Source: Phocaeicola oris
GTDB lineage: Bacteria; Bacteroidota; Bacteroidia; Bacteroidales; Bacteroidaceae
Length of the DNA stretch: 64,000 bases
Assembly (NCBI RefSeq): GCF_021295095.1
Contig: NZ_JAJLQX010000003.1
Location: forward strand, 1 to 64,000
Direction: 5' to 3'
In this document: one piece after another, positions 1-64,000 of the stretch
Layout: each line of letters begins with the position of its first letter
Position numbering within the stretch: the first letter of the stretch is position 1
Position numbers and translations under genes: made by a program
Notes under the pieces: model-generated
Told to the model about the DNA's origin: nothing
Databases searched by the model: none
What the model saw: the letters and a program-made list of their open reading frames with translations, nothing else

Positions 1-41
1 GAGGTTAATAAAAAGAAGTTCATAGATGGGTTCCTGAATAT

Positions 42-70
42 AAAAAAGTAGGCTGGAATTACCAGCCTAC
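42..70 (-). terminator. Intrinsic terminator (minus strand)
   Basis: A perfect 9-bp inverted repeat (GTAGGCTGG / CCAGCCTAC) with a 5-nt loop lies at 48-70. Read on the minus strand it is followed by six T, the layout of a rho-independent terminator. It would end transcripts coming leftward from the transposase remnant. Confidence 0.7.
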
Positions 71-124
71 CAAATGTCCATTACTAAAACACGAGAGGTT
101 TTCAGCCTACCAAATGTCCATTAC
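63..124. repeat. Two 22-bp direct repeats, 40-bp period
   Basis: The 22 bp at 63-84 recur exactly at 103-124 (both begin CAGCCTACCAAATGTCC). The first copy overlaps the right arm of the terminator at 48-70, so the array may be a decayed duplication of a terminator next to the insertion-sequence remnant. Confidence 0.75.
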
Positions 125-144
125 GCCGCTTTTTATAATGTATT

Positions 145-372
145 CTATGTGCCATACATTCTTGAACGGTCATCATTGACCGTATCAATGGTAAACCTTT
201 TACGTAACATGATTCTGTTCTGCAATAGTGTGATGAAATCTTTCATGTTCTTGCGTAATTTTGTCATCAGACGTATATCGTCAATGAAAAGTTTTTCAAA
301 TGAACTTTGTAATATGTATCTTTTATCAGCATACAACTTCACCGAAAAGTTTTTCGGTGAAGTCCATGACTT
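145..372 (-). pseudogene. IS982-family transposase remnant
   Basis: This is an open minus-strand fragment of about 75 codons. It reads KLYADKRYI...FEKLFIDDIRLMTKLRKNMKD...LRKRFTIDTVND and resembles the C-terminal third of IS982-type transposases (KLFADKGYI, TKIRxNMKN, LRKRxIIETVND). It is bounded by a stop on the N-terminal side and stops before the usual C-terminal IEHTRHRS stretch, so only an internal piece survives. No intact terminal inverted repeats were found. The catalytic DDE core cannot be complete in so short a piece. The family call rests on motif memory, not on a search. Confidence 0.6.
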
Positions 373-379
373 TCAATAA

Positions 380-681
380 AAATGGAATTATTATTGTATC
401 TTATTAATTGTCAACTATAAAGACACTAAAAGCATCGCGCTCCTATAACTTTTCAAATAGATTTCTTATATCGAACTCAGTTGTTTTATAGGTTTTCTTA
501 TAATAACTAATGCAAAATTAAACTAATTTTTTCTTCTTTACAAGAAAAAAACAGAAATTATGCAAAAAATATTCTTATTAGTTGCGTTATAGAGTTAACT
601 AATAAGCGCAAATATATAGGAATAGTATTTGAAAAACTCCTTGTTTAGAGTAGATACTTTCGCTTTCATCAATATATTCCA
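380..681. other. AT-rich intergenic region with an inverted repeat
   Basis: No gene is supported here. At 574-583 and 597-606 lie perfect 10-bp inverted arms (CTTATTAGTT / AACTAATAAG), and just to the right a minus-strand TATATTTG (609-616). Read on the minus strand, promoter, hairpin and then a T-rich tract follow within about 60 nt, so only a very short transcript could arise. Its function is unknown. Confidence 0.4.
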
Positions 682-803
682 TACCTTTGTTCACAGGTTA
701 AGTACTTATTTTCACTACAAAGAAATAAGGTGAATCCGGTAAATTGAAAATAACAAAAGCCGTGTATCATTACTTCTCTGTAAATGAATACACGACTTTT
801 TAT
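682..803 (+). ncRNA. Candidate small RNA of about 105 nt
   Basis: A TACCTTTG -7 box (682-689) is followed about 70 nt later by a stem (CGTGTATCATT pairing, with one bulge, with AATGAATACACG at 761-794) and a five-T run, the layout of an independently transcribed and terminated RNA. The -33 region is weak. The inferred RNA would run from about 696 to 800. There is no coding ORF of note. No known RNA family is recognised. Confidence 0.35.
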
Positions 804-819
804 GCATCTTATAGACACA

Positions 820-854
820 CAAAAAGAAAGTGTGCCTATTTAGACACACTCTCT
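820..854 (-). terminator. Terminator of the metal-uptake operon
   Basis: The inverted arms at 826-834 and 845-853 (one mismatch) are followed on the minus strand by a run of five T. It lies 17 bp beyond the stop of the last gene of the minus-strand operon. Confidence 0.7.
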
Positions 855-870
855 TTTAAATACATCATAA

Positions 871-3240
871 TTAATAGCTTATTTTTGCGCCAACAAAATA
901 GCTTCTTGGTAAAGACGGACCATAAATATATCCGGAGTCACGATTCCAACCTTTATCAAAATCTTTTTGATAAGCATTGGTGATATTCTGTATTCCCGCA
1001 TTGACTTGTAAAATAGTTTGTTTATATACCGGTATATCATACGCAACTTTCAGATTCAACGTAAAGAAATCAGGAGTAGTAATGGCAAGAGGATCACGTT
1101 TTCCAGGACCTTCTTCAATACCCGCACGTCCAACCAACATCTTTCCCGTATATGTACCCGACAGAGATGTACTCAAACGTTTCATTGGCTTAATTGTTGT
1201 AGTAAAATATCCGTAAATATCAGGAGTACGCATCATCTTTTTCTCTTTAGGCGCATTTTCATCCCATTCTACCGCTTCGTCATATCGGCTTTTCTGGAAT
1301 GTAATTCCACCTTGAAGTTGGAACCATGATGTAAACGCAACTTTTCCTTCAAGGTTTAATCCCCAGACTTTTGCTCCGTATGCATTGTAACGTTCAAGAA
1401 TATCATTGCCTTGAGCATCTTTTTTATCTAACTTTCTGGAGGCAAACACGTCATCTAATATAGTATAAAAACCTTCTATCAACAGATTAGTCTGTACTTT
1501 TCCAAAAGAATGATATAAATCAGTCGACACACTGAAACTGTTAGAACGTTCTTCTTTCAAATTCTCCGCTAAACGTGTCACAACACGGTCTCCTCCGACA
1601 ATGCCCACATGCAAATCCTCATCGAATGCTTGTGGAGCACGGAATCCTCCGGAATAACTTGCGCGGAAATTAACATTCTTACTTGGATTAAAGCGTAAGT
1701 TTACTCTTGGTGAGAATATGGCTTTACTTACTAAATTATGCTTATCCACACGTCCTCCCACAAGGAAGCTCCATTGTTCATTCTTCCATTCATTTTGAAA
1801 GAAAGCACTGGCAATACGTATCTTCTGGTCCATGTTTCTTTGATAAGCTAAGACTTCATCTTTCAAACCGTCATAATTATATTCTGCTCCTACTGTAAAG
1901 TCGGAAGGAAGAAATATTAGTTTATCAAACGAATGTATATATTGTGCTCCACCCACTAATGTAAGATCGCTGCTAGTTCCATAGGCTTTTTCCGCATTTT
2001 CTTTATCTTCTTCGGTAATGCCTTCACCCGTTCCACCATAATAACTCTTTCTGTCGGTATTTTGGAAAGAGAAATACACATTCAATCTATTCTTTTCATC
2101 CGGAGCGAAATAATCATAGCTTATTCCTCCACCATTGATATTATGTTCTATCTGTTCTGTAATATTAGACTCGTGGGGTGGACGCTTTAGCATATTCCCA
2201 CCACGACGGAATTCATTAATGCTATGATACTGCAATGTTATTTTTGAAAATGGGCTAAGACGTAAGAAAGAACGTAAGCCGATCGTTTGATTCCGTAAGT
2301 TAGGAAGTTCTGTATATCCGTCTCCATCATGGTCGTAACCGGAACGGTAACGGTTTTGTCCGTAAACAAAGAATCCTGCCCTATTATCTTCCGTAACTAA
2401 AGAAGCATTCAAGGTCGTATTGTTTTCAAAAGAATTACTTCCACCTAAAGACATCAACGAATGAGCAGCCTCTGCCGAATTGTGAGTAGGTTCTTTTGTG
2501 ATGATATTAATTGTACCTCCAATGGCTGACGCTCCAAAAAGAGCGGATCCGCCACCACGTACCACCTCTACACGTTCAATCATACTTGATGGTATTTGCT
2601 CCAACCCGTATACTCCGGTTAACGCGGAGAATATAGGACGTGAATCCATCAATATTTGTGAATAATGCCCATCCAATCCGTTGATACGAACCTGAGTAAA
2701 CCCACAATTCTGGCAATTATCCTCCACACGTACCCCCGGCTGGAAGCATAAGCCTTGCGCTAAACAAGTAGAATGAGTGTTTTCAAAAAGCTTTGAATCT
2801 GCTACACTGACTAAATTAGGAGCAATCCTACGCATTGTTTCCATTCGATTGGCAGAAACAACCACTTCATCCAATGCAATGTCGTCTTCTTCCAACTCGA
2901 AATTAAGCTCTTGAGTAGTATTCTTTTGAGTGACCACTTTCTTCTGTATTGTGCGGTATCCGATATATTTCACCTCAATGGTTAATGTACCAACAGGTAA
3001 ATTCTTTAAGAAGTAATGTCCTGTTGCATCTGTCGTTGTACCAATAGTAGTACCTTTAACTAATATATTAATGTAAGGTAAATGTTCTCCACTTTTTTTA
3101 TCTTTTACATGTCCGTATACATTTGCATCCGTACCATTATTTGGTAATGGAATATTATCGTTAGCAAACAATGGAGTAAAAAGTAATTGTAAAATAATAA
3201 CTATATAATTTATTCTTTTATGTAATATATTTCCCATCAA
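871..3240 (-). CDS. TonB-dependent receptor with CarboxypepD_reg domain and plug CxxC
   Basis: This outer-membrane TonB-dependent receptor has 789 residues. A hydrophobic signal segment (about 8-26) is followed by a carboxypeptidase-regulatory-like sandwich (about 40-115), a plug (about 125-255, ending GGTINIITKEP) and a beta-barrel that ends on an aromatic residue (FVGAKISY). The family imports scarce ligands using energy from TonB-ExbBD. An unusual feature is a cluster of cysteines in the plug (GLCFQPG and, about a dozen residues on, DNCQNCGF), with a CxxC that could bind metal or form a disulfide. It is the last gene of a five-gene minus-strand operon, 24 bp after the preceding lipoprotein gene. 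The substrate is not determinable; a metal or metal complex is inferred from the His-rich neighbours. Confidence 0.9.
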   Translation of the reverse strand: MMGNILHKRINYIVIILQLLFTPLFANDNIPLPNNGTDANVYGHVKDKKSGEHLPYINILVKGTTIGTTTDATGHYFLKNLPVGTLTIEVKYIGYRTIQKKVVTQKNTTQELNFELEEDDIALDEVVVSANRMETMRRIAPNLVSVADSKLFENTHSTCLAQGLCFQPGVRVEDNCQNCGFTQVRINGLDGHYSQILMDSRPIFSALTGVYGLEQIPSSMIERVEVVRGGGSALFGASAIGGTINIITKEPTHNSAEAAHSLMSLGGSNSFENNTTLNASLVTEDNRAGFFVYGQNRYRSGYDHDGDGYTELPNLRNQTIGLRSFLRLSPFSKITLQYHSINEFRRGGNMLKRPPHESNITEQIEHNINGGGISYDYFAPDEKNRLNVYFSFQNTDRKSYYGGTGEGITEEDKENAEKAYGTSSDLTLVGGAQYIHSFDKLIFLPSDFTVGAEYNYDGLKDEVLAYQRNMDQKIRIASAFFQNEWKNEQWSFLVGGRVDKHNLVSKAIFSPRVNLRFNPSKNVNFRASYSGGFRAPQAFDEDLHVGIVGGDRVVTRLAENLKEERSNSFSVSTDLYHSFGKVQTNLLIEGFYTILDDVFASRKLDKKDAQGNDILERYNAYGAKVWGLNLEGKVAFTSWFQLQGGITFQKSRYDEAVEWDENAPKEKKMMRTPDIYGYFTTTIKPMKRLSTSLSGTYTGKMLVGRAGIEEGPGKRDPLAITTPDFFTLNLKVAYDIPVYKQTILQVNAGIQNITNAYQKDFDKGWNRDSGYIYGPSLPRSYFVGAKISY

Positions 3241-3264
3241 ATTAATGTTTGGTTATATGTGTTT

Positions 3265-3756
3265 CTAATCCTTTTTATCTAAAATCTTTATGCTTACAGC
3301 CTTCAGCTCCTGCCATCCTGATTTATCGGTTACCCTAACCATAAAATGATAGTCTCCCGAGTCAATATTTGCAGGAATAGGGATATTAACCTGAGCATTG
3401 TATCGTAAAGAATTCTCTTGAATAAAGAAATCTTTGTTATATACCCACGGTTGCACGGGTTTCTTCTTTTCATCTAAAGAACAATCTCCTGCATCGGTAC
3501 TATGGGTATGATGATCGAAATTATTATGTATTTCAATATTGTAACTCCCTAAACCTTCGTTATCAGTGAAAGTATATCTAAAAGGTATTTCTTCTCCTTT
3601 ATAGAATACTTGGCAGTTTTGAGGTACTGCATCACTATTTGTTTCTATTACCGGTTTTTCCAAGTCTTTGTGGCTTTCCTCCTTGCTACAACTTGTAACA
3701 AGGAGGAATAAAAGCAAATTCAAGCTATAAATTACTAAATGTTTATTACTTATCAT
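3265..3756 (-). CDS. DUF4625-like lipoprotein (short)
   Basis: A 163-residue lipoprotein: the hydrophobic N-terminus ends in a lipobox, LLVTSC, followed by the acidic stretch SKEES typical of lipoproteins exported to the cell surface in Bacteroides. The rest is one Ig-like/DUF4625-type domain, with a central EIHNNFDHHTHS segment rich in histidine and a closing DYHFMVRVTDKSGW motif. It shares the DxxSGxYHxxxxVTD pattern with the next gene upstream, so the two are probably paralogues. The His cluster suggests metal binding, which is inference. It sits between two TonB receptors in one operon. Confidence 0.8.
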   Translation of the reverse strand: MISNKHLVIYSLNLLLFLLVTSCSKEESHKDLEKPVIETNSDAVPQNCQVFYKGEEIPFRYTFTDNEGLGSYNIEIHNNFDHHTHSTDAGDCSLDEKKKPVQPWVYNKDFFIQENSLRYNAQVNIPIPANIDSGDYHFMVRVTDKSGWQELKAVSIKILDKKD

Positions 3757-3784
3757 ACTATATACTTTATTATTAAATATTAAT

Positions 3785-4897
3785 TTATTTTTTTGTTATA
3801 CTAAATTTCTCTTTGAATATCTTACTTGCTCCTTGTGCGTATTCTATTCTAATCTCAAGAATATATTCTCCTGCAGGAGCATATTTACCATCGTCAGATT
3901 TAGCTTCTAACTTTTGATTAAAAGCATATTCCTTTAATTCTTTATTAGCAAATTCCTCTTTTAATGTATGATTATAAAAATATTCTTTTGGAGCATCTTC
4001 TTTATAAATTCGCATACGAATAGAATGTATATTACCTTCAGCTTTTACATTGAACTTGGTCATAATATCTGAAGCCACAGCTGAATGTTTCGTACCGATT
4101 TCAATATCCGATAATGTTGCGTCACTCTTTTTGAACATAACGCCTTCAATAGCATGTTCCGATACTTCTCCTTGCTTATCATATACATTAACATGCATGT
4201 GATATTCTCCTACAGGAGCTTTGTCAGAAATAGCAATGTGCTTATGTTGCCCGTTAATGCCCCACTCTTTTTCACCTTCGAATGTGAAAGTCGTATCTAC
4301 TTCAAATGCCGGTGTTCCTTCTTCATTATGAATGTGAACAACAATTTTATCAAGTCCGTTTTCTGCTGTAATATGAGCCGAGACCAGTGGCTTTGTCCCT
4401 ATATAGCCAATTTTATTATCAGGAAAATCATGCGAAGCTCCAAATTTCAGATCTTTTACTGTGATATGCTTAGACGCCTCTTTTATCATTAATTCAGATT
4501 CCTTCATTTCCGTTTGCCCTAATTGGTCTGTTACGGTAAAATGCAAATGATATTCTCCGGAAGGAGCATCTGCAGGAATATCAATATGCTCATGAAACTT
4601 TACATTCTTTACACCGATATATTTACCGTCAGTAAAAGATTGTGTTATTTTAAAATTACCACCTTTCTTCTGATGAATTTCTATATCAATACGTTTTATT
4701 AAACTTTCGGCAATGATTTCACCTTCAAGATGAAGGTCACTCCCCGCAGTTACTGTTTTACTATTTTCCGCGCCAACCTCTGTCAAATTAATAACCGGTT
4801 TTGCGTTATCATTTGGATCATCTTTTTTACAAGATGAAAAAATAAACATACATAAACTAAATACGAATGTTGTTATAAATAATAAATTCTTTTTCAT
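3785..4897 (-). CDS. DUF4625-like lipoprotein with repeated Ig-like domains
   Basis: A 370-residue lipoprotein (lipobox about FIFSSC, then KKDDPND, a likely surface-export signal). At least two, probably three, repeats of about 110 residues are visible, each with an EIHQKK or HIHNEEG strand and a closing PSGEYHLHFTVTDQLGQ or PVGEYHMHVNVYDKQG motif. The His-x-His pattern recurs in each repeat (HLHF, HMHV, HKHI). The architecture fits a surface-exposed ligand or metal-binding partner of the adjacent TonB receptors. DUF4625 is the recognised family; its biochemical role is not known to me. The gap to the upstream receptor gene is 75 bp. Confidence 0.8.
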   Translation of the reverse strand: MKKNLLFITTFVFSLCMFIFSSCKKDDPNDNAKPVINLTEVGAENSKTVTAGSDLHLEGEIIAESLIKRIDIEIHQKKGGNFKITQSFTDGKYIGVKNVKFHEHIDIPADAPSGEYHLHFTVTDQLGQTEMKESELMIKEASKHITVKDLKFGASHDFPDNKIGYIGTKPLVSAHITAENGLDKIVVHIHNEEGTPAFEVDTTFTFEGEKEWGINGQHKHIAISDKAPVGEYHMHVNVYDKQGEVSEHAIEGVMFKKSDATLSDIEIGTKHSAVASDIMTKFNVKAEGNIHSIRMRIYKEDAPKEYFYNHTLKEEFANKELKEYAFNQKLEAKSDDGKYAPAGEYILEIRIEYAQGASKIFKEKFSITKK

Positions 4898-4972
4898 AAT
4901 TGTTTTATTAAATTAATATTTTTCTCTATTCACTTATTATACGATATCTTCTTTTTAGTTGCTATCTTTATT

Positions 4973-7117
4973 TTAAAAAACAACTCCTATCATTAAAGAG
5001 AAGTTACGACCCGGTTCAGGCACATCGATTAATCGATAAAAACTGGTGTGGTCATAATATCTCTTGTTTAACAAATTTAATCCTTGCAGATTGAGCTTTA
5101 ATCCATAACTTTTCCATGTAAAAACTTTACCAATGCTCATGTTCAGCACACTATATCCTTTTGTCGCTTTTTCAGGAGGAACGATTTCATTCTGATCTCC
5201 GACAACTTTATAAGTGATTGAAATAAAACCGCTCTTTTCTTCCTGTTCCGGCGAAAGTATATATTTTAGTTCCGTACCAATTGACCAAGGAGGCGAAAAA
5301 GGTAATGTATATCCTTTCTTATCACCTGAAAGTTGTTCTGCATATAAATATTCTCCTTTTAATCCGGTCTCCCACTTTCGTGAAAACTTATAATTTGCTT
5401 CTGCTTCAAATCCATAACGAATAACTCTGCTCTGCGTATAATAATAAGTCTGCAACCCTTCTGTATAACCGGAAGTCGGATTCAAATAGATATAATTGGG
5501 AAAATAATTCAGATAAGGATCTAACTGGATGTTAATAACATCATTATGCCAATTGATTCCCGCGTCAAACTGATAAGATTCTTCCGGAGACAACTTAGAT
5601 TCTCCTTTCTCATAACGGAATATGTGATAATTAATACCATCAGCACCTAACTCTTTCGGAATGGGCGCACGGAAACTTTTCCCTAAATTTGCTTTCAGTA
5701 TCCATTGCCCTACATTATAATTGACGCCAAGAGACCATGTAAGACTATTAAATGAACGTTTTAAATCGGCAGAACGTTCTTTATATATAGAATCCAATCC
5801 CTCAACAGGCGTTTTATACCAATCGCTATAGTGATGAATATGAGTATGTATTTTATCAAGACGTATACCGGCACTCAAAATCAAATCTTCAGTCAGATGA
5901 TACCGATCATATACATATCCTCCGTAAGAAGTTGTTTCAAAATCCGGAATGATAAATCCCCATCCACCTCGTTTATTATGTTGATATTCAATATTTAATC
6001 CCGCTCTCAGACTATGCTTTTCCGCCAATAACGTATTCATGCTTACATTAGCAGTATAAGTATTCTTGACATACTTTCTTTCCAATGTATTGGGCGGTAT
6101 AGGCATATAACCATGCGATATGGGTTCCGATTGTTCCTTACGAAGATTATTCTGGAAAGAAAGATCACTTTCCATGTGTATCTTTCCCCATCGCCAAGCC
6201 GAGTGGTTTATTATCTTCAAATGATTAACTCCATGAAATGGCAAATCAATATCTCTCCGAGAACGATCATAGTCTATGTCCGACATTCGCACTTCCAATC
6301 CATGTGCGTCAGCAAAAAAACCGCTTTTTGCATACGTATCGGAAATTCTTATACTGGAAGAAAAGTTATCTCCCAGATATCCAAATGTGAAACTTCCGTC
6401 ATATTCTTTGCCGGCAGTATTACGTAAACGCCTATTCTTTAATTTTATATAGTAAGAGTAGTACTGAATACTATCGGCAGGAACCTTGTAATCGGCATAG
6501 TCAATCAGTGTCAAGTTTGCCCGATAATAAAAATGCTTGTTCTTTCCGGCTAATTGAGCAGAAAGTCCAACTGATTCATTATTGCTTCGTGCGAATAAAT
6601 CAATTTTTCCTTCATATCGTTTGATAGGAATATAATTACTGTACAGGTTTATGACGCCTCCAATAGCATCTGAACCATAGAGTAAAGTAGAAGGGCCTTT
6701 TATCACTTCAACTTTATCAATGGAAAACTGATCTATTTCAAGACCATGATCTTCTCCCCATTGCTGTCCTTCATGTTTAATGCCGTTTTCTGTTACTACC
6801 ATCCTGTTAAAACCTAACCCGCGTATGGCCGGTTTTGATTGCCCGGAGCCTATATTCATAGCTTTGACTCCCGGTATCCCCGCCAAACTTTGCATCAGGC
6901 TACCGGATATATTGGCATCTATATAGGATTTCCCTATGCTCACAAGATTCTGAGAAGATTTCATCATAACGTCTCTCTTGTTATTGTTTCCTATAATAAC
7001 AACTTCATTCATTGTTATGCCATCCTTTACCATGCTTTTGACAGTGTCCTGCTGTTGAGCATGAGATAAAACGACCAGCATGAATGATACAGCTGTTACA
7101 GCCATCCTTTTCATCAT
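4973..7117 (-). CDS. TonB-dependent receptor, possible ZnuD-like metal receptor
   Basis: A 714-residue TonB-dependent receptor with a signal peptide (MLVVLSHAQQ region, cleaved near residue 21) and, unlike the first receptor of the operon, no CarboxypepD_reg domain. The plug (about 35-160) contains GIPGVKAMNIGSGQSKPAIRG and a conspicuous GQQWGEDHGLEID segment, then GSDAIGGVINLYSN. The barrel is His- and Tyr-rich and ends ...FSLMIGVVF. The QWG-DHG segment and the His-rich extracellular loops (THIHHYSDW) recall zinc receptors of the ZnuD type, but that assignment is tentative. The start could be either of two adjacent ATGs (7117 or 7114). It is preceded by an inverted repeat at 7147-7172 that may be an operator. 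Confidence 0.88.
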   Translation of the reverse strand: MMKRMAVTAVSFMLVVLSHAQQQDTVKSMVKDGITMNEVVIIGNNNKRDVMMKSSQNLVSIGKSYIDANISGSLMQSLAGIPGVKAMNIGSGQSKPAIRGLGFNRMVVTENGIKHEGQQWGEDHGLEIDQFSIDKVEVIKGPSTLLYGSDAIGGVINLYSNYIPIKRYEGKIDLFARSNNESVGLSAQLAGKNKHFYYRANLTLIDYADYKVPADSIQYYSYYIKLKNRRLRNTAGKEYDGSFTFGYLGDNFSSSIRISDTYAKSGFFADAHGLEVRMSDIDYDRSRRDIDLPFHGVNHLKIINHSAWRWGKIHMESDLSFQNNLRKEQSEPISHGYMPIPPNTLERKYVKNTYTANVSMNTLLAEKHSLRAGLNIEYQHNKRGGWGFIIPDFETTSYGGYVYDRYHLTEDLILSAGIRLDKIHTHIHHYSDWYKTPVEGLDSIYKERSADLKRSFNSLTWSLGVNYNVGQWILKANLGKSFRAPIPKELGADGINYHIFRYEKGESKLSPEESYQFDAGINWHNDVINIQLDPYLNYFPNYIYLNPTSGYTEGLQTYYYTQSRVIRYGFEAEANYKFSRKWETGLKGEYLYAEQLSGDKKGYTLPFSPPWSIGTELKYILSPEQEEKSGFISITYKVVGDQNEIVPPEKATKGYSVLNMSIGKVFTWKSYGLKLNLQGLNLLNKRYYDHTSFYRLIDVPEPGRNFSLMIGVVF

Positions 7118-7146
7118 AGCACTTTACTTATTCAACATAAATAGTT

Positions 7147-7172
7147 ACTGAAATAGTATTTTGTATTTCAGT
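7147..7172. promoter_or_regulatory. Perfect inverted repeat upstream of the second TonB receptor
   Basis: ACTGAAATA at 7147-7155 and TATTTCAGT at 7164-7172 form a perfect 9-bp dyad with an 8-bp spacer, 30 bp upstream of the receptor start (minus strand). There is no T-run, so an operator is more likely than a terminator. A Fur/Zur-type regulator is one possible ligand, but nothing in the sequence proves it. Confidence 0.45.
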
Positions 7173-7327
7173 TAGCCGGTCAATAATCAATGTATATTAC
7201 GGGTGAAAACAAAACAAAACAATACATCCATATTGCTTTGGTAGCATAATACATACCACTGCTGTTTTCTGCCTAATAACTTGTAAACCGACAAAAAGAG
7301 ATAAATAAGGTTTTTACCTTAGATTAA

Positions 7328-7657
7328 TTAATATATAAAAGATAAAAAAGGAGGCGCTCGTAAACATTGTGAATAAGTAGGTCTAAACCTTAACCTATTC
7401 AGATGAAAAATCGGTTCGAAAAGAAAAACAGGGATTATACAACAAATCTGAACTGTTTCAACTTGAGTAAAAGGAGAAAGAGTAAACTGGCAAATTAAAC
7501 ATTCATCATTCGAAGTCGGAACAGATCCTTTTTCTGAATGACTAATAACTATTTTTTGTTCATTGTGATGATGAATACCCTTCACAACGAACAAAGGCAT
7601 AAGCGCAAAAAGCAATACCCATGCAATAGTTATTCTTCTTTTAGCCTTTACTTTCAC
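7328..7657 (-). CDS. Small His/Cys-containing exported protein
   Basis: A 109-residue protein with a basic N-terminus and hydrophobic segment (about 9-25), followed by GIHHHNE, then a DECLICQF motif, a second hydrophobic stretch with ICC, and an Arg/Pro-rich tail (SQCLRAPPF). Small proteins with a His cluster, a CxxC and this RxPP tail are often found at the head of metal-related TonB receptor operons in Bacteroidetes; the family name is not certain. It is the first gene of the operon, 210 bp before the ZnuD-like receptor. A periplasmic metal-binding or sensing role is inference. Confidence 0.6.
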   Translation of the reverse strand: MKVKAKRRITIAWVLLFALMPLFVVKGIHHHNEQKIVISHSEKGSVPTSNDECLICQFTLSPFTQVETVQICCIIPVFLFEPIFHLNRLRFRPTYSQCLRAPPFLSFIY

Positions 7658-7901
7658 TCTGTTCTTTTATTATGGATTGCGAATATATGAACTTTTATCT
7701 GTTCTATATCATGTTTTTATGTTAATTTTTGTTTTATCATGTATTTATACCTATAAATAGGTATCCCGCTAAAACATTAAAGAGAGCCCAATTTTTATAT
7801 AATACAAAGCCAAAATCAAATTCAGCAATTAAATTTATATACTATCATATACTTCTTAATAAAATTTACTAAATTTGTATTGTTAACAAAAATATAAAGA
7901 T
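7658..7901. promoter_or_regulatory. Divergent intergenic region; cas12a promoter
   Basis: This 244-bp A+T-rich region separates the minus-strand metal operon from cas12a. TAAATTTG at 7870-7877 matches the Bacteroidetes -7 box (TAnnTTTG), 24 bp before the cas12a ATG. No convincing -33 TTTG lies about 20 bp upstream of it, so the promoter looks weak or regulated. The sequence before the ATG is A-rich, as usual for this phylum, without a strong Shine-Dalgarno. Confidence 0.5.
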
Positions 7902-10900
7902 ATGAACAATACACTAAAAACATTCACAAATTTGTATCCACTGAGTAAGACCTTGCGTTTTGAATTGAAACCTATAGGCAAAACTGTAGAAAATATGAAG
8001 AATGCTGGCATTTTTCAAGAAGATGAACACAGAGCAGAAAGTTACAAAAAAGTTAAGAAAATCATTGATGAGTATCACAAAACATACATCGAACATGCAC
8101 TTTCTGAGTGTAAACTTGTATATGAAAATGAAAACAAGCAAAATTCACTTCAAGAATATTACAATCTTTATATCTTGCACACAAAGACTGAAGTACAGAA
8201 TAAAGAATTTGAAAAAGTCCATGAGAATCTTAGGAAACAAATAACCTATGCATTAACCAATGATCCCAAATTTAAGACTATTAATAAGAAAGAGCTTATC
8301 AAGAAAGATCTTCCCACATTTGTAACCAAACCTGAAGATATGGAACTTGTTAAAGAATTCAGCGATTTTACAACCTACTTCACCGGTTTTCACCAAAATA
8401 GAATGAATATGTATTCTTCTGAAGCTAAATCGACAGCTATTGCTTACCGTTTAATTCACGAGAATCTTCCAAAATTCATAGATAATATCAACACTTTCCA
8501 AAAAATTGCTGAGAGTCCTATTGCTGAGAAACTTGCAACTATTTACATGGTATATTCCGAACAAGGGTATTTGAATGTCAACAATTTAAACGAAATATTC
8601 TCTCTTAATTATTATAGTACGGTACTCACTCAAACACAAATTGAAATCTACAATGCAGTCATCGGAGGCAAAATAGAAGAAGACGGAATCAAAATTCAAG
8701 GAATTAATGAGTATATCAACCTCTATAATCAGAAGCAGGAAAAGAAAGAAGATCGTCTTCCAAAGCTGAAACCTCTCTTCAAGCAAATACTCAGCGATAG
8801 AGAACAGATTTCATGGTTACAAGAAGAATTCAGTAATGACAATCAAGTACTTTCCTCCATTGACGATTTCTGCAAGTTGCTTGCAGATGATATTCTCGAT
8901 CGAACTAAAATACTCCTTCAATCTGTTGCCGATTACGATCTTAGCAAAATATACTTAAATAACGACCTCCAATTAACAGATATTTCACAGAAGATATTTA
9001 GCGATTGGAGTATTATTAAACAGGCTATTGAAAAGAAATACGAAACAGATTATCCGCAAGGAAAAATCAAAGAAGAGGTTTATGAGAAACGCAAAGCAAA
9101 GTATTTCAAATCATTTAAAAACTTTAGAATCAGCTTTATCAATGAATGCCTACAGCTCCTCGGAGATGAATATCACAAAAAAATTGAAAACTACATTGCA
9201 AAAATAGGTGCATTAAACACAACAGAGCAACAGACAGTTAATTTCATCACCCAAATAACAATCTCTTATAATCAAGTAAAAGACTTTCTCAGCAATGAAT
9301 ATCCGAAAGATAGAAATCTTGTACAAGACAAAGATTCTGTTGCTCAACTCAAGAACCTACTTGACAATATCAAGAATCTCCAGCGTTTCATCAAACCTCT
9401 ACTCGATAACGGTGAGGAACCTGACAAGGACGACAGATTCTATGGTGAACTTGCCTATGTTTGGGATGTGATTGACAACATAACGCCTCTTTATAATAAA
9501 GTACGCAACTACCTCACTCGCAAACCTTATTCTATTGAGAAGATTAAATTGAACTTTGAAAATTCACAGCTACTTAACGGTTGGGATATGAATAAAGAGA
9601 CAGACAACACAAGTATCATTCTACGTAAGGGTGGTTTATACTATCTTGCCATTATGAATAAAAAGAATAACAAAATATTTGAAGGTAGTATTCCCACAGA
9701 GGAACCATGTTACGAGAAAATGAATTATAAACTACTGCCAGGTGCAAGTAAAATGTTCCCAAAAGTATTCTTACCACATTCTGATATTAAAAAATTTGAT
9801 CCAAGTGACAATATAATATCAATTTATGATAAGGGTACCTACAAAAAAGGAGATAACTTCAGTCTAAAAGATTGTCATGACTTAATAGACTTCTTCAAAG
9901 CTTCAATCAACAAATATGAATCTTGGAAGAACTTTGATTTCAATTTTTCTGATACAGAAACGTATGAAAATCTAAATGATTTCTATCGAGAAGTTGATAA
10001 CCAAGGGTATAAAATCTCTTTCCGCAATGTATCTGTCAACTATATCAATTCACTTGTGGATGAAGGAAAACTCTATCTCTTCCAAATATATAACAAAGAT
10101 TTCTCACCATATAGCAAGGGGACTCCTAACATGCACACACTGTATTGGAAGATGGTATTCGATGAGCGCAATCTTGCAGATGTAATTTATAAGCTGAATG
10201 GTCAAGCCGAAATCTTTTTTCGCAAATCGAGCCTGCATTACGATCGCCCTACACACCCTGCCAATCAACCTATTAATAATAAAAACATAGAAAACTCTAA
10301 AAAACAAAGTGTATTTGATTACGATCTTATAAAAGACAAGCGATATACAATAGACAAGTTCCAATTCCATGTATCTATTACAATGAACTTTAAAAGTACA
10401 ACATCCGGTAATATCAACTCACTTGTAAATAAGTATATCAGGTCAACTAAAGATTTGCATTTCATTGGCATCGATCGTGGTGAACGCCACCTCTTGTACC
10501 TCACAGTTATTGATTCTAAAGGTAATATCAAAGAACAATATTCACTTAATGAAATTACAAACAAGTATAACGGTAATACTTATCACACCAACTACCATGA
10601 CTTGCTCAATAATCGTGAAGCTGCACAAAAGAAGGAACGCCAAAGTTGGCAAACAATTGAAAACATCAAAGAACTCAAGCAAGGTTTTCTTAGTCAGGTA
10701 ATCCATAAAATCGCACAACTCATTATAAAGTACAATGCTATTGTTATACTCGAAGACTTGAGCATAGGTTTCAAACGAAGCCGACAAAAGATAGAAAGTT
10801 CCGTTTATCAACAGTTTGAGAAAAGCCTTATCGATAAACTGAACTACCTCGTTGACAAAACGCTCCCTGCTGAAGCCTATGGTGGTCTGCTTCATGCCTA

Positions 10901-11651
10901 TCAGTTGACCAACCAATTTAAAAGTTTTCAAAATATGGGTAAGCAAAACGGCGTTCTCCTCTACATTCCTGCATGGAATACCAGTAAAATAGATCCCGTA
11001 ACTGGATTTGTAAATCTTTTTAGTACTCGTTATGAATCAATTATTAAAGCACAAACCTTCTTCAGTAAATTCGATTCAATTAAATACAATTCTTCAAAAG
11101 GTTGGTTTGAATTAAAGTTCGATTACAATAACTTCACTCAGAAAGCAAAAGGAACACAAACAAAATGGACACTCTGCACATGGGGAACACGAATCAAAAC
11201 ATTCCGCAATTCAGACAAAAATTTTTCATGGGATAATAAAGAATTCGACCTCTCTAAGGCATATCAGAAACTTTTCGAAGATTTCAATATTGACATCAAA
11301 AACAATAATCTGAAAGAAGCGATTGTGAAACAAAACTCAAAAGACTTTTTTGAAAGGCTTCTTTGTCTGCTAAAACTCACATTGCAAATGCGAAACAGCA
11401 TGACAGGCACAGAAATTGATTATATTGTATCGCCTGTAGCAGATACAAATGGAAATTTCTATGATAGCCGCACTTGTGGGAGTAACCTTCCAATGAATGC
11501 CGATGCCAATGGTGCATACAACATTGCCCGTAAAGGACTATGGATGGCAGAGCAGATACGAAATACGCAAGAAGATAAAAGTCCAAAACTTACTATTTCA
11601 AATAAGGAATGGTTGCTATTTGCTCAACAGAAACCTTATCTCCCAAAGTAA
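7902..11651 (+). CDS. cas12a: CRISPR-associated endonuclease Cas12a (Cpf1)
   Basis: The RNA-guided DNase of a type V-A system, 1249 residues and within the usual 1200-1350 range. The start YPLSKTLRFELKPIGKT is typical. All catalytic residues are identifiable: RuvC-I D858 (FIGIDRGE), RuvC-II E951 (VILEDLSIGF), nuclease-lobe R1164 (LQMRNS) and RuvC-III D1201 (NADANGAY); the 37-residue R-to-D spacing equals that of AsCas12a. The pre-crRNA processing triad of FnCas12a (H843, K852, K869) is matched with identical spacing by H785 (THPA), K794 (NNKN) and K811 (LIKD). The PAM-interacting segment LLPGASKMFPKVF is present. The protein should therefore mature its own crRNAs and cut DNA next to a T-rich PAM (family knowledge). 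The stop overlaps the cas4 start (TAATG). Confidence 0.98.
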   Translation: MNNTLKTFTNLYPLSKTLRFELKPIGKTVENMKNAGIFQEDEHRAESYKKVKKIIDEYHKTYIEHALSECKLVYENENKQNSLQEYYNLYILHTKTEVQNKEFEKVHENLRKQITYALTNDPKFKTINKKELIKKDLPTFVTKPEDMELVKEFSDFTTYFTGFHQNRMNMYSSEAKSTAIAYRLIHENLPKFIDNINTFQKIAESPIAEKLATIYMVYSEQGYLNVNNLNEIFSLNYYSTVLTQTQIEIYNAVIGGKIEEDGIKIQGINEYINLYNQKQEKKEDRLPKLKPLFKQILSDREQISWLQEEFSNDNQVLSSIDDFCKLLADDILDRTKILLQSVADYDLSKIYLNNDLQLTDISQKIFSDWSIIKQAIEKKYETDYPQGKIKEEVYEKRKAKYFKSFKNFRISFINECLQLLGDEYHKKIENYIAKIGALNTTEQQTVNFITQITISYNQVKDFLSNEYPKDRNLVQDKDSVAQLKNLLDNIKNLQRFIKPLLDNGEEPDKDDRFYGELAYVWDVIDNITPLYNKVRNYLTRKPYSIEKIKLNFENSQLLNGWDMNKETDNTSIILRKGGLYYLAIMNKKNNKIFEGSIPTEEPCYEKMNYKLLPGASKMFPKVFLPHSDIKKFDPSDNIISIYDKGTYKKGDNFSLKDCHDLIDFFKASINKYESWKNFDFNFSDTETYENLNDFYREVDNQGYKISFRNVSVNYINSLVDEGKLYLFQIYNKDFSPYSKGTPNMHTLYWKMVFDERNLADVIYKLNGQAEIFFRKSSLHYDRPTHPANQPINNKNIENSKKQSVFDYDLIKDKRYTIDKFQFHVSITMNFKSTTSGNINSLVNKYIRSTKDLHFIGIDRGERHLLYLTVIDSKGNIKEQYSLNEITNKYNGNTYHTNYHDLLNNREAAQKKERQSWQTIENIKELKQGFLSQVIHKIAQLIIKYNAIVILEDLSIGFKRSRQKIESSVYQQFEKSLIDKLNYLVDKTLPAEAYGGLLHAYQLTNQFKSFQNMGKQNGVLLYIPAWNTSKIDPVTGFVNLFSTRYESIIKAQTFFSKFDSIKYNSSKGWFELKFDYNNFTQKAKGTQTKWTLCTWGTRIKTFRNSDKNFSWDNKEFDLSKAYQKLFEDFNIDIKNNNLKEAIVKQNSKDFFERLLCLLKLTLQMRNSMTGTEIDYIVSPVADTNGNFYDSRTCGSNLPMNADANGAYNIARKGLWMAEQIRNTQEDKSPKLTISNKEWLLFAQQKPYLPK

Positions 11652-12217
11652 TGCAAGATTATATATCCATATCAACTCTCAATGATTTTATCTTTTGCCC
11701 GTATTCCATATATCTACATAATATTTATATGGATACGGACGAAACGATGTATCATGCCATTCCACAGACTAAAGGCAAAATTGCTCACGAGCCAACTGAC
11801 CATAAAACATCAAGTAACAGATCCGATGTCATTCTGAGTCTACCTGTCTATTCTGAACGTTTTCACATAATGGGTAAAATTGATGTGTATAAACGTAAAG
11901 AAAAAATACTGATAGAACGAAAATACAACTTAAAGAAAATATATCGTGGGCAAATATATCAACTATGGGCACAAATGTTCTGTTTACTCGAAATGGGATA
12001 TGAAGTAAATGCTATAGCTTTTTATGAAATATCTACCAATAAAATGATTCCAGTCGAAATACCAACTAAAGTACAAGAAAGAGAATTTGAAGACTTTATC
12101 AATCAGTTTCAAACTTATGATCCTTCTCTTCCTATAAGTATCAATCCAAATAAATGCACTCATTGCATATATTGTAATCTTTGTGATAAAACTAATTCGG
12201 AAAATGTTTACACATAA
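11651..12217 (+). CDS. cas4: Cas4 exonuclease, CRISPR adaptation
   Basis: A 188-residue RecB-like nuclease that trims prespacers and helps select PAM-containing ones in type V-A adaptation. I chose the ATG at 11651, which overlaps the cas12a stop, because the family consensus starts at about YISISxLNDFIFCPYSIYLHN; an upstream in-frame ATG at 11609 lies inside cas12a. Visible are the N-terminal Cys of FCP, the RecB-type GKIDVYKR...LIERKYN segment (Asp, then Glu and Lys), the QxxxY-like GQIYQLWAQM and a C-terminal CTHCIYCNLC cluster which, with the first Cys, should hold an iron-sulfur centre. It is translationally coupled to its neighbours and overlaps cas1 by 14 bp. Confidence 0.95.
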   Translation: MQDYISISTLNDFIFCPYSIYLHNIYMDTDETMYHAIPQTKGKIAHEPTDHKTSSNRSDVILSLPVYSERFHIMGKIDVYKRKEKILIERKYNLKKIYRGQIYQLWAQMFCLLEMGYEVNAIAFYEISTNKMIPVEIPTKVQEREFEDFINQFQTYDPSLPISINPNKCTHCIYCNLCDKTNSENVYT

Positions 12218-13184
12218 GGACATAGAATATCGTACCATCTTCGTCATCAACTGCATTAAAGAACGCTCATTACGTGTTAGTAATGGTGAGCTTTTGCTTG
12301 AAGAACAAAAAGAGAATTCTGACAAAATGAAGACCCTAACCAAACTTCCTTTTCAGAAAATACTTATACTATTCATCGTTGGCCATATTAGAATAACAAC
12401 TCCCTTGATAGAGAAATGTAAAAAATATGGTGTCGCACTTATAGTCGTCAAGCCCAATTTTAGACCCGTGTTCTTTTGGGCCAATTATGCCGAAGCAAAT
12501 TTTCTCCTGCATCAGCGTCAATATCAACTTGATAAAGAAGATATTGATATCGCAAGAATACTTGTAATAAACAAAATACAAAACCAAATAAAAACACTTC
12601 AATGCACAAGGAGGAAAGATGAACTAACAGAATATGCTAAAACGAAATGTAAAGAATGTTATCAAAAAGCAGTTTCTGCATCAGAATACACTCAGCTCAT
12701 GGGCATTGAAGGACTTGCATCCAAAACTTTTTTCTTAGCATTCTTTCAAGACTATAATTGGAAACTACGTCGACCAAGAACTAAATGTGACGCATTGAAT
12801 ACTACACTTGACATCGGCTATACAATATTATTTAACTATATAGAATGTTTCTTGAGAATGTTTGGATTTGATTTATATGTTGGCGTTTTTCACAGAATGT
12901 GGTTCAAACGCAAATCATTAGTCTGTGATATCATGGAACCATATCGTTGCATCATAGACAAAACAGTTCGAATTGCATATAATCGGAATCAGTTTTCTGA
13001 CAAAGACTTCGTGATTCATAAAGGTGAATATATGCTAAAACACGAAAAAAATCAAGATTATTGTAAAGTCTTCTTTAATGCGCTCATTCCTTACAAAATA
13101 GAAATATTTAAGTATGTCCAAAAATACTATCGATGTTTTATGCAACAAAAGCCTGCATCTCAATATCCACAATTCTTCATTTAG
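12204..13184 (+). CDS. cas1: Cas1 integrase, CRISPR adaptation
   Basis: The 326-residue Cas1 integrates new spacers together with Cas2. The start MFTHKDIEYRTIFVINC at 12204 matches the typical type V-A N-terminus and lies inside the 3' end of cas4; an upstream ATG at 12183 would add seven atypical residues. The N-terminal beta domain contains the segments LTKLPFQKILILFIVGHI and TTPLIEKCKKYGVALIVVKP. The alpha-helical catalytic lobe has the expected Glu (MGIEGLASK), His (VGVFHRMWFKR) and Glu/Asp (CDIMEPYR) metal ligands. Nothing suggests inactivation. Confidence 0.96.
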   Translation: MFTHKDIEYRTIFVINCIKERSLRVSNGELLLEEQKENSDKMKTLTKLPFQKILILFIVGHIRITTPLIEKCKKYGVALIVVKPNFRPVFFWANYAEANFLLHQRQYQLDKEDIDIARILVINKIQNQIKTLQCTRRKDELTEYAKTKCKECYQKAVSASEYTQLMGIEGLASKTFFLAFFQDYNWKLRRPRTKCDALNTTLDIGYTILFNYIECFLRMFGFDLYVGVFHRMWFKRKSLVCDIMEPYRCIIDKTVRIAYNRNQFSDKDFVIHKGEYMLKHEKNQDYCKVFFNALIPYKIEIFKYVQKYYRCFMQQKPASQYPQFFI

Positions 13185-13191
13185 TTTACTT

Positions 13192-13464
13192 ATGCTAATA
13201 ATCAGTTATGACATCAAAGACGACAAGCTGCGAACACGTTTTTCTAAAATGCTTACTAAAAATGGAGCTATAAGACTCCAATTCTCTGTATATGAAGTAA
13301 ATAATAGTAATAGAATATTAGACAATCTTGTCATAAAGATAGAAGATGAATTTACAAAGTTGTTTGAAGGTGGTGATAGTGTCATTATCTTTGATGCTTC
13401 TGGAATAAAACTTAGAAAATATGGTAATGCTATACATAGGGATGTCGACATAGTCTATTTTTAG
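13192..13464 (+). CDS. cas2: Cas2, CRISPR adaptation
   Basis: A 90-residue Cas2, the structural partner of Cas1. The start was set at the ATG at 13192 (MLIISYDIKDDKLRTRF), 7 bp after the cas1 stop; a longer reading frame open from 13114 adds 26 residues that overlap cas1 and do not look like Cas2. The first strand with its conserved Asp (SYDI) and the ferredoxin-like pattern are clear, as is the segment RLQFSVYEVNNSNRILDN. This completes the adaptation module and abuts the CRISPR leader. Confidence 0.95.
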   Translation: MLIISYDIKDDKLRTRFSKMLTKNGAIRLQFSVYEVNNSNRILDNLVIKIEDEFTKLFEGGDSVIIFDASGIKLRKYGNAIHRDVDIVYF

Positions 13465-13598
13465 ATCGCAAAGCCAGATCTATACACAAACTTAAAATTT
13501 GGTCTAAACGTATTAACTTCAGCACTTTATAAACGATTTTTATGAATGCCAATATCATATGTGGGTAAAACATCTATAATAAAAAATATATATAAGTA

Positions 13599-13630
13599 TT
13601 TGATGCTTAATAATAAAACTACTATCTTTG
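13599..13630 (+). promoter_or_regulatory. CRISPR array promoter within the leader
   Basis: TTTG at 13599-13602, a 20-bp spacer and TATCTTTG at 13623-13630 match the Bacteroidetes consensus exactly. Initiation about 7 bp downstream would fall at 13637-13641, at the edge of the first repeat (13641), so the pre-crRNA would have almost no 5' leader. The rest of the leader (13465-13598) is A+T-rich with no gene. Confidence 0.8.
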
Positions 13631-13640
13631 TACTATTGGA

Positions 13641-14255
13641 GTCTATGAGACTCATTTAATTTCTACTATTGTAGATTTCGATTGCGTCATCACCAATTAT
13701 GAGTCTATGAGACTCATTTAATTTCTACTATTGTAGATGCGGTATTGCAAGAAGAAAGTCTTGTGTCGTCTATGAGACTCATTTAATTTCTACTATTGTA
13801 GATAGAACCTCGAAGTCGGGATAGTTCGGATGTCTATGAGACTCATTTAATTTCTACTATTGTAGATGGGGTAATGGATAGCGGACAAGCACTAACAGTC
13901 TATGAGACTCATTTAATTTCTACTATTGTAGATATAAAGCTATACCGGCTCCAACATCTTCCGTCTATGAGACTCATTTAATTTCTACTATTGTAGATTC
14001 AATACACAGATGAAGTCATCAAAAAGTCTATGAGACTCATTTAATTTCTACTATTGTAGATAAGAAGAAAAAAGTCTTAGCTTCATACCTGTCTATGAGA
14101 CTCATTTAATTTCTACTATTGTAGATAGCATAGTAACCACTGCTTCCGATTTTAGGTCTATGAGACTCATTTAATTTCTACTATTGTAGATTGTTATTAC
14201 GAAAAAGATAATCTGTTTTGTCTATGAGACTCATTTAATTTCTACTATTGTAGAT
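13641..14255 (+). CRISPR. Type V-A CRISPR array, 10 repeats and 9 spacers
   Basis: Ten identical 36-bp repeats start at 13641, 13703, 13768, 13832, 13898, 13963, 14026, 14091, 14156 and 14220. Each begins GTCTATGAGACTC and ends AATTTCTACTATTGTAGAT, the canonical Cas12a handle with a TCTAC-TATT-GTAGA hairpin, and so is read on the plus strand. The nine spacers are 26, 29, 28, 30, 29, 27, 29, 29 and 28 nt. Even the last repeat shows no degeneration, suggesting a short, recently maintained array. No spacer was seen by eye to match elsewhere in the window. Targets need a database search. Confidence 0.99.
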
Positions 14256-14291
14256 ATTTAATCGAATTCATCTTTTCAATAGAAAAATTAG

Positions 14292-14379
14292 GTGTATCAC
14301 CTGCATGAATCAAGTGTATCACGCACGTGAGACATGTGAACCACGCACGTGAGACACATGAACCACGCACGTGAGGAAT
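14292..14379. repeat. Four 22-bp tandem repeats after the CRISPR array
   Basis: Units start at 14292 (degenerate), 14314, 14336 and 14358. Three share the core CACGCACGTGAG at 14320, 14342 and 14364. The core is nearly palindromic. The array lies between the last CRISPR repeat and the terminator at 14411. It differs in period and sequence from CRISPR repeats, and resembles in period the intergenic array at 27000-27147. Confidence 0.8.
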
Positions 14380-14410
14380 ACAAAACTTCTGATAATTTTG
14401 CCACTTCAAC

Positions 14411-14452
14411 AAAAAAAGACGGCTTCTATTAAATAGAAACCGCCTTTCTTTT
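14411..14452. terminator. Bidirectional terminator between the CRISPR array and the oxidoreductase
   Basis: An imperfect stem (GGCTTCTATT with AATAGAA-ACCGCC) is flanked by seven A on the left and T-rich sequence on the right. It is a good terminator for the minus-strand gene ending at 14470 and a fair one for the plus-strand array transcript. Confidence 0.7.
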
Positions 14453-14469
14453 CTGTTTGAAATTCTTAA

Positions 14470-15939
14470 TTATGGCATAGCCGGTAATGACCAACCATTA
14501 CGATAAGTATGCTTGATAAGCTCTTCGGCAAACGACTTTGCGTTAACTTTCTCAGTATCCTTACCAAATGTAGGATGACCATCCTTAACCGAGAAGTTGT
14601 CCTTCTTAGTCATTTCAATAATATCGGAATCATTGATATTCGTGAAACGCATATTCTGACCATCCCAATTGAGAATACGATGTAAGCCTTGCAGTCTGAC
14701 AGCCAACACGCCCATAACAACCATTTCATTGAACGGACCGGCCTCAGAGAAGTTTGAAGCAGTCTGTACACGGGTCTCCGGATTCTCTTTACAAGCGCGA
14801 ACCCAATCCATTTCATGACTAACCGTAATTTCACGCTGAGTCTTCGGACAATTAGGTACTCTACCGGATAGCAACCAAGGATCACGACCATAGCAACCGC
14901 AAACCAAGGTATCCTTAGTTCCGTAGAAAATAACCGGACCGTCAATATCTAATTGCTTATCTGCGGGGAATCCTTCAGGTATTTCAGGAGTAATACCACC
15001 ATCAACCCAACTAACTTCAACTTCCGGCAATTTAATCTTACATCTCTTATCTTTTGACTGACGAGCAGGGAATGTCAGTTTAATGCTTTGCGCAGAAGGA
15101 GCGCAATCGGACATTAATAATGTAGAGCTACCCTGAACTTTCGTCGGATAACCTAATTGCAAAGCCTTGAAGATAGGATGCATAACATGGCAAGCCATAT
15201 CGCCGAGAGCCCCTGTTCCATAATCCCACCATCCACGCCAATTCCATGGATGATAAATTTCATTATAAGGTCTCATTTTGGCAGGACCGGTAAACAAATC
15301 CCAATTCAAAGTGTCGGGAACCCACTGTCCGGCAGGAGTTGGAAGACCCTGTGGCCAAATAGGACGGTTCGTTCCGCAAACAACTTTTTTAACTTCACCA
15401 ATCTCACCATTCCAAATCCAATCACAAGTCTGGCGAACACCGGCAGCCGAAGAGCCCTGATTCCCCATCTGAGTGGCTACGTTATACTTCTTAGCCAAGT
15501 TTGTCAACAAACGAGATTCGTAAACAGAGTGTGTCAAAGGTTTCTGAACATAAACATGCTTACCCAAAGTAATAGCATGGGAAGCAATGATACAGTGAGT
15601 ATGATCTGCAGTAGCAACGATGACACTATCAATAGAATCGTGCATTTCATCCAACATTTTACGCCAGTCCCAATAACGCTTTGCTTTTGGGAACTCTTCA
15701 AACACGCCTTTCGCGTAATTCCAGTCGACATCACAAAGAGCAACAAGATTCTCTGTCCCCTTAACCTGATTGATATTAGCATGACCCATGCCGCCTATAC
15801 CAACGGCAGCAATGTTTAATTTGTCACTCGGAGAGATGTGACCATGGCTCTTACCTAAAATGATATTCGGAGCAATAGTAAATGCTGCCGCAGCCATTGA
15901 ACTTCTTTTAAGAAAGTCTCTTCTTGAAATTTTAGACAT
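14470..15939 (-). CDS. Gfo/Idh/MocA-family oxidoreductase with Tat signal
   Basis: A 489-residue secreted NAD(P)-dependent oxidoreductase of the Gfo/Idh/MocA superfamily. I chose the ATG at 15939, which gives MSKISRRDFLKRSSMAAAAF, a textbook twin-arginine signal; the longer open frame from 16005 adds 22 unlikely residues. The Rossmann motif AAVGIGGMGHANI follows, then the YVQKPLTHSVYESR segment that carries the family's catalytic Lys (EKP/QKP), and a C-terminal alpha/beta domain with many Trp. Sugar or cyclitol derivatives are the usual substrates; the exact one is not deducible. It is a single gene with its own terminator. Confidence 0.88.
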   Translation of the reverse strand: MSKISRRDFLKRSSMAAAAFTIAPNIILGKSHGHISPSDKLNIAAVGIGGMGHANINQVKGTENLVALCDVDWNYAKGVFEEFPKAKRYWDWRKMLDEMHDSIDSVIVATADHTHCIIASHAITLGKHVYVQKPLTHSVYESRLLTNLAKKYNVATQMGNQGSSAAGVRQTCDWIWNGEIGEVKKVVCGTNRPIWPQGLPTPAGQWVPDTLNWDLFTGPAKMRPYNEIYHPWNWRGWWDYGTGALGDMACHVMHPIFKALQLGYPTKVQGSSTLLMSDCAPSAQSIKLTFPARQSKDKRCKIKLPEVEVSWVDGGITPEIPEGFPADKQLDIDGPVIFYGTKDTLVCGCYGRDPWLLSGRVPNCPKTQREITVSHEMDWVRACKENPETRVQTASNFSEAGPFNEMVVMGVLAVRLQGLHRILNWDGQNMRFTNINDSDIIEMTKKDNFSVKDGHPTFGKDTEKVNAKSFAEELIKHTYRNGWSLPAMP

Positions 15940-16276
15940 AGTATTACTTTTTATTACTAATAATATAATTTGTTCAATGGCTAAAATTACATAAAAAGTT
16001 TGCATCTCAAAAGATTTTCCTTAAAAATTAAAAGAAATATTCTTTGAAACGCGAATTGAATACAAACAATCTATCTGAAAAGAAACAAAATGTTTACATT
16101 CATCTCAACGCTTTACAGCTGTATCTTCCAAGTTTTTTATGCTGAAAGCATGAATAAACGTATTTGTCAAACATTCCCTCAATCACTCGATAGCCGCGAA
16201 AAAGTATAAATTTATAAAATAGCATAGCTTTTAATTATCTCCTTTTCTTTTGAACGTTGACAACTTTAACAGTCAA
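15940..16276. other. A+T-rich intergenic region
   Basis: This 337-bp stretch upstream of the Tat-signal oxidoreductase and downstream of the NUC1 nuclease gene (both minus strand) contains no supported gene and no convincing consensus promoter. It presumably carries the promoter of the oxidoreductase gene. Confidence 0.4.
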
Positions 16277-17170
16277 CTAATGGAATATATCCGGTATTTT
16301 TGTTTCTATCCTATTCTCTATTTCATCGGGCATGTACGAGAAGAAGTCCATTCCTATTAAACTTTCCACTGAATCGACAGACACAGCTCGGTCTTTCATT
16401 TTCTTATGAGAAGCATTATTATCGAAAAGGAAGCCAACACATACAGGATTATCCTTACCTTTATTAAAAAGTACCACTTTAAAGAACGCATCAGGCACTG
16501 CCACCTTATGGGTACCGATTCGTTTAGGATTCTTAGTTTTATAAATCGGTCCGCAACACACCCATACTTTTCCATACTTCTTAGCCCAATAACGAGTTTG
16601 AATCTCTAAATCATTCCAATCGCCTTTATTCAACTCATGGTTCTGCGGACAGATATTCGTCATATAAAAAGTCTCTTCTTCCGATTTGCTACTCCATTTC
16701 ATATCACCGGCCGGAGCCATGTGACCACGATCATAGCCGGAGCGTGTATAGTCTTGAGAAAAAACTTTGCTTCCCTTTATGTTGGGATCCGGAGTAAACT
16801 CCGTCGGACGCTGTGCATTATCACTCTTTGCCTCATTACGAGTTATTTCCCAAGCCACCCATCGTGGGGTTTTAAATTCAGGATCATAATAAATAGTGTA
16901 ACCCATACGATCCATACGCTCTCCACCGGCATAATGATAGACTACAGGAATCTCCATCTTATCAACTGAATAAGTTGGCTTTTTCGTCATCGAGGTATTC
17001 TCTGGCTCCCAAAACTTAGTATTTAACGTATCAGAAGTTAATTGATCCGTCAGTTTCTCTTCCTTTGCGTTAATATTCGTGGTTTGCTTATTATAATTCT
17101 GATACACCACCAAAAGCATCGCGATCAATATTACCATAGAGCCTAAAAGACTGCTTTTCTTCTTATTCAT
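16277..17170 (-). CDS. DNA/RNA non-specific endonuclease (NUC1/EndA family), membrane-anchored or secreted
   Basis: About 297 residues from the ATG at 17170 (MNKKKSSLLGSMVILIAML); the frame is open to 17194. An N-terminal hydrophobic segment acts as signal peptide or anchor. The catalytic signature DRGHMAPAGDM is intact, with the general-base His (about residue 150 from this start), and a downstream NxCPQNHELNKGDWNDLE segment supplies the Mg-binding Asn. The family hydrolyses DNA and RNA without sequence specificity, here probably outside the cytoplasm for nucleotide scavenging. It stands alone between an oxidoreductase and an oxidative-stress operon. Confidence 0.9.
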   Translation of the reverse strand: MNKKKSSLLGSMVILIAMLLVVYQNYNKQTTNINAKEEKLTDQLTSDTLNTKFWEPENTSMTKKPTYSVDKMEIPVVYHYAGGERMDRMGYTIYYDPEFKTPRWVAWEITRNEAKSDNAQRPTEFTPDPNIKGSKVFSQDYTRSGYDRGHMAPAGDMKWSSKSEEETFYMTNICPQNHELNKGDWNDLEIQTRYWAKKYGKVWVCCGPIYKTKNPKRIGTHKVAVPDAFFKVVLFNKGKDNPVCVGFLFDNNASHKKMKDRAVSVDSVESLIGMDFFSYMPDEIENRIETKIPDIFH

Positions 17171-17261
17171 TATATTAAAATTCTTTATCCTCACAAATAT
17201 ATATATAAATTATTGATACAACACATTTTATTAAAACAAGTTAAGATGTTGTATATATCGC

Positions 17262-17291
17262 TTGAGATATAAAAAAGATATACTACATTTG
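17262..17291 (+). promoter_or_regulatory. Promoter of the MBL-gpx-ohrR operon
   Basis: TTG at 17262-17264, a 19-bp spacer and TACATTTG at 17284-17291 fit the Bacteroidetes promoter consensus, about 70 bp before the first gene. Confidence 0.65.
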
Positions 17292-17362
17292 TCGCGTGAA
17301 AAAAGAAATGAAAATACTGTAAAGCATAGTCCATAAAAATACTAATAACATAAAAGAAAAAA

Positions 17363-18115
17363 ATGATGGAAATTAAAGCAATTAGAATGTATGATCATGG
17401 TTTTATGAATCAGGCATTTGCCTTCGGTGGTGAAGAAGGAAAGGATAAATTTGACGAACAAATTATATACCGCAGTAGTCTTCAAAATTTTTTAATTGAT
17501 ACCGGCAGTGAGGTTATTCTTATTGATACCGGCTTTCAGAACGGATTTGTTGCTCCTGCAAAGAAACTTGGAGCACCATTATATATGGGTGAATCTATAA
17601 AAGATTATATGGATGCTTTCAGCGAAATGGGATACCGTCCGGAGCAAGTTAGCAAAATTCTTATTACACATAAACATCCCGATCATACAGCAGCTTTACC
17701 ATATTTTCCCAACGCAAAAATATACATATCAGCTGAAGATGCTGACGCGATGAAATTAGAAGGAGAAAACATCGTACGAGTTACATACAAGGATGGTCCC
17801 TATCATAACTTTCCTAAGTCTGAGAAGATTGCCGACGGTATATATTACATTGAAGCAAAAGGGCATACAAAAGGCAATAGTATCATCATTGTCGAAAAAG
17901 ACGAATTGTTTTACATGATTCATGGTGATGTAACTTACTGCGATGCTGCTCTCAAAGCAAATAAACTCAGCATTGTGTTCGAAGATATTGTTGCTGCGCG
18001 TGAGACACTCGACAGAGTTCGGGAATTTATCAAGAATAATCCTACCGTTTACCTTTCTACTCATTGCCCTGAAGGATATGAGAATTTAGAAATGAAACGT
18101 GTAATGAAACTATAA
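17363..18115 (+). CDS. MBL-fold metallo-hydrolase (lactonase-like)
   Basis: A 250-residue cytoplasmic metallo-beta-lactamase-fold hydrolase without a signal peptide. The metal-binding signature THKHPDHTAALPYF (HxHxDH), a later GHTKGNSI His and IHGDVTY Asp, and a terminal STHCPEG His give a complete two-metal site. The closest recognisable subgroup is the AHL-lactonase/AttM-like branch, but the substrate is unknown. Two ATGs are adjacent (17363 and 17366). It lies 47 bp before a glutathione peroxidase and two genes before an OhrR-like regulator, so a role in handling oxidised or reactive metabolites is plausible (inference). Confidence 0.88.
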   Translation: MMEIKAIRMYDHGFMNQAFAFGGEEGKDKFDEQIIYRSSLQNFLIDTGSEVILIDTGFQNGFVAPAKKLGAPLYMGESIKDYMDAFSEMGYRPEQVSKILITHKHPDHTAALPYFPNAKIYISAEDADAMKLEGENIVRVTYKDGPYHNFPKSEKIADGIYYIEAKGHTKGNSIIIVEKDELFYMIHGDVTYCDAALKANKLSIVFEDIVAARETLDRVREFIKNNPTVYLSTHCPEGYENLEMKRVMKL

Positions 18116-18162
18116 AGGAAGAATGTGTCCTTTGAAATAAAAACAAACAAATATATTAAATT

Positions 18163-18714
18163 ATGAATACCAAAACAGTTTATGATTTTAGTCTAAAAGA
18201 CAAAAAAGAGAATGAAGTCAGCCTTTCACAATATAAAGGTAAAGTTTTACTTATTGTAAATACGGCTACAGGATGCGGATTCACTCCACAGTACGAAGAA
18301 TTGGAAGCCATGTATCATCGTTTGAAAGATAAAGGTTTAGAGATTCTCGATATTCCTTGCAATCAGTTTGGACATCAAGCTCCCGGGACAGACGCGGAAA
18401 TCCAAGAATTCTGCCAACTGAAGTTTGGGGCAGACTTTCCACAGTTCAAGAAGAGCGATGTTAACGGAGCAAATGAACTTCCACTGTATACCTGGCTGAA
18501 AAGTGAAAAAGGATTCAATGACTCATACGATGCCAAATTAGCCGGGATTATGGAAAAGCTCTATAACGAAAGCAACCCCGAACCGCGCAAAAAAGATGAT
18601 ATTCAATGGAATTTCACTAAATTCCTTATCAATCGTGAAGGACAAGTCGTAGCACGCTTTGAACCAACGAAAGATTTGAAAGAAGTCGAGGAACGTATAA
18701 CAGCCATTCTATAA
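18163..18714 (+). CDS. Glutathione peroxidase-like thiol peroxidase
   Basis: A 183-residue GPx-family protein. The peroxidatic residue is Cys38 in NTATGCGFTPQ (Cys, not selenocysteine; no in-frame TGA). The catalytic Gln lies in DIPCNQFGHQAPG and the Trp in IQWNFTKF, completing the active-site tetrad. The Cys of PCNQF may be the resolving residue of the thioredoxin-dependent type. Reduction of hydrogen or organic peroxides is expected. It lies 10 bp upstream of the OhrR-like regulator. Confidence 0.93.
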   Translation: MNTKTVYDFSLKDKKENEVSLSQYKGKVLLIVNTATGCGFTPQYEELEAMYHRLKDKGLEILDIPCNQFGHQAPGTDAEIQEFCQLKFGADFPQFKKSDVNGANELPLYTWLKSEKGFNDSYDAKLAGIMEKLYNESNPEPRKKDDIQWNFTKFLINREGQVVARFEPTKDLKEVEERITAIL

Positions 18715-18724
18715 TTTCAACAAA

Positions 18725-19183
18725 ATGATTAATATGTCGTATGACCAATTAAAGCTTCAGAATCAACTCTGCTTTCGTCTTTATACGGCAAGCAGGTTGA
18801 TCACTCAAGCTTACGAGCCATACTTCAAGCCTCTGGGGATTACCTATACCCAATATCTGGTGTTGTTAGTATTATGGGAAAGTGATGAACAACCTGTCAA
18901 TGATATCGGAAAGAAATTGATGTTAGGTATTAACACAACCTCTCCGCTTATCAAAAGAATGGAGAAACTCGGTTTGGTTACCCGTCGGAATGGGGAAAAA
19001 GACAAACGTCAGCAAATAGTCTACCTCACTCAGAAAGGAAAAGACTTGAAACAAAAGGCAGTCAAGATTCCAAACTGCTTGATTCATAGTATAGAGAACA
19101 GCGGATTACAATTATCGCAATTGACGGCTATGGTTCCTACTTTAGATGAATTCATTGAAAAGATGAGCGAAAAGGAGAAATAA
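18725..19183 (+). CDS. MarR-family regulator, OhrR-like peroxide sensor
   Basis: A 152-residue MarR-type winged helix repressor. The N-terminal LQNQLCFRLYTASR places a Cys exactly where OhrR carries its organic-peroxide-sensing thiol, and TYTQYLVLLVLWE is the conserved OhrR helix. The winged helix spans about residues 55-110 (INTTSPLIKRMEKLGLVTRR, with the wing at NGEKDKRQ). The start may be 18725 or 18734. The position in an operon with a GPx suggests it represses this operon until oxidised. A terminator follows at 19211-19246. Confidence 0.88.
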   Translation: MINMSYDQLKLQNQLCFRLYTASRLITQAYEPYFKPLGITYTQYLVLLVLWESDEQPVNDIGKKLMLGINTTSPLIKRMEKLGLVTRRNGEKDKRQQIVYLTQKGKDLKQKAVKIPNCLIHSIENSGLQLSQLTAMVPTLDEFIEKMSEKEK

Positions 19184-19210
19184 AAATAGATATAAACGAA
19201 TAAAGCTCAA

Positions 19211-19246
19211 AAGGAACTCTGAAATGAAACTCGGAGTTCCTTTTTT
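19211..19246. terminator. Terminator after the OhrR-like gene
   Basis: AAGGAACTC at 19211-19219 pairs with GAGTTCCTT at 19234-19242, followed by six T on the plus strand. Flanking A residues also allow use on the minus strand for the efflux operon that ends at 19428. The remaining 180 bp to 19427 hold no gene I would defend. Confidence 0.8.
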
Positions 19247-19427
19247 ATTGCCCGACAGCAAATAATATCTTAAATATGAACAGGCAAAGTGCTCAACAAT
19301 AAAAAGTCATCTCATCAAACGATTTACTCATTTCATGTCCATGAAACGTGTCAGTGATGTGCAACATATTCTCCAAACTCTTGATGACTTTTTTACCTCA
19401 AACAGATCTATGGACGAAAGAATCAAA

Positions 19428-20513
19428 TCAACTATTCTTTTTATAACTCAACACTGCCCAACTGCCTGTAACAAGAACAAAAGCAGAAAGGACGCACACC
19501 TCTCTGATAATACTGACGAAAGCTCCTCCACGGATAAAGATAGTTCTTAGTGAATTAACATAATACACCATCGGATTGAAGAAATTAATTCGCTGTGCCC
19601 ACTGGGGCATAGAACGTACAGGCGTGAACAATCCGCTAAGCAATATCATACATACCACAAGAAACCACATAACAAATATGGCTTGCTGCATGGTATGGCT
19701 GTAATTGGATATAATAAGTCCCACTGAACTGAAAAACAATGACATAAGAAGAGTGGTAAAGACAACATAAAGAAGGTTCCCTTGACTGGTAATGCCATAG
19801 ATAGCCCAAGCAAGGAGGAAACAAACCATCATGACAATGATGCCAATCATCCAATAAGGCGTGAGTTTAGCCAAAATAAATGTCCACTTCTTCACCGGAG
19901 TGACATTAATCTGCTCAATGGTTCCCACCTCCTTCTCACTCACAATGTTTAATGCAGGAAGAAAACCGCAAAGCATCATCACAAGCAAAGCCATCAGTGC
20001 CGGAATCATATAAAGTTTATAGTTAAGGCTACGGTTATGCAAATAGAAAACCGACATCTTAGATGTCAACGAAGACAAGTCGGAATTCGTATTCGCAGTA
20101 ACTATTTGAGTGATATACGCAGTACCCATAGCCCCTTTGGTTCCATTCACCGCATTGGCTGCAATCAGCACTTGCGGCTTCTTCCCATTAACAATATTCT
20201 TTTCATAGTCTTTTGGAATCACTAAGACCAAATCGGCATTACTCTTTTCAATATCTTTCAGAGCCTCGTTATACGAACTTTTCTGTCCGTTAAAGATAAA
20301 ATAGTTCGATGCTTCTATGCGATGAATCAACTGGGAAGAAGTGGTGGAATGGTCATTATCGACTATATCGACCACAACATTTTTTACTTCCATATTCGCT
20401 ACCCATGGCATGACACACATAATAATGATAGGATACATGAAAATCAGTCTTAAAAGGAATGGATTCCGCTTAATCTGAAGTATTTCTTTTCGCAACAGAT
20501 ACTTTATGATCAT
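19428..20513 (-). CDS. ABC-2 type transporter permease (YbhR/YbhS-like)
   Basis: A 361-residue inner-membrane permease: one TM near the N-terminus (about 22-42), a large extracytoplasmic domain (about 43-165), then five TM segments, the ABC-2 topology. The KEVGTIEQINVTPVKKWTF motif is the family's coupling-helix region. It ends the efflux operon and its start codon abuts the stop of the preceding permease (both at 20513). The two permeases share length and layout and probably form a heterodimer. Confidence 0.9.
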   Translation of the reverse strand: MIIKYLLRKEILQIKRNPFLLRLIFMYPIIIMCVMPWVANMEVKNVVVDIVDNDHSTTSSQLIHRIEASNYFIFNGQKSSYNEALKDIEKSNADLVLVIPKDYEKNIVNGKKPQVLIAANAVNGTKGAMGTAYITQIVTANTNSDLSSLTSKMSVFYLHNRSLNYKLYMIPALMALLVMMLCGFLPALNIVSEKEVGTIEQINVTPVKKWTFILAKLTPYWMIGIIVMMVCFLLAWAIYGITSQGNLLYVVFTTLLMSLFFSSVGLIISNYSHTMQQAIFVMWFLVVCMILLSGLFTPVRSMPQWAQRINFFNPMVYYVNSLRTIFIRGGAFVSIIREVCVLSAFVLVTGSWAVLSYKKNS

Positions 20514-21598
20514 TATTCTAATCGTTTATTAAATTTAAGTAAAGCTACAGAAAGCAAAACAGCTGTCATCACGCTTAATACACCCACTTCATAAAGTACG
20601 CTGTCTATTCCAACGCCCATAATCATCAACTTCCGCATAGCAGAAATATAATAACGATTGGGTATAATCGCCGTAATATATTGCAGGATATCAGGCATAC
20701 TCTCTATCGGGAACATCATTCCGGAAAGAAAAACACTGGGGAGAAGAAGAACCATTGCTGATCCTAAAAGAGCTTCTAACTGTGTATTTGCAATGATACT
20801 GATGAGCAAACCCAACGAAAGAGAAAGTAGAATATACAACAAAGAGACAGCGCCAATCCAACCGATACCTCCGGCAATAGGAACAATCAATATATAATAT
20901 GAAATAAAAAGAATAGTAACAAGAATAAATATGGAAAGAAGCATGTATGGGACAGCCTTAGCGATTATAATCATTAAAGGTTTTGCCGGACTGACAAGCA
21001 ATACCTCCATAGTCCCTCTCTCTTTCTCCCGAACGATGCTGATAGATGTCATCATGGTACAAATAAGCAACAGCAGCATACCCATAATACCCGGAACAAA
21101 GTTATACGCGCTTTTCGATTGTGGGTTATACAACATCTTAGAACTAACCAAAGGCACATTATTATTCCCTGCGACTGCCTGCATAATGACAGATTGCGCA
21201 TAATGAGCATACATCTGAGCCATATTCGGATCGGTGCCATCAGTAATCAATTGAACAGCTGCTTTCGAATCGTAACGTTTATTGGCAAAATCTCCGGTAA
21301 ACACCACAGCCATCTCTGCTTTCTGGTTACGAATCATCTGCTTAGCATCTTCGGCAGAAGATGCCAATGCGTTAATCGTAAAATAATCGGACTGGCCAAG
21401 ACGCTCTATAATCTGTTGAGTAAGGTGATCGGTGGTAGATGTGACAACTATAGTCCGCACATTACGCACATCGGTAGAAATAGCAAAACCATACAACAAC
21501 ATCATAACCACAGGCATACCAAACAGAATCAACATTGTCCGCTTATCCCTGAAGATATGCTTACCTTCTTTGATAATAAAAGAAATGAATTGTTTCAT
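20513..21598 (-). CDS. ABC-2 type transporter permease (YbhR/YbhS-like)
   Basis: A 361-residue ABC-2 permease with the same six-TM plan as its downstream neighbour (first TM about 22-40, periplasmic domain to about 170, then five TMs). The signature REKERGTMEVLLVSPAKPL is the conserved cytoplasmic coupling segment. It overlaps the next gene by one base and follows the ATPase gene by 2 bp, indicating translational coupling. Its partner ATPase is the tandem-NBD protein encoded immediately upstream. Confidence 0.92.
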   Translation of the reverse strand: MKQFISFIIKEGKHIFRDKRTMLILFGMPVVMMLLYGFAISTDVRNVRTIVVTSTTDHLTQQIIERLGQSDYFTINALASSAEDAKQMIRNQKAEMAVVFTGDFANKRYDSKAAVQLITDGTDPNMAQMYAHYAQSVIMQAVAGNNNVPLVSSKMLYNPQSKSAYNFVPGIMGMLLLLICTMMTSISIVREKERGTMEVLLVSPAKPLMIIIAKAVPYMLLSIFILVTILFISYYILIVPIAGGIGWIGAVSLLYILLSLSLGLLISIIANTQLEALLGSAMVLLLPSVFLSGMMFPIESMPDILQYITAIIPNRYYISAMRKLMIMGVGIDSVLYEVGVLSVMTAVLLSVALLKFNKRLE

Positions 21599-21600
21599 AA

Positions 21601-23061
21601 CTAATCCGATTTACGTGTTGCCTGACGAGCTAAATAAGTAAATACATGATCCATATCCGGCAAGTGGAACTTTTCTTTCAGTTCTGCCGGTGTTCCGATG
21701 GCACGAATCTTTCCGTCCACCATAATAGATATACGATCGCAATACTCAGCCTCATCCATATAATGCGTAGTAACAAAAACAGTTATTCCTTTAGCAGCCG
21801 CATCATAAATCAATTCCCAGAACTGTCGTCGCGTAGCCGGATCAACTCCACCTGTCGGCTCATCCAGAAATACTACACTCGGCTCATGGAAGATACTTAC
21901 CGAGAAAGCCAGTTTCTGCTTCCATCCCAACGGAAGAGACTTGACAATAGTATCTTTATGCTCTACAAACTTCAGTCTGACAAGTAATTCCTCTGTCTTG
22001 CAGGCTATCTCATCATCTCTCATACCGTAGATTCCCGCAAACAAACGAATATTTTCTTTCACCGTCAAATCCTCATACAAAGAAAACTTCTGACTCATAT
22101 AACCGATATGCTTCTTTATTTCTTCATATTGAGTAGAAATATCATATCCGGCAACAACACCATGTCCACCGGTAGGCTGATTCAACCCTGTCAGCATGTG
22201 CATTACCGTAGTTTTCCCTGCGCCATTTGCGCCTAAAAAGCCAAATATCTCACCTCTTTTTACAGAAAACGAAATATCATCTACGGCATAGAAATTACCA
22301 AAGGCCTTTGTCAAATGCTCCACATGAATCACTTCATCATTCACATTCTTACGTCCTCCAATATGTTCCAACATAGGCGGATTAAAGATATCTGCAAATC
22401 GAATCAGAATTTCATTCGCAGTTCCAATGCCCTGAATCTTTCCTTTATGTAGAAAAGCAACGCTATCACACCGACGAATTTCATCTATATACGGAGTCGC
22501 AACTACAATAGTAATGCCTCGTTCTTTTAACGATGCAAGCATCTCCCAGAATTCCTTTCGTGAAACAGGATCTACACCGGTAGTAGGTTCGTCAAGGAAA
22601 AGCACACTCGGCTGATGCACCAAAGCACAACTCAAAGCCAGCTTTTGCTTCATTCCGCCCGACAAAGCGCCCGCTTTTCTACCTTTGAACGGTTCTATCT
22701 GTGAATAAATTGCTTTTATAACATCATATCCTTCCTCTATCGTAGTATTAAACAAAGTAGCAAAGAATTTCAAATTTTCTTCTACGGTAAGGTCTTGATA
22801 AAGAGAAAACTTCCCCGGCATATATCCTACCCTACGACGAATCTCTTTCATCTGTTTGACAACATCAAAACCATCGACAGCCACACTTCCTGTTTCAGAC
22901 AATAAAAGAGTAGCCATTATTCTGAAAAGAGTCGTTTTTCCTGCCCCATCCGGACCAATCAAGCCAAACACTTCCCCTTTATTCACAGAAAAAGAGACAT
23001 TATTCAAAACAATATTCTTACCATAATGCTTCGAAACACTATTTACTTCGATAGCTTTCAT
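21601..23061 (-). CDS. Tandem ABC ATPase (YbhF-like), two nucleotide-binding domains
   Basis: A 486-residue protein made of two complete NBDs. NBD1 (about 1-220) has Walker A GPDGAGKTT, signature LSGGMKQKLAL and Walker B VLFLDEPTTGVDP. NBD2 (about 240-480) has GANGAGKTT, an atypical signature LPLGWKQKLAF (LSGGx replaced by LPLGW) and VVFLDEPTGGVDP. The double-NBD form with an MFP and two permeases is the layout of E. coli YbhGFSR. The altered second signature suggests asymmetric ATP sites (inference). It overlaps the MFP gene by 4 bp. Confidence 0.93.
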   Translation of the reverse strand: MKAIEVNSVSKHYGKNIVLNNVSFSVNKGEVFGLIGPDGAGKTTLFRIMATLLLSETGSVAVDGFDVVKQMKEIRRRVGYMPGKFSLYQDLTVEENLKFFATLFNTTIEEGYDVIKAIYSQIEPFKGRKAGALSGGMKQKLALSCALVHQPSVLFLDEPTTGVDPVSRKEFWEMLASLKERGITIVVATPYIDEIRRCDSVAFLHKGKIQGIGTANEILIRFADIFNPPMLEHIGGRKNVNDEVIHVEHLTKAFGNFYAVDDISFSVKRGEIFGFLGANGAGKTTVMHMLTGLNQPTGGHGVVAGYDISTQYEEIKKHIGYMSQKFSLYEDLTVKENIRLFAGIYGMRDDEIACKTEELLVRLKFVEHKDTIVKSLPLGWKQKLAFSVSIFHEPSVVFLDEPTGGVDPATRRQFWELIYDAAAKGITVFVTTHYMDEAEYCDRISIMVDGKIRAIGTPAELKEKFHLPDMDHVFTYLARQATRKSD

Positions 23062-23951
23062 AGCTTCACCCCACCATACATTCCTATCTTCAAATAACCA
23101 TCATTCTTCACTGCAATTTTTACTGCATATACCAAGTCGGCACGCTCATCATTGGTAAGAATCGTCTTAGGAGTAAACTCGGAACGATTGGAAATCCAAG
23201 TAACTATTCCATCATACACTCTGCCTTTATTATCACCATAGTCGCTCATAACCTTTACCTGCTGACCAACTTTTACTTTCTCCAATTGAACTGAAGTGAT
23301 ATAAGTTCGAATAAACATATTATCAGTATCGGCTATCTTAAACAAAGGCTTGCCCGTAACGGCAAATTCTCCGGGCTCAGCATATTTATCTAAAACAGTT
23401 CCGGCAATAGGTGCCTTTATATGACATTTATCCAATTGATCAAGAATTTGATAACGCTGAATATCCGCGGCACTCATCTGACTGTTTAAACTTCGTGTAT
23501 TATTACCCAATGAAGAAATTTGCGCTTCCAACTGACGACGCAACACCTGAACGGCATTCTTTGCGTCATCCAATTGTTTTTGAGTTGCTGCATTGTCCGC
23601 AACCAAGCTTTCAAATCTACGTTGTTCCGTTTCCACTTTCAACAATTGCTGGCGTGTAGCTGCAATCTGCTTTTGTAAATCAGGACGTTGATTTGCATAA
23701 ATATCTTTTGTGACACCCAACTGTCGGGCTTTCAAATAAAGCTGAACCGTATCAATCAGTCCAACTTGCTCTCCCAATCCTAATTTACTGCCTTCACTTA
23801 AATCAAGCTGAAGAAGACGTCCTGTCTGCTCAGCAGAGACAGTCACTTCGGTAGCCTCAAAGACACCGGTTGCGTCATAATTCCTTTTATTGTTATTGCA
23901 TGCTGTCAGAGCTATTACAGCTATAACGAATACACCTTGTAATGCTTTCAT
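23058..23951 (-). CDS. HlyD-family membrane fusion protein (YbhG-like)
   Basis: A 297-residue periplasmic adaptor. The N-terminus ends in a lipobox-like ALTAC, so it is probably a lipoprotein. A half-lipoyl motif (EATEVTVSAEQTGRLLQLDLSEGSKL is split by the hairpin) is followed by a long alpha-helical coiled-coil hairpin (about 70-165), then the second lipoyl half IKAPIAGTVLDKYAEPGE and a beta-barrel. It bridges the ABC pump to the TolC-type protein encoded 4 bp upstream, forming a tripartite exporter of unknown substrate. Confidence 0.92.
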   Translation of the reverse strand: MKALQGVFVIAVIALTACNNNKRNYDATGVFEATEVTVSAEQTGRLLQLDLSEGSKLGLGEQVGLIDTVQLYLKARQLGVTKDIYANQRPDLQKQIAATRQQLLKVETEQRRFESLVADNAATQKQLDDAKNAVQVLRRQLEAQISSLGNNTRSLNSQMSAADIQRYQILDQLDKCHIKAPIAGTVLDKYAEPGEFAVTGKPLFKIADTDNMFIRTYITSVQLEKVKVGQQVKVMSDYGDNKGRVYDGIVTWISNRSEFTPKTILTNDERADLVYAVKIAVKNDGYLKIGMYGGVKL

Positions 23952-23955
23952 ATCC

Positions 23956-25227
23956 TTAATTATTTGTTGTATACTTTAAATCATATATTTGTTTCAGCAT
24001 CTCTATCTCATGTATAGACTTAGATACCTTAGCATTATTTTCTTTATTGATTTCCATAAGCAAATTATTCGTATCTATCATACCGTGCTTCAACTTCGAC
24101 TCAGACGCCTCACGAACAGAAGAACGCAGATGGATAATCTCATCGTCATCGGTCATCAACTTCTTATACATTTCGATACTTTCTTCTTGTTGAATCTGCT
24201 GCAGATTATTATTAAAAAGAAAGACATCGCGATAATTCTCCCACTGTTGACGTTGTAAATCAATCTTAAAGTTATCATTCTTATGAGTATAAAGACTCCC
24301 TATGTTCCAAGTCAAACGAGCGCCAACCATGCCGTTCCAAGAGAAATCATGATGCATCATATCATTAAACATATTAAATCCCGGATAACCATAATATCCT
24401 TGAGCAAATACACTTAACTTTGGAAGGAGATTAGAGATAAGCATTTTCTCCTGAGCATTAATAAGTTTCAACTGAGTATCCGCTAACATCAACTCCGGAC
24501 GATTATTCTTCATAACACGAGAGATAACATCGGGTTTCCGCAAAGACAGAATCTCCTTTCCACAGAAAACAGATAATATATGCAATAAGCTCTGTTTAAA
24601 CGACAGAAGTTCGGTATATTGTTGCATTACATTTAATCGCTCAGCTTTAACAGAATTCACGTCACTCTCTGTAGCTGTTCCGTTTTTTAACATGGAAATC
24701 AGTTTATCCTCATTCGATTTCAACACAACTTGCATATCCTCATTCAACTTTATTCGATCATCTGTCAGAAGAATACCAAAGAATAATTCATTAACCCTGC
24801 CACGAATAGCATACATATCTATATTATTCTGAACAATCTGCACTTCTCCTTGAAGTCGGGTTATGTTCTTCTGATTTCTTATTGTTCCACCATCAAAAAC
24901 TATTTGATTTATATCCAAACCTATCTTATACTGATCTTTTTTCACCCCCCGCATATCCAATCCCATCTGCTGAAACACACCATGAATTCCATCGGGCCAC
25001 GAAGTTACTTTATTCTGATAAGTAGCTTGAGCAGAAACTGATATCTGAGGAAGCCAACGTTTACTAATGTTACTTACCGAATAATCGGTAGTCTGACTAA
25101 TCAGGTCATACTTCTTAATTAACGGATAATTCTCTTGAGCCGCCTGCTGACACTCATCCAGTGTTACCTGCGCTTGAAGCAACAAAGGCAACATAAACAA
25201 ACTGAGAATTGTTTTTAATCTATTCAT
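23956..25227 (-). CDS. TolC-family outer-membrane efflux protein
   Basis: A 423-residue OEP/TolC-type protein with a cleavable signal peptide (MLPLLLQAQ). Two long helical repeats (about 20-210 and 220-420) and a barrel segment (LPKLSVFAQGYYGYPGFN) give the usual duplicated architecture. It is the first gene of the minus-strand efflux operon TolC-MFP-ATPase-permease-permease. A -7 box for it lies at 25253-25260. Confidence 0.92.
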   Translation of the reverse strand: MNRLKTILSLFMLPLLLQAQVTLDECQQAAQENYPLIKKYDLISQTTDYSVSNISKRWLPQISVSAQATYQNKVTSWPDGIHGVFQQMGLDMRGVKKDQYKIGLDINQIVFDGGTIRNQKNITRLQGEVQIVQNNIDMYAIRGRVNELFFGILLTDDRIKLNEDMQVVLKSNEDKLISMLKNGTATESDVNSVKAERLNVMQQYTELLSFKQSLLHILSVFCGKEILSLRKPDVISRVMKNNRPELMLADTQLKLINAQEKMLISNLLPKLSVFAQGYYGYPGFNMFNDMMHHDFSWNGMVGARLTWNIGSLYTHKNDNFKIDLQRQQWENYRDVFLFNNNLQQIQQEESIEMYKKLMTDDDEIIHLRSSVREASESKLKHGMIDTNNLLMEINKENNAKVSKSIHEIEMLKQIYDLKYTTNN

Positions 25228-25252
25228 ACTCGCCGGTATATTGTTTTCGTTG

Positions 25253-25260
25253 CAAAGATA
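25253..25260 (-). promoter_or_regulatory. -7 box of the efflux operon
   Basis: TATCTTTG on the minus strand is a perfect -7 element, 26 bp before the TolC gene. No TTG is seen at the right distance upstream, as expected for a promoter that needs an activator such as the divergent AraC protein. Confidence 0.55.
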
Positions 25261-25308
25261 TCGGTTCTATTCATGTTATAATTATCAATTATGAGTGATA
25301 GATGTTCT

Positions 25309-25340
25309 AATTGTACAAAATATCAATTTTAATTGTACAA
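25309..25340. promoter_or_regulatory. Direct-repeat operator between efflux operon and AraC gene
   Basis: AATTGTACAA occurs at 25309-25318 and again at 25331-25340, a spacing of exactly 22 bp (two helical turns), and each copy contains the palindrome TTGTACAA. AraC-family proteins typically bind such phased direct repeats. The second copy overlaps the -33 element (TTG at 25333-25335) of the AraC promoter (TATCTTTG at 25357-25364), so binding could repress araC-like transcription while activating the efflux operon. Confidence 0.6.
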
Positions 25341-25385
25341 ATTGTCCCCAAATTATTATCTTTGAGTCATAAAATAAGATTAAAC

Positions 25386-26282
25386 ATGAATAAGAAAACA
25401 ATCAAGAAACTCACATTTTCTTTGCTGAATAAGGCAATAGAAAAACAACAAATGAAATATTCCGACTTTTATTTGGATAATTCCATTGGTATTATCAATG
25501 GCGGAAAATTTATCTTCAAAGATGTTCTCTATAAAGAAAATCCATACGAAATGGAAGACGCACGAGTAGGTATATGCAAACAAGGGAATGCACATATCAT
25601 CATAAACTTGATTGACCATCAATTTATACCTGGAGACTTAATTTATTTAGGAAAAGGAAGCATCATACAAATTATAGAATTATCTTCCGATTTAGAGATA
25701 ATAGGCATAGCCGTAAGCGAGGATATTCTGAATATTGCTTTCAGAGGGCAGATTCCATACATATTCAATGGTCAACTGAAAGATTTTCATATTCATATTG
25801 CAAAAGAAAAGGTAGAATTTATAAAGGGATTGATTATTACCGCGCTTCTTTTAACAAAGCAAAAAGACTTTGATAAAGAGGTGTTAAATTATCTGATAGC
25901 AACTTACTACCGATACATATACTCTGTCTATTCCAACTCATCAGGAACAAAACAACAGATTTCACATAATCAGGAGACGTTCAACAAATTCATCCAATTA
26001 GTAAATCAAAATTGCAAAAACAAACGGTCGCTCGCATTCTATGCCGATAAGATGTGTATAACCCAACGATACTTGGGAACGATTGTAAAATTGGTAAGTA
26101 ACGAAACTGCAAAAGACTGGATAGATAAGGCTGTCATCATGTCCGCAAAAGTAATGTTAAAGCATTCTGACTTACAAATTTCTCAGATAACAGATAAATT
26201 GAACTTCTCAACAGCCAGTTTCTTTTGTAAATACTTTAAGCACCATACAGGAATGACTCCTCAAAAGTACAGGGAATCATAA
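25386..26282 (+). CDS. AraC-family transcriptional regulator
   Basis: A 298-residue regulator from the ATG at 25386 (MNKKTIKKLTFSLLNKAIEK); the open frame extends upstream to 25311 through the promoter and is unlikely to be translated there. The N-terminal cupin-like sensor domain spans about 30-180. Two C-terminal helix-turn-helix motifs occupy about 200-298 (FYADKMCITQRYLGTIVKL and ISQITDKLNFSTASFFCKYF, then HTGMTPQKYRES). It is divergent from the TolC-ABC efflux operon and is probably its activator. Confidence 0.92.
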   Translation: MNKKTIKKLTFSLLNKAIEKQQMKYSDFYLDNSIGIINGGKFIFKDVLYKENPYEMEDARVGICKQGNAHIIINLIDHQFIPGDLIYLGKGSIIQIIELSSDLEIIGIAVSEDILNIAFRGQIPYIFNGQLKDFHIHIAKEKVEFIKGLIITALLLTKQKDFDKEVLNYLIATYYRYIYSVYSNSSGTKQQISHNQETFNKFIQLVNQNCKNKRSLAFYADKMCITQRYLGTIVKLVSNETAKDWIDKAVIMSAKVMLKHSDLQISQITDKLNFSTASFFCKYFKHHTGMTPQKYRES

Positions 26283-26349
26283 GTCGCTACGACCACGATG
26301 TGCATGCCCCCTTCTTTGCTATTTCCAACTTCTCCCATAAAATTCTTTT

Positions 26350-26784
26350 TTATATATTTTCGTGGATACGATGGTTTATAGAACAATTCTTACATATCCC
26401 TTTTATCATATAGTTAACGAAATGCATTTCAAAGCCTTCCGGTATTTGAATAATAGGAACCGGCACATCTTTCAAACAAAACGTCTGATGACAGATTTCA
26501 CAATAAAAGTGAGTATGCATGTCATCACAATAATCTTCTCCCTCGCAAACCTCATATTTCAATGCGCCACTACCATCTTCTATCGCATGAATAAGATGAT
26601 GCTTTAAAAATAAAGTCAGTGCACGGAAAACAGTCGATTTATCCACTGTGTCCAACTGTTCCTCGAGTTCGGAAAGTGAAATAGGGCGCTGCTCTTTAAG
26701 CATCTCATCCAATACCAGAATACGTGTAGCTGTAGGATGTATGCCATGCTTTGTCATTCTTTCAACACTACTTAATGATTTCAT
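26350..26784 (-). CDS. Fur-family metalloregulator (Fur/Zur-like)
   Basis: A 144-residue Fur-family repressor, taking the ATG at 26784 (MKSLSSVERMTKHGIHPTATR). The winged helix covers about 10-80 (VDKSTVFRALTLFLKHHLIHAI). The dimerisation domain holds the HxHxxCxxC zinc motif as DDMHTHFYCEICHQTFCL, and a second ICKNCSINH pair near the end, so the structural zinc site is complete. Whether it senses iron, zinc or manganese cannot be told. A minus-strand TACTTTTG at 26811-26818 is its likely -7 box. It lies just upstream of, and divergent from, a TonB receptor of siderophore type. Confidence 0.9.
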   Translation of the reverse strand: MKSLSSVERMTKHGIHPTATRILVLDEMLKEQRPISLSELEEQLDTVDKSTVFRALTLFLKHHLIHAIEDGSGALKYEVCEGEDYCDDMHTHFYCEICHQTFCLKDVPVPIIQIPEGFEMHFVNYMIKGICKNCSINHRIHENI

Positions 26785-26999
26785 TGATTCTCTCTTTATC
26801 TGATTTACAAAAGTAAGGAAAATAAATGGCAATCCGGTTATAATCTGTAAGAAGAAAGAAAACTTTTAGGAATTAGCAAAGAGTTCGGCATGATATCAAG
26901 TGCTCTTATTCTGTTTACCGCTAAAATTTTTAATCTTGCTTTTATACATTATGAAGAGTTGGAAAGCAACATTCCAATAGTCGGACATCACTTTATAAA

Positions 27000-27147
27000 G
27001 TCATACGGATGAGTTGCAAAAGTGATGCGTATGAATCACTCAACTCATACGCATGAGTTGCTCAACTGATACGGATGACTTGTCAAACTCATACGCATGA
27101 GTTACTCAAAACTTTTGATGAGTTCACTATCTCATACGAATCACTTC
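27000..27147. repeat. Array of about six 22-bp palindromic-core repeats
   Basis: Between the Fur gene and the TonB promoter, a core close to CTCATACGCATGAGTT recurs about six times in direct and inverted forms (clear copies near 27002, 27024, 27054, 27068, 27089 and 27131), with a period near 22 bp. A single similar core occurs at 54022-54036. The rest of the 26785-27197 gap shows nothing else recognisable. Confidence 0.75.
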
Positions 27148-27197
27148 ATTATAAGATCAATACTATCGAGCTTAATGATAAAAGAAACAATCGAAAA

Positions 27198-27245
27198 ATC
27201 CCCATTTCTCGGTATTGTAAGTATAGAAGACACCTCATATCTTTG
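27198..27245 (+). promoter_or_regulatory. Operator-promoter module 1 (XusA-like operon)
   Basis: The near-palindrome ATCCCCATTTCTCGGTAT (27198-27215) is followed directly by TTG (27215-27217), a 20-bp spacer and TATCTTTG (27238-27245). It matches the palindromes at 37495 (13 of 18 positions) and 41446, and all three occupy the same position relative to an identically spaced promoter. A repressor or activator bound there would overlap the -33 element. Confidence 0.7.
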
Positions 27246-27304
27246 TGGAAATAAACCGGTACTCGGCAAATTATGAGCAAGATTACTTTGCATTCGTTTA
27301 TATT

Positions 27305-27311
27305 TACTTTG
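27305..27311 (+). promoter_or_regulatory. Second promoter (-7 box) before leader ORF A
   Basis: TACTTTG lies 20 bp before the ATG of leader ORF A, matching in position the TACCTTTG (41557-41564) before leader ORF B. The -33 region is not clear. It would give a short-leader transcript independent of the upstream operator. Confidence 0.4.
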
Positions 27312-27331
27312 CAAAGGTAAAATAAAAGTGT

Positions 27332-27460
27332 ATGATAAAAGATAAATACTACATAAAAAGGATTATAATAAGATTACTGAGAAGTGCACCATTCATCATA
27401 GAACGGTGCACTTTTTTTATGAACAAAACTAAATGGTGTTCATTTTTGAAAAATAATTGA
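27332..27460 (+). CDS. Leader ORF A, 42 codons, overlapping an intrinsic terminator
   Basis: A short ORF beginning MIKDKYYIKRII, with the C-terminal part ERCTFFMNKTKWCSFLKNN. A second ORF of the same size before the MMPL operon (41583-41720) ends with the same pattern ERCxFFxNKxKxCS, with differences that are mostly conservative (T/A, M/V, T/S) or synonymous. A perfect terminator hairpin lies inside the ORF (27383-27418). The stop is 41 bp before the TonB receptor ATG. It may be a leader peptide controlling attenuation, a small protein, or a by-product of conserved DNA structure; the first is my preferred reading. Confidence 0.45.
   Translation: MIKDKYYIKRIIIRLLRSAPFIIERCTFFMNKTKWCSFLKNN
27383..27418 (+). 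terminator. Intrinsic terminator within leader A
   Basis: AGTGCACC (27383-27390) and GGTGCACT (27405-27412) form a perfect 8-bp stem followed by seven T. It lies downstream of the promoters and 84 bp upstream of the TonB receptor ATG, so it would stop transcription before the operon unless relieved. Confidence 0.75.
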
Positions 27461-27501
27461 ATAAAATAACATACGAAATTATATGGATAAAAAAAATAAT
27501 C

Positions 27502-29871
27502 ATGAGCGATAAAAATATACTTCACAACCTTCTATTAGTGTTGATTTGCCTATTTACATGGCAGAATATGTACGCTCAAAAAATAGTTTATGGTCGAATC
27601 ACTGATGCGCTGACTCACAAACCTTTGGAGGGTGCCACAGTTATATTAGAAGGCACTGGCGTAGGGACAGCCTCCGATGAGGCAGGCACATTTAGAATGC
27701 ATCTTCCCTCAAGTCGCGACAGAAGGATTAAAGTACAATATATAGGATATAAAAGTCGTAATATAGCCTTCAACCAGAAATCATGCGTCAATGACAGCAT
27801 TTGTTGTAATGTGGAATTACAACCATTAAATAATATCTTATCTGATATAGTTATAGTTGGAAAAAGTAAGGCACAAGCGCATCGTGAAGTTCCGTCCGCA
27901 GTTACCATCATCGACGGCCAATCTCTTAGATACAAGACTGCGACCTTAAACGAGATACTTGACAATGCAGCCGGTATCAAGGTGGCTCGACAAGGAGGAT
28001 TAGGTAATGCTTCGCGCGTCATCATACAAGGGATGGACGGTAAGCGCATCGGTATTTTCATCAATGGTATGCCTATGGGAAATTCCGACGAGTTTCAACT
28101 CAGCAGTATTCCTATCGACATGGTTGAGGAGGTGGAGATATATAAAGGTATCATTCCTGCATGGCTGGGCGGTGATGGATTAGGCGGGGCTGTGAACATC
28201 CTGCTGAAAGACTTCAAGACAAATCATTTAGAGGCAGCATTTGAAGTAGCATCTTACAACACGTATATTGGCAGTTTACAGCTGAAGCGCTATTTGGGCA
28301 AAACTTCGACGGCTCTACATGCCGGTGCTACGATGAACTACGCGAAAAACAATTATAGTTTTTCTTCTCCATTCGAGTTAGGACGCATCATCCATCGCGA
28401 CCATGATGCCTATTTACATGAAGGTTTCAATGTAGGTATAAGCAGCCAACAATTGTGGTTTGATCAATTTGACATTACGTTGAGCGCTGACTATTACCGC
28501 AAAGAGATACAAGGTGGACTGATGAACGTTCAAAACAACATACAACATGCTTTTACACGAACACGCTCTGCAAGTTCGGCACTGAGTCTTGAAAAAAGAT
28601 TCTTAAAGGACAAACTCACAGCGCAACTCCACTCCATAGTCAGCTTCAATCTTGTCAATCAGGTGGACACATCGCATTACTGTTACGATTTCATCGGGAA
28701 TAAGTTTCCAAGTGGATCCGAGCGTGGAGAAATAGGCTCCGTTCCAAACGATTCACACGATAAACATACAACTATCCGCGAATTACTCAACCTGACTTAT
28801 AAGGTTGGCAACCATCAACTTATTACATGGAATACCAATTACCGCTATGGGCGCAAAATGCCAAAAGACGAACTTGCCGATCGCTACTCGCGTCTGCCTA
28901 CCAGCGGATACCCGAGCAAATTACATACCATCGTGTCTGGACTGACTCATGAATGGAAACTATGTCATGACAAACTCACAAACGAACTGGGGATAAAGCT
29001 CTTTAATCACCATTCAAGAGTCCTTCCGTTTGCAGAATCCATCATGTTGCAAGAACAGCTTAAAACATCGACCAACCACAGTACCATAATAGGCTGGAGC
29101 GAGGCAATGGCATTACATCTTCTTCAAAACAATGCTTTGACACTGAAAGCCTCCGTGCAATCAACAGTCAGAATGCCGATAGCCGATGAACTGTTTGGTG
29201 ACGGTGTGTTGCTGATCCCGTCTGAAAAGCTTCGCCCTGAGCGTAGTTTTAATATTAACGCAGGGGCAATATGGCTTATCAATGCCGGACGTTATCCGCA
29301 ATTACGAATAGGAGTGAATACATTCTATATGAGCGCAAAGGACATGATTAAGTTGATGTATAGTTCCATGAACATGGCATACGACAATATCGGCAAGGCT
29401 CGCGTGATGGGTATAGATATGGAAATGGACGGCAAGTTAAACCGCTGGTTGGATATGCAGGGAAACATAACGTGGCAAGATGCCCGTGATATGAGAAAGG
29501 AAGCCGTAGGCGGTGGAGAAAACTTTCATTACCGCTATCGAATCCCCAATATGCCTTATCTGTTTAGCAACATCGGACTACGTCTGCACAAAGACAGATT
29601 ATTGGGGAAATCTTCATCCTCGGCCTTTGTCTCTTCTTTCGGATATACCAAAGAATTCAGTTACAATTGGGAGGCAAGTAACAATAACACTATGCTTATA
29701 CCGGCAAGATACAGTTGGGATGTCGCCGTTCATCATTCTTTCAACAAACATTGTCAGCTTAGTTTTGAAGTACAAAATATACTCAACCGTGAGAACTGGG
29801 CGGAATTCCGATATCCGATGGAAAGGCGCACGTTTCACTTAAAGATAAAATACATTATTAATAAAATATAA
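27502..29871 (+). CDS. TonB-dependent receptor, XusA-like
   Basis: A 789-residue receptor from the ATG at 27502 (MSDKNILHNLLLVLICLF; the open frame starts 45 bp earlier). A signal peptide ending MYAQ is followed by a CarboxypepD_reg domain (about 25-110), a plug (about 125-240; AAGIKVARQGGLGNASRVI, then LGGAVNILLKDF) and a barrel ending with HLKIKYIINKI. The downstream DUF4374 lipoprotein (17-bp gap) is the arrangement of the xenosiderophore system XusA-XusB of Bacteroides thetaiotaomicron, so import of a ferric siderophore is likely. A divergent Fur-type regulator and a leader with terminator precede it. The plug (GGLGNASRVIIQGMDGKRIG) is similar to that of the second receptor at 37743. Confidence 0.9.
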   Translation: MSDKNILHNLLLVLICLFTWQNMYAQKIVYGRITDALTHKPLEGATVILEGTGVGTASDEAGTFRMHLPSSRDRRIKVQYIGYKSRNIAFNQKSCVNDSICCNVELQPLNNILSDIVIVGKSKAQAHREVPSAVTIIDGQSLRYKTATLNEILDNAAGIKVARQGGLGNASRVIIQGMDGKRIGIFINGMPMGNSDEFQLSSIPIDMVEEVEIYKGIIPAWLGGDGLGGAVNILLKDFKTNHLEAAFEVASYNTYIGSLQLKRYLGKTSTALHAGATMNYAKNNYSFSSPFELGRIIHRDHDAYLHEGFNVGISSQQLWFDQFDITLSADYYRKEIQGGLMNVQNNIQHAFTRTRSASSALSLEKRFLKDKLTAQLHSIVSFNLVNQVDTSHYCYDFIGNKFPSGSERGEIGSVPNDSHDKHTTIRELLNLTYKVGNHQLITWNTNYRYGRKMPKDELADRYSRLPTSGYPSKLHTIVSGLTHEWKLCHDKLTNELGIKLFNHHSRVLPFAESIMLQEQLKTSTNHSTIIGWSEAMALHLLQNNALTLKASVQSTVRMPIADELFGDGVLLIPSEKLRPERSFNINAGAIWLINAGRYPQLRIGVNTFYMSAKDMIKLMYSSMNMAYDNIGKARVMGIDMEMDGKLNRWLDMQGNITWQDARDMRKEAVGGGENFHYRYRIPNMPYLFSNIGLRLHKDRLLGKSSSSAFVSSFGYTKEFSYNWEASNNNTMLIPARYSWDVAVHHSFNKHCQLSFEVQNILNRENWAEFRYPMERRTFHLKIKYIINKI

Positions 29872-29888
29872 CCATAAAACAAAAAAGT

Positions 29889-31127
29889 ATGAGAACAAAC
29901 AAATTTCTATGGGCATTGCCCTGTCTGACTATGCTGTTTGCAGCAACGATGGTGTCTTGTTCAGATAAGAACGAAGACCATCCCCTGCCTGAAACCAAGC
30001 ATCATTTTCTAATGTCCGCGCAATCGGACAACAGTTTTTTTATCACCAGCTTCGAAAATTTCAACGAAGGTACGTCCGTGTCTTACGATAAAGCCATAAC
30101 GCTTCCCACAGGACACCTCTTCATGGAGAAATATGGAAAGTACGTCTATCTTCAGTCCGGCTCGATGTATGGTTACGGAGGCGAGCAAACTCTCCACAAA
30201 TACGAAGTGAACGCCAACGGGCAACTTTCTGCTCATTCTGTGGGTACACTATCTTTCCCCGGCTCACCCAATGTGGTTGAAATAATCTTTGCAAGCGATA
30301 CGAAAGCTTATGCTGTCACGTGCGCAAGCCGCGGACAACTGATAGTATTCAATCCATCTACAATGACTGTAACAAAAGAGATAGATCTTTCCCCCTACGC
30401 AGAAGGTGATAAAGATCCTGACGGAGGTAACGGTATGGTACGCGACGGCAAATTGTTCCTTCCGCTCAACCAAGCGAAGTCCATGAAGGAAATCCTTGCT
30501 ACACCTGCACAGGTAGCTGTCATTGATGTGGCTACCGACAAGGTGGAAAAGGTTATAAAAGATGACCGCGCAACAAGTCTCGGTATGGTCGGACATACAT
30601 CGCCTGTTATGGACGAAGCCGGTAACATCTATTTCCACACGGGACCTCGTGCGGCGATAATGTGTCAGTTTATGCCCGGCAAGGGATACAAAGACGGACT
30701 GTTGCGTATCAAGAAAGGTGAAACAGATTTCGATAAGGATTTCTACATGAGTCTGCAAACAACCGATGGAGGAGAAGTTGGTTCCTACGGTATGTCTATG
30801 GCCTATGGTGGCAATGGGAAAATCTACATATTCCTTTATAAGCCCTCACTCGTGAAGGATCCCAACGATCAGACCTATATCGTCAACAAATGCTATGTTC
30901 CCTACGAAATAGATGTAAACAAGAAGACAGGACGCATACTTCCTCTTCCCGCTTCATGCGGCTGGGCTTCCAATGCTGTTATCAAGGTGGGAAGTTCCAT
31001 TTATTTCGGTGAACATACCGACAACGGCATAGGCTTCTATCGCTACGACATGGAAACGGGAAAAGGTTCCACGCAACCAAGCGTGAAGACGCCAAGCGGT
31101 GCCTATAAAGTGATTTCACTCGACTAA
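29889..31127 (+). CDS. DUF4374 lipoprotein, XusB-like
   Basis: A 412-residue lipoprotein: signal and lipobox MVSCSDKNED, with acidic residues right after the Cys as in surface-exported Bacteroides lipoproteins. The body is an eight-bladed-propeller-like DUF4374 fold rich in Gly/Asn turns (SFPGSPNVVEI, KLFLPLNQAKSM, GNIYFHTGPRAAI). XusB proteins of this family bind ferric siderophores at the cell surface and hand them to the TonB receptor (family knowledge). It is the second gene of the pair; the paralogue at 40139 follows the second receptor. Confidence 0.87.
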   Translation: MRTNKFLWALPCLTMLFAATMVSCSDKNEDHPLPETKHHFLMSAQSDNSFFITSFENFNEGTSVSYDKAITLPTGHLFMEKYGKYVYLQSGSMYGYGGEQTLHKYEVNANGQLSAHSVGTLSFPGSPNVVEIIFASDTKAYAVTCASRGQLIVFNPSTMTVTKEIDLSPYAEGDKDPDGGNGMVRDGKLFLPLNQAKSMKEILATPAQVAVIDVATDKVEKVIKDDRATSLGMVGHTSPVMDEAGNIYFHTGPRAAIMCQFMPGKGYKDGLLRIKKGETDFDKDFYMSLQTTDGGEVGSYGMSMAYGGNGKIYIFLYKPSLVKDPNDQTYIVNKCYVPYEIDVNKKTGRILPLPASCGWASNAVIKVGSSIYFGEHTDNGIGFYRYDMETGKGSTQPSVKTPSGAYKVISLD

Positions 31128-31168
31128 ACGAGTTGATGGTGTGTCAAGAAAGTTGGCACATCCTCTTA

Positions 31169-31250
31169 AACGAGAGAAAAAAAGCTGTCCCACATCGGGA
31201 CAATGCTTTTCGGAGAGAAAAAAGAGCTGTCCCGCTTTGAACAGCACTTC
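31169..31250. repeat. Two units of the ~41-bp intergenic repeat family
   Basis: Two imperfect units with ACGAGAGAAAAAAAGCTGTC and CGGAGAGAAAAAAGAGCTGTC starts, containing CCCACATCGGGACAATGCTT. The same elements (GGGACAACGCTT, AGAAAAAGCACYGTCCC) are repeated at 44100-44280 and, more distantly, at 36855-37015. A small UUCG-type hairpin (CCGGA-TTCG-TCCGG) follows at 31264-31277. Confidence 0.7.
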
Positions 31251-31307
31251 ATTAGGAAACTTGCCGGATTCGTCCGGTAATTAAACATTCAAAATTAAAA
31301 ACATATA

Positions 31308-31700
31308 ATGATGAAAAAGAATTTTAAAATTTCAATTCTATGGGTTGCCATAGTCGCAGGCATGTCCGCGCATTCTCTGACAGACATGATACCTCTTTTT
31401 TGGAACGCCAACATTGCTGTTTATAACGACGGCGTAGCACCGATGTCTATGCTCGTATTGATGGCCGTTGTTTCACTCACAATACCGATGATAGGATTGC
31501 TCCTTTCGCTCTATGCCCGCAAACGCTGGCATAAGACGGTACATTTCTGTCTCGCCGCTTTCACGGCCCTGTTCTGTACGATACATAGCACGGAACTGAT
31601 AGTCAGCTTTGAGCTTCCGCAACTTTTTATCCATCCTATGCTGATCATAGTGAGCATTGCGCTTGCTTGTGAGGCGTGGAAATGGAATAAAAAAGAATAA
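31308..31700 (+). CDS. Small four-TM membrane protein
   Basis: A 130-residue inner-membrane protein with four predicted TM helices (about 9-27, 45-66, 76-92 and 99-118) and a basic KWNKKE tail. His and Glu in or near the helices (MSAHSLTD, TIHSTELIV) could be functional but match no motif I know. It follows the XusA/XusB-like pair after 180 bp that include repeats. No family is recognised. A role in the siderophore region, for example as a partner of an inner-membrane reductase, is conceivable but unsupported. Confidence 0.65.
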   Translation: MMKKNFKISILWVAIVAGMSAHSLTDMIPLFWNANIAVYNDGVAPMSMLVLMAVVSLTIPMIGLLLSLYARKRWHKTVHFCLAAFTALFCTIHSTELIVSFELPQLFIHPMLIIVSIALACEAWKWNKKE

Positions 31701-31727
31701 ATCATACCAAACATTCATTCAACAAGC

Positions 31728-31767
31728 AAAAAAACGCACTTATCACAATGATATAATGCGTTTTTTT
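31728..31767 (+). terminator. Intrinsic terminator upstream of the outer-membrane barrel gene
   Basis: AAAAAAACGCA (31728-31738) pairs with TGCGTTTTTTT (31757-31767). Like the terminators in leaders A and B it is followed by sequence ending GTTCA-TTTT-like (31787-31796) shortly before the next start codon. Here no continuous ORF runs through it, so it may simply end the preceding small membrane protein gene. Confidence 0.65.
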
Positions 31768-31824
31768 GCCTAACGAATTGAATGACGTTCACTTTTCATG
31801 TAACTCCAACAAAACTCATTGACA

Positions 31825-32421
31825 ATGAAAAAGCAGCTATTCACATTTATCTTATCCCTCGTTCCATTCATCGGCTGGGCGCAAGAGCAAATCACATTGC
31901 CTTTTCAAGAAGACGACCACGAAGAGGGATTGTTCATAGGCGGCACCGTTACATATTGGAACAATACGAAGACCAAAGCTACCACGTTGCAGTTCTATCC
32001 CGAAATAGGCTGGCACTTCAACGATACATGGGCAACAGGCATTATGTTGGGCTATGCCTTCAACTCCGAGCGTGGCGATAACGGACGCGAAAGGTCGCAT
32101 GCCCTTAAAATATCGCCTTTTGTACGCTACTATTATCTGCACAAAGGGCCGTTCAACCTCTACTTAGACGGTGGCATCGGCTACAACTACATAACTCCAA
32201 CCGATCCGAACAAAACAGACAAACATCACGGCTTAGAAATAGGGTTGCGTCCGGGCGCGTGCGTAGATTTGACCAAAGGACTGTGTCTTTGTATGCGTAT
32301 GGGCTTCGCAGGTTACCGAAAGAATTATTTCTCAGGCGAGGAGCAGGAAATCGGCAATGACGGCTTTGGTCTCCACTTTACTCCCGAGGAGGTGATGATT
32401 GGTTTAGAGTTAGAGTTTTAA
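31825..32421 (+). CDS. Outer-membrane beta-barrel protein
   Basis: 198 residues from the ATG at 31825; a TTG six bases earlier is also in frame. A signal peptide (MKKQLFTFILSLVPFIGWAQ) is followed by eight amphipathic strands with alternating aromatic residues (TYWNN, LQFYPEIGW, YAFNSE, ISPFVRYYY, LYLDGGIGYNYI), ending in GLELEF. The size and pattern fit a small OmpA/OmpW-like porin-fold protein. The function is unknown. It is located between the Xus-like pair and the TetR-ABC operon, with 68 bp to the TetR gene. Confidence 0.75.
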   Translation: MKKQLFTFILSLVPFIGWAQEQITLPFQEDDHEEGLFIGGTVTYWNNTKTKATTLQFYPEIGWHFNDTWATGIMLGYAFNSERGDNGRERSHALKISPFVRYYYLHKGPFNLYLDGGIGYNYITPTDPNKTDKHHGLEIGLRPGACVDLTKGLCLCMRMGFAGYRKNYFSGEEQEIGNDGFGLHFTPEEVMIGLELEF

Positions 32422-32489
32422 AGAAACAGTAATTTCACCGATTACCTATATGATATGAACGATATAACATTCTCATTTTTTATTAGATT

Positions 32490-33104
32490 ATGCAGACTTT
32501 GAAGACAGATATTGAGCAACGCATATTGGAAGTAGCGCATCAGGAGTTCATCGAGAACGGGGTGCAGCGAACGTGCATCCGTAACGTGGCACGCAAGGCA
32601 GGTGTGACCGTGGGCAACCTATATCATTATTTCGACAGTAAGGACGCGCTGTTTTGCGAGGTTATGCGACCGTTACTTACCGCGCTCGACCGATACATCC
32701 TCTCGCACAACGACGAGGAGCGTCTCTCGCTCGACGTGTTCGAACTTCGGCAACAGCACATTGACTACATGTTTTCCATGTTCGCTATTGTCAAGGAATT
32801 CCGTCCAGAACTGCGCTTGCTGCTCTTCAATGCCGAAGGAACTTCATTAGAGGGGTACAAGAACAAAGTCATCGACCACCAGATGCAGGTAGGCGTGGAG
32901 TATCTGCGACTGATGAAGGAACGCTATCCGCATCTCAACATCAACATATCGCCGTTCCTGCTCCATCTCACCTGCTCGTCGTGGATGACCCTCTTCTGCG
33001 AACTCGTGGAACACGAGGATTATAGCGAGGAGGAAATCAAGCTGGCACTCAGGCAGTATGCCAATTACGGTATAGCAGGGTGGAAAGAATTGATGAAACC
33101 ATAG
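32490..33104 (+). CDS. TetR-family transcriptional regulator
   Basis: A 204-residue repressor. The N-terminal HTH (about 10-55) reads ILEVAHQEFIENG...RNVARKAGVTVGNLYHYFDSKDALF, the classical TetR signature; the all-helical C-terminal ligand domain follows. It lies 25 bp upstream of two ABC half-transporter genes and is presumably in the same operon. No perfect operator is seen; a weak TGAAC-N-TTCTCA dyad lies at 32456-32475 just upstream. It is a candidate regulator of the neighbouring envelope genes. Confidence 0.92.
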   Translation: MQTLKTDIEQRILEVAHQEFIENGVQRTCIRNVARKAGVTVGNLYHYFDSKDALFCEVMRPLLTALDRYILSHNDEERLSLDVFELRQQHIDYMFSMFAIVKEFRPELRLLLFNAEGTSLEGYKNKVIDHQMQVGVEYLRLMKERYPHLNINISPFLLHLTCSSWMTLFCELVEHEDYSEEEIKLALRQYANYGIAGWKELMKP

Positions 33105-33129
33105 AATAATTTTCAAAACATATAAAGGT

Positions 33130-34884
33130 ATGATAAAAACACTCAAACGCTTAGGGGCTTATATGGGAAGGCGCAAACCCTTGCTGCCCTGCTCTGTCGG
33201 GCTGTCGGCAGTCAACGGGCTGCTCTCGCTCGTCCCATTTATTCTTATGTGGCTCGTGGTACGCACGCTGCTCACCACGGAGGGCAGCCTTACCGACGCG
33301 CCCGTATGGGGCTATGCTCTTGCCGCTTTCATTGTGTCGGTACTTAATGTATTGCTCTACTTCGCGGCACTCATGCTCTCGCATCTCGCTGCGTTCCGTA
33401 TCGAAACCAATATGCGCCGCAGCGCGATGGAACGGCTCATGCGTGTGCCATTGGGATTCTTCGATACACAGAATACCGGACGCATGCGCAAAATCATTGA
33501 CGAGGACTCCGCGCAGACACATACATTCGTGGCGCATATCCTGCCCGACGCGGCGGGAAGCATTGTCACCCCCATTGGTGTCATCGTATTGCTGCTTGCG
33601 GTCGATTGGCAGTTGGGCTTGGCGGCCATGCTGCCCATAGTCTGCGCCTTCGGCATCATGGGCTATATGATGAATCCAAAAAACAACAACTTCCAAAAGC
33701 AATATCTCGACGCGCAGGAAAAGATGAGCGGCGAGGCAGTGGAATATGTACGCGGAATTCCGGTGGTGAAGGTTTTCCAACAGACCGTCTTCTCGTTCAA
33801 GCGGTTCCACGACAGCATCATCCGCTATCGTGACCTTGTTATTCAGTACACCTTGATGTGGCGCTCTCCGATGTCGGCCTACACCGTTGCCATCAATGCC
33901 TTTGCTTTCTTCCTCGTGCCGGTGGGCATCATCCTGATCGGGCATGGGGGAAGTGTGCCGGTGGTCATTGCCGACCTGTTCCTCTTCGTCGTCATCACAC
34001 CGGTCATTGCAACCAATGTGATGAAGATGATGTATCTCAGCCAGAATCTTTTCTTGGCAAACGAGGCGGTAGACCGATTGGAGAAACTGACCGACGTCTC
34101 GTTGCTTCCCGATACGAATGCACCTCAAACATCCCCAACCTTCGATATCCGTTTCAATAACGTTTCGTTCAGATATGAGGGAATGGAGAAAGATGCCGTC
34201 AGCCACATCAACCTCACCATTCCCGAAGGAAAAACGGTGGCGCTCGTGGGAGCTTCGGGCAGTGGAAAAACGACGATGGCACGGCTTATCCCGCGCTTCT
34301 GGGACGTGCGCGAGGGTAGTGTGAGCATCGGCGGAGTGGATGTCCGGCAGATGGATAAATCGGAACTGATGCGCCATGTGTCTTTCGTTTTCCAGAATAC
34401 CCGCTTGTTTAAAACCTCGCTGATGGAAAACCTGCGCTACGGCAATCCCGAGGCAACGGCGGAACAGATAGACCGAGCGATAGACCTCTCGCAAAGCCGT
34501 GAAATCATCGACCGTCTGCCCCAAGGTTTAAACACTGTTATCGGAACGGAGGGGACTTATCTCTCCGGTGGCGAACAGCAGCGCATTGTCCTCGCGCGTG
34601 CCATTCTGAAAGACGCGCCCATCGTGGTGCTCGACGAAGCTACTGCCTTTGCCGACCCGGAGAACGAGTACCTTATCCGTCAGGCACTCGCACACCTGAC
34701 TCACGGAAAAACCGTTTTGATGATAGCTCACCGACTGACCACCGTACAAGATGCCGATAACATTGTGGTGGTGGATAACGGACAGATAGTCGAACAGGGT
34801 ACGCACAAGGAACTGCTGGCTAAGCAGGGACTCTATTACAACATGTGGAACGAATACCGGAAAGCGGTGGCATGGAAACTGTAA
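33130..34884 (+). CDS. ABC half-transporter (TMD-NBD), exporter fold
   Basis: A 584-residue protein: six TM helices (about 20-315), then an NBD with Walker A GASGSGKTT, Q-loop FVFQNTRLF, signature LSGGEQQRIVLARA, Walker B IVVLDEATAF with catalytic Glu, and H-loop IAHRLTT. Both this and the following protein keep consensus motifs, so the heterodimer should have two active ATP sites. Type IV fold pairs next to siderophore receptors can be importers (YbtPQ, IrtAB) as well as exporters. That is the most interesting option here, but direction cannot be read from sequence. The base composition is visibly G+C-rich. Confidence 0.93.
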   Translation: MIKTLKRLGAYMGRRKPLLPCSVGLSAVNGLLSLVPFILMWLVVRTLLTTEGSLTDAPVWGYALAAFIVSVLNVLLYFAALMLSHLAAFRIETNMRRSAMERLMRVPLGFFDTQNTGRMRKIIDEDSAQTHTFVAHILPDAAGSIVTPIGVIVLLLAVDWQLGLAAMLPIVCAFGIMGYMMNPKNNNFQKQYLDAQEKMSGEAVEYVRGIPVVKVFQQTVFSFKRFHDSIIRYRDLVIQYTLMWRSPMSAYTVAINAFAFFLVPVGIILIGHGGSVPVVIADLFLFVVITPVIATNVMKMMYLSQNLFLANEAVDRLEKLTDVSLLPDTNAPQTSPTFDIRFNNVSFRYEGMEKDAVSHINLTIPEGKTVALVGASGSGKTTMARLIPRFWDVREGSVSIGGVDVRQMDKSELMRHVSFVFQNTRLFKTSLMENLRYGNPEATAEQIDRAIDLSQSREIIDRLPQGLNTVIGTEGTYLSGGEQQRIVLARAILKDAPIVVLDEATAFADPENEYLIRQALAHLTHGKTVLMIAHRLTTVQDADNIVVVDNGQIVEQGTHKELLAKQGLYYNMWNEYRKAVAWKL

Positions 34885-34905
34885 ACATTCAAATGACATA
34901 CAAAG

Positions 34906-36633
34906 ATGATTAAATATTTTCAAAACCGTTTCGCCCTTTCGGAAAAAGGGGCAAAAGACTTGCGGAGGGGGATAGCCTTCTCAACGCTGCTCAACCTTGC
35001 GCTGATGTTGCCGCCCACCTATCTGTTCCTCTTCCTCATGGAATACTTGGAAGTTATTCCCGATACCAATCGACATGCATTGGGGTTCTATGTGTTATTG
35101 GCAGTTGTGCTGATGTGCGTGATGTTCGTCATCGCCCGATGGCAGTACGACAGTACCTACACCACCATTTACAATGAGAGCGCGCAACGTCGTATAAGTA
35201 TGGCGGAGAAACTGCGCCGTCTGCCCCTCGCGTTTTTTGGTGAGCGGAATCTTTCCGACCTTACCTCTACCGTTATGGAAGACTGCACTTCGCTGGAGCA
35301 AATCTTCTCTCACGCTGTTCCTCAACTGTTCGCTTCGGTGCTGAGTATGCTCATCATTGCCGTCGGTCTGTTCTTCTACGACTGGCAACTGGCTGTCGCC
35401 CTCTTCTGGGTAGTGCCATTGGCTTTAGCAACTTTGCTGTTGGCAAGACACAGGATGAACAAATCTTTCGTGCAGAATTACCGTGTTAAGCGTGGTGTAA
35501 CCGAACATATACAGGAGGGATTGGAATGTGTGCAGGAGATAAAGTCGTACAATGGCGAGGACGAATACAACCGCCGTTTCGACAATCGGCTGACAGCGTA
35601 TGAGAAAGAATTGGTCAGCGGCGAATTAGTGGCTGGCGTATTTGTCAATCTCTCTGCCATGCTCCTGAAATTAGGTATGCCCACCGTCATTCTCTTAGGT
35701 GCATGGTTGCTGCAAAGGGGCGAGGTTAGCATATTTGTTTATATGGCATTCCTCCTCATTTCGGCCATGGTATATAACCCCATTCAGGAAGTATGCAACA
35801 ATCTCGCCATACTCACTTTCCTTGACGTTCGTATCAACCGGATGAAAGAAATAGAAGCGATGCCGGAGCAGAAAGGAACCAAGGAGATGAAAGTAGATAA
35901 TTATGACATCGAGTTCCGCGACGTCAGCTTTGCCTACGAAACCGAAAGGCAGGTATTGAGCCATGTCTCGTTCACTGCCCGTCAGGGAGAAGTAACGGCA
36001 CTCGTCGGTCCGTCGGGAGGCGGCAAAAGCACCACCGCCAAACTTGCCGCACGATTTTGGGACATCGACAGTGGCATGATTCTGCTTGGTGGAAACGACA
36101 TCTCACACATCGACCCAGAGACGCTGCTTCGCAACTATGCCGTGGTGTTTCAAGACGTGCTGCTCTTCAATGCCTCTGTCGCCGACAATATCCGCATCGG
36201 CAAGCGCGATGCCACCGACGAGGAAGTGCGGCGCGTGGCACAGCTGGCACAGTGCGACGACTTCATCAGTCGTATGCCTCAGGGCTACGACACCGTCATC
36301 GGCGAGAACGGCGAAACCCTTTCGGGTGGCGAGCGACAGCGCATCTCCATTGCCCGAGCCCTGCTGAAAGACGCTCCCGTCATTCTCTTGGACGAAGCCA
36401 CCGCCAGCCTCGATGCCGAGAACGAAACCAAAATTCAGGCAGGTATCTCCGAATTAGTGCGTAATAAGACCGTCATCATCATCGCCCACCGCATGCGCAC
36501 CGTACGCAATGCCAACCACATCGTGGTGCTTGGCGGCGGAACGGTCATCGAGCAGGGCATGCCCGACGAACTCATGGCTCAGGGCGGCGAGTTTGCCCGG
36601 ATGGTGGCATTGCAACAGGGAAATAAGTCATAA
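34906..36633 (+). CDS. ABC half-transporter (TMD-NBD), exporter fold
   Basis: The 575-residue partner of the preceding protein, 22 bp downstream. Six TM helices (about 25-310) and an NBD with GPSGGGKSTTAK, VVFQDVLLF, LSGGERQRISIARALL, VILLDEATAS and IAHRMRT, all canonical. The segment HIQEGLECVQEIKSYNGEDEY in the TM5-6 region is typical of the YbtP/IrtB-like branch of these proteins. Together with the TetR gene it makes a three-gene unit between two siderophore-type TonB/lipoprotein pairs. Confidence 0.93.
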   Translation: MIKYFQNRFALSEKGAKDLRRGIAFSTLLNLALMLPPTYLFLFLMEYLEVIPDTNRHALGFYVLLAVVLMCVMFVIARWQYDSTYTTIYNESAQRRISMAEKLRRLPLAFFGERNLSDLTSTVMEDCTSLEQIFSHAVPQLFASVLSMLIIAVGLFFYDWQLAVALFWVVPLALATLLLARHRMNKSFVQNYRVKRGVTEHIQEGLECVQEIKSYNGEDEYNRRFDNRLTAYEKELVSGELVAGVFVNLSAMLLKLGMPTVILLGAWLLQRGEVSIFVYMAFLLISAMVYNPIQEVCNNLAILTFLDVRINRMKEIEAMPEQKGTKEMKVDNYDIEFRDVSFAYETERQVLSHVSFTARQGEVTALVGPSGGGKSTTAKLAARFWDIDSGMILLGGNDISHIDPETLLRNYAVVFQDVLLFNASVADNIRIGKRDATDEEVRRVAQLAQCDDFISRMPQGYDTVIGENGETLSGGERQRISIARALLKDAPVILLDEATASLDAENETKIQAGISELVRNKTVIIIAHRMRTVRNANHIVVLGGGTVIEQGMPDELMAQGGEFARMVALQQGNKS

Positions 36634-36647
36634 TGAAAAGAACATAC

Positions 36648-36826
36648 TTGCGCATGGCGCGCCATGCCTCGTCGCGCAGCGCGTCAATCCCAACGGCGTG
36701 TCCGGGTTTGGTGTCGGCCAATGGCAGTTTCTCGGTTTCCGCGATGACGAGTTTATGAAATCCGAAATCTTCTTCCACACGGAGACGTGTGAGGTCGAGT
36801 TTTTGAATGCTTTTAATCATAATCAT
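36648..36826 (-). pseudogene. 5' fragment of a DUF6261-like gene
   Basis: The minus-strand frame starting at 36826 (MIMIKSIQKLDLTRLRVEED, FGFHKLVIAETEKLPL) resembles the N-terminus of DUF6261-type proteins common in Bacteroides. It then jumps to an RDEAWRAMRK-like piece and runs into the 3' end of the ABC gene. The normal length is over 200 residues, so this looks like an internally deleted remnant. The family call is tentative. Confidence 0.45.
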
Positions 36827-36854
36827 CGTGTTTTATAGGTTAATTTATAAAAAA

Positions 36855-37015
36855 AGTACAGTCGGAGTTCCCGATAACACTTTTTTGTTCGTAGAAGTGC
36901 TTTCGGGGTTCCCGACAATGCATTTTTTCTCGTAAAAGAGGTTTCGGAGTCCCCGACAGCACTTTTTTCTTCGTAAGAGCACCGTCGGGAGAATTTTCTT
37001 GCCTCTTTCCGATTA
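36855..37015. repeat. About three units of a ~41-bp repeat (variant)
   Basis: GTTCCCGATAACACTTTTTT, GTTCCCGACAATGCATTTTTT and GTCCCCGACAGCACTTTTTT begin successive units about 41 bp apart, each followed by CGTAGAAG/CGTAAAAG/CGTAAGAG and a G-rich end. The pattern CCCGACA-GC-TTTTT-CGTAAAAG links this array to those at 31169 and 44093-44560. Confidence 0.75.
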
Positions 37016-37390
37016 TTCGAACGGTACAGCAGGGTAGCCTCCCCAACGGTAACTGATGGTCATGTGTATACAAGAGTTGGTGTACAACAAGCAGTACGTA
37101 GTTACACCATTGTCAGAGCAGGCACCCGACGACCAATAGTAGCAACCGCTGCCAACTTGGTTGAGCGTGTCTTCGCGGTAGTAGCCAAGAGCAGGTAGGA
37201 AGAAGTAGTTAGCCTGCTCGAAAGCAGCAGGAAGGATGTCGTTTTTAGTGATGGTATAGGCTTTATAGGTTATACGCACGTCAGTGCTGCCGTCAGCAGA
37301 TACATATTTCAATTGATCACGGAAACGACCTACGGACTGAGCTATCTTCTCAATCTTCTTAAACCATATACCGCCTTTGTAAAATGCCAT
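37013..37390 (-). CDS. Small protein with a FISUMP/DUF1566-like C-terminus
   Basis: A 125-residue protein without a signal peptide (MAFYKGGIWFKKIEKIAQS). The C-terminal half, ANYFFLPALGYYREDTL, then GSGCYYWSSGACSDNG and SYRWGGYPAVPFE, carries the YWSS and terminal G-x-P-V pattern of FISUMP/DUF1566-type C-type-lectin-like domains. Alone, 125 residues are short for such proteins, which are usually long and secreted, so this may be a detached or eroded domain. It overlaps the 41-bp repeat array by a few bases at its 3' end. No function is assigned. Confidence 0.5.
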   Translation of the reverse strand: MAFYKGGIWFKKIEKIAQSVGRFRDQLKYVSADGSTDVRITYKAYTITKNDILPAAFEQANYFFLPALGYYREDTLNQVGSGCYYWSSGACSDNGVTTYCLLYTNSCIHMTISYRWGGYPAVPFE

Positions 37391-37494
37391 TTGTTATTCC
37401 TTCGTTATTTTCTCGTTTATAAGAATACGGCAATTCTTTGAGAGTTCCCAAACTGCGATTTGAGTTTAATGTACACTCGCGAGAATAGAACAAA

Positions 37495-37542
37495 ATACCC
37501 AATATTGGGTATTGCCGTTTCTGGCATTTACCTCTACTTTTG
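37495..37542 (+). promoter_or_regulatory. Operator-promoter module 2 (second TonB receptor)
   Basis: The perfect 18-bp palindrome ATACCCAATATTGGGTAT (37495-37512) runs into TTG (37512-37514), a 20-bp spacer and TACTTTTG (37535-37542). The 200-bp 5' leader that follows contains an inverted repeat (CTTGATT...GGGC...AATCAAG, about 37683-37714) but no leader ORF like those at 27332 and 41583. Confidence 0.8.
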
Positions 37543-37742
37543 CACCGTCGAAGTCGAAGAGAAAACAGATGGTTCCATACACTATCACTTCGTATTCATA
37601 AAAACATATAGGAAAAACATAGTGATACAGCCACATCAAGGCATGAAATCATTAAGATAGAATTTTTGATTAAATCTCTTTGGCTTGATTTGCCCTTATA
37701 GGGCACGAATCAAGTTATAATATATAATATAAATAAGGAAAG

Positions 37743-40103
37743 ATGAAAAACGGTAAACGATATATCCACATATTATTGATGGCATGGATCTGGATGATGG
37801 CAGGGGCTTCCGGCTCTGCTCAGAAAATGATTTTATGCGGTCATGTTACCGACCAGCTCTCGGGCGAACCTCTCATCGGAGCCACCGTAAAGGTGATGGA
37901 AACAAGCACAGGAGGAATAGCCAACGACAACGGATTCTATAGCGTAGGCATACGACGAGGCAGCAGGGTGAGGGTGCAATGTTCTTTCGTGGGTTATCAG
38001 ACGGCAACGGTTACACTCGAACAAACCAATGCCGATAGCCTGAGGCATGATTTCAGTCTTGTGCCATCGGCCAACAGACTCGATGAGGTGCTAATAACCA
38101 GTCGGAGCGAGATGCGCCAACTGAGAGAATCGGGCATGCCTATATCGGTCATCGGTCAGCAACAGCTACAGGGCACTGCGTCTAACATCAACGATGTATT
38201 AGCCCGCACGGTGGGTATTACTATGCGCAACACAGGCGGCATGGGCAGCGCGTCACGCATATCCGTGCGAGGACTGGAGGGCAAACGCATGGGGCTGTTT
38301 ATCGATGATTCTCCTTTAGGGAACGTGGGTAACTTTGTAGCTCTGAGCGATATTCCCACGAGCATGATAGAACGAATAGAAGTGTACAAGGGTATCGTAC
38401 CTTACAAGTTTGGCGGTTCGGCATTGGGCGGAGCGGTGAACGTAGTAACTAAGGAATACCCGCCCACATATTTGGATGTGTCGTACGAGATAGCCTCGTT
38501 CAATACCCATCAGTTTTCGACAGTACTCAAGCGCACCAACCATAAAACGGGACTGCAGTTTGGCGCAGGCGGCGTGGTGAGCTATTCTGATAACGACTAT
38601 ACCATGAAACTCACCACGCTTGATGGGCGCACAGTGAGACGCGACCATGACAGGTTTCGCAAGTACATCGGCGGAATATCGATCAAGGCTACGGAATGGT
38701 GGTTTGACGAGATGAAATTGGAACTGGAAGGAGTTTCTACCAACCAACAGATACAAGGCTTTGAAACCGATATTCGTGAAGCGTACAACCATTCGTCGAG
38801 CCTGATGTCGTCGCTTACGCTCAAGCGCCAGAACTTCTTTGCCGACGGACTCGATTTTGACTTCGACCTTGCGTTTGTGCTGGGTAAGTACGGACTCGTG
38901 GACAAGGCCTTGCGCCGCTACGATTGGGACGGCAACAGCTTTCCGGCCGTATCGCCCTACGGAGGCGAGCAAGGATCATACCCTTCCGATGCCGACAACA
39001 GGAGTATCGACCTGAACGCCAAACTCAACATGAACTACACTCTTGCCCGTCACCATGCGGTGAACCTCAATGTCTGCGCTACCAATACCAATATGTTTCC
39101 CAAAAATGACCTGATGGACAAGGCTCTGGGATTCATAGCTAATTTCCACAGTCGCATGAGCAATCTCACGGTGGGGCTGTCTTACGACCTCTCGCTTTTC
39201 GACAACAAGCTGCAGAACGCACTCACTCTGAAGGAATACTTGTACAGCTCCCACTCACGCAACATTGACGGTTATTCCATCTCTTCTCCCAAGCCTGTAA
39301 GAATGTCGAAAAACTATTTCGGCTTCAGTGATGCCATCCGCTATGCGTTTACGCCCGATTTAATGGTGAAAGGCTCGTTCAATTCGGAAGTCCGCATCCC
39401 CACAAGCGAGGAACTGATAGGCAATGGATACTCGGTGTTGGCATCGCCTGCCCTGAGGCCGGAACGCGTCAAAGGTGTTAATTTGGGACTTCTCTATCGG
39501 CATCAGAAAAAAGATGGCGGCATTCTCGAAGCCGAGCTCAACGCGTTCTTCAACACTTTGGAAGACATGGTGCGTTTCGTGCCGGATATGGTGCCGAGTC
39601 TGGCCCGTTACCGTAACTTCGGCACGGTGCGCACAAAGGGAGTGGAACTCGAGCTCAAAGGAGATGTGCATCCGCTGTTGTATCTCTATGCCAACGGAAC
39701 ACTGCAAGACTTACGCGATGTGCGTAAGACTGTGCCGGAAACATCGGTGCCCAATCCCACAAGGAACATGCGCATACCCAACGTGCCCTACCTGATGGGC
39801 AACTTTGGCGCGGAATTTCATAAAGCCAATCTGTTTGGAGGCAAACGACAGAATACGCGTATCCTCTTCGACGCGTCGTACGTACATAAATACTTCTACG
39901 ATTTTGAGATGAGCAAGAATCAGGAACGCAAAATTCCTACCTCCTTTACCATGGATACCGCAGTGGAACACGCCTTTATGGACAACCGGTGGACACTTAC
40001 GCTGAAGATGAAGAACATCGCCGACAGGCGTGTCATTTCAGAACTTAACTGTCCATTACCCGGTCGGTCTGTATGGTTTAAGGTGCGCTACCTACTGAAA
40101 TAG
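37743..40103 (+). CDS. TonB-dependent receptor, XusA-like
   Basis: A 786-residue receptor: signal peptide (MKNGKRYIHILLMAWIWMM...SAQ), CarboxypepD_reg domain (about 30-110), plug (about 120-240; TVGITMRNTGGMGSASRIS, ALGGAVNVVTKEY) and barrel ending ...VWFKVRYLLK. It is a paralogue of the receptor at 27502, sharing the plug pattern GG-GSAS/NAS-R-x-GLEGKR. It is followed after 35 bp by a second DUF4374 lipoprotein, so it is the second XusA/XusB-like unit of the region. Different barrel loops suggest a different siderophore. It is preceded by the most perfect copy of the shared operator. Confidence 0.92.
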   Translation: MKNGKRYIHILLMAWIWMMAGASGSAQKMILCGHVTDQLSGEPLIGATVKVMETSTGGIANDNGFYSVGIRRGSRVRVQCSFVGYQTATVTLEQTNADSLRHDFSLVPSANRLDEVLITSRSEMRQLRESGMPISVIGQQQLQGTASNINDVLARTVGITMRNTGGMGSASRISVRGLEGKRMGLFIDDSPLGNVGNFVALSDIPTSMIERIEVYKGIVPYKFGGSALGGAVNVVTKEYPPTYLDVSYEIASFNTHQFSTVLKRTNHKTGLQFGAGGVVSYSDNDYTMKLTTLDGRTVRRDHDRFRKYIGGISIKATEWWFDEMKLELEGVSTNQQIQGFETDIREAYNHSSSLMSSLTLKRQNFFADGLDFDFDLAFVLGKYGLVDKALRRYDWDGNSFPAVSPYGGEQGSYPSDADNRSIDLNAKLNMNYTLARHHAVNLNVCATNTNMFPKNDLMDKALGFIANFHSRMSNLTVGLSYDLSLFDNKLQNALTLKEYLYSSHSRNIDGYSISSPKPVRMSKNYFGFSDAIRYAFTPDLMVKGSFNSEVRIPTSEELIGNGYSVLASPALRPERVKGVNLGLLYRHQKKDGGILEAELNAFFNTLEDMVRFVPDMVPSLARYRNFGTVRTKGVELELKGDVHPLLYLYANGTLQDLRDVRKTVPETSVPNPTRNMRIPNVPYLMGNFGAEFHKANLFGGKRQNTRILFDASYVHKYFYDFEMSKNQERKIPTSFTMDTAVEHAFMDNRWTLTLKMKNIADRRVISELNCPLPGRSVWFKVRYLLK

Positions 40104-40138
40104 TTAACAATATTGTTTCATTTTAATATTTTTATTTT

Positions 40139-41395
40139 ATGAAAATCAGAACTCTTTTTTTTTCATTCATCATGATGACCCTTGCTGCCGGTTGTGGCAG
40201 CAAGGACGATCCAACACCTAATCCTCCTACCCCAACCCCTACTCCTACGCCGAAAGCTGAGACCTTCAAAGGCGTACTCTTTGCCGCCAGCGTAACCAAT
40301 GCTGAAGGCAACTCGGGCACCGTACACCTTCAGGCTGTTCCCGATTTCACGCCCGGCAATTACGATAACAAGAACAGCATACCCATGGGATTCGGCGTGA
40401 TGCCCATCGCCACCAACCGAGGCAACATATATACGCTGCCCGACTACATGGGTGGCGGCAAGTCGGAAATAGTGCGCTATACGCTCAACGACAAAGCAGA
40501 GTGGCAGAAGCAGGGAGCACTTGCCGTGCCTGCGAAATCATCGCCAGCCAACATCGTGGAACTGAACGATGAAAAGGCATTCCTCACCTTACAGGGTACA
40601 GGAAAGATTATGGTATTCAACCCCAAGACCATGACCAAGATTGAAGATATCGACTTGAATGCCTTGAGCTACGAGAATACCAATGTCTCTCCTGCGGCCA
40701 TGGTTATACGCGACGAAAAACTCTATGTAGGACTCAATCAGATGGGCGCCCGCTATATGCCGGTGAAGAACACGGTGGAGGTGGCCATTATTGACGCCAA
40801 GACCAACAAACTGCTCAAGCACATCGTCGACGAGAAGCCCGGCTTCTGTTTTGCCACACGCCCCATCGATCCCAGATCTATCTTTGTAGACGAACACAAT
40901 GACATTTATATCAACTGTATCGGAGCTTTTGGATTCCTTCCCGACTTTCCGGGAGGCATTGTACGTATAAAGAGCGGACAAGACGAGATAGACCCAACCT
41001 ATAAGATGGACATCAGCAAGATCAAGGTGGAAGGTCTGTCGTGCGAATATGGCGAGTTCCTCTCCACCGTCTGCTACGACAAGAACGGTTTACTCTACGG
41101 CTACCTCAATGCCTATAAGTTAGACCCAACCGGTATGGAACATGCCTATACCTGCCTGACAAACGTAGCCGTATGTATAGATCTCAAGGCAAAAACCATC
41201 AAAGCAATCAAGGGTTTGGATGTATCGAATCCGCATGGAGTTGCCGTTGGCAAGCATAAGAATCTGATAGTATTCGGCAATGCCGGCAAAAAGACAACGG
41301 GATTCTTCTCTTACGAACCAACTACCGGAAAAGTAGAAGGTCCCGTGATGAACATCACAGGCAATCCATTCTTCTTCTATAGCTACGCGGAGTAA
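40139..41395 (+). CDS. DUF4374 lipoprotein, XusB-like
   Basis: A 418-residue lipoprotein with lipobox TLAAGC followed by GSKDD and a Pro/Thr linker (PTPNPPTPTPTPTPK), typical of surface-tethered Bacteroides lipoproteins. The DUF4374 propeller-like body (GVMPIATNRGNIYTLPDYMG, LYVGLNQMGARYMP, DIYINCIGAFGFLPDFPG) parallels the protein at 29889. By analogy with XusB it would capture a ferric siderophore and deliver it to the receptor encoded just upstream. Iron as ligand is inference from family and context. Confidence 0.87.
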   Translation: MKIRTLFFSFIMMTLAAGCGSKDDPTPNPPTPTPTPTPKAETFKGVLFAASVTNAEGNSGTVHLQAVPDFTPGNYDNKNSIPMGFGVMPIATNRGNIYTLPDYMGGGKSEIVRYTLNDKAEWQKQGALAVPAKSSPANIVELNDEKAFLTLQGTGKIMVFNPKTMTKIEDIDLNALSYENTNVSPAAMVIRDEKLYVGLNQMGARYMPVKNTVEVAIIDAKTNKLLKHIVDEKPGFCFATRPIDPRSIFVDEHNDIYINCIGAFGFLPDFPGGIVRIKSGQDEIDPTYKMDISKIKVEGLSCEYGEFLSTVCYDKNGLLYGYLNAYKLDPTGMEHAYTCLTNVAVCIDLKAKTIKAIKGLDVSNPHGVAVGKHKNLIVFGNAGKKTTGFFSYEPTTGKVEGPVMNITGNPFFFYSYAE

Positions 41396-41445
41396 GGAGA
41401 GAGAGTTCCACAGGTAAATCCGCGACACTTCCACACGAAAAGAAA

Positions 41446-41493
41446 ATACCAAATATTAGGTATTGCCGCGTTCAGCATTTACCTCTACCTTTG
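41446..41493 (+). promoter_or_regulatory. Operator-promoter module 3 (MMPL operon)
   Basis: The imperfect palindrome ATACCAAATATTAGGTAT (41446-41463), then TTG (41463-41465), a 20-bp spacer and TACCTTTG (41486-41493), the same geometry as the modules at 27198 and 37495. The spacer itself is similar to that of module 2 (both contain GCATTTACCTC). A second -7 box, TACCTTTG, lies at 41557-41564, 18 bp before leader ORF B. Confidence 0.8.
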
Positions 41494-41582
41494 CGATTGC
41501 GAAGATTGACTGCACTCGAAAAGTTGAAAGTCGGCTTTCATTATACTCGTTTGCGCTACCTTTGCGAGCATATCATCAGTAT

Positions 41583-41720
41583 ATGATAAGAAGAAGAAAA
41601 CATCACGGACAGTTGGAAACTGTCGTTTCATATTGGGCGCGCCGTTCAGACAATGAGCGGTGCGCTTTTTTTGTGAACAAATCGAAACGATGTTCATTAT
41701 ATAAGCGTGTATTTGAGTAA
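41583..41720 (+). CDS. Leader ORF B, 45 codons, overlapping an intrinsic terminator
   Basis: The ORF begins MIRRRKHHGQLETVVSYW and closes with ERCAFFVNKSKRCSLYKR. The latter half matches leader ORF A upstream of the first TonB receptor (ERCxFFxNKxKxCS). The N-terminal halves do not align apart from the MI-basic start. The terminator hairpin at 41637-41672 lies inside the frame. The stop is 26 bp before the MMPL ATG. The recurring combination of promoter, short ORF, internal terminator and downstream envelope gene suggests regulation by translation of the leader. Confidence 0.45.
   Translation: MIRRRKHHGQLETVVSYWARRSDNERCAFFVNKSKRCSLYKRVFE
41637..41672 (+). terminator. Intrinsic terminator within leader B
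   Basis: GCGCGCCG (41637-41644) pairs with CGGTGCGC (41658-41665; one G-U), followed by seven T. It lies 75 bp upstream of the MMPL gene and downstream of its promoters. Confidence 0.7.
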
Positions 41721-41746
41721 TTGTAATCATATAACATATAACATAA

Positions 41747-44188
41747 ATGAAAATCGAAAGCATTAATAGAAAATTCAGGCAGATGTCGGTGTGGATTTTA
41801 CGCCACCGCCTATTGGTAGTAGCACTATTCGCCGCTCTTGTCGCCTTCTCGTTCATGGGAACGAAACGTATCGTGATAAAAACCTCGTTCGACGACTATT
41901 TTGTGAGCGACGACCCGATGCTGCTCAAAACAAACGAGTTCAAGTCCATCTTCGGAAACGACTACTATGTGGCGGTATTGGTGAAGAATAAGGATATATT
42001 CTCCAAGCGTAGCCTGACGCTTATTCGTGAATTGAGCGAGGAGCTGAAAGACAGCCTGTCGTATGCCGACAAGGTTACGTCGCTCACCGACCTTGAGTTC
42101 ACCGTGGGCACCGAGGAGGGCATGACCATTGAGCAGATTGTGCCCGACGAAATACCTTCGGACGCGGCTTCGCTGAAAGAAATCAAGCGCAAGGCATACA
42201 GTAAGCCCTATCTTGCCAAGAAATTAGTATCAACCGACGGCACCATGACATGGATCATGGTAAAGCTGCGTCCTTTTCCCGAAGACAGCGTGTGGAAGAA
42301 GACGAGCGACATTGCCCCCGACATGCTCACGGGCAAAGAAGCCGGACACATCATCGGCAAGGAAAAATACGCGGAACTCTCGCCAGACGCCGCTGGAATG
42401 CCCTATCTGAGCTACGAGAAGTTTGTCTATCTGACCAAGGAGATGGGGCGTCTGTTCCTTATTGCCTTCATCGTTGCCATCATAGTCATGGTCGTAGTCA
42501 CTCGTTCGCTACGAGGCGTCATCGCCCCGTTGCTCACCTCCGTGGTCGCCCTGCTGATAGGTTTCGGCATTATCGGCTGGATAGGGCTTTATATAGACAT
42601 GACCACCGCCATGATAGCCGTCATACTGACCTTTGCCTGCTCCATTGCTTATAACATCCACCTGTATAACTTCTTCAAGACAAAATTTATCGAGACAGGC
42701 AGGCGTAAGGCTTCCATCACCGATGCCGTAGGCGAGACAGGCTGGGGAGTGTTGCTCTCGGGACTGACTACCATAGCTGCCATGATGACTTTCCTCTCCA
42801 TGAAGATTGTCCCCATGAAGGCTATCGGCGTGAACACCTCGTTGTGTCTGCTGTCGGTATTGCTTACCTGCTTAATCGTTACCCCTGTGATACTATCATT
42901 CGGAAAAGACAGCAAGTCCGGCATCGACATTTCCAAGAGCCTCGAAGGATATGTAGGAGGACAATTCGAGCGGTTCGGCAGTTTTATCCTGCGCAACCAC
43001 CTCACGATATTCATTGCTTCCATAGCCATAACGCTTTTTTGTGGTATCGGCATGTTCTCCATCGAGCCGGCTTTCGATATTGAGAAGACCATGGGACGCA
43101 AGGTGGAATACGTGAAGAAATTCCTCGACCTCTGCGACACGGAGTTAGGAACCATGTACTCCTACGACCTGATGGTTACCCTGCCACATGCCGATGATGC
43201 GAAGAAGCCCGACAACCTGAAAAAGCTTGACCAATTGGCAACCACCTCGGAAAGCTATCCGTTGACCAAGCGGCACAATTCTGTTACGGACATCGTAAAG
43301 GACATGAACTGCACGCTCAACAGCAATAATCTGAAGGAATACCGGATTCCCGGCAATGCCGACATGGTGGCGCAACTCCTGCTGCTCTACGAGAATGCCG
43401 GCGGAACGGAATCGGAATACTGGATGGACTACGACTACCAACGACTGCGCCTGCAAATTGAGATAAAAGACTACAACTCCAACGAGGCAGAAAAGGAAAT
43501 GGACGATTTGCAGAATGAGGCTCGAAAACTGTTTCCAGATGCTCATGTATCGGTGGTGGGCAATCTGCCGCAGTTTACCGTGATGCAACAGTATGTGGAG
43601 CGCGGACAGATGTGGTCGATGCTCCTCTCGGTGTTGGTTATCGGCGTCATACTCATTCTCATATTCAGGAGCTGGAAAGTGGGACTGGTAGGAATGATTC
43701 CGAATATCGCCCCTGCCATTATCGTGGGAGGTATGATGGGCTGGTTGGGCTATCCGCTCGACATGATGACCGCCTCGCTCATCCCTATGGTACTCGGTAT
43801 CGCCGTCGACGACACCATTCACTTCATCAACCATTGTCATGTGGCACACGACCGCTACAACGACTATAACACGGCCATACGCAAGACGTTCCGCACAGAG
43901 GGACTGGCGATAGTGATGTCAACAGTTATCATCTCGGCAACCTTTGCCGGCTTTATGTCGTCCGACGCCACGCAGACGAAGAACTGGGGCTTATTAGCGG
44001 TGGCCGGTATGGTTTCGGCATTGTTGGCGGACTTGTTCCTCACGCCCATCCTCTTCAAATATCTTCGGGTATTCGGAAAGGAAAAGCAGGGACAACGCTT
44101 CCATGAAGAAAAAAGCACCGTCCCACATCGGGACAACGCTTCCATGAAAGAAAAAGCACCGTCCCACATCGGGACAACGCTTCCATGA
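41747..44188 (+). CDS. MMPL/RND-superfamily transporter
   Basis: An 813-residue inner-membrane transporter with two halves, each with one TM (about 23-40 and 415-435), a periplasmic porter domain and a five-TM bundle (about 230-400 and 625-780). This is the HAE2/HpnN-like RND plan, proton-driven and often moving lipids. The segments GIAVDDTIHFINHCHVAHDRYND and VILTFACSIAYNIHLYNFF carry the expected family features. The last 25 or so residues (GQRFHEEKSTVPHRDNASM...) are encoded by the intergenic 41-bp repeats, so the natural C-terminus has been extended by repeat invasion. It forms an operon with a LolA-like protein and a porin-like protein. Confidence 0.92.
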   Translation: MKIESINRKFRQMSVWILRHRLLVVALFAALVAFSFMGTKRIVIKTSFDDYFVSDDPMLLKTNEFKSIFGNDYYVAVLVKNKDIFSKRSLTLIRELSEELKDSLSYADKVTSLTDLEFTVGTEEGMTIEQIVPDEIPSDAASLKEIKRKAYSKPYLAKKLVSTDGTMTWIMVKLRPFPEDSVWKKTSDIAPDMLTGKEAGHIIGKEKYAELSPDAAGMPYLSYEKFVYLTKEMGRLFLIAFIVAIIVMVVVTRSLRGVIAPLLTSVVALLIGFGIIGWIGLYIDMTTAMIAVILTFACSIAYNIHLYNFFKTKFIETGRRKASITDAVGETGWGVLLSGLTTIAAMMTFLSMKIVPMKAIGVNTSLCLLSVLLTCLIVTPVILSFGKDSKSGIDISKSLEGYVGGQFERFGSFILRNHLTIFIASIAITLFCGIGMFSIEPAFDIEKTMGRKVEYVKKFLDLCDTELGTMYSYDLMVTLPHADDAKKPDNLKKLDQLATTSESYPLTKRHNSVTDIVKDMNCTLNSNNLKEYRIPGNADMVAQLLLLYENAGGTESEYWMDYDYQRLRLQIEIKDYNSNEAEKEMDDLQNEARKLFPDAHVSVVGNLPQFTVMQQYVERGQMWSMLLSVLVIGVILILIFRSWKVGLVGMIPNIAPAIIVGGMMGWLGYPLDMMTASLIPMVLGIAVDDTIHFINHCHVAHDRYNDYNTAIRKTFRTEGLAIVMSTVIISATFAGFMSSDATQTKNWGLLAVAGMVSALLADLFLTPILFKYLRVFGKEKQGQRFHEEKSTVPHRDNASMKEKAPSHIGTTLP

Positions 44189-44290
44189 AAGAAAAAGTAC
44201 CGTCCCACATCGGGACAACGCTTCCATGAAAGAAAAAGCACCATCCCATATCGGGACAACGCTTTTACGAGAGAAAAAGCAGTGGCGACA
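44093..44290. repeat. 41-bp tandem repeat array I
   Basis: About four and a half units of 41 bp, each starting GGGACAACGCTTCCATGAAA and containing AGAAAAAGCACCGTCCCA. The first units lie inside the 3' end of the MMPL gene and code for its terminal residues. Inverted elements CCGTCCCACATCGGGAC can form hairpins in every unit. Confidence 0.9.
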
Positions 44291-44309
44291 CCCGACGACA
44301 GCACTTTTT

Positions 44310-44565
44310 GGAAAAAAAAATGCATTAGCGAGCAGCTCGACAGCGCTTTTTGGAAAGAAAATGCATTAGCAAGCAGCTCGACAGCGCTTTTTGGAAAGAA
44401 AATGCATTAGCGAGCAGCTCGACAGCGCTTTTTGGAAAGAAAATGCATTAGCGAGCGGCTCGACAGCGCTTTTTGGAAAGAAAATGCATTAGCGAGCAGC
44501 TCGACAGCGCTTTTTGGAAAGAAAATGCATTAGCGAGCGGCTCGACAGCGCTTCTACGAAGAAAA
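44310..44565. repeat. 41-bp tandem repeat array II
   Basis: Six units of 41 bp containing GACAGCGCTTTTTGGAAAGA and ATGCATTAGCGAGC, nearly identical to each other (single A/G changes). They follow directly on array I, share its period and the motif GACA-CGCTTTTT-AAAGAAAA, and fill the gap before the LolA-like gene. Strong homogeneity suggests recent amplification. Confidence 0.92.
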
Positions 44566-44596
44566 ATCGAATATCAACCTTATAAAACAAGCAAAA

Positions 44597-45370
44597 ATGA
44601 AAAGAATATCAATGATGATGATGGCTTTGACGGTAGCTTTCTCCGCACAAGCCGCAGATCTCACAGGAAGAGACATTATGCAGAAAGTGAAGAACCGCGC
44701 CGATGGTGACACCCGATATGCCACCGTTGAAATGACGCTTATTCAGAAAAGCGGGCACAAACGCGTGCGGAAACTCGAATCGTGGGCTATGGACATTGGC
44801 GAAGACACAAAGAAAATCATGTTCTTCACTTATCCCGGCGATGTAAAAGGAACAGGCTTCCTCACTTGGGACTATGACAACGTAAACAAGGTAGACGATA
44901 AGTGGCTCTACCTTCCGGCGATGAAAAAGACGCGTCGCATCAGCGGAAAATCGTCGAAGACCGACTACTTCATGGGCAGCGACTTCACCTACGATGATAT
45001 GAGCACACGCAGCGTGGATGAGGAAACACACAGTCTGCTGCGGGAGGAAGTTATGAGCGGGCAAAAGTGTTGGGTTATACAGTCTGTTCCCAAAGACAAA
45101 GGAGAAATATATTCAAAGCGCATCACATGGATCAGACAAGATTGTTTAATGGTAATCAAGGCGGATTACTACGACAAACTTGATAAATTACATCGTCAGC
45201 TGACAATCTCCAACATAGATAAAGTACAAGGCTTCTGGACTATGCATCTCATGCAGATGGAGAATGTGCAAACGGGACACAAAACTATTATCCGCATGAA
45301 CAATCAGAAGTTCGATATCAAGGTTTCGCCCAATCTGTTCACCGTTTCCAAATTGGAAAAAGGACTCTAA
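44597..45370 (+). CDS. LolA-like outer-membrane lipoprotein-sorting family protein
   Basis: A 257-residue periplasmic protein with signal peptide (MKRISMMMMALTVAFSAQA). The body is the open half-barrel family annotated as outer membrane lipoprotein-sorting protein, with the motifs DIMQKVKNRADGDTRYATVEM, SWAMDIGEDTKKIMFF and KGTGFLTWDYDNV; KTRRISGKSSKTDYFMGSDF is very typical. It probably shuttles a hydrophobic cargo from the MMPL transporter towards the outer membrane. It lies 2 bp upstream of the porin-like gene, which indicates one operon. Confidence 0.87.
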   Translation: MKRISMMMMALTVAFSAQAADLTGRDIMQKVKNRADGDTRYATVEMTLIQKSGHKRVRKLESWAMDIGEDTKKIMFFTYPGDVKGTGFLTWDYDNVNKVDDKWLYLPAMKKTRRISGKSSKTDYFMGSDFTYDDMSTRSVDEETHSLLREEVMSGQKCWVIQSVPKDKGEIYSKRITWIRQDCLMVIKADYYDKLDKLHRQLTISNIDKVQGFWTMHLMQMENVQTGHKTIIRMNNQKFDIKVSPNLFTVSKLEKGL

Positions 45371-45372
45371 CC

Positions 45373-46680
45373 ATGAAAACGTCGCGATTATGGATGCTGT
45401 TGCTTGTGCCGATGCTCTTCTCGGTACAGGCTTTTGCACAGATAGACACCCTGACGGTAGAGAACGATGCTGTTGATACGGAATACATGCCACAGGAAGA
45501 AACGGACGACAACTCCCTGCGTGTTCAGGTAAAGGGCTTTCTCGATAATTACCACGCTGTCAGGACAGAGGGAAGGAACGACTGGATGGCTTCGAGAACT
45601 CGTGTACGAGGAGAGGTGAAACTTGAAAAAGGCGCCGCCTCGCTTTTCGTTTCCATGAACGCCACCTACAACGGCATACTGAAAGACCGTACGGGAATAG
45701 AATTGCGTGAGGCTTATCTCTCTTACGCAAAAGGAAACTTTGACCTTCGTGCCGGACGGCAGATAGTCGTGTGGGGAGTCGCGGATGCATTGCGTGTTAC
45801 CGACTGCGTGTCGCCGTTCGATTATACTGAGTTTCTCGCTCAGGACTACGATGACATCCGCATGCCTGTCAATGCCCTGCGTGCAAAATATACTTGGCGG
45901 TCGGTAACATTTGAAGCGATATGCAATCCCGTGGCAGACTTCTTCATCTTGCCGACCGACGAACGCAATCCGTGGGCGTTACGCCTGCCATCGGTGACAT
46001 TTCCCTATACCATAGATTTGGAAAGCGGCAAACCGGAGAAAATACTTCGGAACATGGAGTTCGGCGGGCGGATAACCGCCAACCTCAGCGGAGTGGATTT
46101 CTCCCTGAGTGCCCTGCGCACGTGGAACAAGCTGCCCGCCCTTTCTCTTACCTTGGCCGACGATCGAAATTCGCTTCATGTCAAAGGAGAATACCGTCGC
46201 ATGACGATGCTCGGAGCCGACTGCTCACTGCCTGTCGGCCAGTTTGTGCTTCGCGGCGAGGCGGCCTGCTATTTCGACGAAGCACAAGGTAGAGGATTGG
46301 GACAGGACGCGGCATGCCGAAACACCTACAATGCTCTTGCCGGCGCGGACTGGTATCCGGGCAACGACTGGAACTTCAGCGTACAATACTGCCATAAATA
46401 TACATCGGGCAATCTCGATGGACTGTCAGTCTACCGCAATACCGGACTTGCCACGGCCCGCGTCTCGAAGGAACTAATGCGGAACTTGCTGAAGCTCTCT
46501 ACATTCGCGTACATAGACGTAACCAACGGCGGTATTTTCAACCGCTTCTCAGCTTCCTACTCCCTGAACGACCAAATCGAACTCACCGCCGGCTATGACT
46601 ACTTCCATGCCGACAAAGGCAAGTTCCGGATGTATGACCGGAATTCCGAAATGTGGGTGAAAGCAAAGTATAGCTTCTGA
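45373..46680 (+). CDS. DUF1302-like outer-membrane beta-barrel protein
   Basis: A 435-residue protein with signal peptide ending QAFAQ, a short acidic linker and a beta-barrel. The sequence LRAGRQIVVWGVADALRVTD followed by SPFDYTEFLAQDYDDIRMPV is characteristic of DUF1302/porin-like partners of MMPL transporters. The C-terminus ends WVKAKYSF, with the terminal Phe for BAM recognition. Together MMPL, LolA-like and this barrel span inner membrane, periplasm and outer membrane, so a trans-envelope export or lipid-trafficking complex is plausible. Confidence 0.82.
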   Translation: MKTSRLWMLLLVPMLFSVQAFAQIDTLTVENDAVDTEYMPQEETDDNSLRVQVKGFLDNYHAVRTEGRNDWMASRTRVRGEVKLEKGAASLFVSMNATYNGILKDRTGIELREAYLSYAKGNFDLRAGRQIVVWGVADALRVTDCVSPFDYTEFLAQDYDDIRMPVNALRAKYTWRSVTFEAICNPVADFFILPTDERNPWALRLPSVTFPYTIDLESGKPEKILRNMEFGGRITANLSGVDFSLSALRTWNKLPALSLTLADDRNSLHVKGEYRRMTMLGADCSLPVGQFVLRGEAACYFDEAQGRGLGQDAACRNTYNALAGADWYPGNDWNFSVQYCHKYTSGNLDGLSVYRNTGLATARVSKELMRNLLKLSTFAYIDVTNGGIFNRFSASYSLNDQIELTAGYDYFHADKGKFRMYDRNSEMWVKAKYSF

Positions 46681-46960
46681 TAAAGTCAACAACTGTGCCG
46701 GAGCATCGAAAAAGGAAAGACTGAACTGGTGGTTTTGGAAAGACTGAGAAAACAGTCGTCATATTCTCGCAAATATGACGTTATGTTTTTGTATATTTGC
46801 CAATGAAAACCTAAAAAATATGCCAGCCGACAAGGGAAAGCCCCAACCAAGCGGTGGAGGCGGAAGCGAGGAACCGTAAAGTTATTTCGATTGTGGAGCG
46901 GCTGGCGTTATGTAGCGTCGCTCCGCTATCGTATGTCGAACAACCTTTAAATTTGAAAAT
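46681..46960. other. Intergenic region with possible promoter and short ORF
   Basis: TATATTTG at 46792-46799 is a possible -7 box. An ATG at 46819 opens a 19-codon frame (MPADKGKPQPSGGGGSEEP) that is too short to defend as a gene. Nothing else is recognised before the ClbS/DfsB-like gene. Confidence 0.35.
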
Positions 46961-47497
46961 ATGGCACGGGCAACAACAAAGACAGATTTGATTACATCTG
47001 CAAACGGACAATTTGACAAGATGTGGAAACTCATCGAAACGATGAGTGAGGAACAACAGAACGCAACATTTGCCGAAGAAATAGCAACGGCTGGCAAGGA
47101 GGCTCATTGGGGCAGGGATAAAAACCTGCGTGACGTGCTTGTACATCTGTACGAATGGCATCATCTGCTGTTGGATTGGGTACAAGCCAATAGTAACGGT
47201 GAGCATAAACCCTTTCTTCCCGAACCATATAATTGGAGAACATACCCGACAATGAACGTGGAATTTTGGAAAAAACCCCAAAGTACACCGCTGACGGAAG
47301 CAAAGGTGAAATTGAAAGAAAGTCATAAAGATGTAATGGCACTGATAGAGAGTTTCTCCAACGACGAACTCTTTGCCAAAGGTGCATTGGATTGGACGGG
47401 CACTTCTCCACTTGGCGCTTACTGTGTTTCAACCACTGCAAGTCATTACGACTGGGCAATGAAGAAGATAAAGGTGCATATCAAGAACTTGAAATGA
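46961..47497 (+). CDS. ClbS/DfsB-family four-helix protein
   Basis: A 178-residue cytoplasmic protein of the ClbS/DfsB (DUF1706) family. Typical segments are KTDLITSANGQFDKMWKLIE, the metal-site-like VLVHLYEWHHLLLDW and NDELFAKGALDWTGTSPLGAY, then TTASHYDWAMKKIK. ClbS hydrolyses the colibactin cyclopropane and protects against the toxin; most relatives are of unknown role. Here it is a lone accessory gene close to a methyltransferase and a VOC protein. Self-protection against a genotoxic metabolite is possible but unproven. Confidence 0.88.
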   Translation: MARATTKTDLITSANGQFDKMWKLIETMSEEQQNATFAEEIATAGKEAHWGRDKNLRDVLVHLYEWHHLLLDWVQANSNGEHKPFLPEPYNWRTYPTMNVEFWKKPQSTPLTEAKVKLKESHKDVMALIESFSNDELFAKGALDWTGTSPLGAYCVSTTASHYDWAMKKIKVHIKNLK

Positions 47498-47580
47498 GGG
47501 TGTGGAAAAAGTAAAATCACATCCATGAGAAGATACCCGAATTGTATGATTTTTACAAGAATAGATTTGTGAAATAATGG

Positions 47581-48315
47581 ATGTTACGCATGGAAAATAA
47601 CTGGAAAGAATGCTTGTCAGCATATATCAATAGGACAATTAGTCCTGACGGTAGGGATACTTTTGAATCCACAGAGACATTAAGTGAGCGAATTTTTGAA
47701 TTTGCAAGTATCAAGCAAGGAGAAAAGGTATTGGATTTGGGGTGTGGCTGGGGAAAATCTCTGCCACCTTTCATTCCTCATTTTTCATCCGCTTTGGGGA
47801 TAGATATGAGGCGAGAGAATATTGCACAGGCAAGAGATACCTATGTGGATTATAGCCATGTTTCGTTTCAGTGCGGTTATATCCAAGACTTGGATTTGTC
47901 GCCTGAGAGTGTAGATTTAATTATTTCCTCGCTTGTTCTGCATCAAGTGGAATGGATCGGGCAAGAAGGATTGTTTAACGCTGTGAAGCGTGTACTGAAA
48001 GCAGATGGCGAAATGGTGATGGCAGACGAAATCATCTTGTTCAATCCGGACACATCTCCCGAAAGGTTCAATGAAGTCTATCGCTATCTGTTGGAACATA
48101 CCACTCCGAAAGAAGTCTATGAAAATCATATCAAGCCATACCTGCAAGAGGGATGTATCTATACTTGGCAAGACATGAAAAAGAATACGCCTCCTGAATA
48201 TTGGTTTTATTCTATAGAAGATTTGAAAGCCGTATTGAGAAAAGCAGAATTGAAAATTGTAGATGTTCAAGAAATAACCCCGTTTTTCGGTCTGTTGAAA
48301 ATAAGACACCAATAG
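47581..48315 (+). CDS. Class I SAM-dependent methyltransferase
   Basis: A 244-residue Rossmann-fold methyltransferase. Motif I is KVLDLGCGWGKSLPPF, motif II about GIDMRRENI, and motif IV SVDLIISSLVLHQVEW. The start may be 47581 (MLRMENNW) or the ATG at 47590. The substrate is unknown; the fold class also contains metabolite and arsenite methyltransferases, but no Cys pattern of ArsM is seen. It is followed after 10 bp by a VOC protein, probably in one transcript. Confidence 0.88.
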   Translation: MLRMENNWKECLSAYINRTISPDGRDTFESTETLSERIFEFASIKQGEKVLDLGCGWGKSLPPFIPHFSSALGIDMRRENIAQARDTYVDYSHVSFQCGYIQDLDLSPESVDLIISSLVLHQVEWIGQEGLFNAVKRVLKADGEMVMADEIILFNPDTSPERFNEVYRYLLEHTTPKEVYENHIKPYLQEGCIYTWQDMKKNTPPEYWFYSIEDLKAVLRKAELKIVDVQEITPFFGLLKIRHQ

Positions 48316-48325
48316 CATCAAAAGA

Positions 48326-48688
48326 ATGAAACCAAACAAGATATATGCCTGTTGGATTTATGTCAGTGATTTACAGAAGTCCAAACAATTTTATCAGAGT
48401 ATAGGCTTCGAAGTAAAACTAACAGACGGAGATTGGATAGAGTTTGATTTAGGTGAGACTTCATTCGCTATATTGAAAAGACCTGCCAACAAGGGCGATG
48501 TGATTGCAAGCAAAACAAGGATTATGTTTGAGACTGACAATATAGAGCTTGTGTATGAGGAATTAAAAGGGAAAAGAATAAAAACGATTGGAGAAATACG
48601 AACAGAACCTTACGGAAAGCTGCTGACTTTTGAAGATCCTGACGGACATTGGTTGGAGTTTTATCAAAAACTTCCTTGTAGTGATTAA
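48326..48688 (+). CDS. VOC-family protein (glyoxalase/bleomycin-resistance fold)
   Basis: A 120-residue single VOC module pair (YACWIYVSDLQKSKQFYQSIG, then GKLLTFEDPDGHWLEFYQKL). The Glu of WLEFYQ is the usual metal ligand, but the N-terminal His is replaced, so enzymatic activity is uncertain; binding and sequestration of a small molecule is the alternative. It lies 10 bp after the methyltransferase. The two, with the ClbS-like gene, form a small accessory or detoxification cluster. Confidence 0.85.
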   Translation: MKPNKIYACWIYVSDLQKSKQFYQSIGFEVKLTDGDWIEFDLGETSFAILKRPANKGDVIASKTRIMFETDNIELVYEELKGKRIKTIGEIRTEPYGKLLTFEDPDGHWLEFYQKLPCSD

Positions 48689-48719
48689 AAGGAATATGAG
48701 TATTTTATAATGGCTTTTT

Positions 48720-48758
48720 GTTACTTTTGAGCCGTCTCAACTCATTGTCAAAAGTAAC
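48720..48758 (+). terminator. Terminator after the VOC gene
   Basis: GTTACTTTTGA (48720-48730) and TCAAAAGTAAC (48748-48758) are perfect 11-bp inverted arms, followed after six bases by TTTTT. It would end the methyltransferase-VOC transcript. Confidence 0.6.
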
Positions 48759-48824
48759 GATGTGTTTTTCATTAGGGTTTCTTTGCTCCTTTCTTTGTCC
48801 GCCCGAAGCTCACGAAGGAAAGGA

Positions 48825-48848
48825 GCGGTCGGCAAATTTGCCGACCGC
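48825..48848. other. Perfect 24-bp palindrome
   Basis: GCGGTCGGCAAA and its exact reverse complement adjoin without a spacer. There is no T-run of terminator type. Such long perfect dyads are typical of recombination or replication sites or of dimeric-protein operators; it lies at the edge of the presumed island. Confidence 0.8.
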
Positions 48849-49514
48849 TTTACTCCGTCTATTCTTCTTGAATGGTTATTCGCCCCGTTTTTGCATCGGG
48901 ATAAATCATCTTGTTTGATTTTATGCGGATTCCAGAGATGAGGGAGTTTGAGTTCAACTTTTTCTTTTTCCCTGCATCTCGCATATCCAACATTTTTATC
49001 TTTGACTTTCCGCTGCGCGCCGCCGATTTTCAATTCCGTCGGGTCGATCGTTTTCGTTTCAGTAGCGTAAATAAGGTAGGGCTTAGGACAAACAAGGTTT
49101 ACGGCAAGAATACTACCTGCAATGAAAATGAAATAAGCAGTGTGGAGATTGTCGTCTAAACGGCTTGCCGTCCCGACCTTTTTTGTCCGTAAAAGCCCGA
49201 AACTACCTTTGCCGCTGACAACGAACAACCGATCCCGACATGATACACGGGCACAAGTAGAGGATGTGCAGGTAGAGAAGCTGGGTGAAAATAAAAAACG
49301 CAGTCTTCGGAGGCTGCATTTTACCATAAGAATAGAATACACGGAAAAAAAGTAGCCCCAACGGACGGATCTACGAAAAAAATGGAGAAAATTCTTTTTT
49401 CTCACGATATACCCTTATTATTTGCATCAAATAAAATAGTTCTTTGAAATGGCAAAATAAGGTGGAATATAGAAGCTCACTGGTTTCTTTATCGTTACCT
49501 GCTTTCATTAACAA
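48849..49514. other. Gene-poor stretch with a decayed-looking reading frame
   Basis: A minus-strand frame is open from 49405 to 48737 (222 codons) and passes through the 24-bp palindrome. Its middle (TAYFIFIAGSILAVNLVCPK, then DPTELKIGGAQRKVKDKNVG) looks protein-like, but the flanks are Ser/Arg-rich and resemble out-of-frame translation. I do not call a gene. Further right (49406-49514) there is only A+T-rich DNA. Confidence 0.35.
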
Positions 49515-49745
49515 TCAATTTAATCTATTGAGTATTTGATATTTACACAATTCTCTATACCTTACAATGTGCATGGATAGAGGTTTGTTAATTCCTGACA
49601 TGTTTTTGATTTTCTTAAGCCGGTAATTCATGACCTGATCAGCCGGTACCCAGAATTCGTAAACGAGAATTTCAACAGGCTGATCTTTGTAAATGATCGC
49701 CCTTTTTCGTCTGTCAAAAATAGGTTTTAATTTGTAATTTGGCAT
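49515..49745 (-). pseudogene. Possible N-terminal fragment of a tyrosine recombinase
   Basis: A 76-codon frame, MPNYKLKPIFDRRKRAIIYK followed by DQPVEILVYEFWVP. The opening resembles the arm-binding domain of Bacteroidetes integrases (x-F-x-P-x-FDRRK...PVEIRV), after which the similarity fades. No catalytic domain (R..HxxR..Y) follows. It lies 190 bp from the 3' end of tRNA-Thr and on the same strand, where an integrase gene of a tRNA-targeting element would be expected. The assignment is weak. Confidence 0.35.
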
Positions 49746-49778
49746 AAAGCATTTAATTCAGATGCGCCCTTTATCACT

Positions 49779-49807
49779 GCTGTACCAACCTCAAAAAGTG
49801 GTACAGC
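49779..49807. repeat. Perfect 9-bp inverted repeat
   Basis: GCTGTACCA (49779-49787) and TGGTACAGC (49799-49807) flank an 11-bp spacer between the putative integrase fragment and tRNA-Thr. It may be a protein-binding dyad or a hairpin. The rest of 49746-49933 shows no gene. Confidence 0.6.
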
Positions 49808-49933
49808 ATTTAGCACTAATTTGAGTTAAAACGGGCACATAACAAGTTAATATTAATTTTATCAACTTGCGCCAAACATGCTTTAATACGCTATAATGGG
49901 GTTATAATCGGTGTTAACGAGCTTTAAAAAGAG

Positions 49934-50006
49934 AGCCGAATCCCGGACTCGAACCGGGGACCTATTCATTACGAATGAATTGCTCTACCAACTGAGCCAA
50001 TTCGGC
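49934..50006 (-). tRNA. tRNA-Thr (anticodon CGT)
   Basis: A 73-nt cloverleaf on the minus strand: acceptor arm GCCGAAT/ATTCGGC, D-arm GCTCAGTTGGTAGAGC, anticodon stem ATTCA/TGAAT with loop TTCGTAA (anticodon CGT, Thr ACG), and T-arm CCCGG-TTCGAGT-CCGGG. CCA is not encoded. The 3' end faces the island-like segment to the left. Confidence 0.97.
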
Positions 50007-50094
50007 AAGAACTATATTTGCGCCTTTTTGCAGAAACGATGCAAATATAGTTCTTTCTTTACGAAATCAAAAATAAAAGATTAACTTTTTTCCA

Positions 50095-51639
50095 TCAATC
50101 CAATGTTAAAGTAACGACCGATTTTGACGGCAAAACAACTTTCAGATTTCCATTCTGAACTTTTGCACCATTGAATGTTTCCGGCTTTACCATATTCGGC
50201 TGCTCGAAAGTATTATGATCGTTAATGTGATTAACTGTCAGAATTCTACCACTGACACCTTTCACTTTCAGATTATCAAGGCTGATTTCGATCGTTTGAT
50301 CATTCTCCAAATCAATATTAGCCAAAGAGATATGAATGACTCCATTCCCATCCTTCGATGCCGTCGCGCTAACCAAAGGAACCACACGGTCGTCACGAAC
50401 AGCTTTCTTCGCTGTTGTCAATTCGAACGGCAAGAAAGTAGCATCCTGATGAATCTTATACATCTCGAATACATGATAAGTCGGAGTTAATACCATCTTA
50501 TCATCTTTCGTAAGAATCATCGACTGCAGCACATTGGCTATCTGAGCAATATTTGCCATTCTGATTCTATCGGTATATTTATGGAACACATTCAAAGAAA
50601 GCGCGGCCACCAAAGCATCACGCATGGTATTCTGTTGATAAAGATGCCCTCGTACTGTCCCCGGTTCCTCATCCCACCAAGTCCCCCACTCATCAACCAA
50701 TAAGCCAACCTGTTTGTTCGGATCGTATTTATCCATAATAGCACAATGTTTCTTTATAACCTGTTCTATTTCAAGACACTTTCCTAAAGTCCAATAATAA
50801 TCATCGTCGGTAAAGCTGATTGCGGAACCTTTACTTCCACTCCAACCGCTACAAGTATAATAATGTAAAGACAACCCATTCATCCGATGTCCTACATTCT
50901 TCATCAGCACCTCTGTCCAATTATAATCATAATCACTGGCACCACTGGCTACCTTATATAGATGATTCCCATTATATTCGCGACAATAAGTTGAATAGCG
51001 TCTGTACAAGTCGCCGTAATATTCAGGTCGCATGCTTCCACCGCACCCCCAACTCTCATTACCCACACCGATAAACTTCACTTTCCATGGTTTCTCCCGA
51101 CCATTTTCTTTGCGTAACTTAGCCATCGGACTACCTTGTTCTGCAGTCATGTATTCCACCCATTTAGCCATTTCCTCAACCGTTCCGCTACCAACATTTC
51201 CACTGATATACGGTTCGCAGCCAAGCATTTCGCACAGATTAAGAAACTCATGCGTTCCGAAACTGTTATCCTCAATGGTGCCTCCCCAGTTGTTATTCAC
51301 CAATCTTGGACGGTTCTCTTTCGGGCCGATGCCATCTCTCCAATGATATTCGTCAGCAAAACATCCACCCGGCCAACGTAATACCGGGACTTTCAGGTTC
51401 TTCAAAGCCTGAAGTACATCATTCCTATAACCTTTGGTGTTTGGAATTGGTGAATCCTCTCCAACCCACAGTCCACCATAAATACATGTTCCCAAATGCT
51501 CGGCAAACTGCCCGTATATTTCTTTGTAAATAATCTGCTTTCCATCCTGTGGATGAATAGCCATGGTTGTTGTTTCTTGAGCACACAATGGCATCGCGGC
51601 AAATAATGCGATCGAAATCAGTTCTTTCTTCATATTCAT
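50095..51639 (-). CDS. GH51 alpha-L-arabinofuranosidase
   Basis: A 514-residue secreted glycoside hydrolase; the signal peptide ends PLCAQ. The GH51 (beta/alpha)8 catalytic domain has acid/base Glu195 in [11 protein letters not shown] and nucleophile Glu317 in [15 protein letters not shown], with [20 protein letters not shown], the conserved substrate-site segment, before them. A C-terminal beta-sandwich follows. It would release terminal arabinose from arabinan or arabinoxylan. The start may be 51639 or 51633. A 50-codon exported-peptide ORF lies 13 bp upstream on the same strand. Confidence 0.95.
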
Positions 51640-51652
51640 ATATTTTTATTAG

Positions 51653-51805
51653 TTATTTCCCAACTACTTGAAGATATCCCTGAGTCGGAATGGATGTACT
51701 CTGCCAAAGAATCTTTTTATTTATCCACCTACTCTCCGGAAACTGTTCTTGAGCTAACAGAGATAATGAAACTGCCGGAAACAATCTCAATATGATTTTT
51801 TTCAT
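51653..51805 (-). CDS. 50-residue ORF with signal-peptide-like start, upstream of GH51
   Basis: It begins MKKIILRLFPAVSLSLLAQ, a good signal peptide, followed by EQFPESRWINKKILWQ and ending LQVVGK. It shares strand and spacing (13 bp) with the GH51 gene, as if first in its operon. It could be a small exported peptide or the surviving N-terminus of a lost secreted enzyme or lipoprotein. No family is recognised. Confidence 0.4.
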   Translation of the reverse strand: MKKIILRLFPAVSLSLLAQEQFPESRWINKKILWQSTSIPTQGYLQVVGK

Positions 51806-51891
51806 TATTCAAGAAAGCATTTAATCTTCATATTCTACTTATGCAAAATAAAAAAATTAAATTTGCATTTCAAATCAAAACGATTGAAATT

Positions 51892-52926
51892 ATGAAGAAG
51901 CAGAAAAGAAACATTATAATAGGTATTGTATGCGGAATGATTATCATCGCATGTGGTACTGCTGGCTACGTATACCATGAACTCTTTTCTCCAAGTCTTC
52001 ACAACTCCAAAACTGCCTATATTTATATTGACAGAGATGATAATGCCGATTCCATCTTTATAAAAGTACAGCAAATAGGGAAAGTTAAAAACATGAACTT
52101 CTTTAAACTGCTTGCCAAATATAATCACTTAGAACAAAAAATACATACCGGACGATACGAGGTAAAGCCGGGCGATAATATAGTGAATCTATATAGAAAA
52201 CTGATTCACGCGCAACAAACACCAATGATATTGACCATTCCCTCTACCCGAACCATCGGGCAACTCTTCAAAGCGTTAGACCGGCAACTAATGCTCGACT
52301 CTGCCGAGATTATAAGGCCATTCAGAGACTCTCTAATCGTCCAACAATTAGGTTTTAACGAACAAACACTTCCGGCTTTCTTTATTCCCGATACCTATCA
52401 GTTTTACTGGAATGTTTCGGAAGAAGCTCTGCTTAAAAAGCTAAAGCAAGCATACGATAATTTCTGGAATCAAAAACGAATAGAGCAAGCCAAAGCTATC
52501 GGACTTACTCCCACAGAAGTCTCCACACTGGCTTCCATTGTGGACGAAGAAACTGCCAAGAACGAGGAGAAACCCGTGATAGCGGGATTATATATGAATC
52601 GATTGCACAAAGGAATGTTGTTACAAGCCGACCCGACAGTTAAATTCGCTCAACAAGATCCGTCGATTAAAAGAATTCTTTTCAAGCATTTGGAAATAGA
52701 TTCCCCTTACAATACCTATAAGAATCCGGGACTTCCTCCCGGTCCGATTCGGATTCCAAGCGTTCAAGGATTGGAAAGCGTATTGAATTACGCTCATCAT
52801 AACTATTTATATATGTGCGCAAAAGAAGATTTTTCCGGTTACCACAACTTTGCCGAAAATAATATCCAACATGCAGCTAACGCACGCCGATACCAACAGG
52901 CACTTAACCAACGGAATATTAAATAA
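51892..52926 (+). CDS. mltG: Endolytic transglycosylase MltG (YceG-like)
   Basis: 344 residues from the ATG at 51892 (MKKQKRNIIIGIVCGMIIIA); the open frame begins 51 bp earlier. One N-terminal TM anchor (about 8-27), a LysM-like region (about 45-110, GRYEVKPGDNIVNLYRKL) and the YceG catalytic domain follow. The signature is complete: LASIVDEETAKNEEKPVIAGLY with the catalytic Glu, then LLQADPTVKFA and SPYNTYKNPGLPPGPI. It cleaves nascent peptidoglycan strands and sets glycan length. It is divergent from the GH51 unit. Confidence 0.95.
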   Translation: MKKQKRNIIIGIVCGMIIIACGTAGYVYHELFSPSLHNSKTAYIYIDRDDNADSIFIKVQQIGKVKNMNFFKLLAKYNHLEQKIHTGRYEVKPGDNIVNLYRKLIHAQQTPMILTIPSTRTIGQLFKALDRQLMLDSAEIIRPFRDSLIVQQLGFNEQTLPAFFIPDTYQFYWNVSEEALLKKLKQAYDNFWNQKRIEQAKAIGLTPTEVSTLASIVDEETAKNEEKPVIAGLYMNRLHKGMLLQADPTVKFAQQDPSIKRILFKHLEIDSPYNTYKNPGLPPGPIRIPSVQGLESVLNYAHHNYLYMCAKEDFSGYHNFAENNIQHAANARRYQQALNQRNIK

Positions 52927-52976
52927 CGTTTCGCCTTAAGAGAATACTATCGAAAATAAATAATTCAATTTAGATA

Positions 52977-53007
52977 TTGGCTTTTAATCATTTCTTTCAT
53001 ATCTTTG
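52977..53007 (+). promoter_or_regulatory. Promoter of the small lipoprotein gene
   Basis: TTG at 52977-52979, a 20-bp spacer and TATCTTTG at 53000-53007 form a consensus promoter. The 200-nt leader after it contains perfect 10-bp inverted arms (TCAAGAATAT at 53049-53058, ATATTCTTGA at 53068-53077). Confidence 0.65.
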
Positions 53008-53210
53008 TAGGACGTCCAGCCAAAAATAGCAGAATTTCAACTTAAATATCAAGAATATGGAAGAAATATATTCTTGACATTTAGATAATAATATACATTA
53101 TGGACTAACAGAAAAGAATAAAGAAGGAAATCTCAATATAAATATACTTATAGAATTCAAATAAGCCCAATGAGTGATGCATTTTCACGATCTATCAATT
53201 TCTAAAAATT

Positions 53211-53603
53211 ATGAAGTCTCTTATTTCTTTAATTTTATTATGTTTCTGCTTATGCTCATGTGAAAAAAAGCAGATGGATACTGAAACAATAATTCTTGGA
53301 AAGACCTTTAGCAATCAAAGTCTATCTCTTACCTTTGAAGACAATGATTCGGTTTCTTTCCAAACCAAAAATACTTTGTATATTTTGAAAGGAAGGTCAA
53401 AATATGAAATAGATAATGGTAGAATTATAATAAAAAGTCCTTACGGAAAAAGACTTGAACCCAACGAAACAACAAACTGTTATATTTTAAGTTTTATAGG
53501 TTCTTTAAAAAATGATAGAATAGATGACGCTACATTTTCTATCATTAGTTCGTATGAAAAAGAACAGTTTTTTGGAGATGAAATAACTTTATTTCTTGAA
53601 TAA
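53211..53603 (+). CDS. Small lipoprotein of unknown function
   Basis: A 130-residue lipoprotein: MKSLISLILLCFCLCSC is a signal with lipobox LCSC, followed by EKKQMD. The mature part is beta-rich (LGKTFSNQSLSLTFEDNDSV, SKYEIDNGRIIIKSPYGKRL), suggesting a small lipocalin-like or META-like barrel, but no family is certain. A consensus promoter lies at 52977-53007. It ends exactly at the terminator of the convergent 6S-like RNA. Confidence 0.75.
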   Translation: MKSLISLILLCFCLCSCEKKQMDTETIILGKTFSNQSLSLTFEDNDSVSFQTKNTLYILKGRSKYEIDNGRIIIKSPYGKRLEPNETTNCYILSFIGSLKNDRIDDATFSIISSYEKEQFFGDEITLFLE

Positions 53604-53830
53604 AAAAGAGGGCATGTCAATTATGACACACCCTCATTATAAGGAGCCGCATTAGTGATGCGATGAAACTCCGAATGACAGGATTTGAGTGCCCTCCAAC
53701 CTTTGTAATCCACCGGCATCTCTGCTACCCGAAGGCGTGGCCCGCCATTGGAAGAAGAAGCTTGTCTCGGAATTTTTTATAATTTGATGAGTTTCCCAAT
53801 ACAACTAATGCGGCTTGTTCTCAAACTTCA
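53602..53830 (-). ncRNA. ssrS: 6S RNA candidate (Bacteroidales-1 type)
   Basis: On the minus strand a perfect promoter (TTTG at 53868-53865, 20 bp, TATATTTG at 53844-53837) is followed by about 229 nt ending in a strong terminator (12-bp arms 53608-53619/53624-53635 and six T). Long-range pairing makes a rod: GCCGCATTAGT with ACTAATGCGGC, GAAACTC with GAGTTTC, TCCGA with TCGGA, with an internal loop and terminal hairpins (GGCGGGCCACGCC region). This is the architecture of 6S RNA, which mimics an open promoter and binds RNA polymerase. The Bacteroidales-1 RNA motif is known to lie near rplT, which is present 9 kb to the right. Confidence 0.7.
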
Positions 53831-53868
53831 TCCGCACAAATATATATATTAATTATAATATTTGCAAA

Positions 53869-54254
53869 TAATATGAGTATTTTTATTTTTATAATAAAAA
53901 GAAAGAGTCAGGCAAGTAAGCTATATATCATTGATTTCTCATAGCAGTTACCATCCCGATATATATAAACCAATAAAGTGATGCGGTTGAATTCTTGCAT
54001 TTATCAGAAGTTTCTGTTTGGTCATGCGTATGAGTTAGCAATCTCTGAAAATCGATTTAAATTATATATATAGATGATACATCTGCAAGAGCCTTAAAAC
54101 ATGAAAAGTGTAATTCTATATGTTAATATATTAGCGTTATTCCTGTCTTCTATTAAAATATATCAAATAATATATTTTTTAAGTACTTATTACGATTTTC
54201 TGTGTCTTATCGAATAAAAGGATGCAATTAACATCTAAATAATACTAAAAATCT
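53869..54254. other. A+T-rich region upstream of susC
   Basis: No gene is seen. A single CATGCGTATGAGTT core at about 54022-54036 resembles the repeats at 27000-27147. No TAnnTTTG promoter at a plausible distance from the susC ATG was seen, which would fit transcription by the linked ECF sigma factor. Confidence 0.4.
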
Positions 54255-57200
54255 ATGCTTAAAATTCACCATGATTTAAAATGTATGCTATGGACAATTT
54301 TATTATGTCTTTGCGCTACTGTAGGTTATGCTCAAGAGAAACTCGTAACTATCAATGTCAAAAATGCTTCTTTGGTACAAATCTTTGAGATAATAGAGAA
54401 ACAGACTGATTATCGATTTTCGTATCGTAACGTAAATATTGATAATCGTCATGACATTTCACTATCTATCACACGAGGACGAGTACAAGATGTTCTCGAC
54501 CATGCCCTTACACAAAGAAACTTATCTTATACGATCACTTCTCCTAAGTCTATTGTTATTTATAAGAAAAGCACCGCGAATGATGAGTCTAAAGGAAACT
54601 CACGAGCGACGCGTCAAGTATTCGGCACTGTAAAGGATATGCATGGAGAACCTATTATCGGCGCAAGCATCTTAGAAAAAGGAACACAAAACGGTGTTGT
54701 TACCGATATAAACGGGGAATTCAAAATCTCTGTACAAGAAGGGGCTTCCCTTACCATTAGTTATTTAGGCTTTGTCACTCAAGACATAACCATAAAAAAA
54801 GATGAAAATCTAAAAATCATGATGGTGGACGACCAAAAATCTTTAGACGAAGTCGTTGTTATTGGATATGGAACTTCCCGAAAAAGCGATTTAACAGGAG
54901 CAGTATCTTCTGTAGCAGAAGGACAATTCGTTGAAGGAGTAACAACAAACGCATTTCAAATGATTAATGGTAAGGTAGCCGGTGTAAATGTAAGCCAAAC
55001 AAGCTCAGCGCCGGGAGCTCCTACAAAGATTCAGATTCGAGGGGCTGGATCTATTAATAGTAGTAATGCCGCTTTGGTTGTTGTTGACGGAATGCCGGGA
55101 ATAGATCCTTCGTCTATCAATACAAAAGATATTAAATCAATTGAAATTCTGAAAGACGCGTCAGCAGCAGCTATCTATGGTACGCGTGCCGCCAATGGTG
55201 TAGTACTTATAACTACCAAGCGTGGTTCCAATTCTCCGTTACGAATTCAATTTGGAGCAGAGGTAGGTATACAATCTGTAGCCAAACGTATGGATGTGCT
55301 GAATGGACACGAATATATGGAAACATTAAACGCAATTAGATTAGAGTCGAAACATCCTGACGGCGCATTGTATTCGAAAGAACAAATCGCACAAGTGGGA
55401 AATGGCACCGATTGGCAAGATGTAATATTTCGAAACGGCGCTCCTGTGCAAGACTACAAGATAGGATTCTCGGGCGGGGGAGCGAAACATAATTATTATG
55501 TAGGACTTGGTGTTATGAATCAAAAGGGATTGGTCAAACATTCCGATCTTACAAAATACAATGCCAGAGTCAATTTTGATTTATCCCCTATGAAATTTAT
55601 GAGGTTGAAGTTCAATCTTAATTATACTCGGAAAGACGGCTCATCTATTTACGAAGGCGAGGGGGTAAATGAGGCTGCCGGTGTCATCAACTCGGCTATT
55701 CAATTTGACCCGACACTGCCAACCGGTAAAAATCCAAAAACAAATCGCTATTATACAAATGATTATATTTCATTAGATAATCCACAAGGTCTTTTAAACG
55801 GAATGGAAATTAATAATCATTCCAATAATACGTATGGAATCCTTGCATTAGAATTAGAACCGCTAAAAGACCTTGTGTTCACGGCACGTGCAGGCGCGAC
55901 CGTCAATACGTACATGAACAACTTTTACCGATCAAGGGACACCATGACAGGACTTGCCTCCGGCGGAGTTGCCAACAAGAAAAGTGGTGAAGAAAGCCAC
56001 TGGCTTGCAGAGTTTATCGTGAACTATAAGCGTTCGTTTAAGAATATACATCATTTATCAGTAATGCTCGGTACAACTTTCGAGCAATTCCAGTCAGATT
56101 ATCTAATGGGTAATGCGACAGGTTTCTTATCCGATTTACTGAGCTACAATAATATGCACGGAGGAGACACTCTTAATGGTGACGACGTCTATTCTTATAA
56201 GAGCCAGAACCGCTTAAACGGATTTTTAGGAAGATTCAACTACAACCTAATGGATAGATATTTGTTGACAGCATCCGTTCGCTACGACGGAACCTCCAGA
56301 TTCTCTATTGACAAGAAATATGCGTTCTTCCCTTCTGCCGCTTTTGCGTGGAGAGTATCCGAAGAACCATTCATGAAAAAGTTTTCAAATTTAAGTAATC
56401 TTAAATTACGACTTGGTTATGGCCAACTTGGAAACCAAGGTATTAACAATTATGAAACATTACAAACTTTAATTACAGAGGGAGCTGCCGTCTTTGGAGA
56501 CAAACTCTCACAAGGCGTAGTTTCCGCACGCCTCCCTAACAGTAATCTGCGATGGGAAACGACCGAGGAGTTCAACATAGGTATTGATTTCGGATTCCTT
56601 GGGAATCGCATTTCCGGAAGCATGGATTTTTTCATTAGAGATACCCATAATCAGTTGTTCAATAAACCTTTGCCGGCATCAATTGGCTTCCAATCCATAA
56701 AAGTAAATGCAGGAAATGTCCGCAACGAAGGAATGGACTTTACCCTAAACACCGTGAACATTGATACAAAGAGGTTCAATTGGAATACCTCCTTTAACCT
56801 TTCGCTACTCAAAAACAAAGTATTGGAACTTCCTCCTTATATGCCCCGTCTGATAACCGGTAACATCACCTCTTTCGTTTCAGGTTTCAATATTACGCGC
56901 GTTGGAGACCCTATCTACTCCTTTTATGGCTACCAAGTTGATGGCATATTCCAAAAAGGAGATGACATTAAACACTCAGCACAACCGAATGCTAAACCTG
57001 GTGATTTGAAATTTTTTGATGCAGACCATGACAATAGCATTACTTCCGCAGACCGCGTCATATTGGGAAAGCCTTTTCCAGATATCACATTCGGTCTAAG
57101 TAACACGTTTAAATACAAAGGATTTACGTTTGATATATTTTTACAAGGAGTCTATGGTATTAGTACATTGGATGTTAATGTGTTAGAGACAATGTACCCG

Positions 57201-57578
57201 ACTAATGAATATCGCAACCATATTGGTCGTTATTACAGAGAGCGTTGGACAGAGACAAACCCTTCAACCAAGTACCCCAGTGGCGTAAATCCTACCGATT
57301 ATGGAGGACAATATATTGTTAACTCTATGACCGTAGTAGATGCTTCTTTCCTAAGAATTAAAAACATAAGTTTATCATACGATATTCCATTAAAGAAAAA
57401 GGATGTGATACAGGCAGTACAAGTATATGCGGCTGCTGATAATTTATGTACGTTCTCTAAATACGATGGCTTCGATCCGGATGCAAGCGCAACGGGAAGT
57501 AACAGCATCGCAAAAGTGAATTACAACAGCTATCCGTTAGCTCGTGTTTTTCGATTCGGTATTAATCTTACTTTCTAA
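54255..57578 (+). CDS. SusC-family TonB-dependent transporter with STN domain
   Basis: A 1107-residue SusC/RagA protein. After a signal peptide (ending VGYAQ) an STN domain (about 30-105, FEIIEKQTDYRFSYRNVNI) indicates signal transduction to an anti-sigma factor. A CarboxypepD_reg domain (about 120-200, VFGTVKDMHGEPIIGASILE), a plug with the SusC signature KDASAAAIYGTRAANGVVLI, and a barrel ending RVFRFGINLTF follow. It imports oligosaccharides captured by SusD. The ECF sigma/FecR pair downstream in the same locus matches the STN domain. It heads the PUL. Confidence 0.96.
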   Translation: MLKIHHDLKCMLWTILLCLCATVGYAQEKLVTINVKNASLVQIFEIIEKQTDYRFSYRNVNIDNRHDISLSITRGRVQDVLDHALTQRNLSYTITSPKSIVIYKKSTANDESKGNSRATRQVFGTVKDMHGEPIIGASILEKGTQNGVVTDINGEFKISVQEGASLTISYLGFVTQDITIKKDENLKIMMVDDQKSLDEVVVIGYGTSRKSDLTGAVSSVAEGQFVEGVTTNAFQMINGKVAGVNVSQTSSAPGAPTKIQIRGAGSINSSNAALVVVDGMPGIDPSSINTKDIKSIEILKDASAAAIYGTRAANGVVLITTKRGSNSPLRIQFGAEVGIQSVAKRMDVLNGHEYMETLNAIRLESKHPDGALYSKEQIAQVGNGTDWQDVIFRNGAPVQDYKIGFSGGGAKHNYYVGLGVMNQKGLVKHSDLTKYNARVNFDLSPMKFMRLKFNLNYTRKDGSSIYEGEGVNEAAGVINSAIQFDPTLPTGKNPKTNRYYTNDYISLDNPQGLLNGMEINNHSNNTYGILALELEPLKDLVFTARAGATVNTYMNNFYRSRDTMTGLASGGVANKKSGEESHWLAEFIVNYKRSFKNIHHLSVMLGTTFEQFQSDYLMGNATGFLSDLLSYNNMHGGDTLNGDDVYSYKSQNRLNGFLGRFNYNLMDRYLLTASVRYDGTSRFSIDKKYAFFPSAAFAWRVSEEPFMKKFSNLSNLKLRLGYGQLGNQGINNYETLQTLITEGAAVFGDKLSQGVVSARLPNSNLRWETTEEFNIGIDFGFLGNRISGSMDFFIRDTHNQLFNKPLPASIGFQSIKVNAGNVRNEGMDFTLNTVNIDTKRFNWNTSFNLSLLKNKVLELPPYMPRLITGNITSFVSGFNITRVGDPIYSFYGYQVDGIFQKGDDIKHSAQPNAKPGDLKFFDADHDNSITSADRVILGKPFPDITFGLSNTFKYKGFTFDIFLQGVYGISTLDVNVLETMYPTNEYRNHIGRYYRERWTETNPSTKYPSGVNPTDYGGQYIVNSMTVVDASFLRIKNISLSYDIPLKKKDVIQAVQVYAAADNLCTFSKYDGFDPDASATGSNSIAKVNYNSYPLARVFRFGINLTF

Positions 57579-57589
57579 AATATACAATT

Positions 57590-59071
57590 ATGAAACTTTA
57601 TCATATCACTTTAATATTGACAACCGTCCTTATACCGCTTTTTTCGAGTTGCAATGATTTCCTCGAAGAAAAAGTGTACACAGAATATTCTCCGAAAGCT
57701 TTGCTTTCAACTCAAGAGGGTATAGATGCCTTGTTAGCCGGAGCTTATTCTCGCTCCAGAATTGTTCAATACGATAGTAGGAATTACACCTATCTCTTCA
57801 ATGAGTTCCCTACGGACATTGCTTTTGAAAGTGGTGGAGGGCTTGAGAGGAATGCCGCTCCTTTCATTAATTTCACATGGTCTATTGATGACCAACTCCT
57901 CAACAGTTTTTGGGAAAAGATGTACACTGCTATTTCCAGTGCAAATTCGGTCATAAATGTTGTGGAAAATATTCCGAATATGTCAGAGCAAAAGATAAAT
58001 TCAGCCCTTGGAGAGGCACGATTCATAAGAGCCTCATCCTATTATTTCCTATATAATCTTTTCGGAACCGTTCCGATCATAGAAATATCAAAGGATGCCA
58101 GTCCTGATGAAATAGAAGAAATCGGTTCATCTACACCGCGAGCTACAAAAGAACAAATGATCAAATATATAGTAGATGACCTCGTCTTCGCGTCAGAAAA
58201 TCTGCCGGAGAAGGAGGATCCAATTGGAAAGGCCACAAAAGGGGCTGCTCTTGCCGTCTTGACCAAATTGTATATGCATGAGAGGGATTGGAACAATGTT
58301 GCACAGACTGCTAAAGAAATAATAGACCTAAATGTGTACACTCTCTATGGCGACTATGTGAAGATGTTTTCCATAGAAGGGGAGGACAACAAAGAGTTCA
58401 TCTACCGCGCCCCATGCATAGCGCAGCCGGGGTATGCCAATAACTACATGGCTCATGCCTTTCCTCCTAATTACCCCATACAGAGCAATTGGTTGAACTT
58501 CGGAGCACAGTTTAGAACCTATACTGCCTTCTATGACACATTCGCAGAGAACGATATCAGGAGGAAATGCTTTGTCACTCATTATGTGGATCAATCCGGA
58601 ACCGAAGTGGAATTGCTTCGTTCCAACGGAGTGGCACTCAACAATGCAAGAAGCTTCAAATATGTACCGGATCCGAATGCAGTTGGCGAAAAAATGGGTA
58701 ATGACATTGTATATATAAGATATACCGACATTCTTCTATGCAGGGCGGAAGCTCTTAACGAGCTAAATGGTCCGAACGCAGAAAGTGCTCAACTAATAAA
58801 TCAAATCAGAAACAGAGCGGGAATAGAAGCCATAAACTTATCGGACTACCCAACAAAGGAAGGTCTGCGCGATCTTATCTTGGAAGAGAGGGGACGAGAG
58901 TTCTTTTCTGAAGGATTGAGACGTGAAGACTTAATCCGCCATCATAAATTTATTTCGAATGCAATCGCCCGTGGAAAGAAAGCTCAGGACTATCAGGAAC
59001 TTTACCCTATTCCGCTAAGGCAGTTGGAAGCCAACCATAACTTGAAACAAAATCCGGGCTATTCTAATTAA
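57590..59071 (+). CDS. SusD/RagB-family glycan-binding lipoprotein
   Basis: A 493-residue surface lipoprotein with lipobox FSSC, then NDFLEEKVYTEYSPKALLS, the typical SusD opening. TPR-like helical repeats fill the N-terminal two thirds, and the C-terminus has IRYTDILLCRAEALNELNG, then NQIRNRAGIEA, LILEERGREFFSEGLRREDL and YPIPLRQLEAN, all family hallmarks. It forms the lid of the SusC transporter encoded 11 bp upstream. Confidence 0.96.
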   Translation: MKLYHITLILTTVLIPLFSSCNDFLEEKVYTEYSPKALLSTQEGIDALLAGAYSRSRIVQYDSRNYTYLFNEFPTDIAFESGGGLERNAAPFINFTWSIDDQLLNSFWEKMYTAISSANSVINVVENIPNMSEQKINSALGEARFIRASSYYFLYNLFGTVPIIEISKDASPDEIEEIGSSTPRATKEQMIKYIVDDLVFASENLPEKEDPIGKATKGAALAVLTKLYMHERDWNNVAQTAKEIIDLNVYTLYGDYVKMFSIEGEDNKEFIYRAPCIAQPGYANNYMAHAFPPNYPIQSNWLNFGAQFRTYTAFYDTFAENDIRRKCFVTHYVDQSGTEVELLRSNGVALNNARSFKYVPDPNAVGEKMGNDIVYIRYTDILLCRAEALNELNGPNAESAQLINQIRNRAGIEAINLSDYPTKEGLRDLILEERGREFFSEGLRREDLIRHHKFISNAIARGKKAQDYQELYPIPLRQLEANHNLKQNPGYSN

Positions 59072-59088
59072 CTAAAACAAATACGATC

Positions 59089-60651
59089 ATGACATTCTCA
59101 AGACCAAACAACTTTTTGCTTTTATCCTGCGGATTGATCCTCCATGGATCGATAGCATCGGCCGGCAACACAGCATCAGGAAAGGACGTACGCCCCAACA
59201 TTGTTCTTTTCATGGTGGATGACATGGGGTGGCAGGACACCTCTGTCCCGTTTTGGACGCAGCGTACGCGTCTTAACGACATATACGAAACGCCAAACAT
59301 GGAACGGTTGGCCGCACAAGGAATGATGTTTACTCAAGCTTACGCCTGTCCTATCAGCTCACCAACCCGATGTAGCTTGATGACAGGTTCCAACGCGGCA
59401 CGTCATCGAGTAACGAATTGGACGTTAGAAAAAGGTGTGTCAACCGACGATCCGGATAAGGACTGCCTCACACCGGACTGGAACTACAATGGGATCAGCC
59501 AAGTGGCGGGTACGGACCACACCTATGTTGGCAAATCATTCGTAGATCTGTTCCGTGAGAATGGCTATCACACCATCCATTGTGGAAAGGCTCATTGGGG
59601 AGCGATCGGCACACCGGGGGAGAACCCGACACACTTTGGGTTTGAAGTAAACATCGCTGGACATGCGGGTGGCGCGCCTGCCACATACCTCAGCGAACGT
59701 AACTTTGGCAATGTCACAGACGGAAAGCCATCGTCCAAGTTTGCTGTCCCCGGATTAGAGAAGTACTGGGGAAGCGGTGTGTTCCTGACCGACGCCCTGA
59801 CACAGGAGGCGATTTCCGCGCTACGAAAAGCTAAGGAATATCATCAGCCTTTCTACCTCTATATGTCGCAATATGCTATACACATCCCAATTGACCGAGA
59901 TATGCGTTTCTTCAATAAATACATCCTCAAAGGTCTGTCAGAGAAGGAAGCGGCCTATGCGTCGCTAATCGAGGGAATGGACTGCAGTCTTGGCAAGATT
60001 ATGGACTGGCTGGATGAAAACGGCGAGACGGAAAACACTATCTTCATCTTTATGAGTGACAACGGTGGATATGCTACCGGAACACAATGGCGCGACGAAC
60101 CATTGTTCACGCAAAATGCACCGTTGAAGTGCGGTAAGGGATCGCTCTATGAGGGTGGAATACGCGAGCCGATGATCGTGAGATGGCCGGGGAAAGTCGT
60201 GGCAGGAAGCAGATGCGACCATTACCTGATGATAGAGGACTTCTATCCTACACTATTGGAAATGGCAGGTATTCATAATTACAAAGTGCCGCAGACCATC
60301 GATGGGCGCAGTTTCATGCCTATGCTACTCGGAACGGGCGACACATCGAAAGAGCGAATGTTGATTTGGAACTACCCCAACGTATGGGGGAATGATGGGC
60401 CGGGCATCAGCCTGAACTGTGCCATAAGAAAGGACGACTGGAAATTAATATATGACTACAAAACAGGGCAGAAAGAACTCTACAATATCCCAAAAGACAT
60501 AGGCGAACAAATTAACCTTGCTCCAAGCCATCCAGAAATAGTCCGAAATCTGTCCAGCGAATTAGGTCGGTCACTAAGGAGTATGCATGCTCAACGGCCG
60601 ACGTTTAAGGAAACTGGACTAAAATGCCCTTGGCCAGACGAAGTGAAATAA
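59089..60651 (+). CDS. Sulfatase (S1 family, serine-type)
   Basis: A 520-residue secreted sulfatase. The formylglycine motif is Ser90-Ser-Pro-Thr-Arg94 in ACPISSPTRCSLMTG, the serine type that needs an anaerobic sulfatase-maturating enzyme (anSME, not in this window). Metal ligands are FMVDDMGWQD near the N-terminus and SDNGG in the middle, with CGKAHWGAIG and KCGKGSLYEGGIREP also typical. It would desulfate a host or algal/plant glycan imported by the SusCD pair. It is third gene of the PUL, 17 bp after susD. The substrate is not deducible. Confidence 0.95.
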   Translation: MTFSRPNNFLLLSCGLILHGSIASAGNTASGKDVRPNIVLFMVDDMGWQDTSVPFWTQRTRLNDIYETPNMERLAAQGMMFTQAYACPISSPTRCSLMTGSNAARHRVTNWTLEKGVSTDDPDKDCLTPDWNYNGISQVAGTDHTYVGKSFVDLFRENGYHTIHCGKAHWGAIGTPGENPTHFGFEVNIAGHAGGAPATYLSERNFGNVTDGKPSSKFAVPGLEKYWGSGVFLTDALTQEAISALRKAKEYHQPFYLYMSQYAIHIPIDRDMRFFNKYILKGLSEKEAAYASLIEGMDCSLGKIMDWLDENGETENTIFIFMSDNGGYATGTQWRDEPLFTQNAPLKCGKGSLYEGGIREPMIVRWPGKVVAGSRCDHYLMIEDFYPTLLEMAGIHNYKVPQTIDGRSFMPMLLGTGDTSKERMLIWNYPNVWGNDGPGISLNCAIRKDDWKLIYDYKTGQKELYNIPKDIGEQINLAPSHPEIVRNLSSELGRSLRSMHAQRPTFKETGLKCPWPDEVK

Positions 60652-60766
60652 ACATGTTTTATTGATTTTCATTTATGATAAGTTCAAGTGATTTCGATGA
60701 TATTAATAAGTCTTATTGTGTGTAATCAATATCCTTTCTACGCTAATATGAGTACACATAAATTAT

Positions 60767-60786
60767 AAAACACGACATCGTGTTTT
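60767..60786. promoter_or_regulatory. Perfect 9-bp dyad upstream of the ECF sigma gene
   Basis: AAAACACGA and TCGTGTTTT flank two bases in the 297-bp gap between the sulfatase and sigma factor genes. There is no T-run after a loop of only two bases, so an operator is more likely than a terminator. The rest of the gap holds no gene. Confidence 0.5.
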
Positions 60787-60948
60787 AAACACAATGCAAT
60801 TAACGTTCTTTTGTGGAACTCTTGTACTACTATTGAAGTACACGATGAGGAACATAAAAGTTATTGTGAAGACATTAAAATTTATTTTTTATCGAAATCA
60901 CTTGAAATAATACTATCTTTATCTCATGAAGTTTGATTTATATGATAT

Positions 60949-61545
60949 ATGGTAGAAGAAAGTAAGCTTATAGTCGCTTTAAAAAGTGGTTCTACGCAGG
61001 CATTAAGTAAGATTTACCAACTCTATGCCAAGCGGCTTTATTCTTTTTGTCTACAATATTCCAAATCGAGTCAGGATGCGGAAGAAATCGTTGAAGATGT
61101 CTTCATACGACTATGGAATATCCGTTCTTCTATTCGTCAAGAAGAAACATTATGCAAACTGCTCTTTATAATGTCTCGTAGATTACTTATTAATGCCTAT
61201 CGTCGTAGGGTAAATGAGCCAATCTATGCAGACTATGTGGAGGCATACAATATTGTTGACGAAGCTCATAACGAAAGATGGATAGAATTCGAAGAATTTA
61301 AAAAGCGATTAGATATAACAATAAGAAAACTACCAAAAACTCAACAACAAGTTATCAAATTATCTCGGCTTCAAGGAATGTCAATCCGTGAAATAGCAGT
61401 TTACATGCGACTGAGTGAACAGACTGTAAAAAATCAGTTGTCACAAGGATTGCATACATTACGCACAAGGCTTATAGGTCTGTATGGATTATCGGGAGTA
61501 TTTTATTTTTGTATAAAAACATCACTACTAACTTTCTTATACTGA
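60949..61545 (+). CDS. ECF RNA polymerase sigma factor (FecI-like)
   Basis: A 198-residue ECF sigma factor. Sigma-2 region (about 20-90, YAKRLYSFCLQYSKSSQDAEEIVEDVFIRLW) and sigma-4 (about 125-175, LPKTQQQVIKLSRLQGMSIREIAVYMRLSEQTVKNQ, split here only for description) are complete. It probably drives the SusCD-sulfatase operon when released by the FecR-like protein encoded next. The C-terminal tail (GVFYFCIKTSLLTFLY) is hydrophobic, slightly unusual. Confidence 0.95.
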   Translation: MVEESKLIVALKSGSTQALSKIYQLYAKRLYSFCLQYSKSSQDAEEIVEDVFIRLWNIRSSIRQEETLCKLLFIMSRRLLINAYRRRVNEPIYADYVEAYNIVDEAHNERWIEFEEFKKRLDITIRKLPKTQQQVIKLSRLQGMSIREIAVYMRLSEQTVKNQLSQGLHTLRTRLIGLYGLSGVFYFCIKTSLLTFLY

Positions 61546-61586
61546 TAAGTATAAAATGTTATCTGAATAAATTACATCAAAGAAAG

Positions 61587-62561
61587 ATGGATATTTTAGA
61601 ATCTAAATTTAAAAAAGAGCGATTAACTCCATCAGAGTTAGAAGCTCTACGTCAGCACGTAAACAAACAGACAGATCTCGACATAGAACATACCATGTAT
61701 CAAGCATGGATGGAATATGACTTCAATATCACAGATGTAGATGACGAATGCATATCATCAATATGGCAACGCATCTTATCACGAATCGCTCATCCAAACA
61801 TAACTACTGCAATGAAATGTATAGTTGGATTAGCTGCCGCATCAATAATATTACTTATTGGATTTTCCATTTACTATCACTCGGAACTTCAACGCATAAA
61901 AAAGGAACAGATAATAGCTTACACACGAATGGGTGAGAGAGCAACTACCATATTGCCAGACGGAACAGAAGTAACATTATATAATAATTCCAAACTAATC
62001 CATACAATTGGAGATTACAATGAGTCTGAGCGACACATTGAGTTTTCTGGTATTGGTTACTTTGCCGTGACCAAGGACAACCATCGCCCTTTTCTAATAG
62101 ACACTTATGGATTAAAGGTAAAAGTCACCGGAACCAAATTTATGCTAAAGTCATGCAAGAATCGGGAATATGGTGAGTTGCTATTAACGCAGGGAAGCGT
62201 AGAATTAGAATCTGCTCTAACGCATCAGAAAGTGAAAGTGAAGCCAGGACAGCGTGCATTATTAGAATACCGTACAGGTCTTTTTCAAGTAATGAGTGAC
62301 GCAGACACTGAAAATATAGATTCTTGGCAAAGTGGAATGCTTTCCTTTACTCAAAAAACTTTATCTACCGTTTTAAGCACTACAGAAGATTATTATGGTG
62401 TAAAAATTATACTGGAAGACAGTTCATTACTCAGTGATCGTTTCACAGGTACACTCCCTACCAATGACTTGAGCCAATCGCTACGTATCATTAGCGAGGC
62501 CTACGGACTACGTTTCGTAATAAACGGTCAAAATGTAACATTACAGAAAAAACATAAGTAA
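61587..62561 (+). CDS. FecR-family anti-sigma factor (DUF4974)
   Basis: 324 residues from the ATG at 61587 (MDILESKFKKERLTPSELEA), 41 bp after the sigma stop; the open frame starts earlier inside the sigma gene. A cytoplasmic N-terminal region (about 1-75), one TM (about 80-103, IVGLAAASIILLIGFSIYY), a FecR domain (about 125-220, RATTILPDGTEVTLYNNSKL) and a C-terminal DUF4974 domain (about 245-320) that should contact the STN domain of SusC. It is the typical PUL trans-envelope switch. Confidence 0.95.
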   Translation: MDILESKFKKERLTPSELEALRQHVNKQTDLDIEHTMYQAWMEYDFNITDVDDECISSIWQRILSRIAHPNITTAMKCIVGLAAASIILLIGFSIYYHSELQRIKKEQIIAYTRMGERATTILPDGTEVTLYNNSKLIHTIGDYNESERHIEFSGIGYFAVTKDNHRPFLIDTYGLKVKVTGTKFMLKSCKNREYGELLLTQGSVELESALTHQKVKVKPGQRALLEYRTGLFQVMSDADTENIDSWQSGMLSFTQKTLSTVLSTTEDYYGVKIILEDSSLLSDRFTGTLPTNDLSQSLRIISEAYGLRFVINGQNVTLQKKHK

Positions 62562-62733
62562 CACTTACGTGTTTTGTTTGAATTCGCTATATCTTGAACA
62601 TTTCTGTTAGTCCGAATTCGGTTAAAGTAAAAAACTTGGAAAAGCAGGATCTTTATCAGCAAGATAAGATGGTAAAATAATTTAAGCCTTCATTTATTAT
62701 TCTGATAAATTTATCAAAGCTACGAACAACATT

Positions 62734-62779
62734 AATATAAGAAAGAGCCGGTTAATTTTAACCGACTCTTTCTTATATT
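62734..62779 (-). terminator. Terminator of the infC-rpmI-rplT operon
   Basis: A 46-bp nearly perfect dyad: AATATAAGAAAGAGCCGGTTA and its complement around an AATTTTAA centre, one mismatch. It lies 24 bp beyond the rplT stop and can also stop plus-strand transcripts from the PUL. Confidence 0.9.
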
Positions 62780-62802
62780 GCTTAAAAATCAAATCTCTAT
62801 AT

Positions 62803-63153
62803 TTAAGCAGCCTTAGCTTTTTCAACGATAGCTTTGAAAGCTTCCGGATGATTAACTGCTAAGTCAGCCAATACCTTACGGTTGATTTCAATACCTGCTT
62901 TATGCAAGCAACCCATTAGCTTACTGTAAGAGAAGCCTTCGAGACGAGCAGCTGCATTGATACGTTGAATCCATAAAGCACGGAAATTACGCTTCTTTGT
63001 TTTACGGTCACGGTAAGCATAAGTCAAACCTTTTTCCCATGTATTCTTGGCTACAGTCCATACATTCTTTCTCGCGCCAAAGTAACCTCTGGTAAGACTT
63101 AAAATTTTCTTTCTTCTTGCTCTTGAAGCAACATTGTTTACTGATCTTGGCAT
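62803..63153 (-). CDS. rplT: Ribosomal protein bL20
   Basis: A 116-residue 50S protein bL20: [20 protein letters not shown], then [40 protein letters not shown] and [17 protein letters not shown] are all canonical. It is an early assembly protein of the large subunit and, in many bacteria, a translational autoregulator of this operon. It is the last gene before the terminator. Confidence 0.99.
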
Positions 63154-63254
63154 AGTTTTAAAAATCTTTTTTGAATGTTAGCGTCACTATTCGTGAACTT
63201 GAGGCTATACACTCGGTTAATACTCTAATTTTTTAAGTTTACGCTCTCCTTAAA

Positions 63255-63452
63255 TTAACGCAAGCAAAGTAACTCTTTAACCTGCTGATTGTTGGTTCTG
63301 TCAACAATAGCAAAGTGCTGGAGATTTCTTTTTTGCTTTTTAGTCTTCTTCGTCAGAATATGACTATGATAAGCGTGCTTTCTCTTGATTTTACCCGTTC
63401 CGGTAAGAATAAATCTTTTTTTGGCACCGGAGTTAGTTTTGATCTTTGGCAT
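63255..63452 (-). CDS. rpmI: Ribosomal protein bL35
   Basis: A 65-residue bL35 ([50 protein letters not shown]). Normal length and position between infC and rplT; the 101-bp gap to rplT contains no other signal recognised. Confidence 0.99.
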
Positions 63453-63519
63453 CTTTTTAAATTTTAAATTATTAGTATTTAAATGATAACGTACTATACC
63501 TGCACGTCACTCACTCTTT

Positions 63520-64000
63520 TTATATCTCCTCTTCGGTCTGTCCTTGCAACTTTATAGCATCTTCCGGTTTCAGTGCATCAGCTAATGTTGTCCCTTTATG
63601 TTGCATAACAGAAGAGACAACTTCCTTTCCCTTTGATTGTTGTTGTGGTTTTGTTACCACTTTCTTCTTTGTAACTCCAGGTTTAGGAGCCAGCTGAATG
63701 GTCATTCGTTTACCTTCGAGCACAGGCATCTGTTCAACCTTTGCATAGTCTTCCAAATCATTCGCAAAACGAAGCAATAAGACTTCGCCTTGTTCTTTGA
63801 AAAGAATGGACCGACCACGGAAGAACACATAAGCCTTAACCTTATTCCCATCTTCAAGGAATTCAATAGCATGCTTCAACTTAAAGTTATAATCGTTATC
63901 ACCTGTTTGAGGTCCAAAACGAATTTCCTTCACTTCTACTTTCACCTGCTTGGCTTTCTGTTCCTTCTGACGTTTCTTCAACTGATAAAGGAATTTAGAA
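63520..64000 (-). CDS. infC: Translation initiation factor IF-3 (3' part, cut by the window edge)
   Basis: The frame runs off the right edge; the visible 160 codons start [18 protein letters not shown] and cover the linker and C-terminal domain ([48 protein letters not shown]). IF-3 binds the 30S subunit and controls initiation fidelity. A long tail after PKPG ([19 protein letters not shown]...) of about 50 residues extends beyond E. coli IF-3, common in Bacteroidetes. The TTG at 63981 is an internal Leu codon, not the start. Confidence 0.97.

Follow-up and report, generated by a model that had tools for sequence, protein, structure and literature searches.

The window analysed here is a 64,000-nucleotide stretch of a Phocaeicola oris contig. 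Three copies of a compact operator-promoter module lie in it, together with the following genes and elements.

26350..26832, minus strand: Fur-family protein, divergent
27198..27245, plus strand: module 1 (operator 27198-27215, TTG 27215-27217, TAnnTTTG 27238-27245), 5' of a TonB receptor operon
27380..27451, plus strand: leader element of the first receptor operon, with a terminator-like hairpin, a T7 tail and a TGAAC/GTTCA hairpin (z -4.25; member of the element model)
27457..29871, plus strand: TonB-dependent receptor; the true start may be further in
29889..31127, plus strand: second gene of this receptor operon, a weak DUF4374 match
32490..33104, plus strand: TetR-family protein
37495..37542, plus strand: module 2 (perfect palindrome 37495-37512, TTG 37512-37514, TAnnTTTG 37535-37542), 5' of the second TonB receptor operon
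37743..40103, plus strand: TonB-dependent receptor of the second operon
40139..41395, plus strand: second gene of that operon, 418 aa, no Pfam family at cut-off
41446..41493, plus strand: module 3 (operator 41446-41463, TTG 41463-41465, TAnnTTTG 41486-41493), 5' of the MMPL operon
41633..41705, plus strand: the same leader element in the MMPL leader (z -3.65; member of the element model)
41747..44188, plus strand: MMPL-family transporter
44597..45370, plus strand: LolA-like outer-membrane lipoprotein-sorting protein (match 1.3e-63), on the same strand and 408 bp after the MMPL gene
45373..46680, plus strand: DUF1302 protein

The original prediction placed three sites of identical geometry at these promoters, and all are present as described: TTG-N20-TAnnTTTG is exact at 27198, 37495 and 41446, and the operator ATACC-N8-GGTAT overlaps the TTG. 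The operator is a perfect 18-mer at 37495 (ATACCCAATATTGGGTAT), has 2 mismatches at 41446 (ATACCAAATATTAGGTAT) and keeps 13 of 18 positions at 27198 (ATCCCCATTTCTCGGTAT), a count made by eye that agrees with the one first given for the weakest palindrome. Modules 2 and 3 resemble each other beyond the operator. With a matrix that included the three window sites themselves, the sites scored 35.8, 51.7 and 50.6 bits (27198, 37495, 41446), whereas the best score among 40 Markov-shuffled versions of the window was 14.7. With a model built without this genome, the genome-wide E values of modules 1, 2 and 3 were 1.8e-5, 6.5e-9 and 8.9e-9. This sensitive, sequence-only model comprised 63 family sites, none from this genome, and is not fully independent of it because sites of this genome had shaped the first search pattern.

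Both receptors are clear members of their class; of the XusB-like lipoproteins expected beside XusA-like receptors, one partner reaches 24.4 bits for DUF4374 (cut-off 25) and the other has no such match. Elsewhere in the window, a weak module at 52960-53007 (18.5 bits, against the shuffle maximum of 14.7) stands before a 130-aa lipoprotein-like frame at 53211, and a Bacteroidales-1 (suggested 6S) RNA lies on the minus strand at 53639-53815 (176 bits). A further perfect ATACC-N8-GGTAT, at 7747, lacks the promoter geometry of the module; it stands before a frame from 7903 onward that reads, by eye, like Cas12a, and a CRISPR-type repeat array occupies 13641-14256. Arrays of a 41-bp tandem repeat were seen at 36862-36976, 44089-44320 and 44296-44553, the last two around the end of the MMPL gene, before the LolA-like gene. 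Near-palindromic 22-bp units resembling ACTCATACGCATGAGT form tandem arrays or copies at 26996-27103 and, in other genomic loci, at L047:6653-6863 and L045:10393-10530; they sit upstream of, or near, module-controlled promoters.

Neither of the window's two Rfam matches corresponds to the leader element. Close copies, also members of the element model, occur in the leaders of TetR operons in two genomes of another genus, and the listed loci are 27380-27451, 41633-41705, L084, L085, L087 and L280:5745-5815. Weaker matches were found at the end of TetR before an ABC gene in Bacteroides faecis (E 2e-4) and after the TetR frame in the G041 (E 2e-4) and G011 (1e-3) loci, with several further weak ones. 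A strict terminator scan found hairpins in 6 of 21 leaders of at least 90 nt versus 2 of 1050 shuffles; it missed both window leaders, whose hairpins were shown by folding.

We then asked how specific the module is. The 2.98 Mb genome contains four exact matches to the operator plus the -7 box at the module spacing. The bare palindrome is found 11 times exactly, against 7 times for the pattern read backwards; by itself it is hardly significant, and we rejected it as evidence. A module with 3 mismatches was likewise uninformative in this genome (73 matches versus 64 in the control). Matches at 18846, inside a frame reading like a MarR protein, and at 147299, within a 797-aa frame, were taken as chance. 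Across 61 genomes of the family, the module at no more than 1 mismatch occurs 92 times, in 36 genomes, compared with a single match for the reversed pattern and a single match when the operator halves were permuted with the promoter kept. The palindrome, for which a check in relatives had been proposed, is thus conserved there, and the module is a family-wide rather than a local feature. Among 244 genomes from outside the family, 22 carry a total of 33 matches, and the reversed control gives 3.

The 90 distinct module sites recovered from fetched family DNA give the operator consensus AAWATACCTA-N4-TAGGTATTG. Positions that were not part of the search are conserved as well: the base before the palindrome is only A or T, never C or G, the sequence to its left is A-rich, T/A follows ACC, and A/T occupies the centre. 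TACCTAA-like heptamers can be recognised in the consensus as an inverted repeat with 7-2-7 layout; the NarL heptamer is TACYNMT. The operator consensus differs from the classical Fur box, as the original prediction had stated. A Crp/Fnr- or LysR-type site was rejected by reasoning on the half-site pattern only. When spacings of 8-38 bp between operator and TAnnTTTG were allowed, 19 matches came from 17 palindromes (two read on both strands), of which 15 have exactly 22 bp, one has 23, and one each has 13, 15 and 30. Under the -7 numbering convention for Bacteroides promoters, the operator centre would lie near -42 relative to the predicted transcription start. This fixed position, overlapping the upstream promoter element, is that of a class II activator rather than a repressor. 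One shared operator-promoter module, as originally proposed, is supported, and with it probably one regulator.

A frame starts within 500 bp downstream of 81 of the 90 sites. These 81 frames fall into clusters, named by eye, of 15 TonB/CarboxypepD-like, 7 porin-like and 6 TetR proteins, three groups of 3 (cysteine synthase-like and enolase-like among them), several pairs and many singles. The target list is therefore mixed and extends beyond iron uptake, and many controlled frames (enolase, cysteine synthase, porin-like, sulfatase-like) are not plainly iron genes. The expectation that matches cluster at receptors holds for the 15 TonB-like frames and fails for the many targets of other kinds; the module stands before the receptor and MMPL operons of the window, and it is confined neither to envelope operons nor to the window. 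In the P. oris genome itself, the sensitive model (E < 0.006) finds sites before a TonB receptor (contig C2), a methyltransferase (C22), a lipoprotein-like gene (C27), a LutA-like gene and a hemerythrin gene (C50), and HmuY and flavodoxin genes (C33). Sites in B. fragilis precede TonB-type receptors, flavodoxin, hemerythrin-CdhR and enolase genes, and those in P. plebeius precede the CdhR operon, a LutA-like gene and a formate-lyase-like gene (names by eye in both).

Bacteroides faecis is a near relative of B. thetaiotaomicron. Its genome of 6.0 Mb has 13 matches with E < 0.05, and eight of them share one contig, where they span only ~34 kb. Downstream of these eight are an HmuY-type/TonB operon, a TetR gene with two ABC genes, a flavodoxin operon, the hemerythrin-CdhR pair, a sugar-transferase-like gene and others, with gene names read off translations without a family search. 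By gene content and order only, these loci were putatively equated with BT0491-99, BT0507-09, BT0515-17, BT0519-20 and BT0523. According to the available sections of Lewis and Gui (PMC10434189), these B. thetaiotaomicron genes rise 2- to 675-fold under iron limitation. The same sections report a 13- to 136-fold rise for P. gingivalis PG1175-81 (ABC, lipoprotein-sorting, MMPL and TetR genes), and the window, with its MMPL gene followed by a LolA-like gene, resembles that content.

Which protein reads the operator? The hemerythrin gene on contig C50 opens an operon (~78.87-80.17 kb) flanked by two of the sites found in this genome; it encodes a 236-aa hemerythrin protein, followed by P0001, a 199-aa NarL/LuxR-type protein with a GerE HTH (2.5e-18). 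The operon carries the module at its own promoter (29.7 bits, 2 mismatches). The layout is that described for P. gingivalis PG1237, known as CdhR, with its hemerythrin PG1236, and for BT0519-0520 of B. thetaiotaomicron, and our assignment of P0001 as a probable CdhR ortholog follows this operon layout in the available sections of PMC10434189.

We surveyed 110 CdhR loci, some of them near relatives of each other, of which 18 were not assessable. Of the 92 assessable loci, 60 have the module at the promoter of the regulator itself (at least two of these 60 sites were among the training sites of the matrix), 4 more have it only divergently and 28 lack it, whereas 0 of 4000 reversed random segments reached the threshold. 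The right operator half is often degenerate at these promoters, judged by eye. Of the 28 loci without a scored site, 7 belong to the window's family and 21 to Parabacteroides, Paludibacter, Tannerella, Dysgonomonadaceae, Alistipes, Barnesiella or unplaced Bacteroidales records. In the CdhR operons of one genus (L144, L152, L153) the operator is present; the -7 box seems, by eye, to be one base further on, and the fixed-spacing matrix therefore misses them.

Co-occurrence points the same way within the family. P0001 has a match in 57 of the 61 genomes, although in many of them it covers the HTH alone, a common domain, and the 4 genomes without a match also have no module. Among the 36 module-bearing genomes, 35 have a match of E 2.4e-20 or better, the exception being G059, with 2 sites and a weak match of 3.4e-15; of the 25 without the module at no more than 1 mismatch, 21 have some match at E 0.001. 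The phylum-wide set is a weak test of co-occurrence, since only 3 of its 247 genomes were of the family: none of the 22 out-of-family module-bearing genomes matches P0001 at an E value below 1e-20, and the three genomes outside the family that do so lack the module. A P0001 search of viral contigs returned one distant locus and no lead.

Judged by ORF adjacency, the hemerythrin and HTH genes are direct neighbours in 19 of 22 separate-type loci, and a frame with the same LGFG signature is present in the other 3. In 8 further loci, from some of the genera, the two are fused as one protein of 315-330 aa, which Pfam confirmed in the one tested. Across 21 hemerythrin sequences H94, H139xxxE143 and H216xxxE220 are invariant and H172 nearly so, a pattern of histidines and glutamates expected of a di-iron site, and the profile matches the ScdA chain (8.7e-6) and the YtfE chain (6.8e-5). 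The HTH helix region is nearly invariant in 22 sequences, as a constant operator would require. The receiver-like part of P0001 matches no receiver family at E 0.05, and several solved response regulators do match across it, for example VraR residues 16-192; the likely phosphoacceptor column holds Asn in most sequences and Asp in P0001, and the receiver-like part is missing from the fused forms. Since the receiver-like domain appears degenerate, a kinase is a less likely source of the signal than the hemerythrin.

The original prediction had named the adjacent Fur (26350) and TetR (32490) proteins as candidates; neither fits best, and the hemerythrin-CdhR operon fits better. The strongest of the alternatives is repression by a Fur-family protein, with the palindrome as an atypical Fur box of Bacteroidales from which the repressor is released when iron is low. 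The genome encodes three Fur-family proteins, the best-matching of them on contig C23, and strong homologs of the window one (E < 1e-25) are present in 51 of the 61 genomes of the family. The iron-type targets also suit such a repressor, and low-iron induction alone, as given in the available sections of PMC10434189, would fit Fur derepression, a possible account of it. Against this, the rigid distance to the -7 box is unusual for a repressor, and the module marks the CdhR operon while the matrix scan of the window found none before the Fur gene. The window protein itself was rejected as the most likely reader of the operator: it has no match in two site-bearing genomes (G047, 4 sites; G016, 1 site) and one of only 1.9e-5 in G002 (3 sites). 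We consider repression by the C23 or the window Fur protein unlikely.

The TetR protein lies between the sites, and in at least 6 loci the module precedes the frame of a TetR gene of its kind by 5-159 bp, an arrangement seen in autoregulated TetR genes; these genes look, for the same reason, like targets. A dedicated local TetR repressor with the operator as its own is very improbable: strong homologs (E < 1e-20) occur in 14 of 61 family genomes versus 36 with the module, flavodoxin, enolase and LutA-like targets are found in genomes without the TetR, and no module directly precedes the window TetR gene in the matrix scan. Least credible of all is that the sites are alike merely because Bacteroidota promoters are strong, TTG and TAnnTTTG being ordinary promoter parts, or because one promoter was recently duplicated, as the similarity of modules 2 and 3 beyond the operator and the 33 out-of-family matches versus 3 reversed might suggest. 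Against this, the permuted operator with the same promoter yields 1 match versus 92, and the unsearched positions are conserved: none of the 90 sites has C or G immediately before the palindrome.

Together, our results suggest, with a probability of roughly 0.8, that the palindrome is the operator of this organism's CdhR-type regulator, made together with its hemerythrin partner from the C50 operon; binding, activation and iron sensing are what we infer from these patterns. We then propose a model for how this regulator may act. Upon iron scarcity, the hemerythrin partner would change state by losing or changing its di-iron centre, and the changed hemerythrin would let a dimer of the HTH protein bind the 7-2-7 inverted repeat centred about 42 bp before the transcription start. 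The bound HTH protein would then help RNA polymerase, so that the receptors, the heme uptake, MMPL and TetR-ABC operons, flavodoxin and the regulator's own operon would be switched on. Iron loss is proposed as the trigger because of the target genes and the published induction.

It is tempting to speculate further that Bacteroidaceae and many other Bacteroidales have, as their master switch for iron starvation, a hemerythrin that senses iron (or iron plus oxygen) and is either separate from a NarL-type activator or fused to it. Such a switch would be a positive, hemerythrin-based counterpart of Fur, reading iron much as FBXL5 does and using one operator for acquisition and iron-sparing genes, and the leader terminator may serve as a second gate on some operons. 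We hold this broader proposal tentatively, at somewhat less than an even chance.

Iron sensing in Bacteroidota is poorly known, and a defined operator with a likely regulator and predicted targets makes the question testable in B. thetaiotaomicron. Our analysis suggests that tasks usually ascribed to Fur are carried out by a DNA-binding activator and the hemerythrin protein with which it is paired, and that the MMPL/LolA-like and TetR-ABC operons probably belong to the iron response. The available sections of the iron-stimulon paper call the mechanism of CdhR regulation unclear (PMC10434189). What was known already is that CdhR is described, in other species, as an activator of hmu (available sections of PMC10101095); the operator and the family-wide regulon are added here. 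The operator is given nowhere in the accessible parts of PMC9666725 or PMC12040651, and operator and family-wide regulon are absent from the literature searched, the original CdhR papers (Wu 2009, Chawla 2010) aside, so a published CdhR site at hmuY is possible.

Compared with CdhR as described in P. gingivalis and B. thetaiotaomicron, the new elements are the operator, the rigid promoter geometry, the module at the regulator's own promoter and the family-wide target list. With the NarL/FixJ response regulators NarL and VraR, whose chains match P0001, the CdhR-type protein shares the GerE HTH, and its putative 7-2-7 operator resembles NarL heptamers; the difference is its apparently degenerate receiver-like part. 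The ScdA/YtfE repair proteins share the hemerythrin profile and the His/Glu pattern, while here the hemerythrin is coupled to a DNA-binding protein. Fur boxes have iron-type targets in common with the present operator, which differs from them in sequence and in its rigid promoter position. In animals, FBXL5 is a hemerythrin-type iron sensor; the likeness lies in the conserved His/Glu pattern, and coupling to a DNA-binding protein sets the bacterial system apart.
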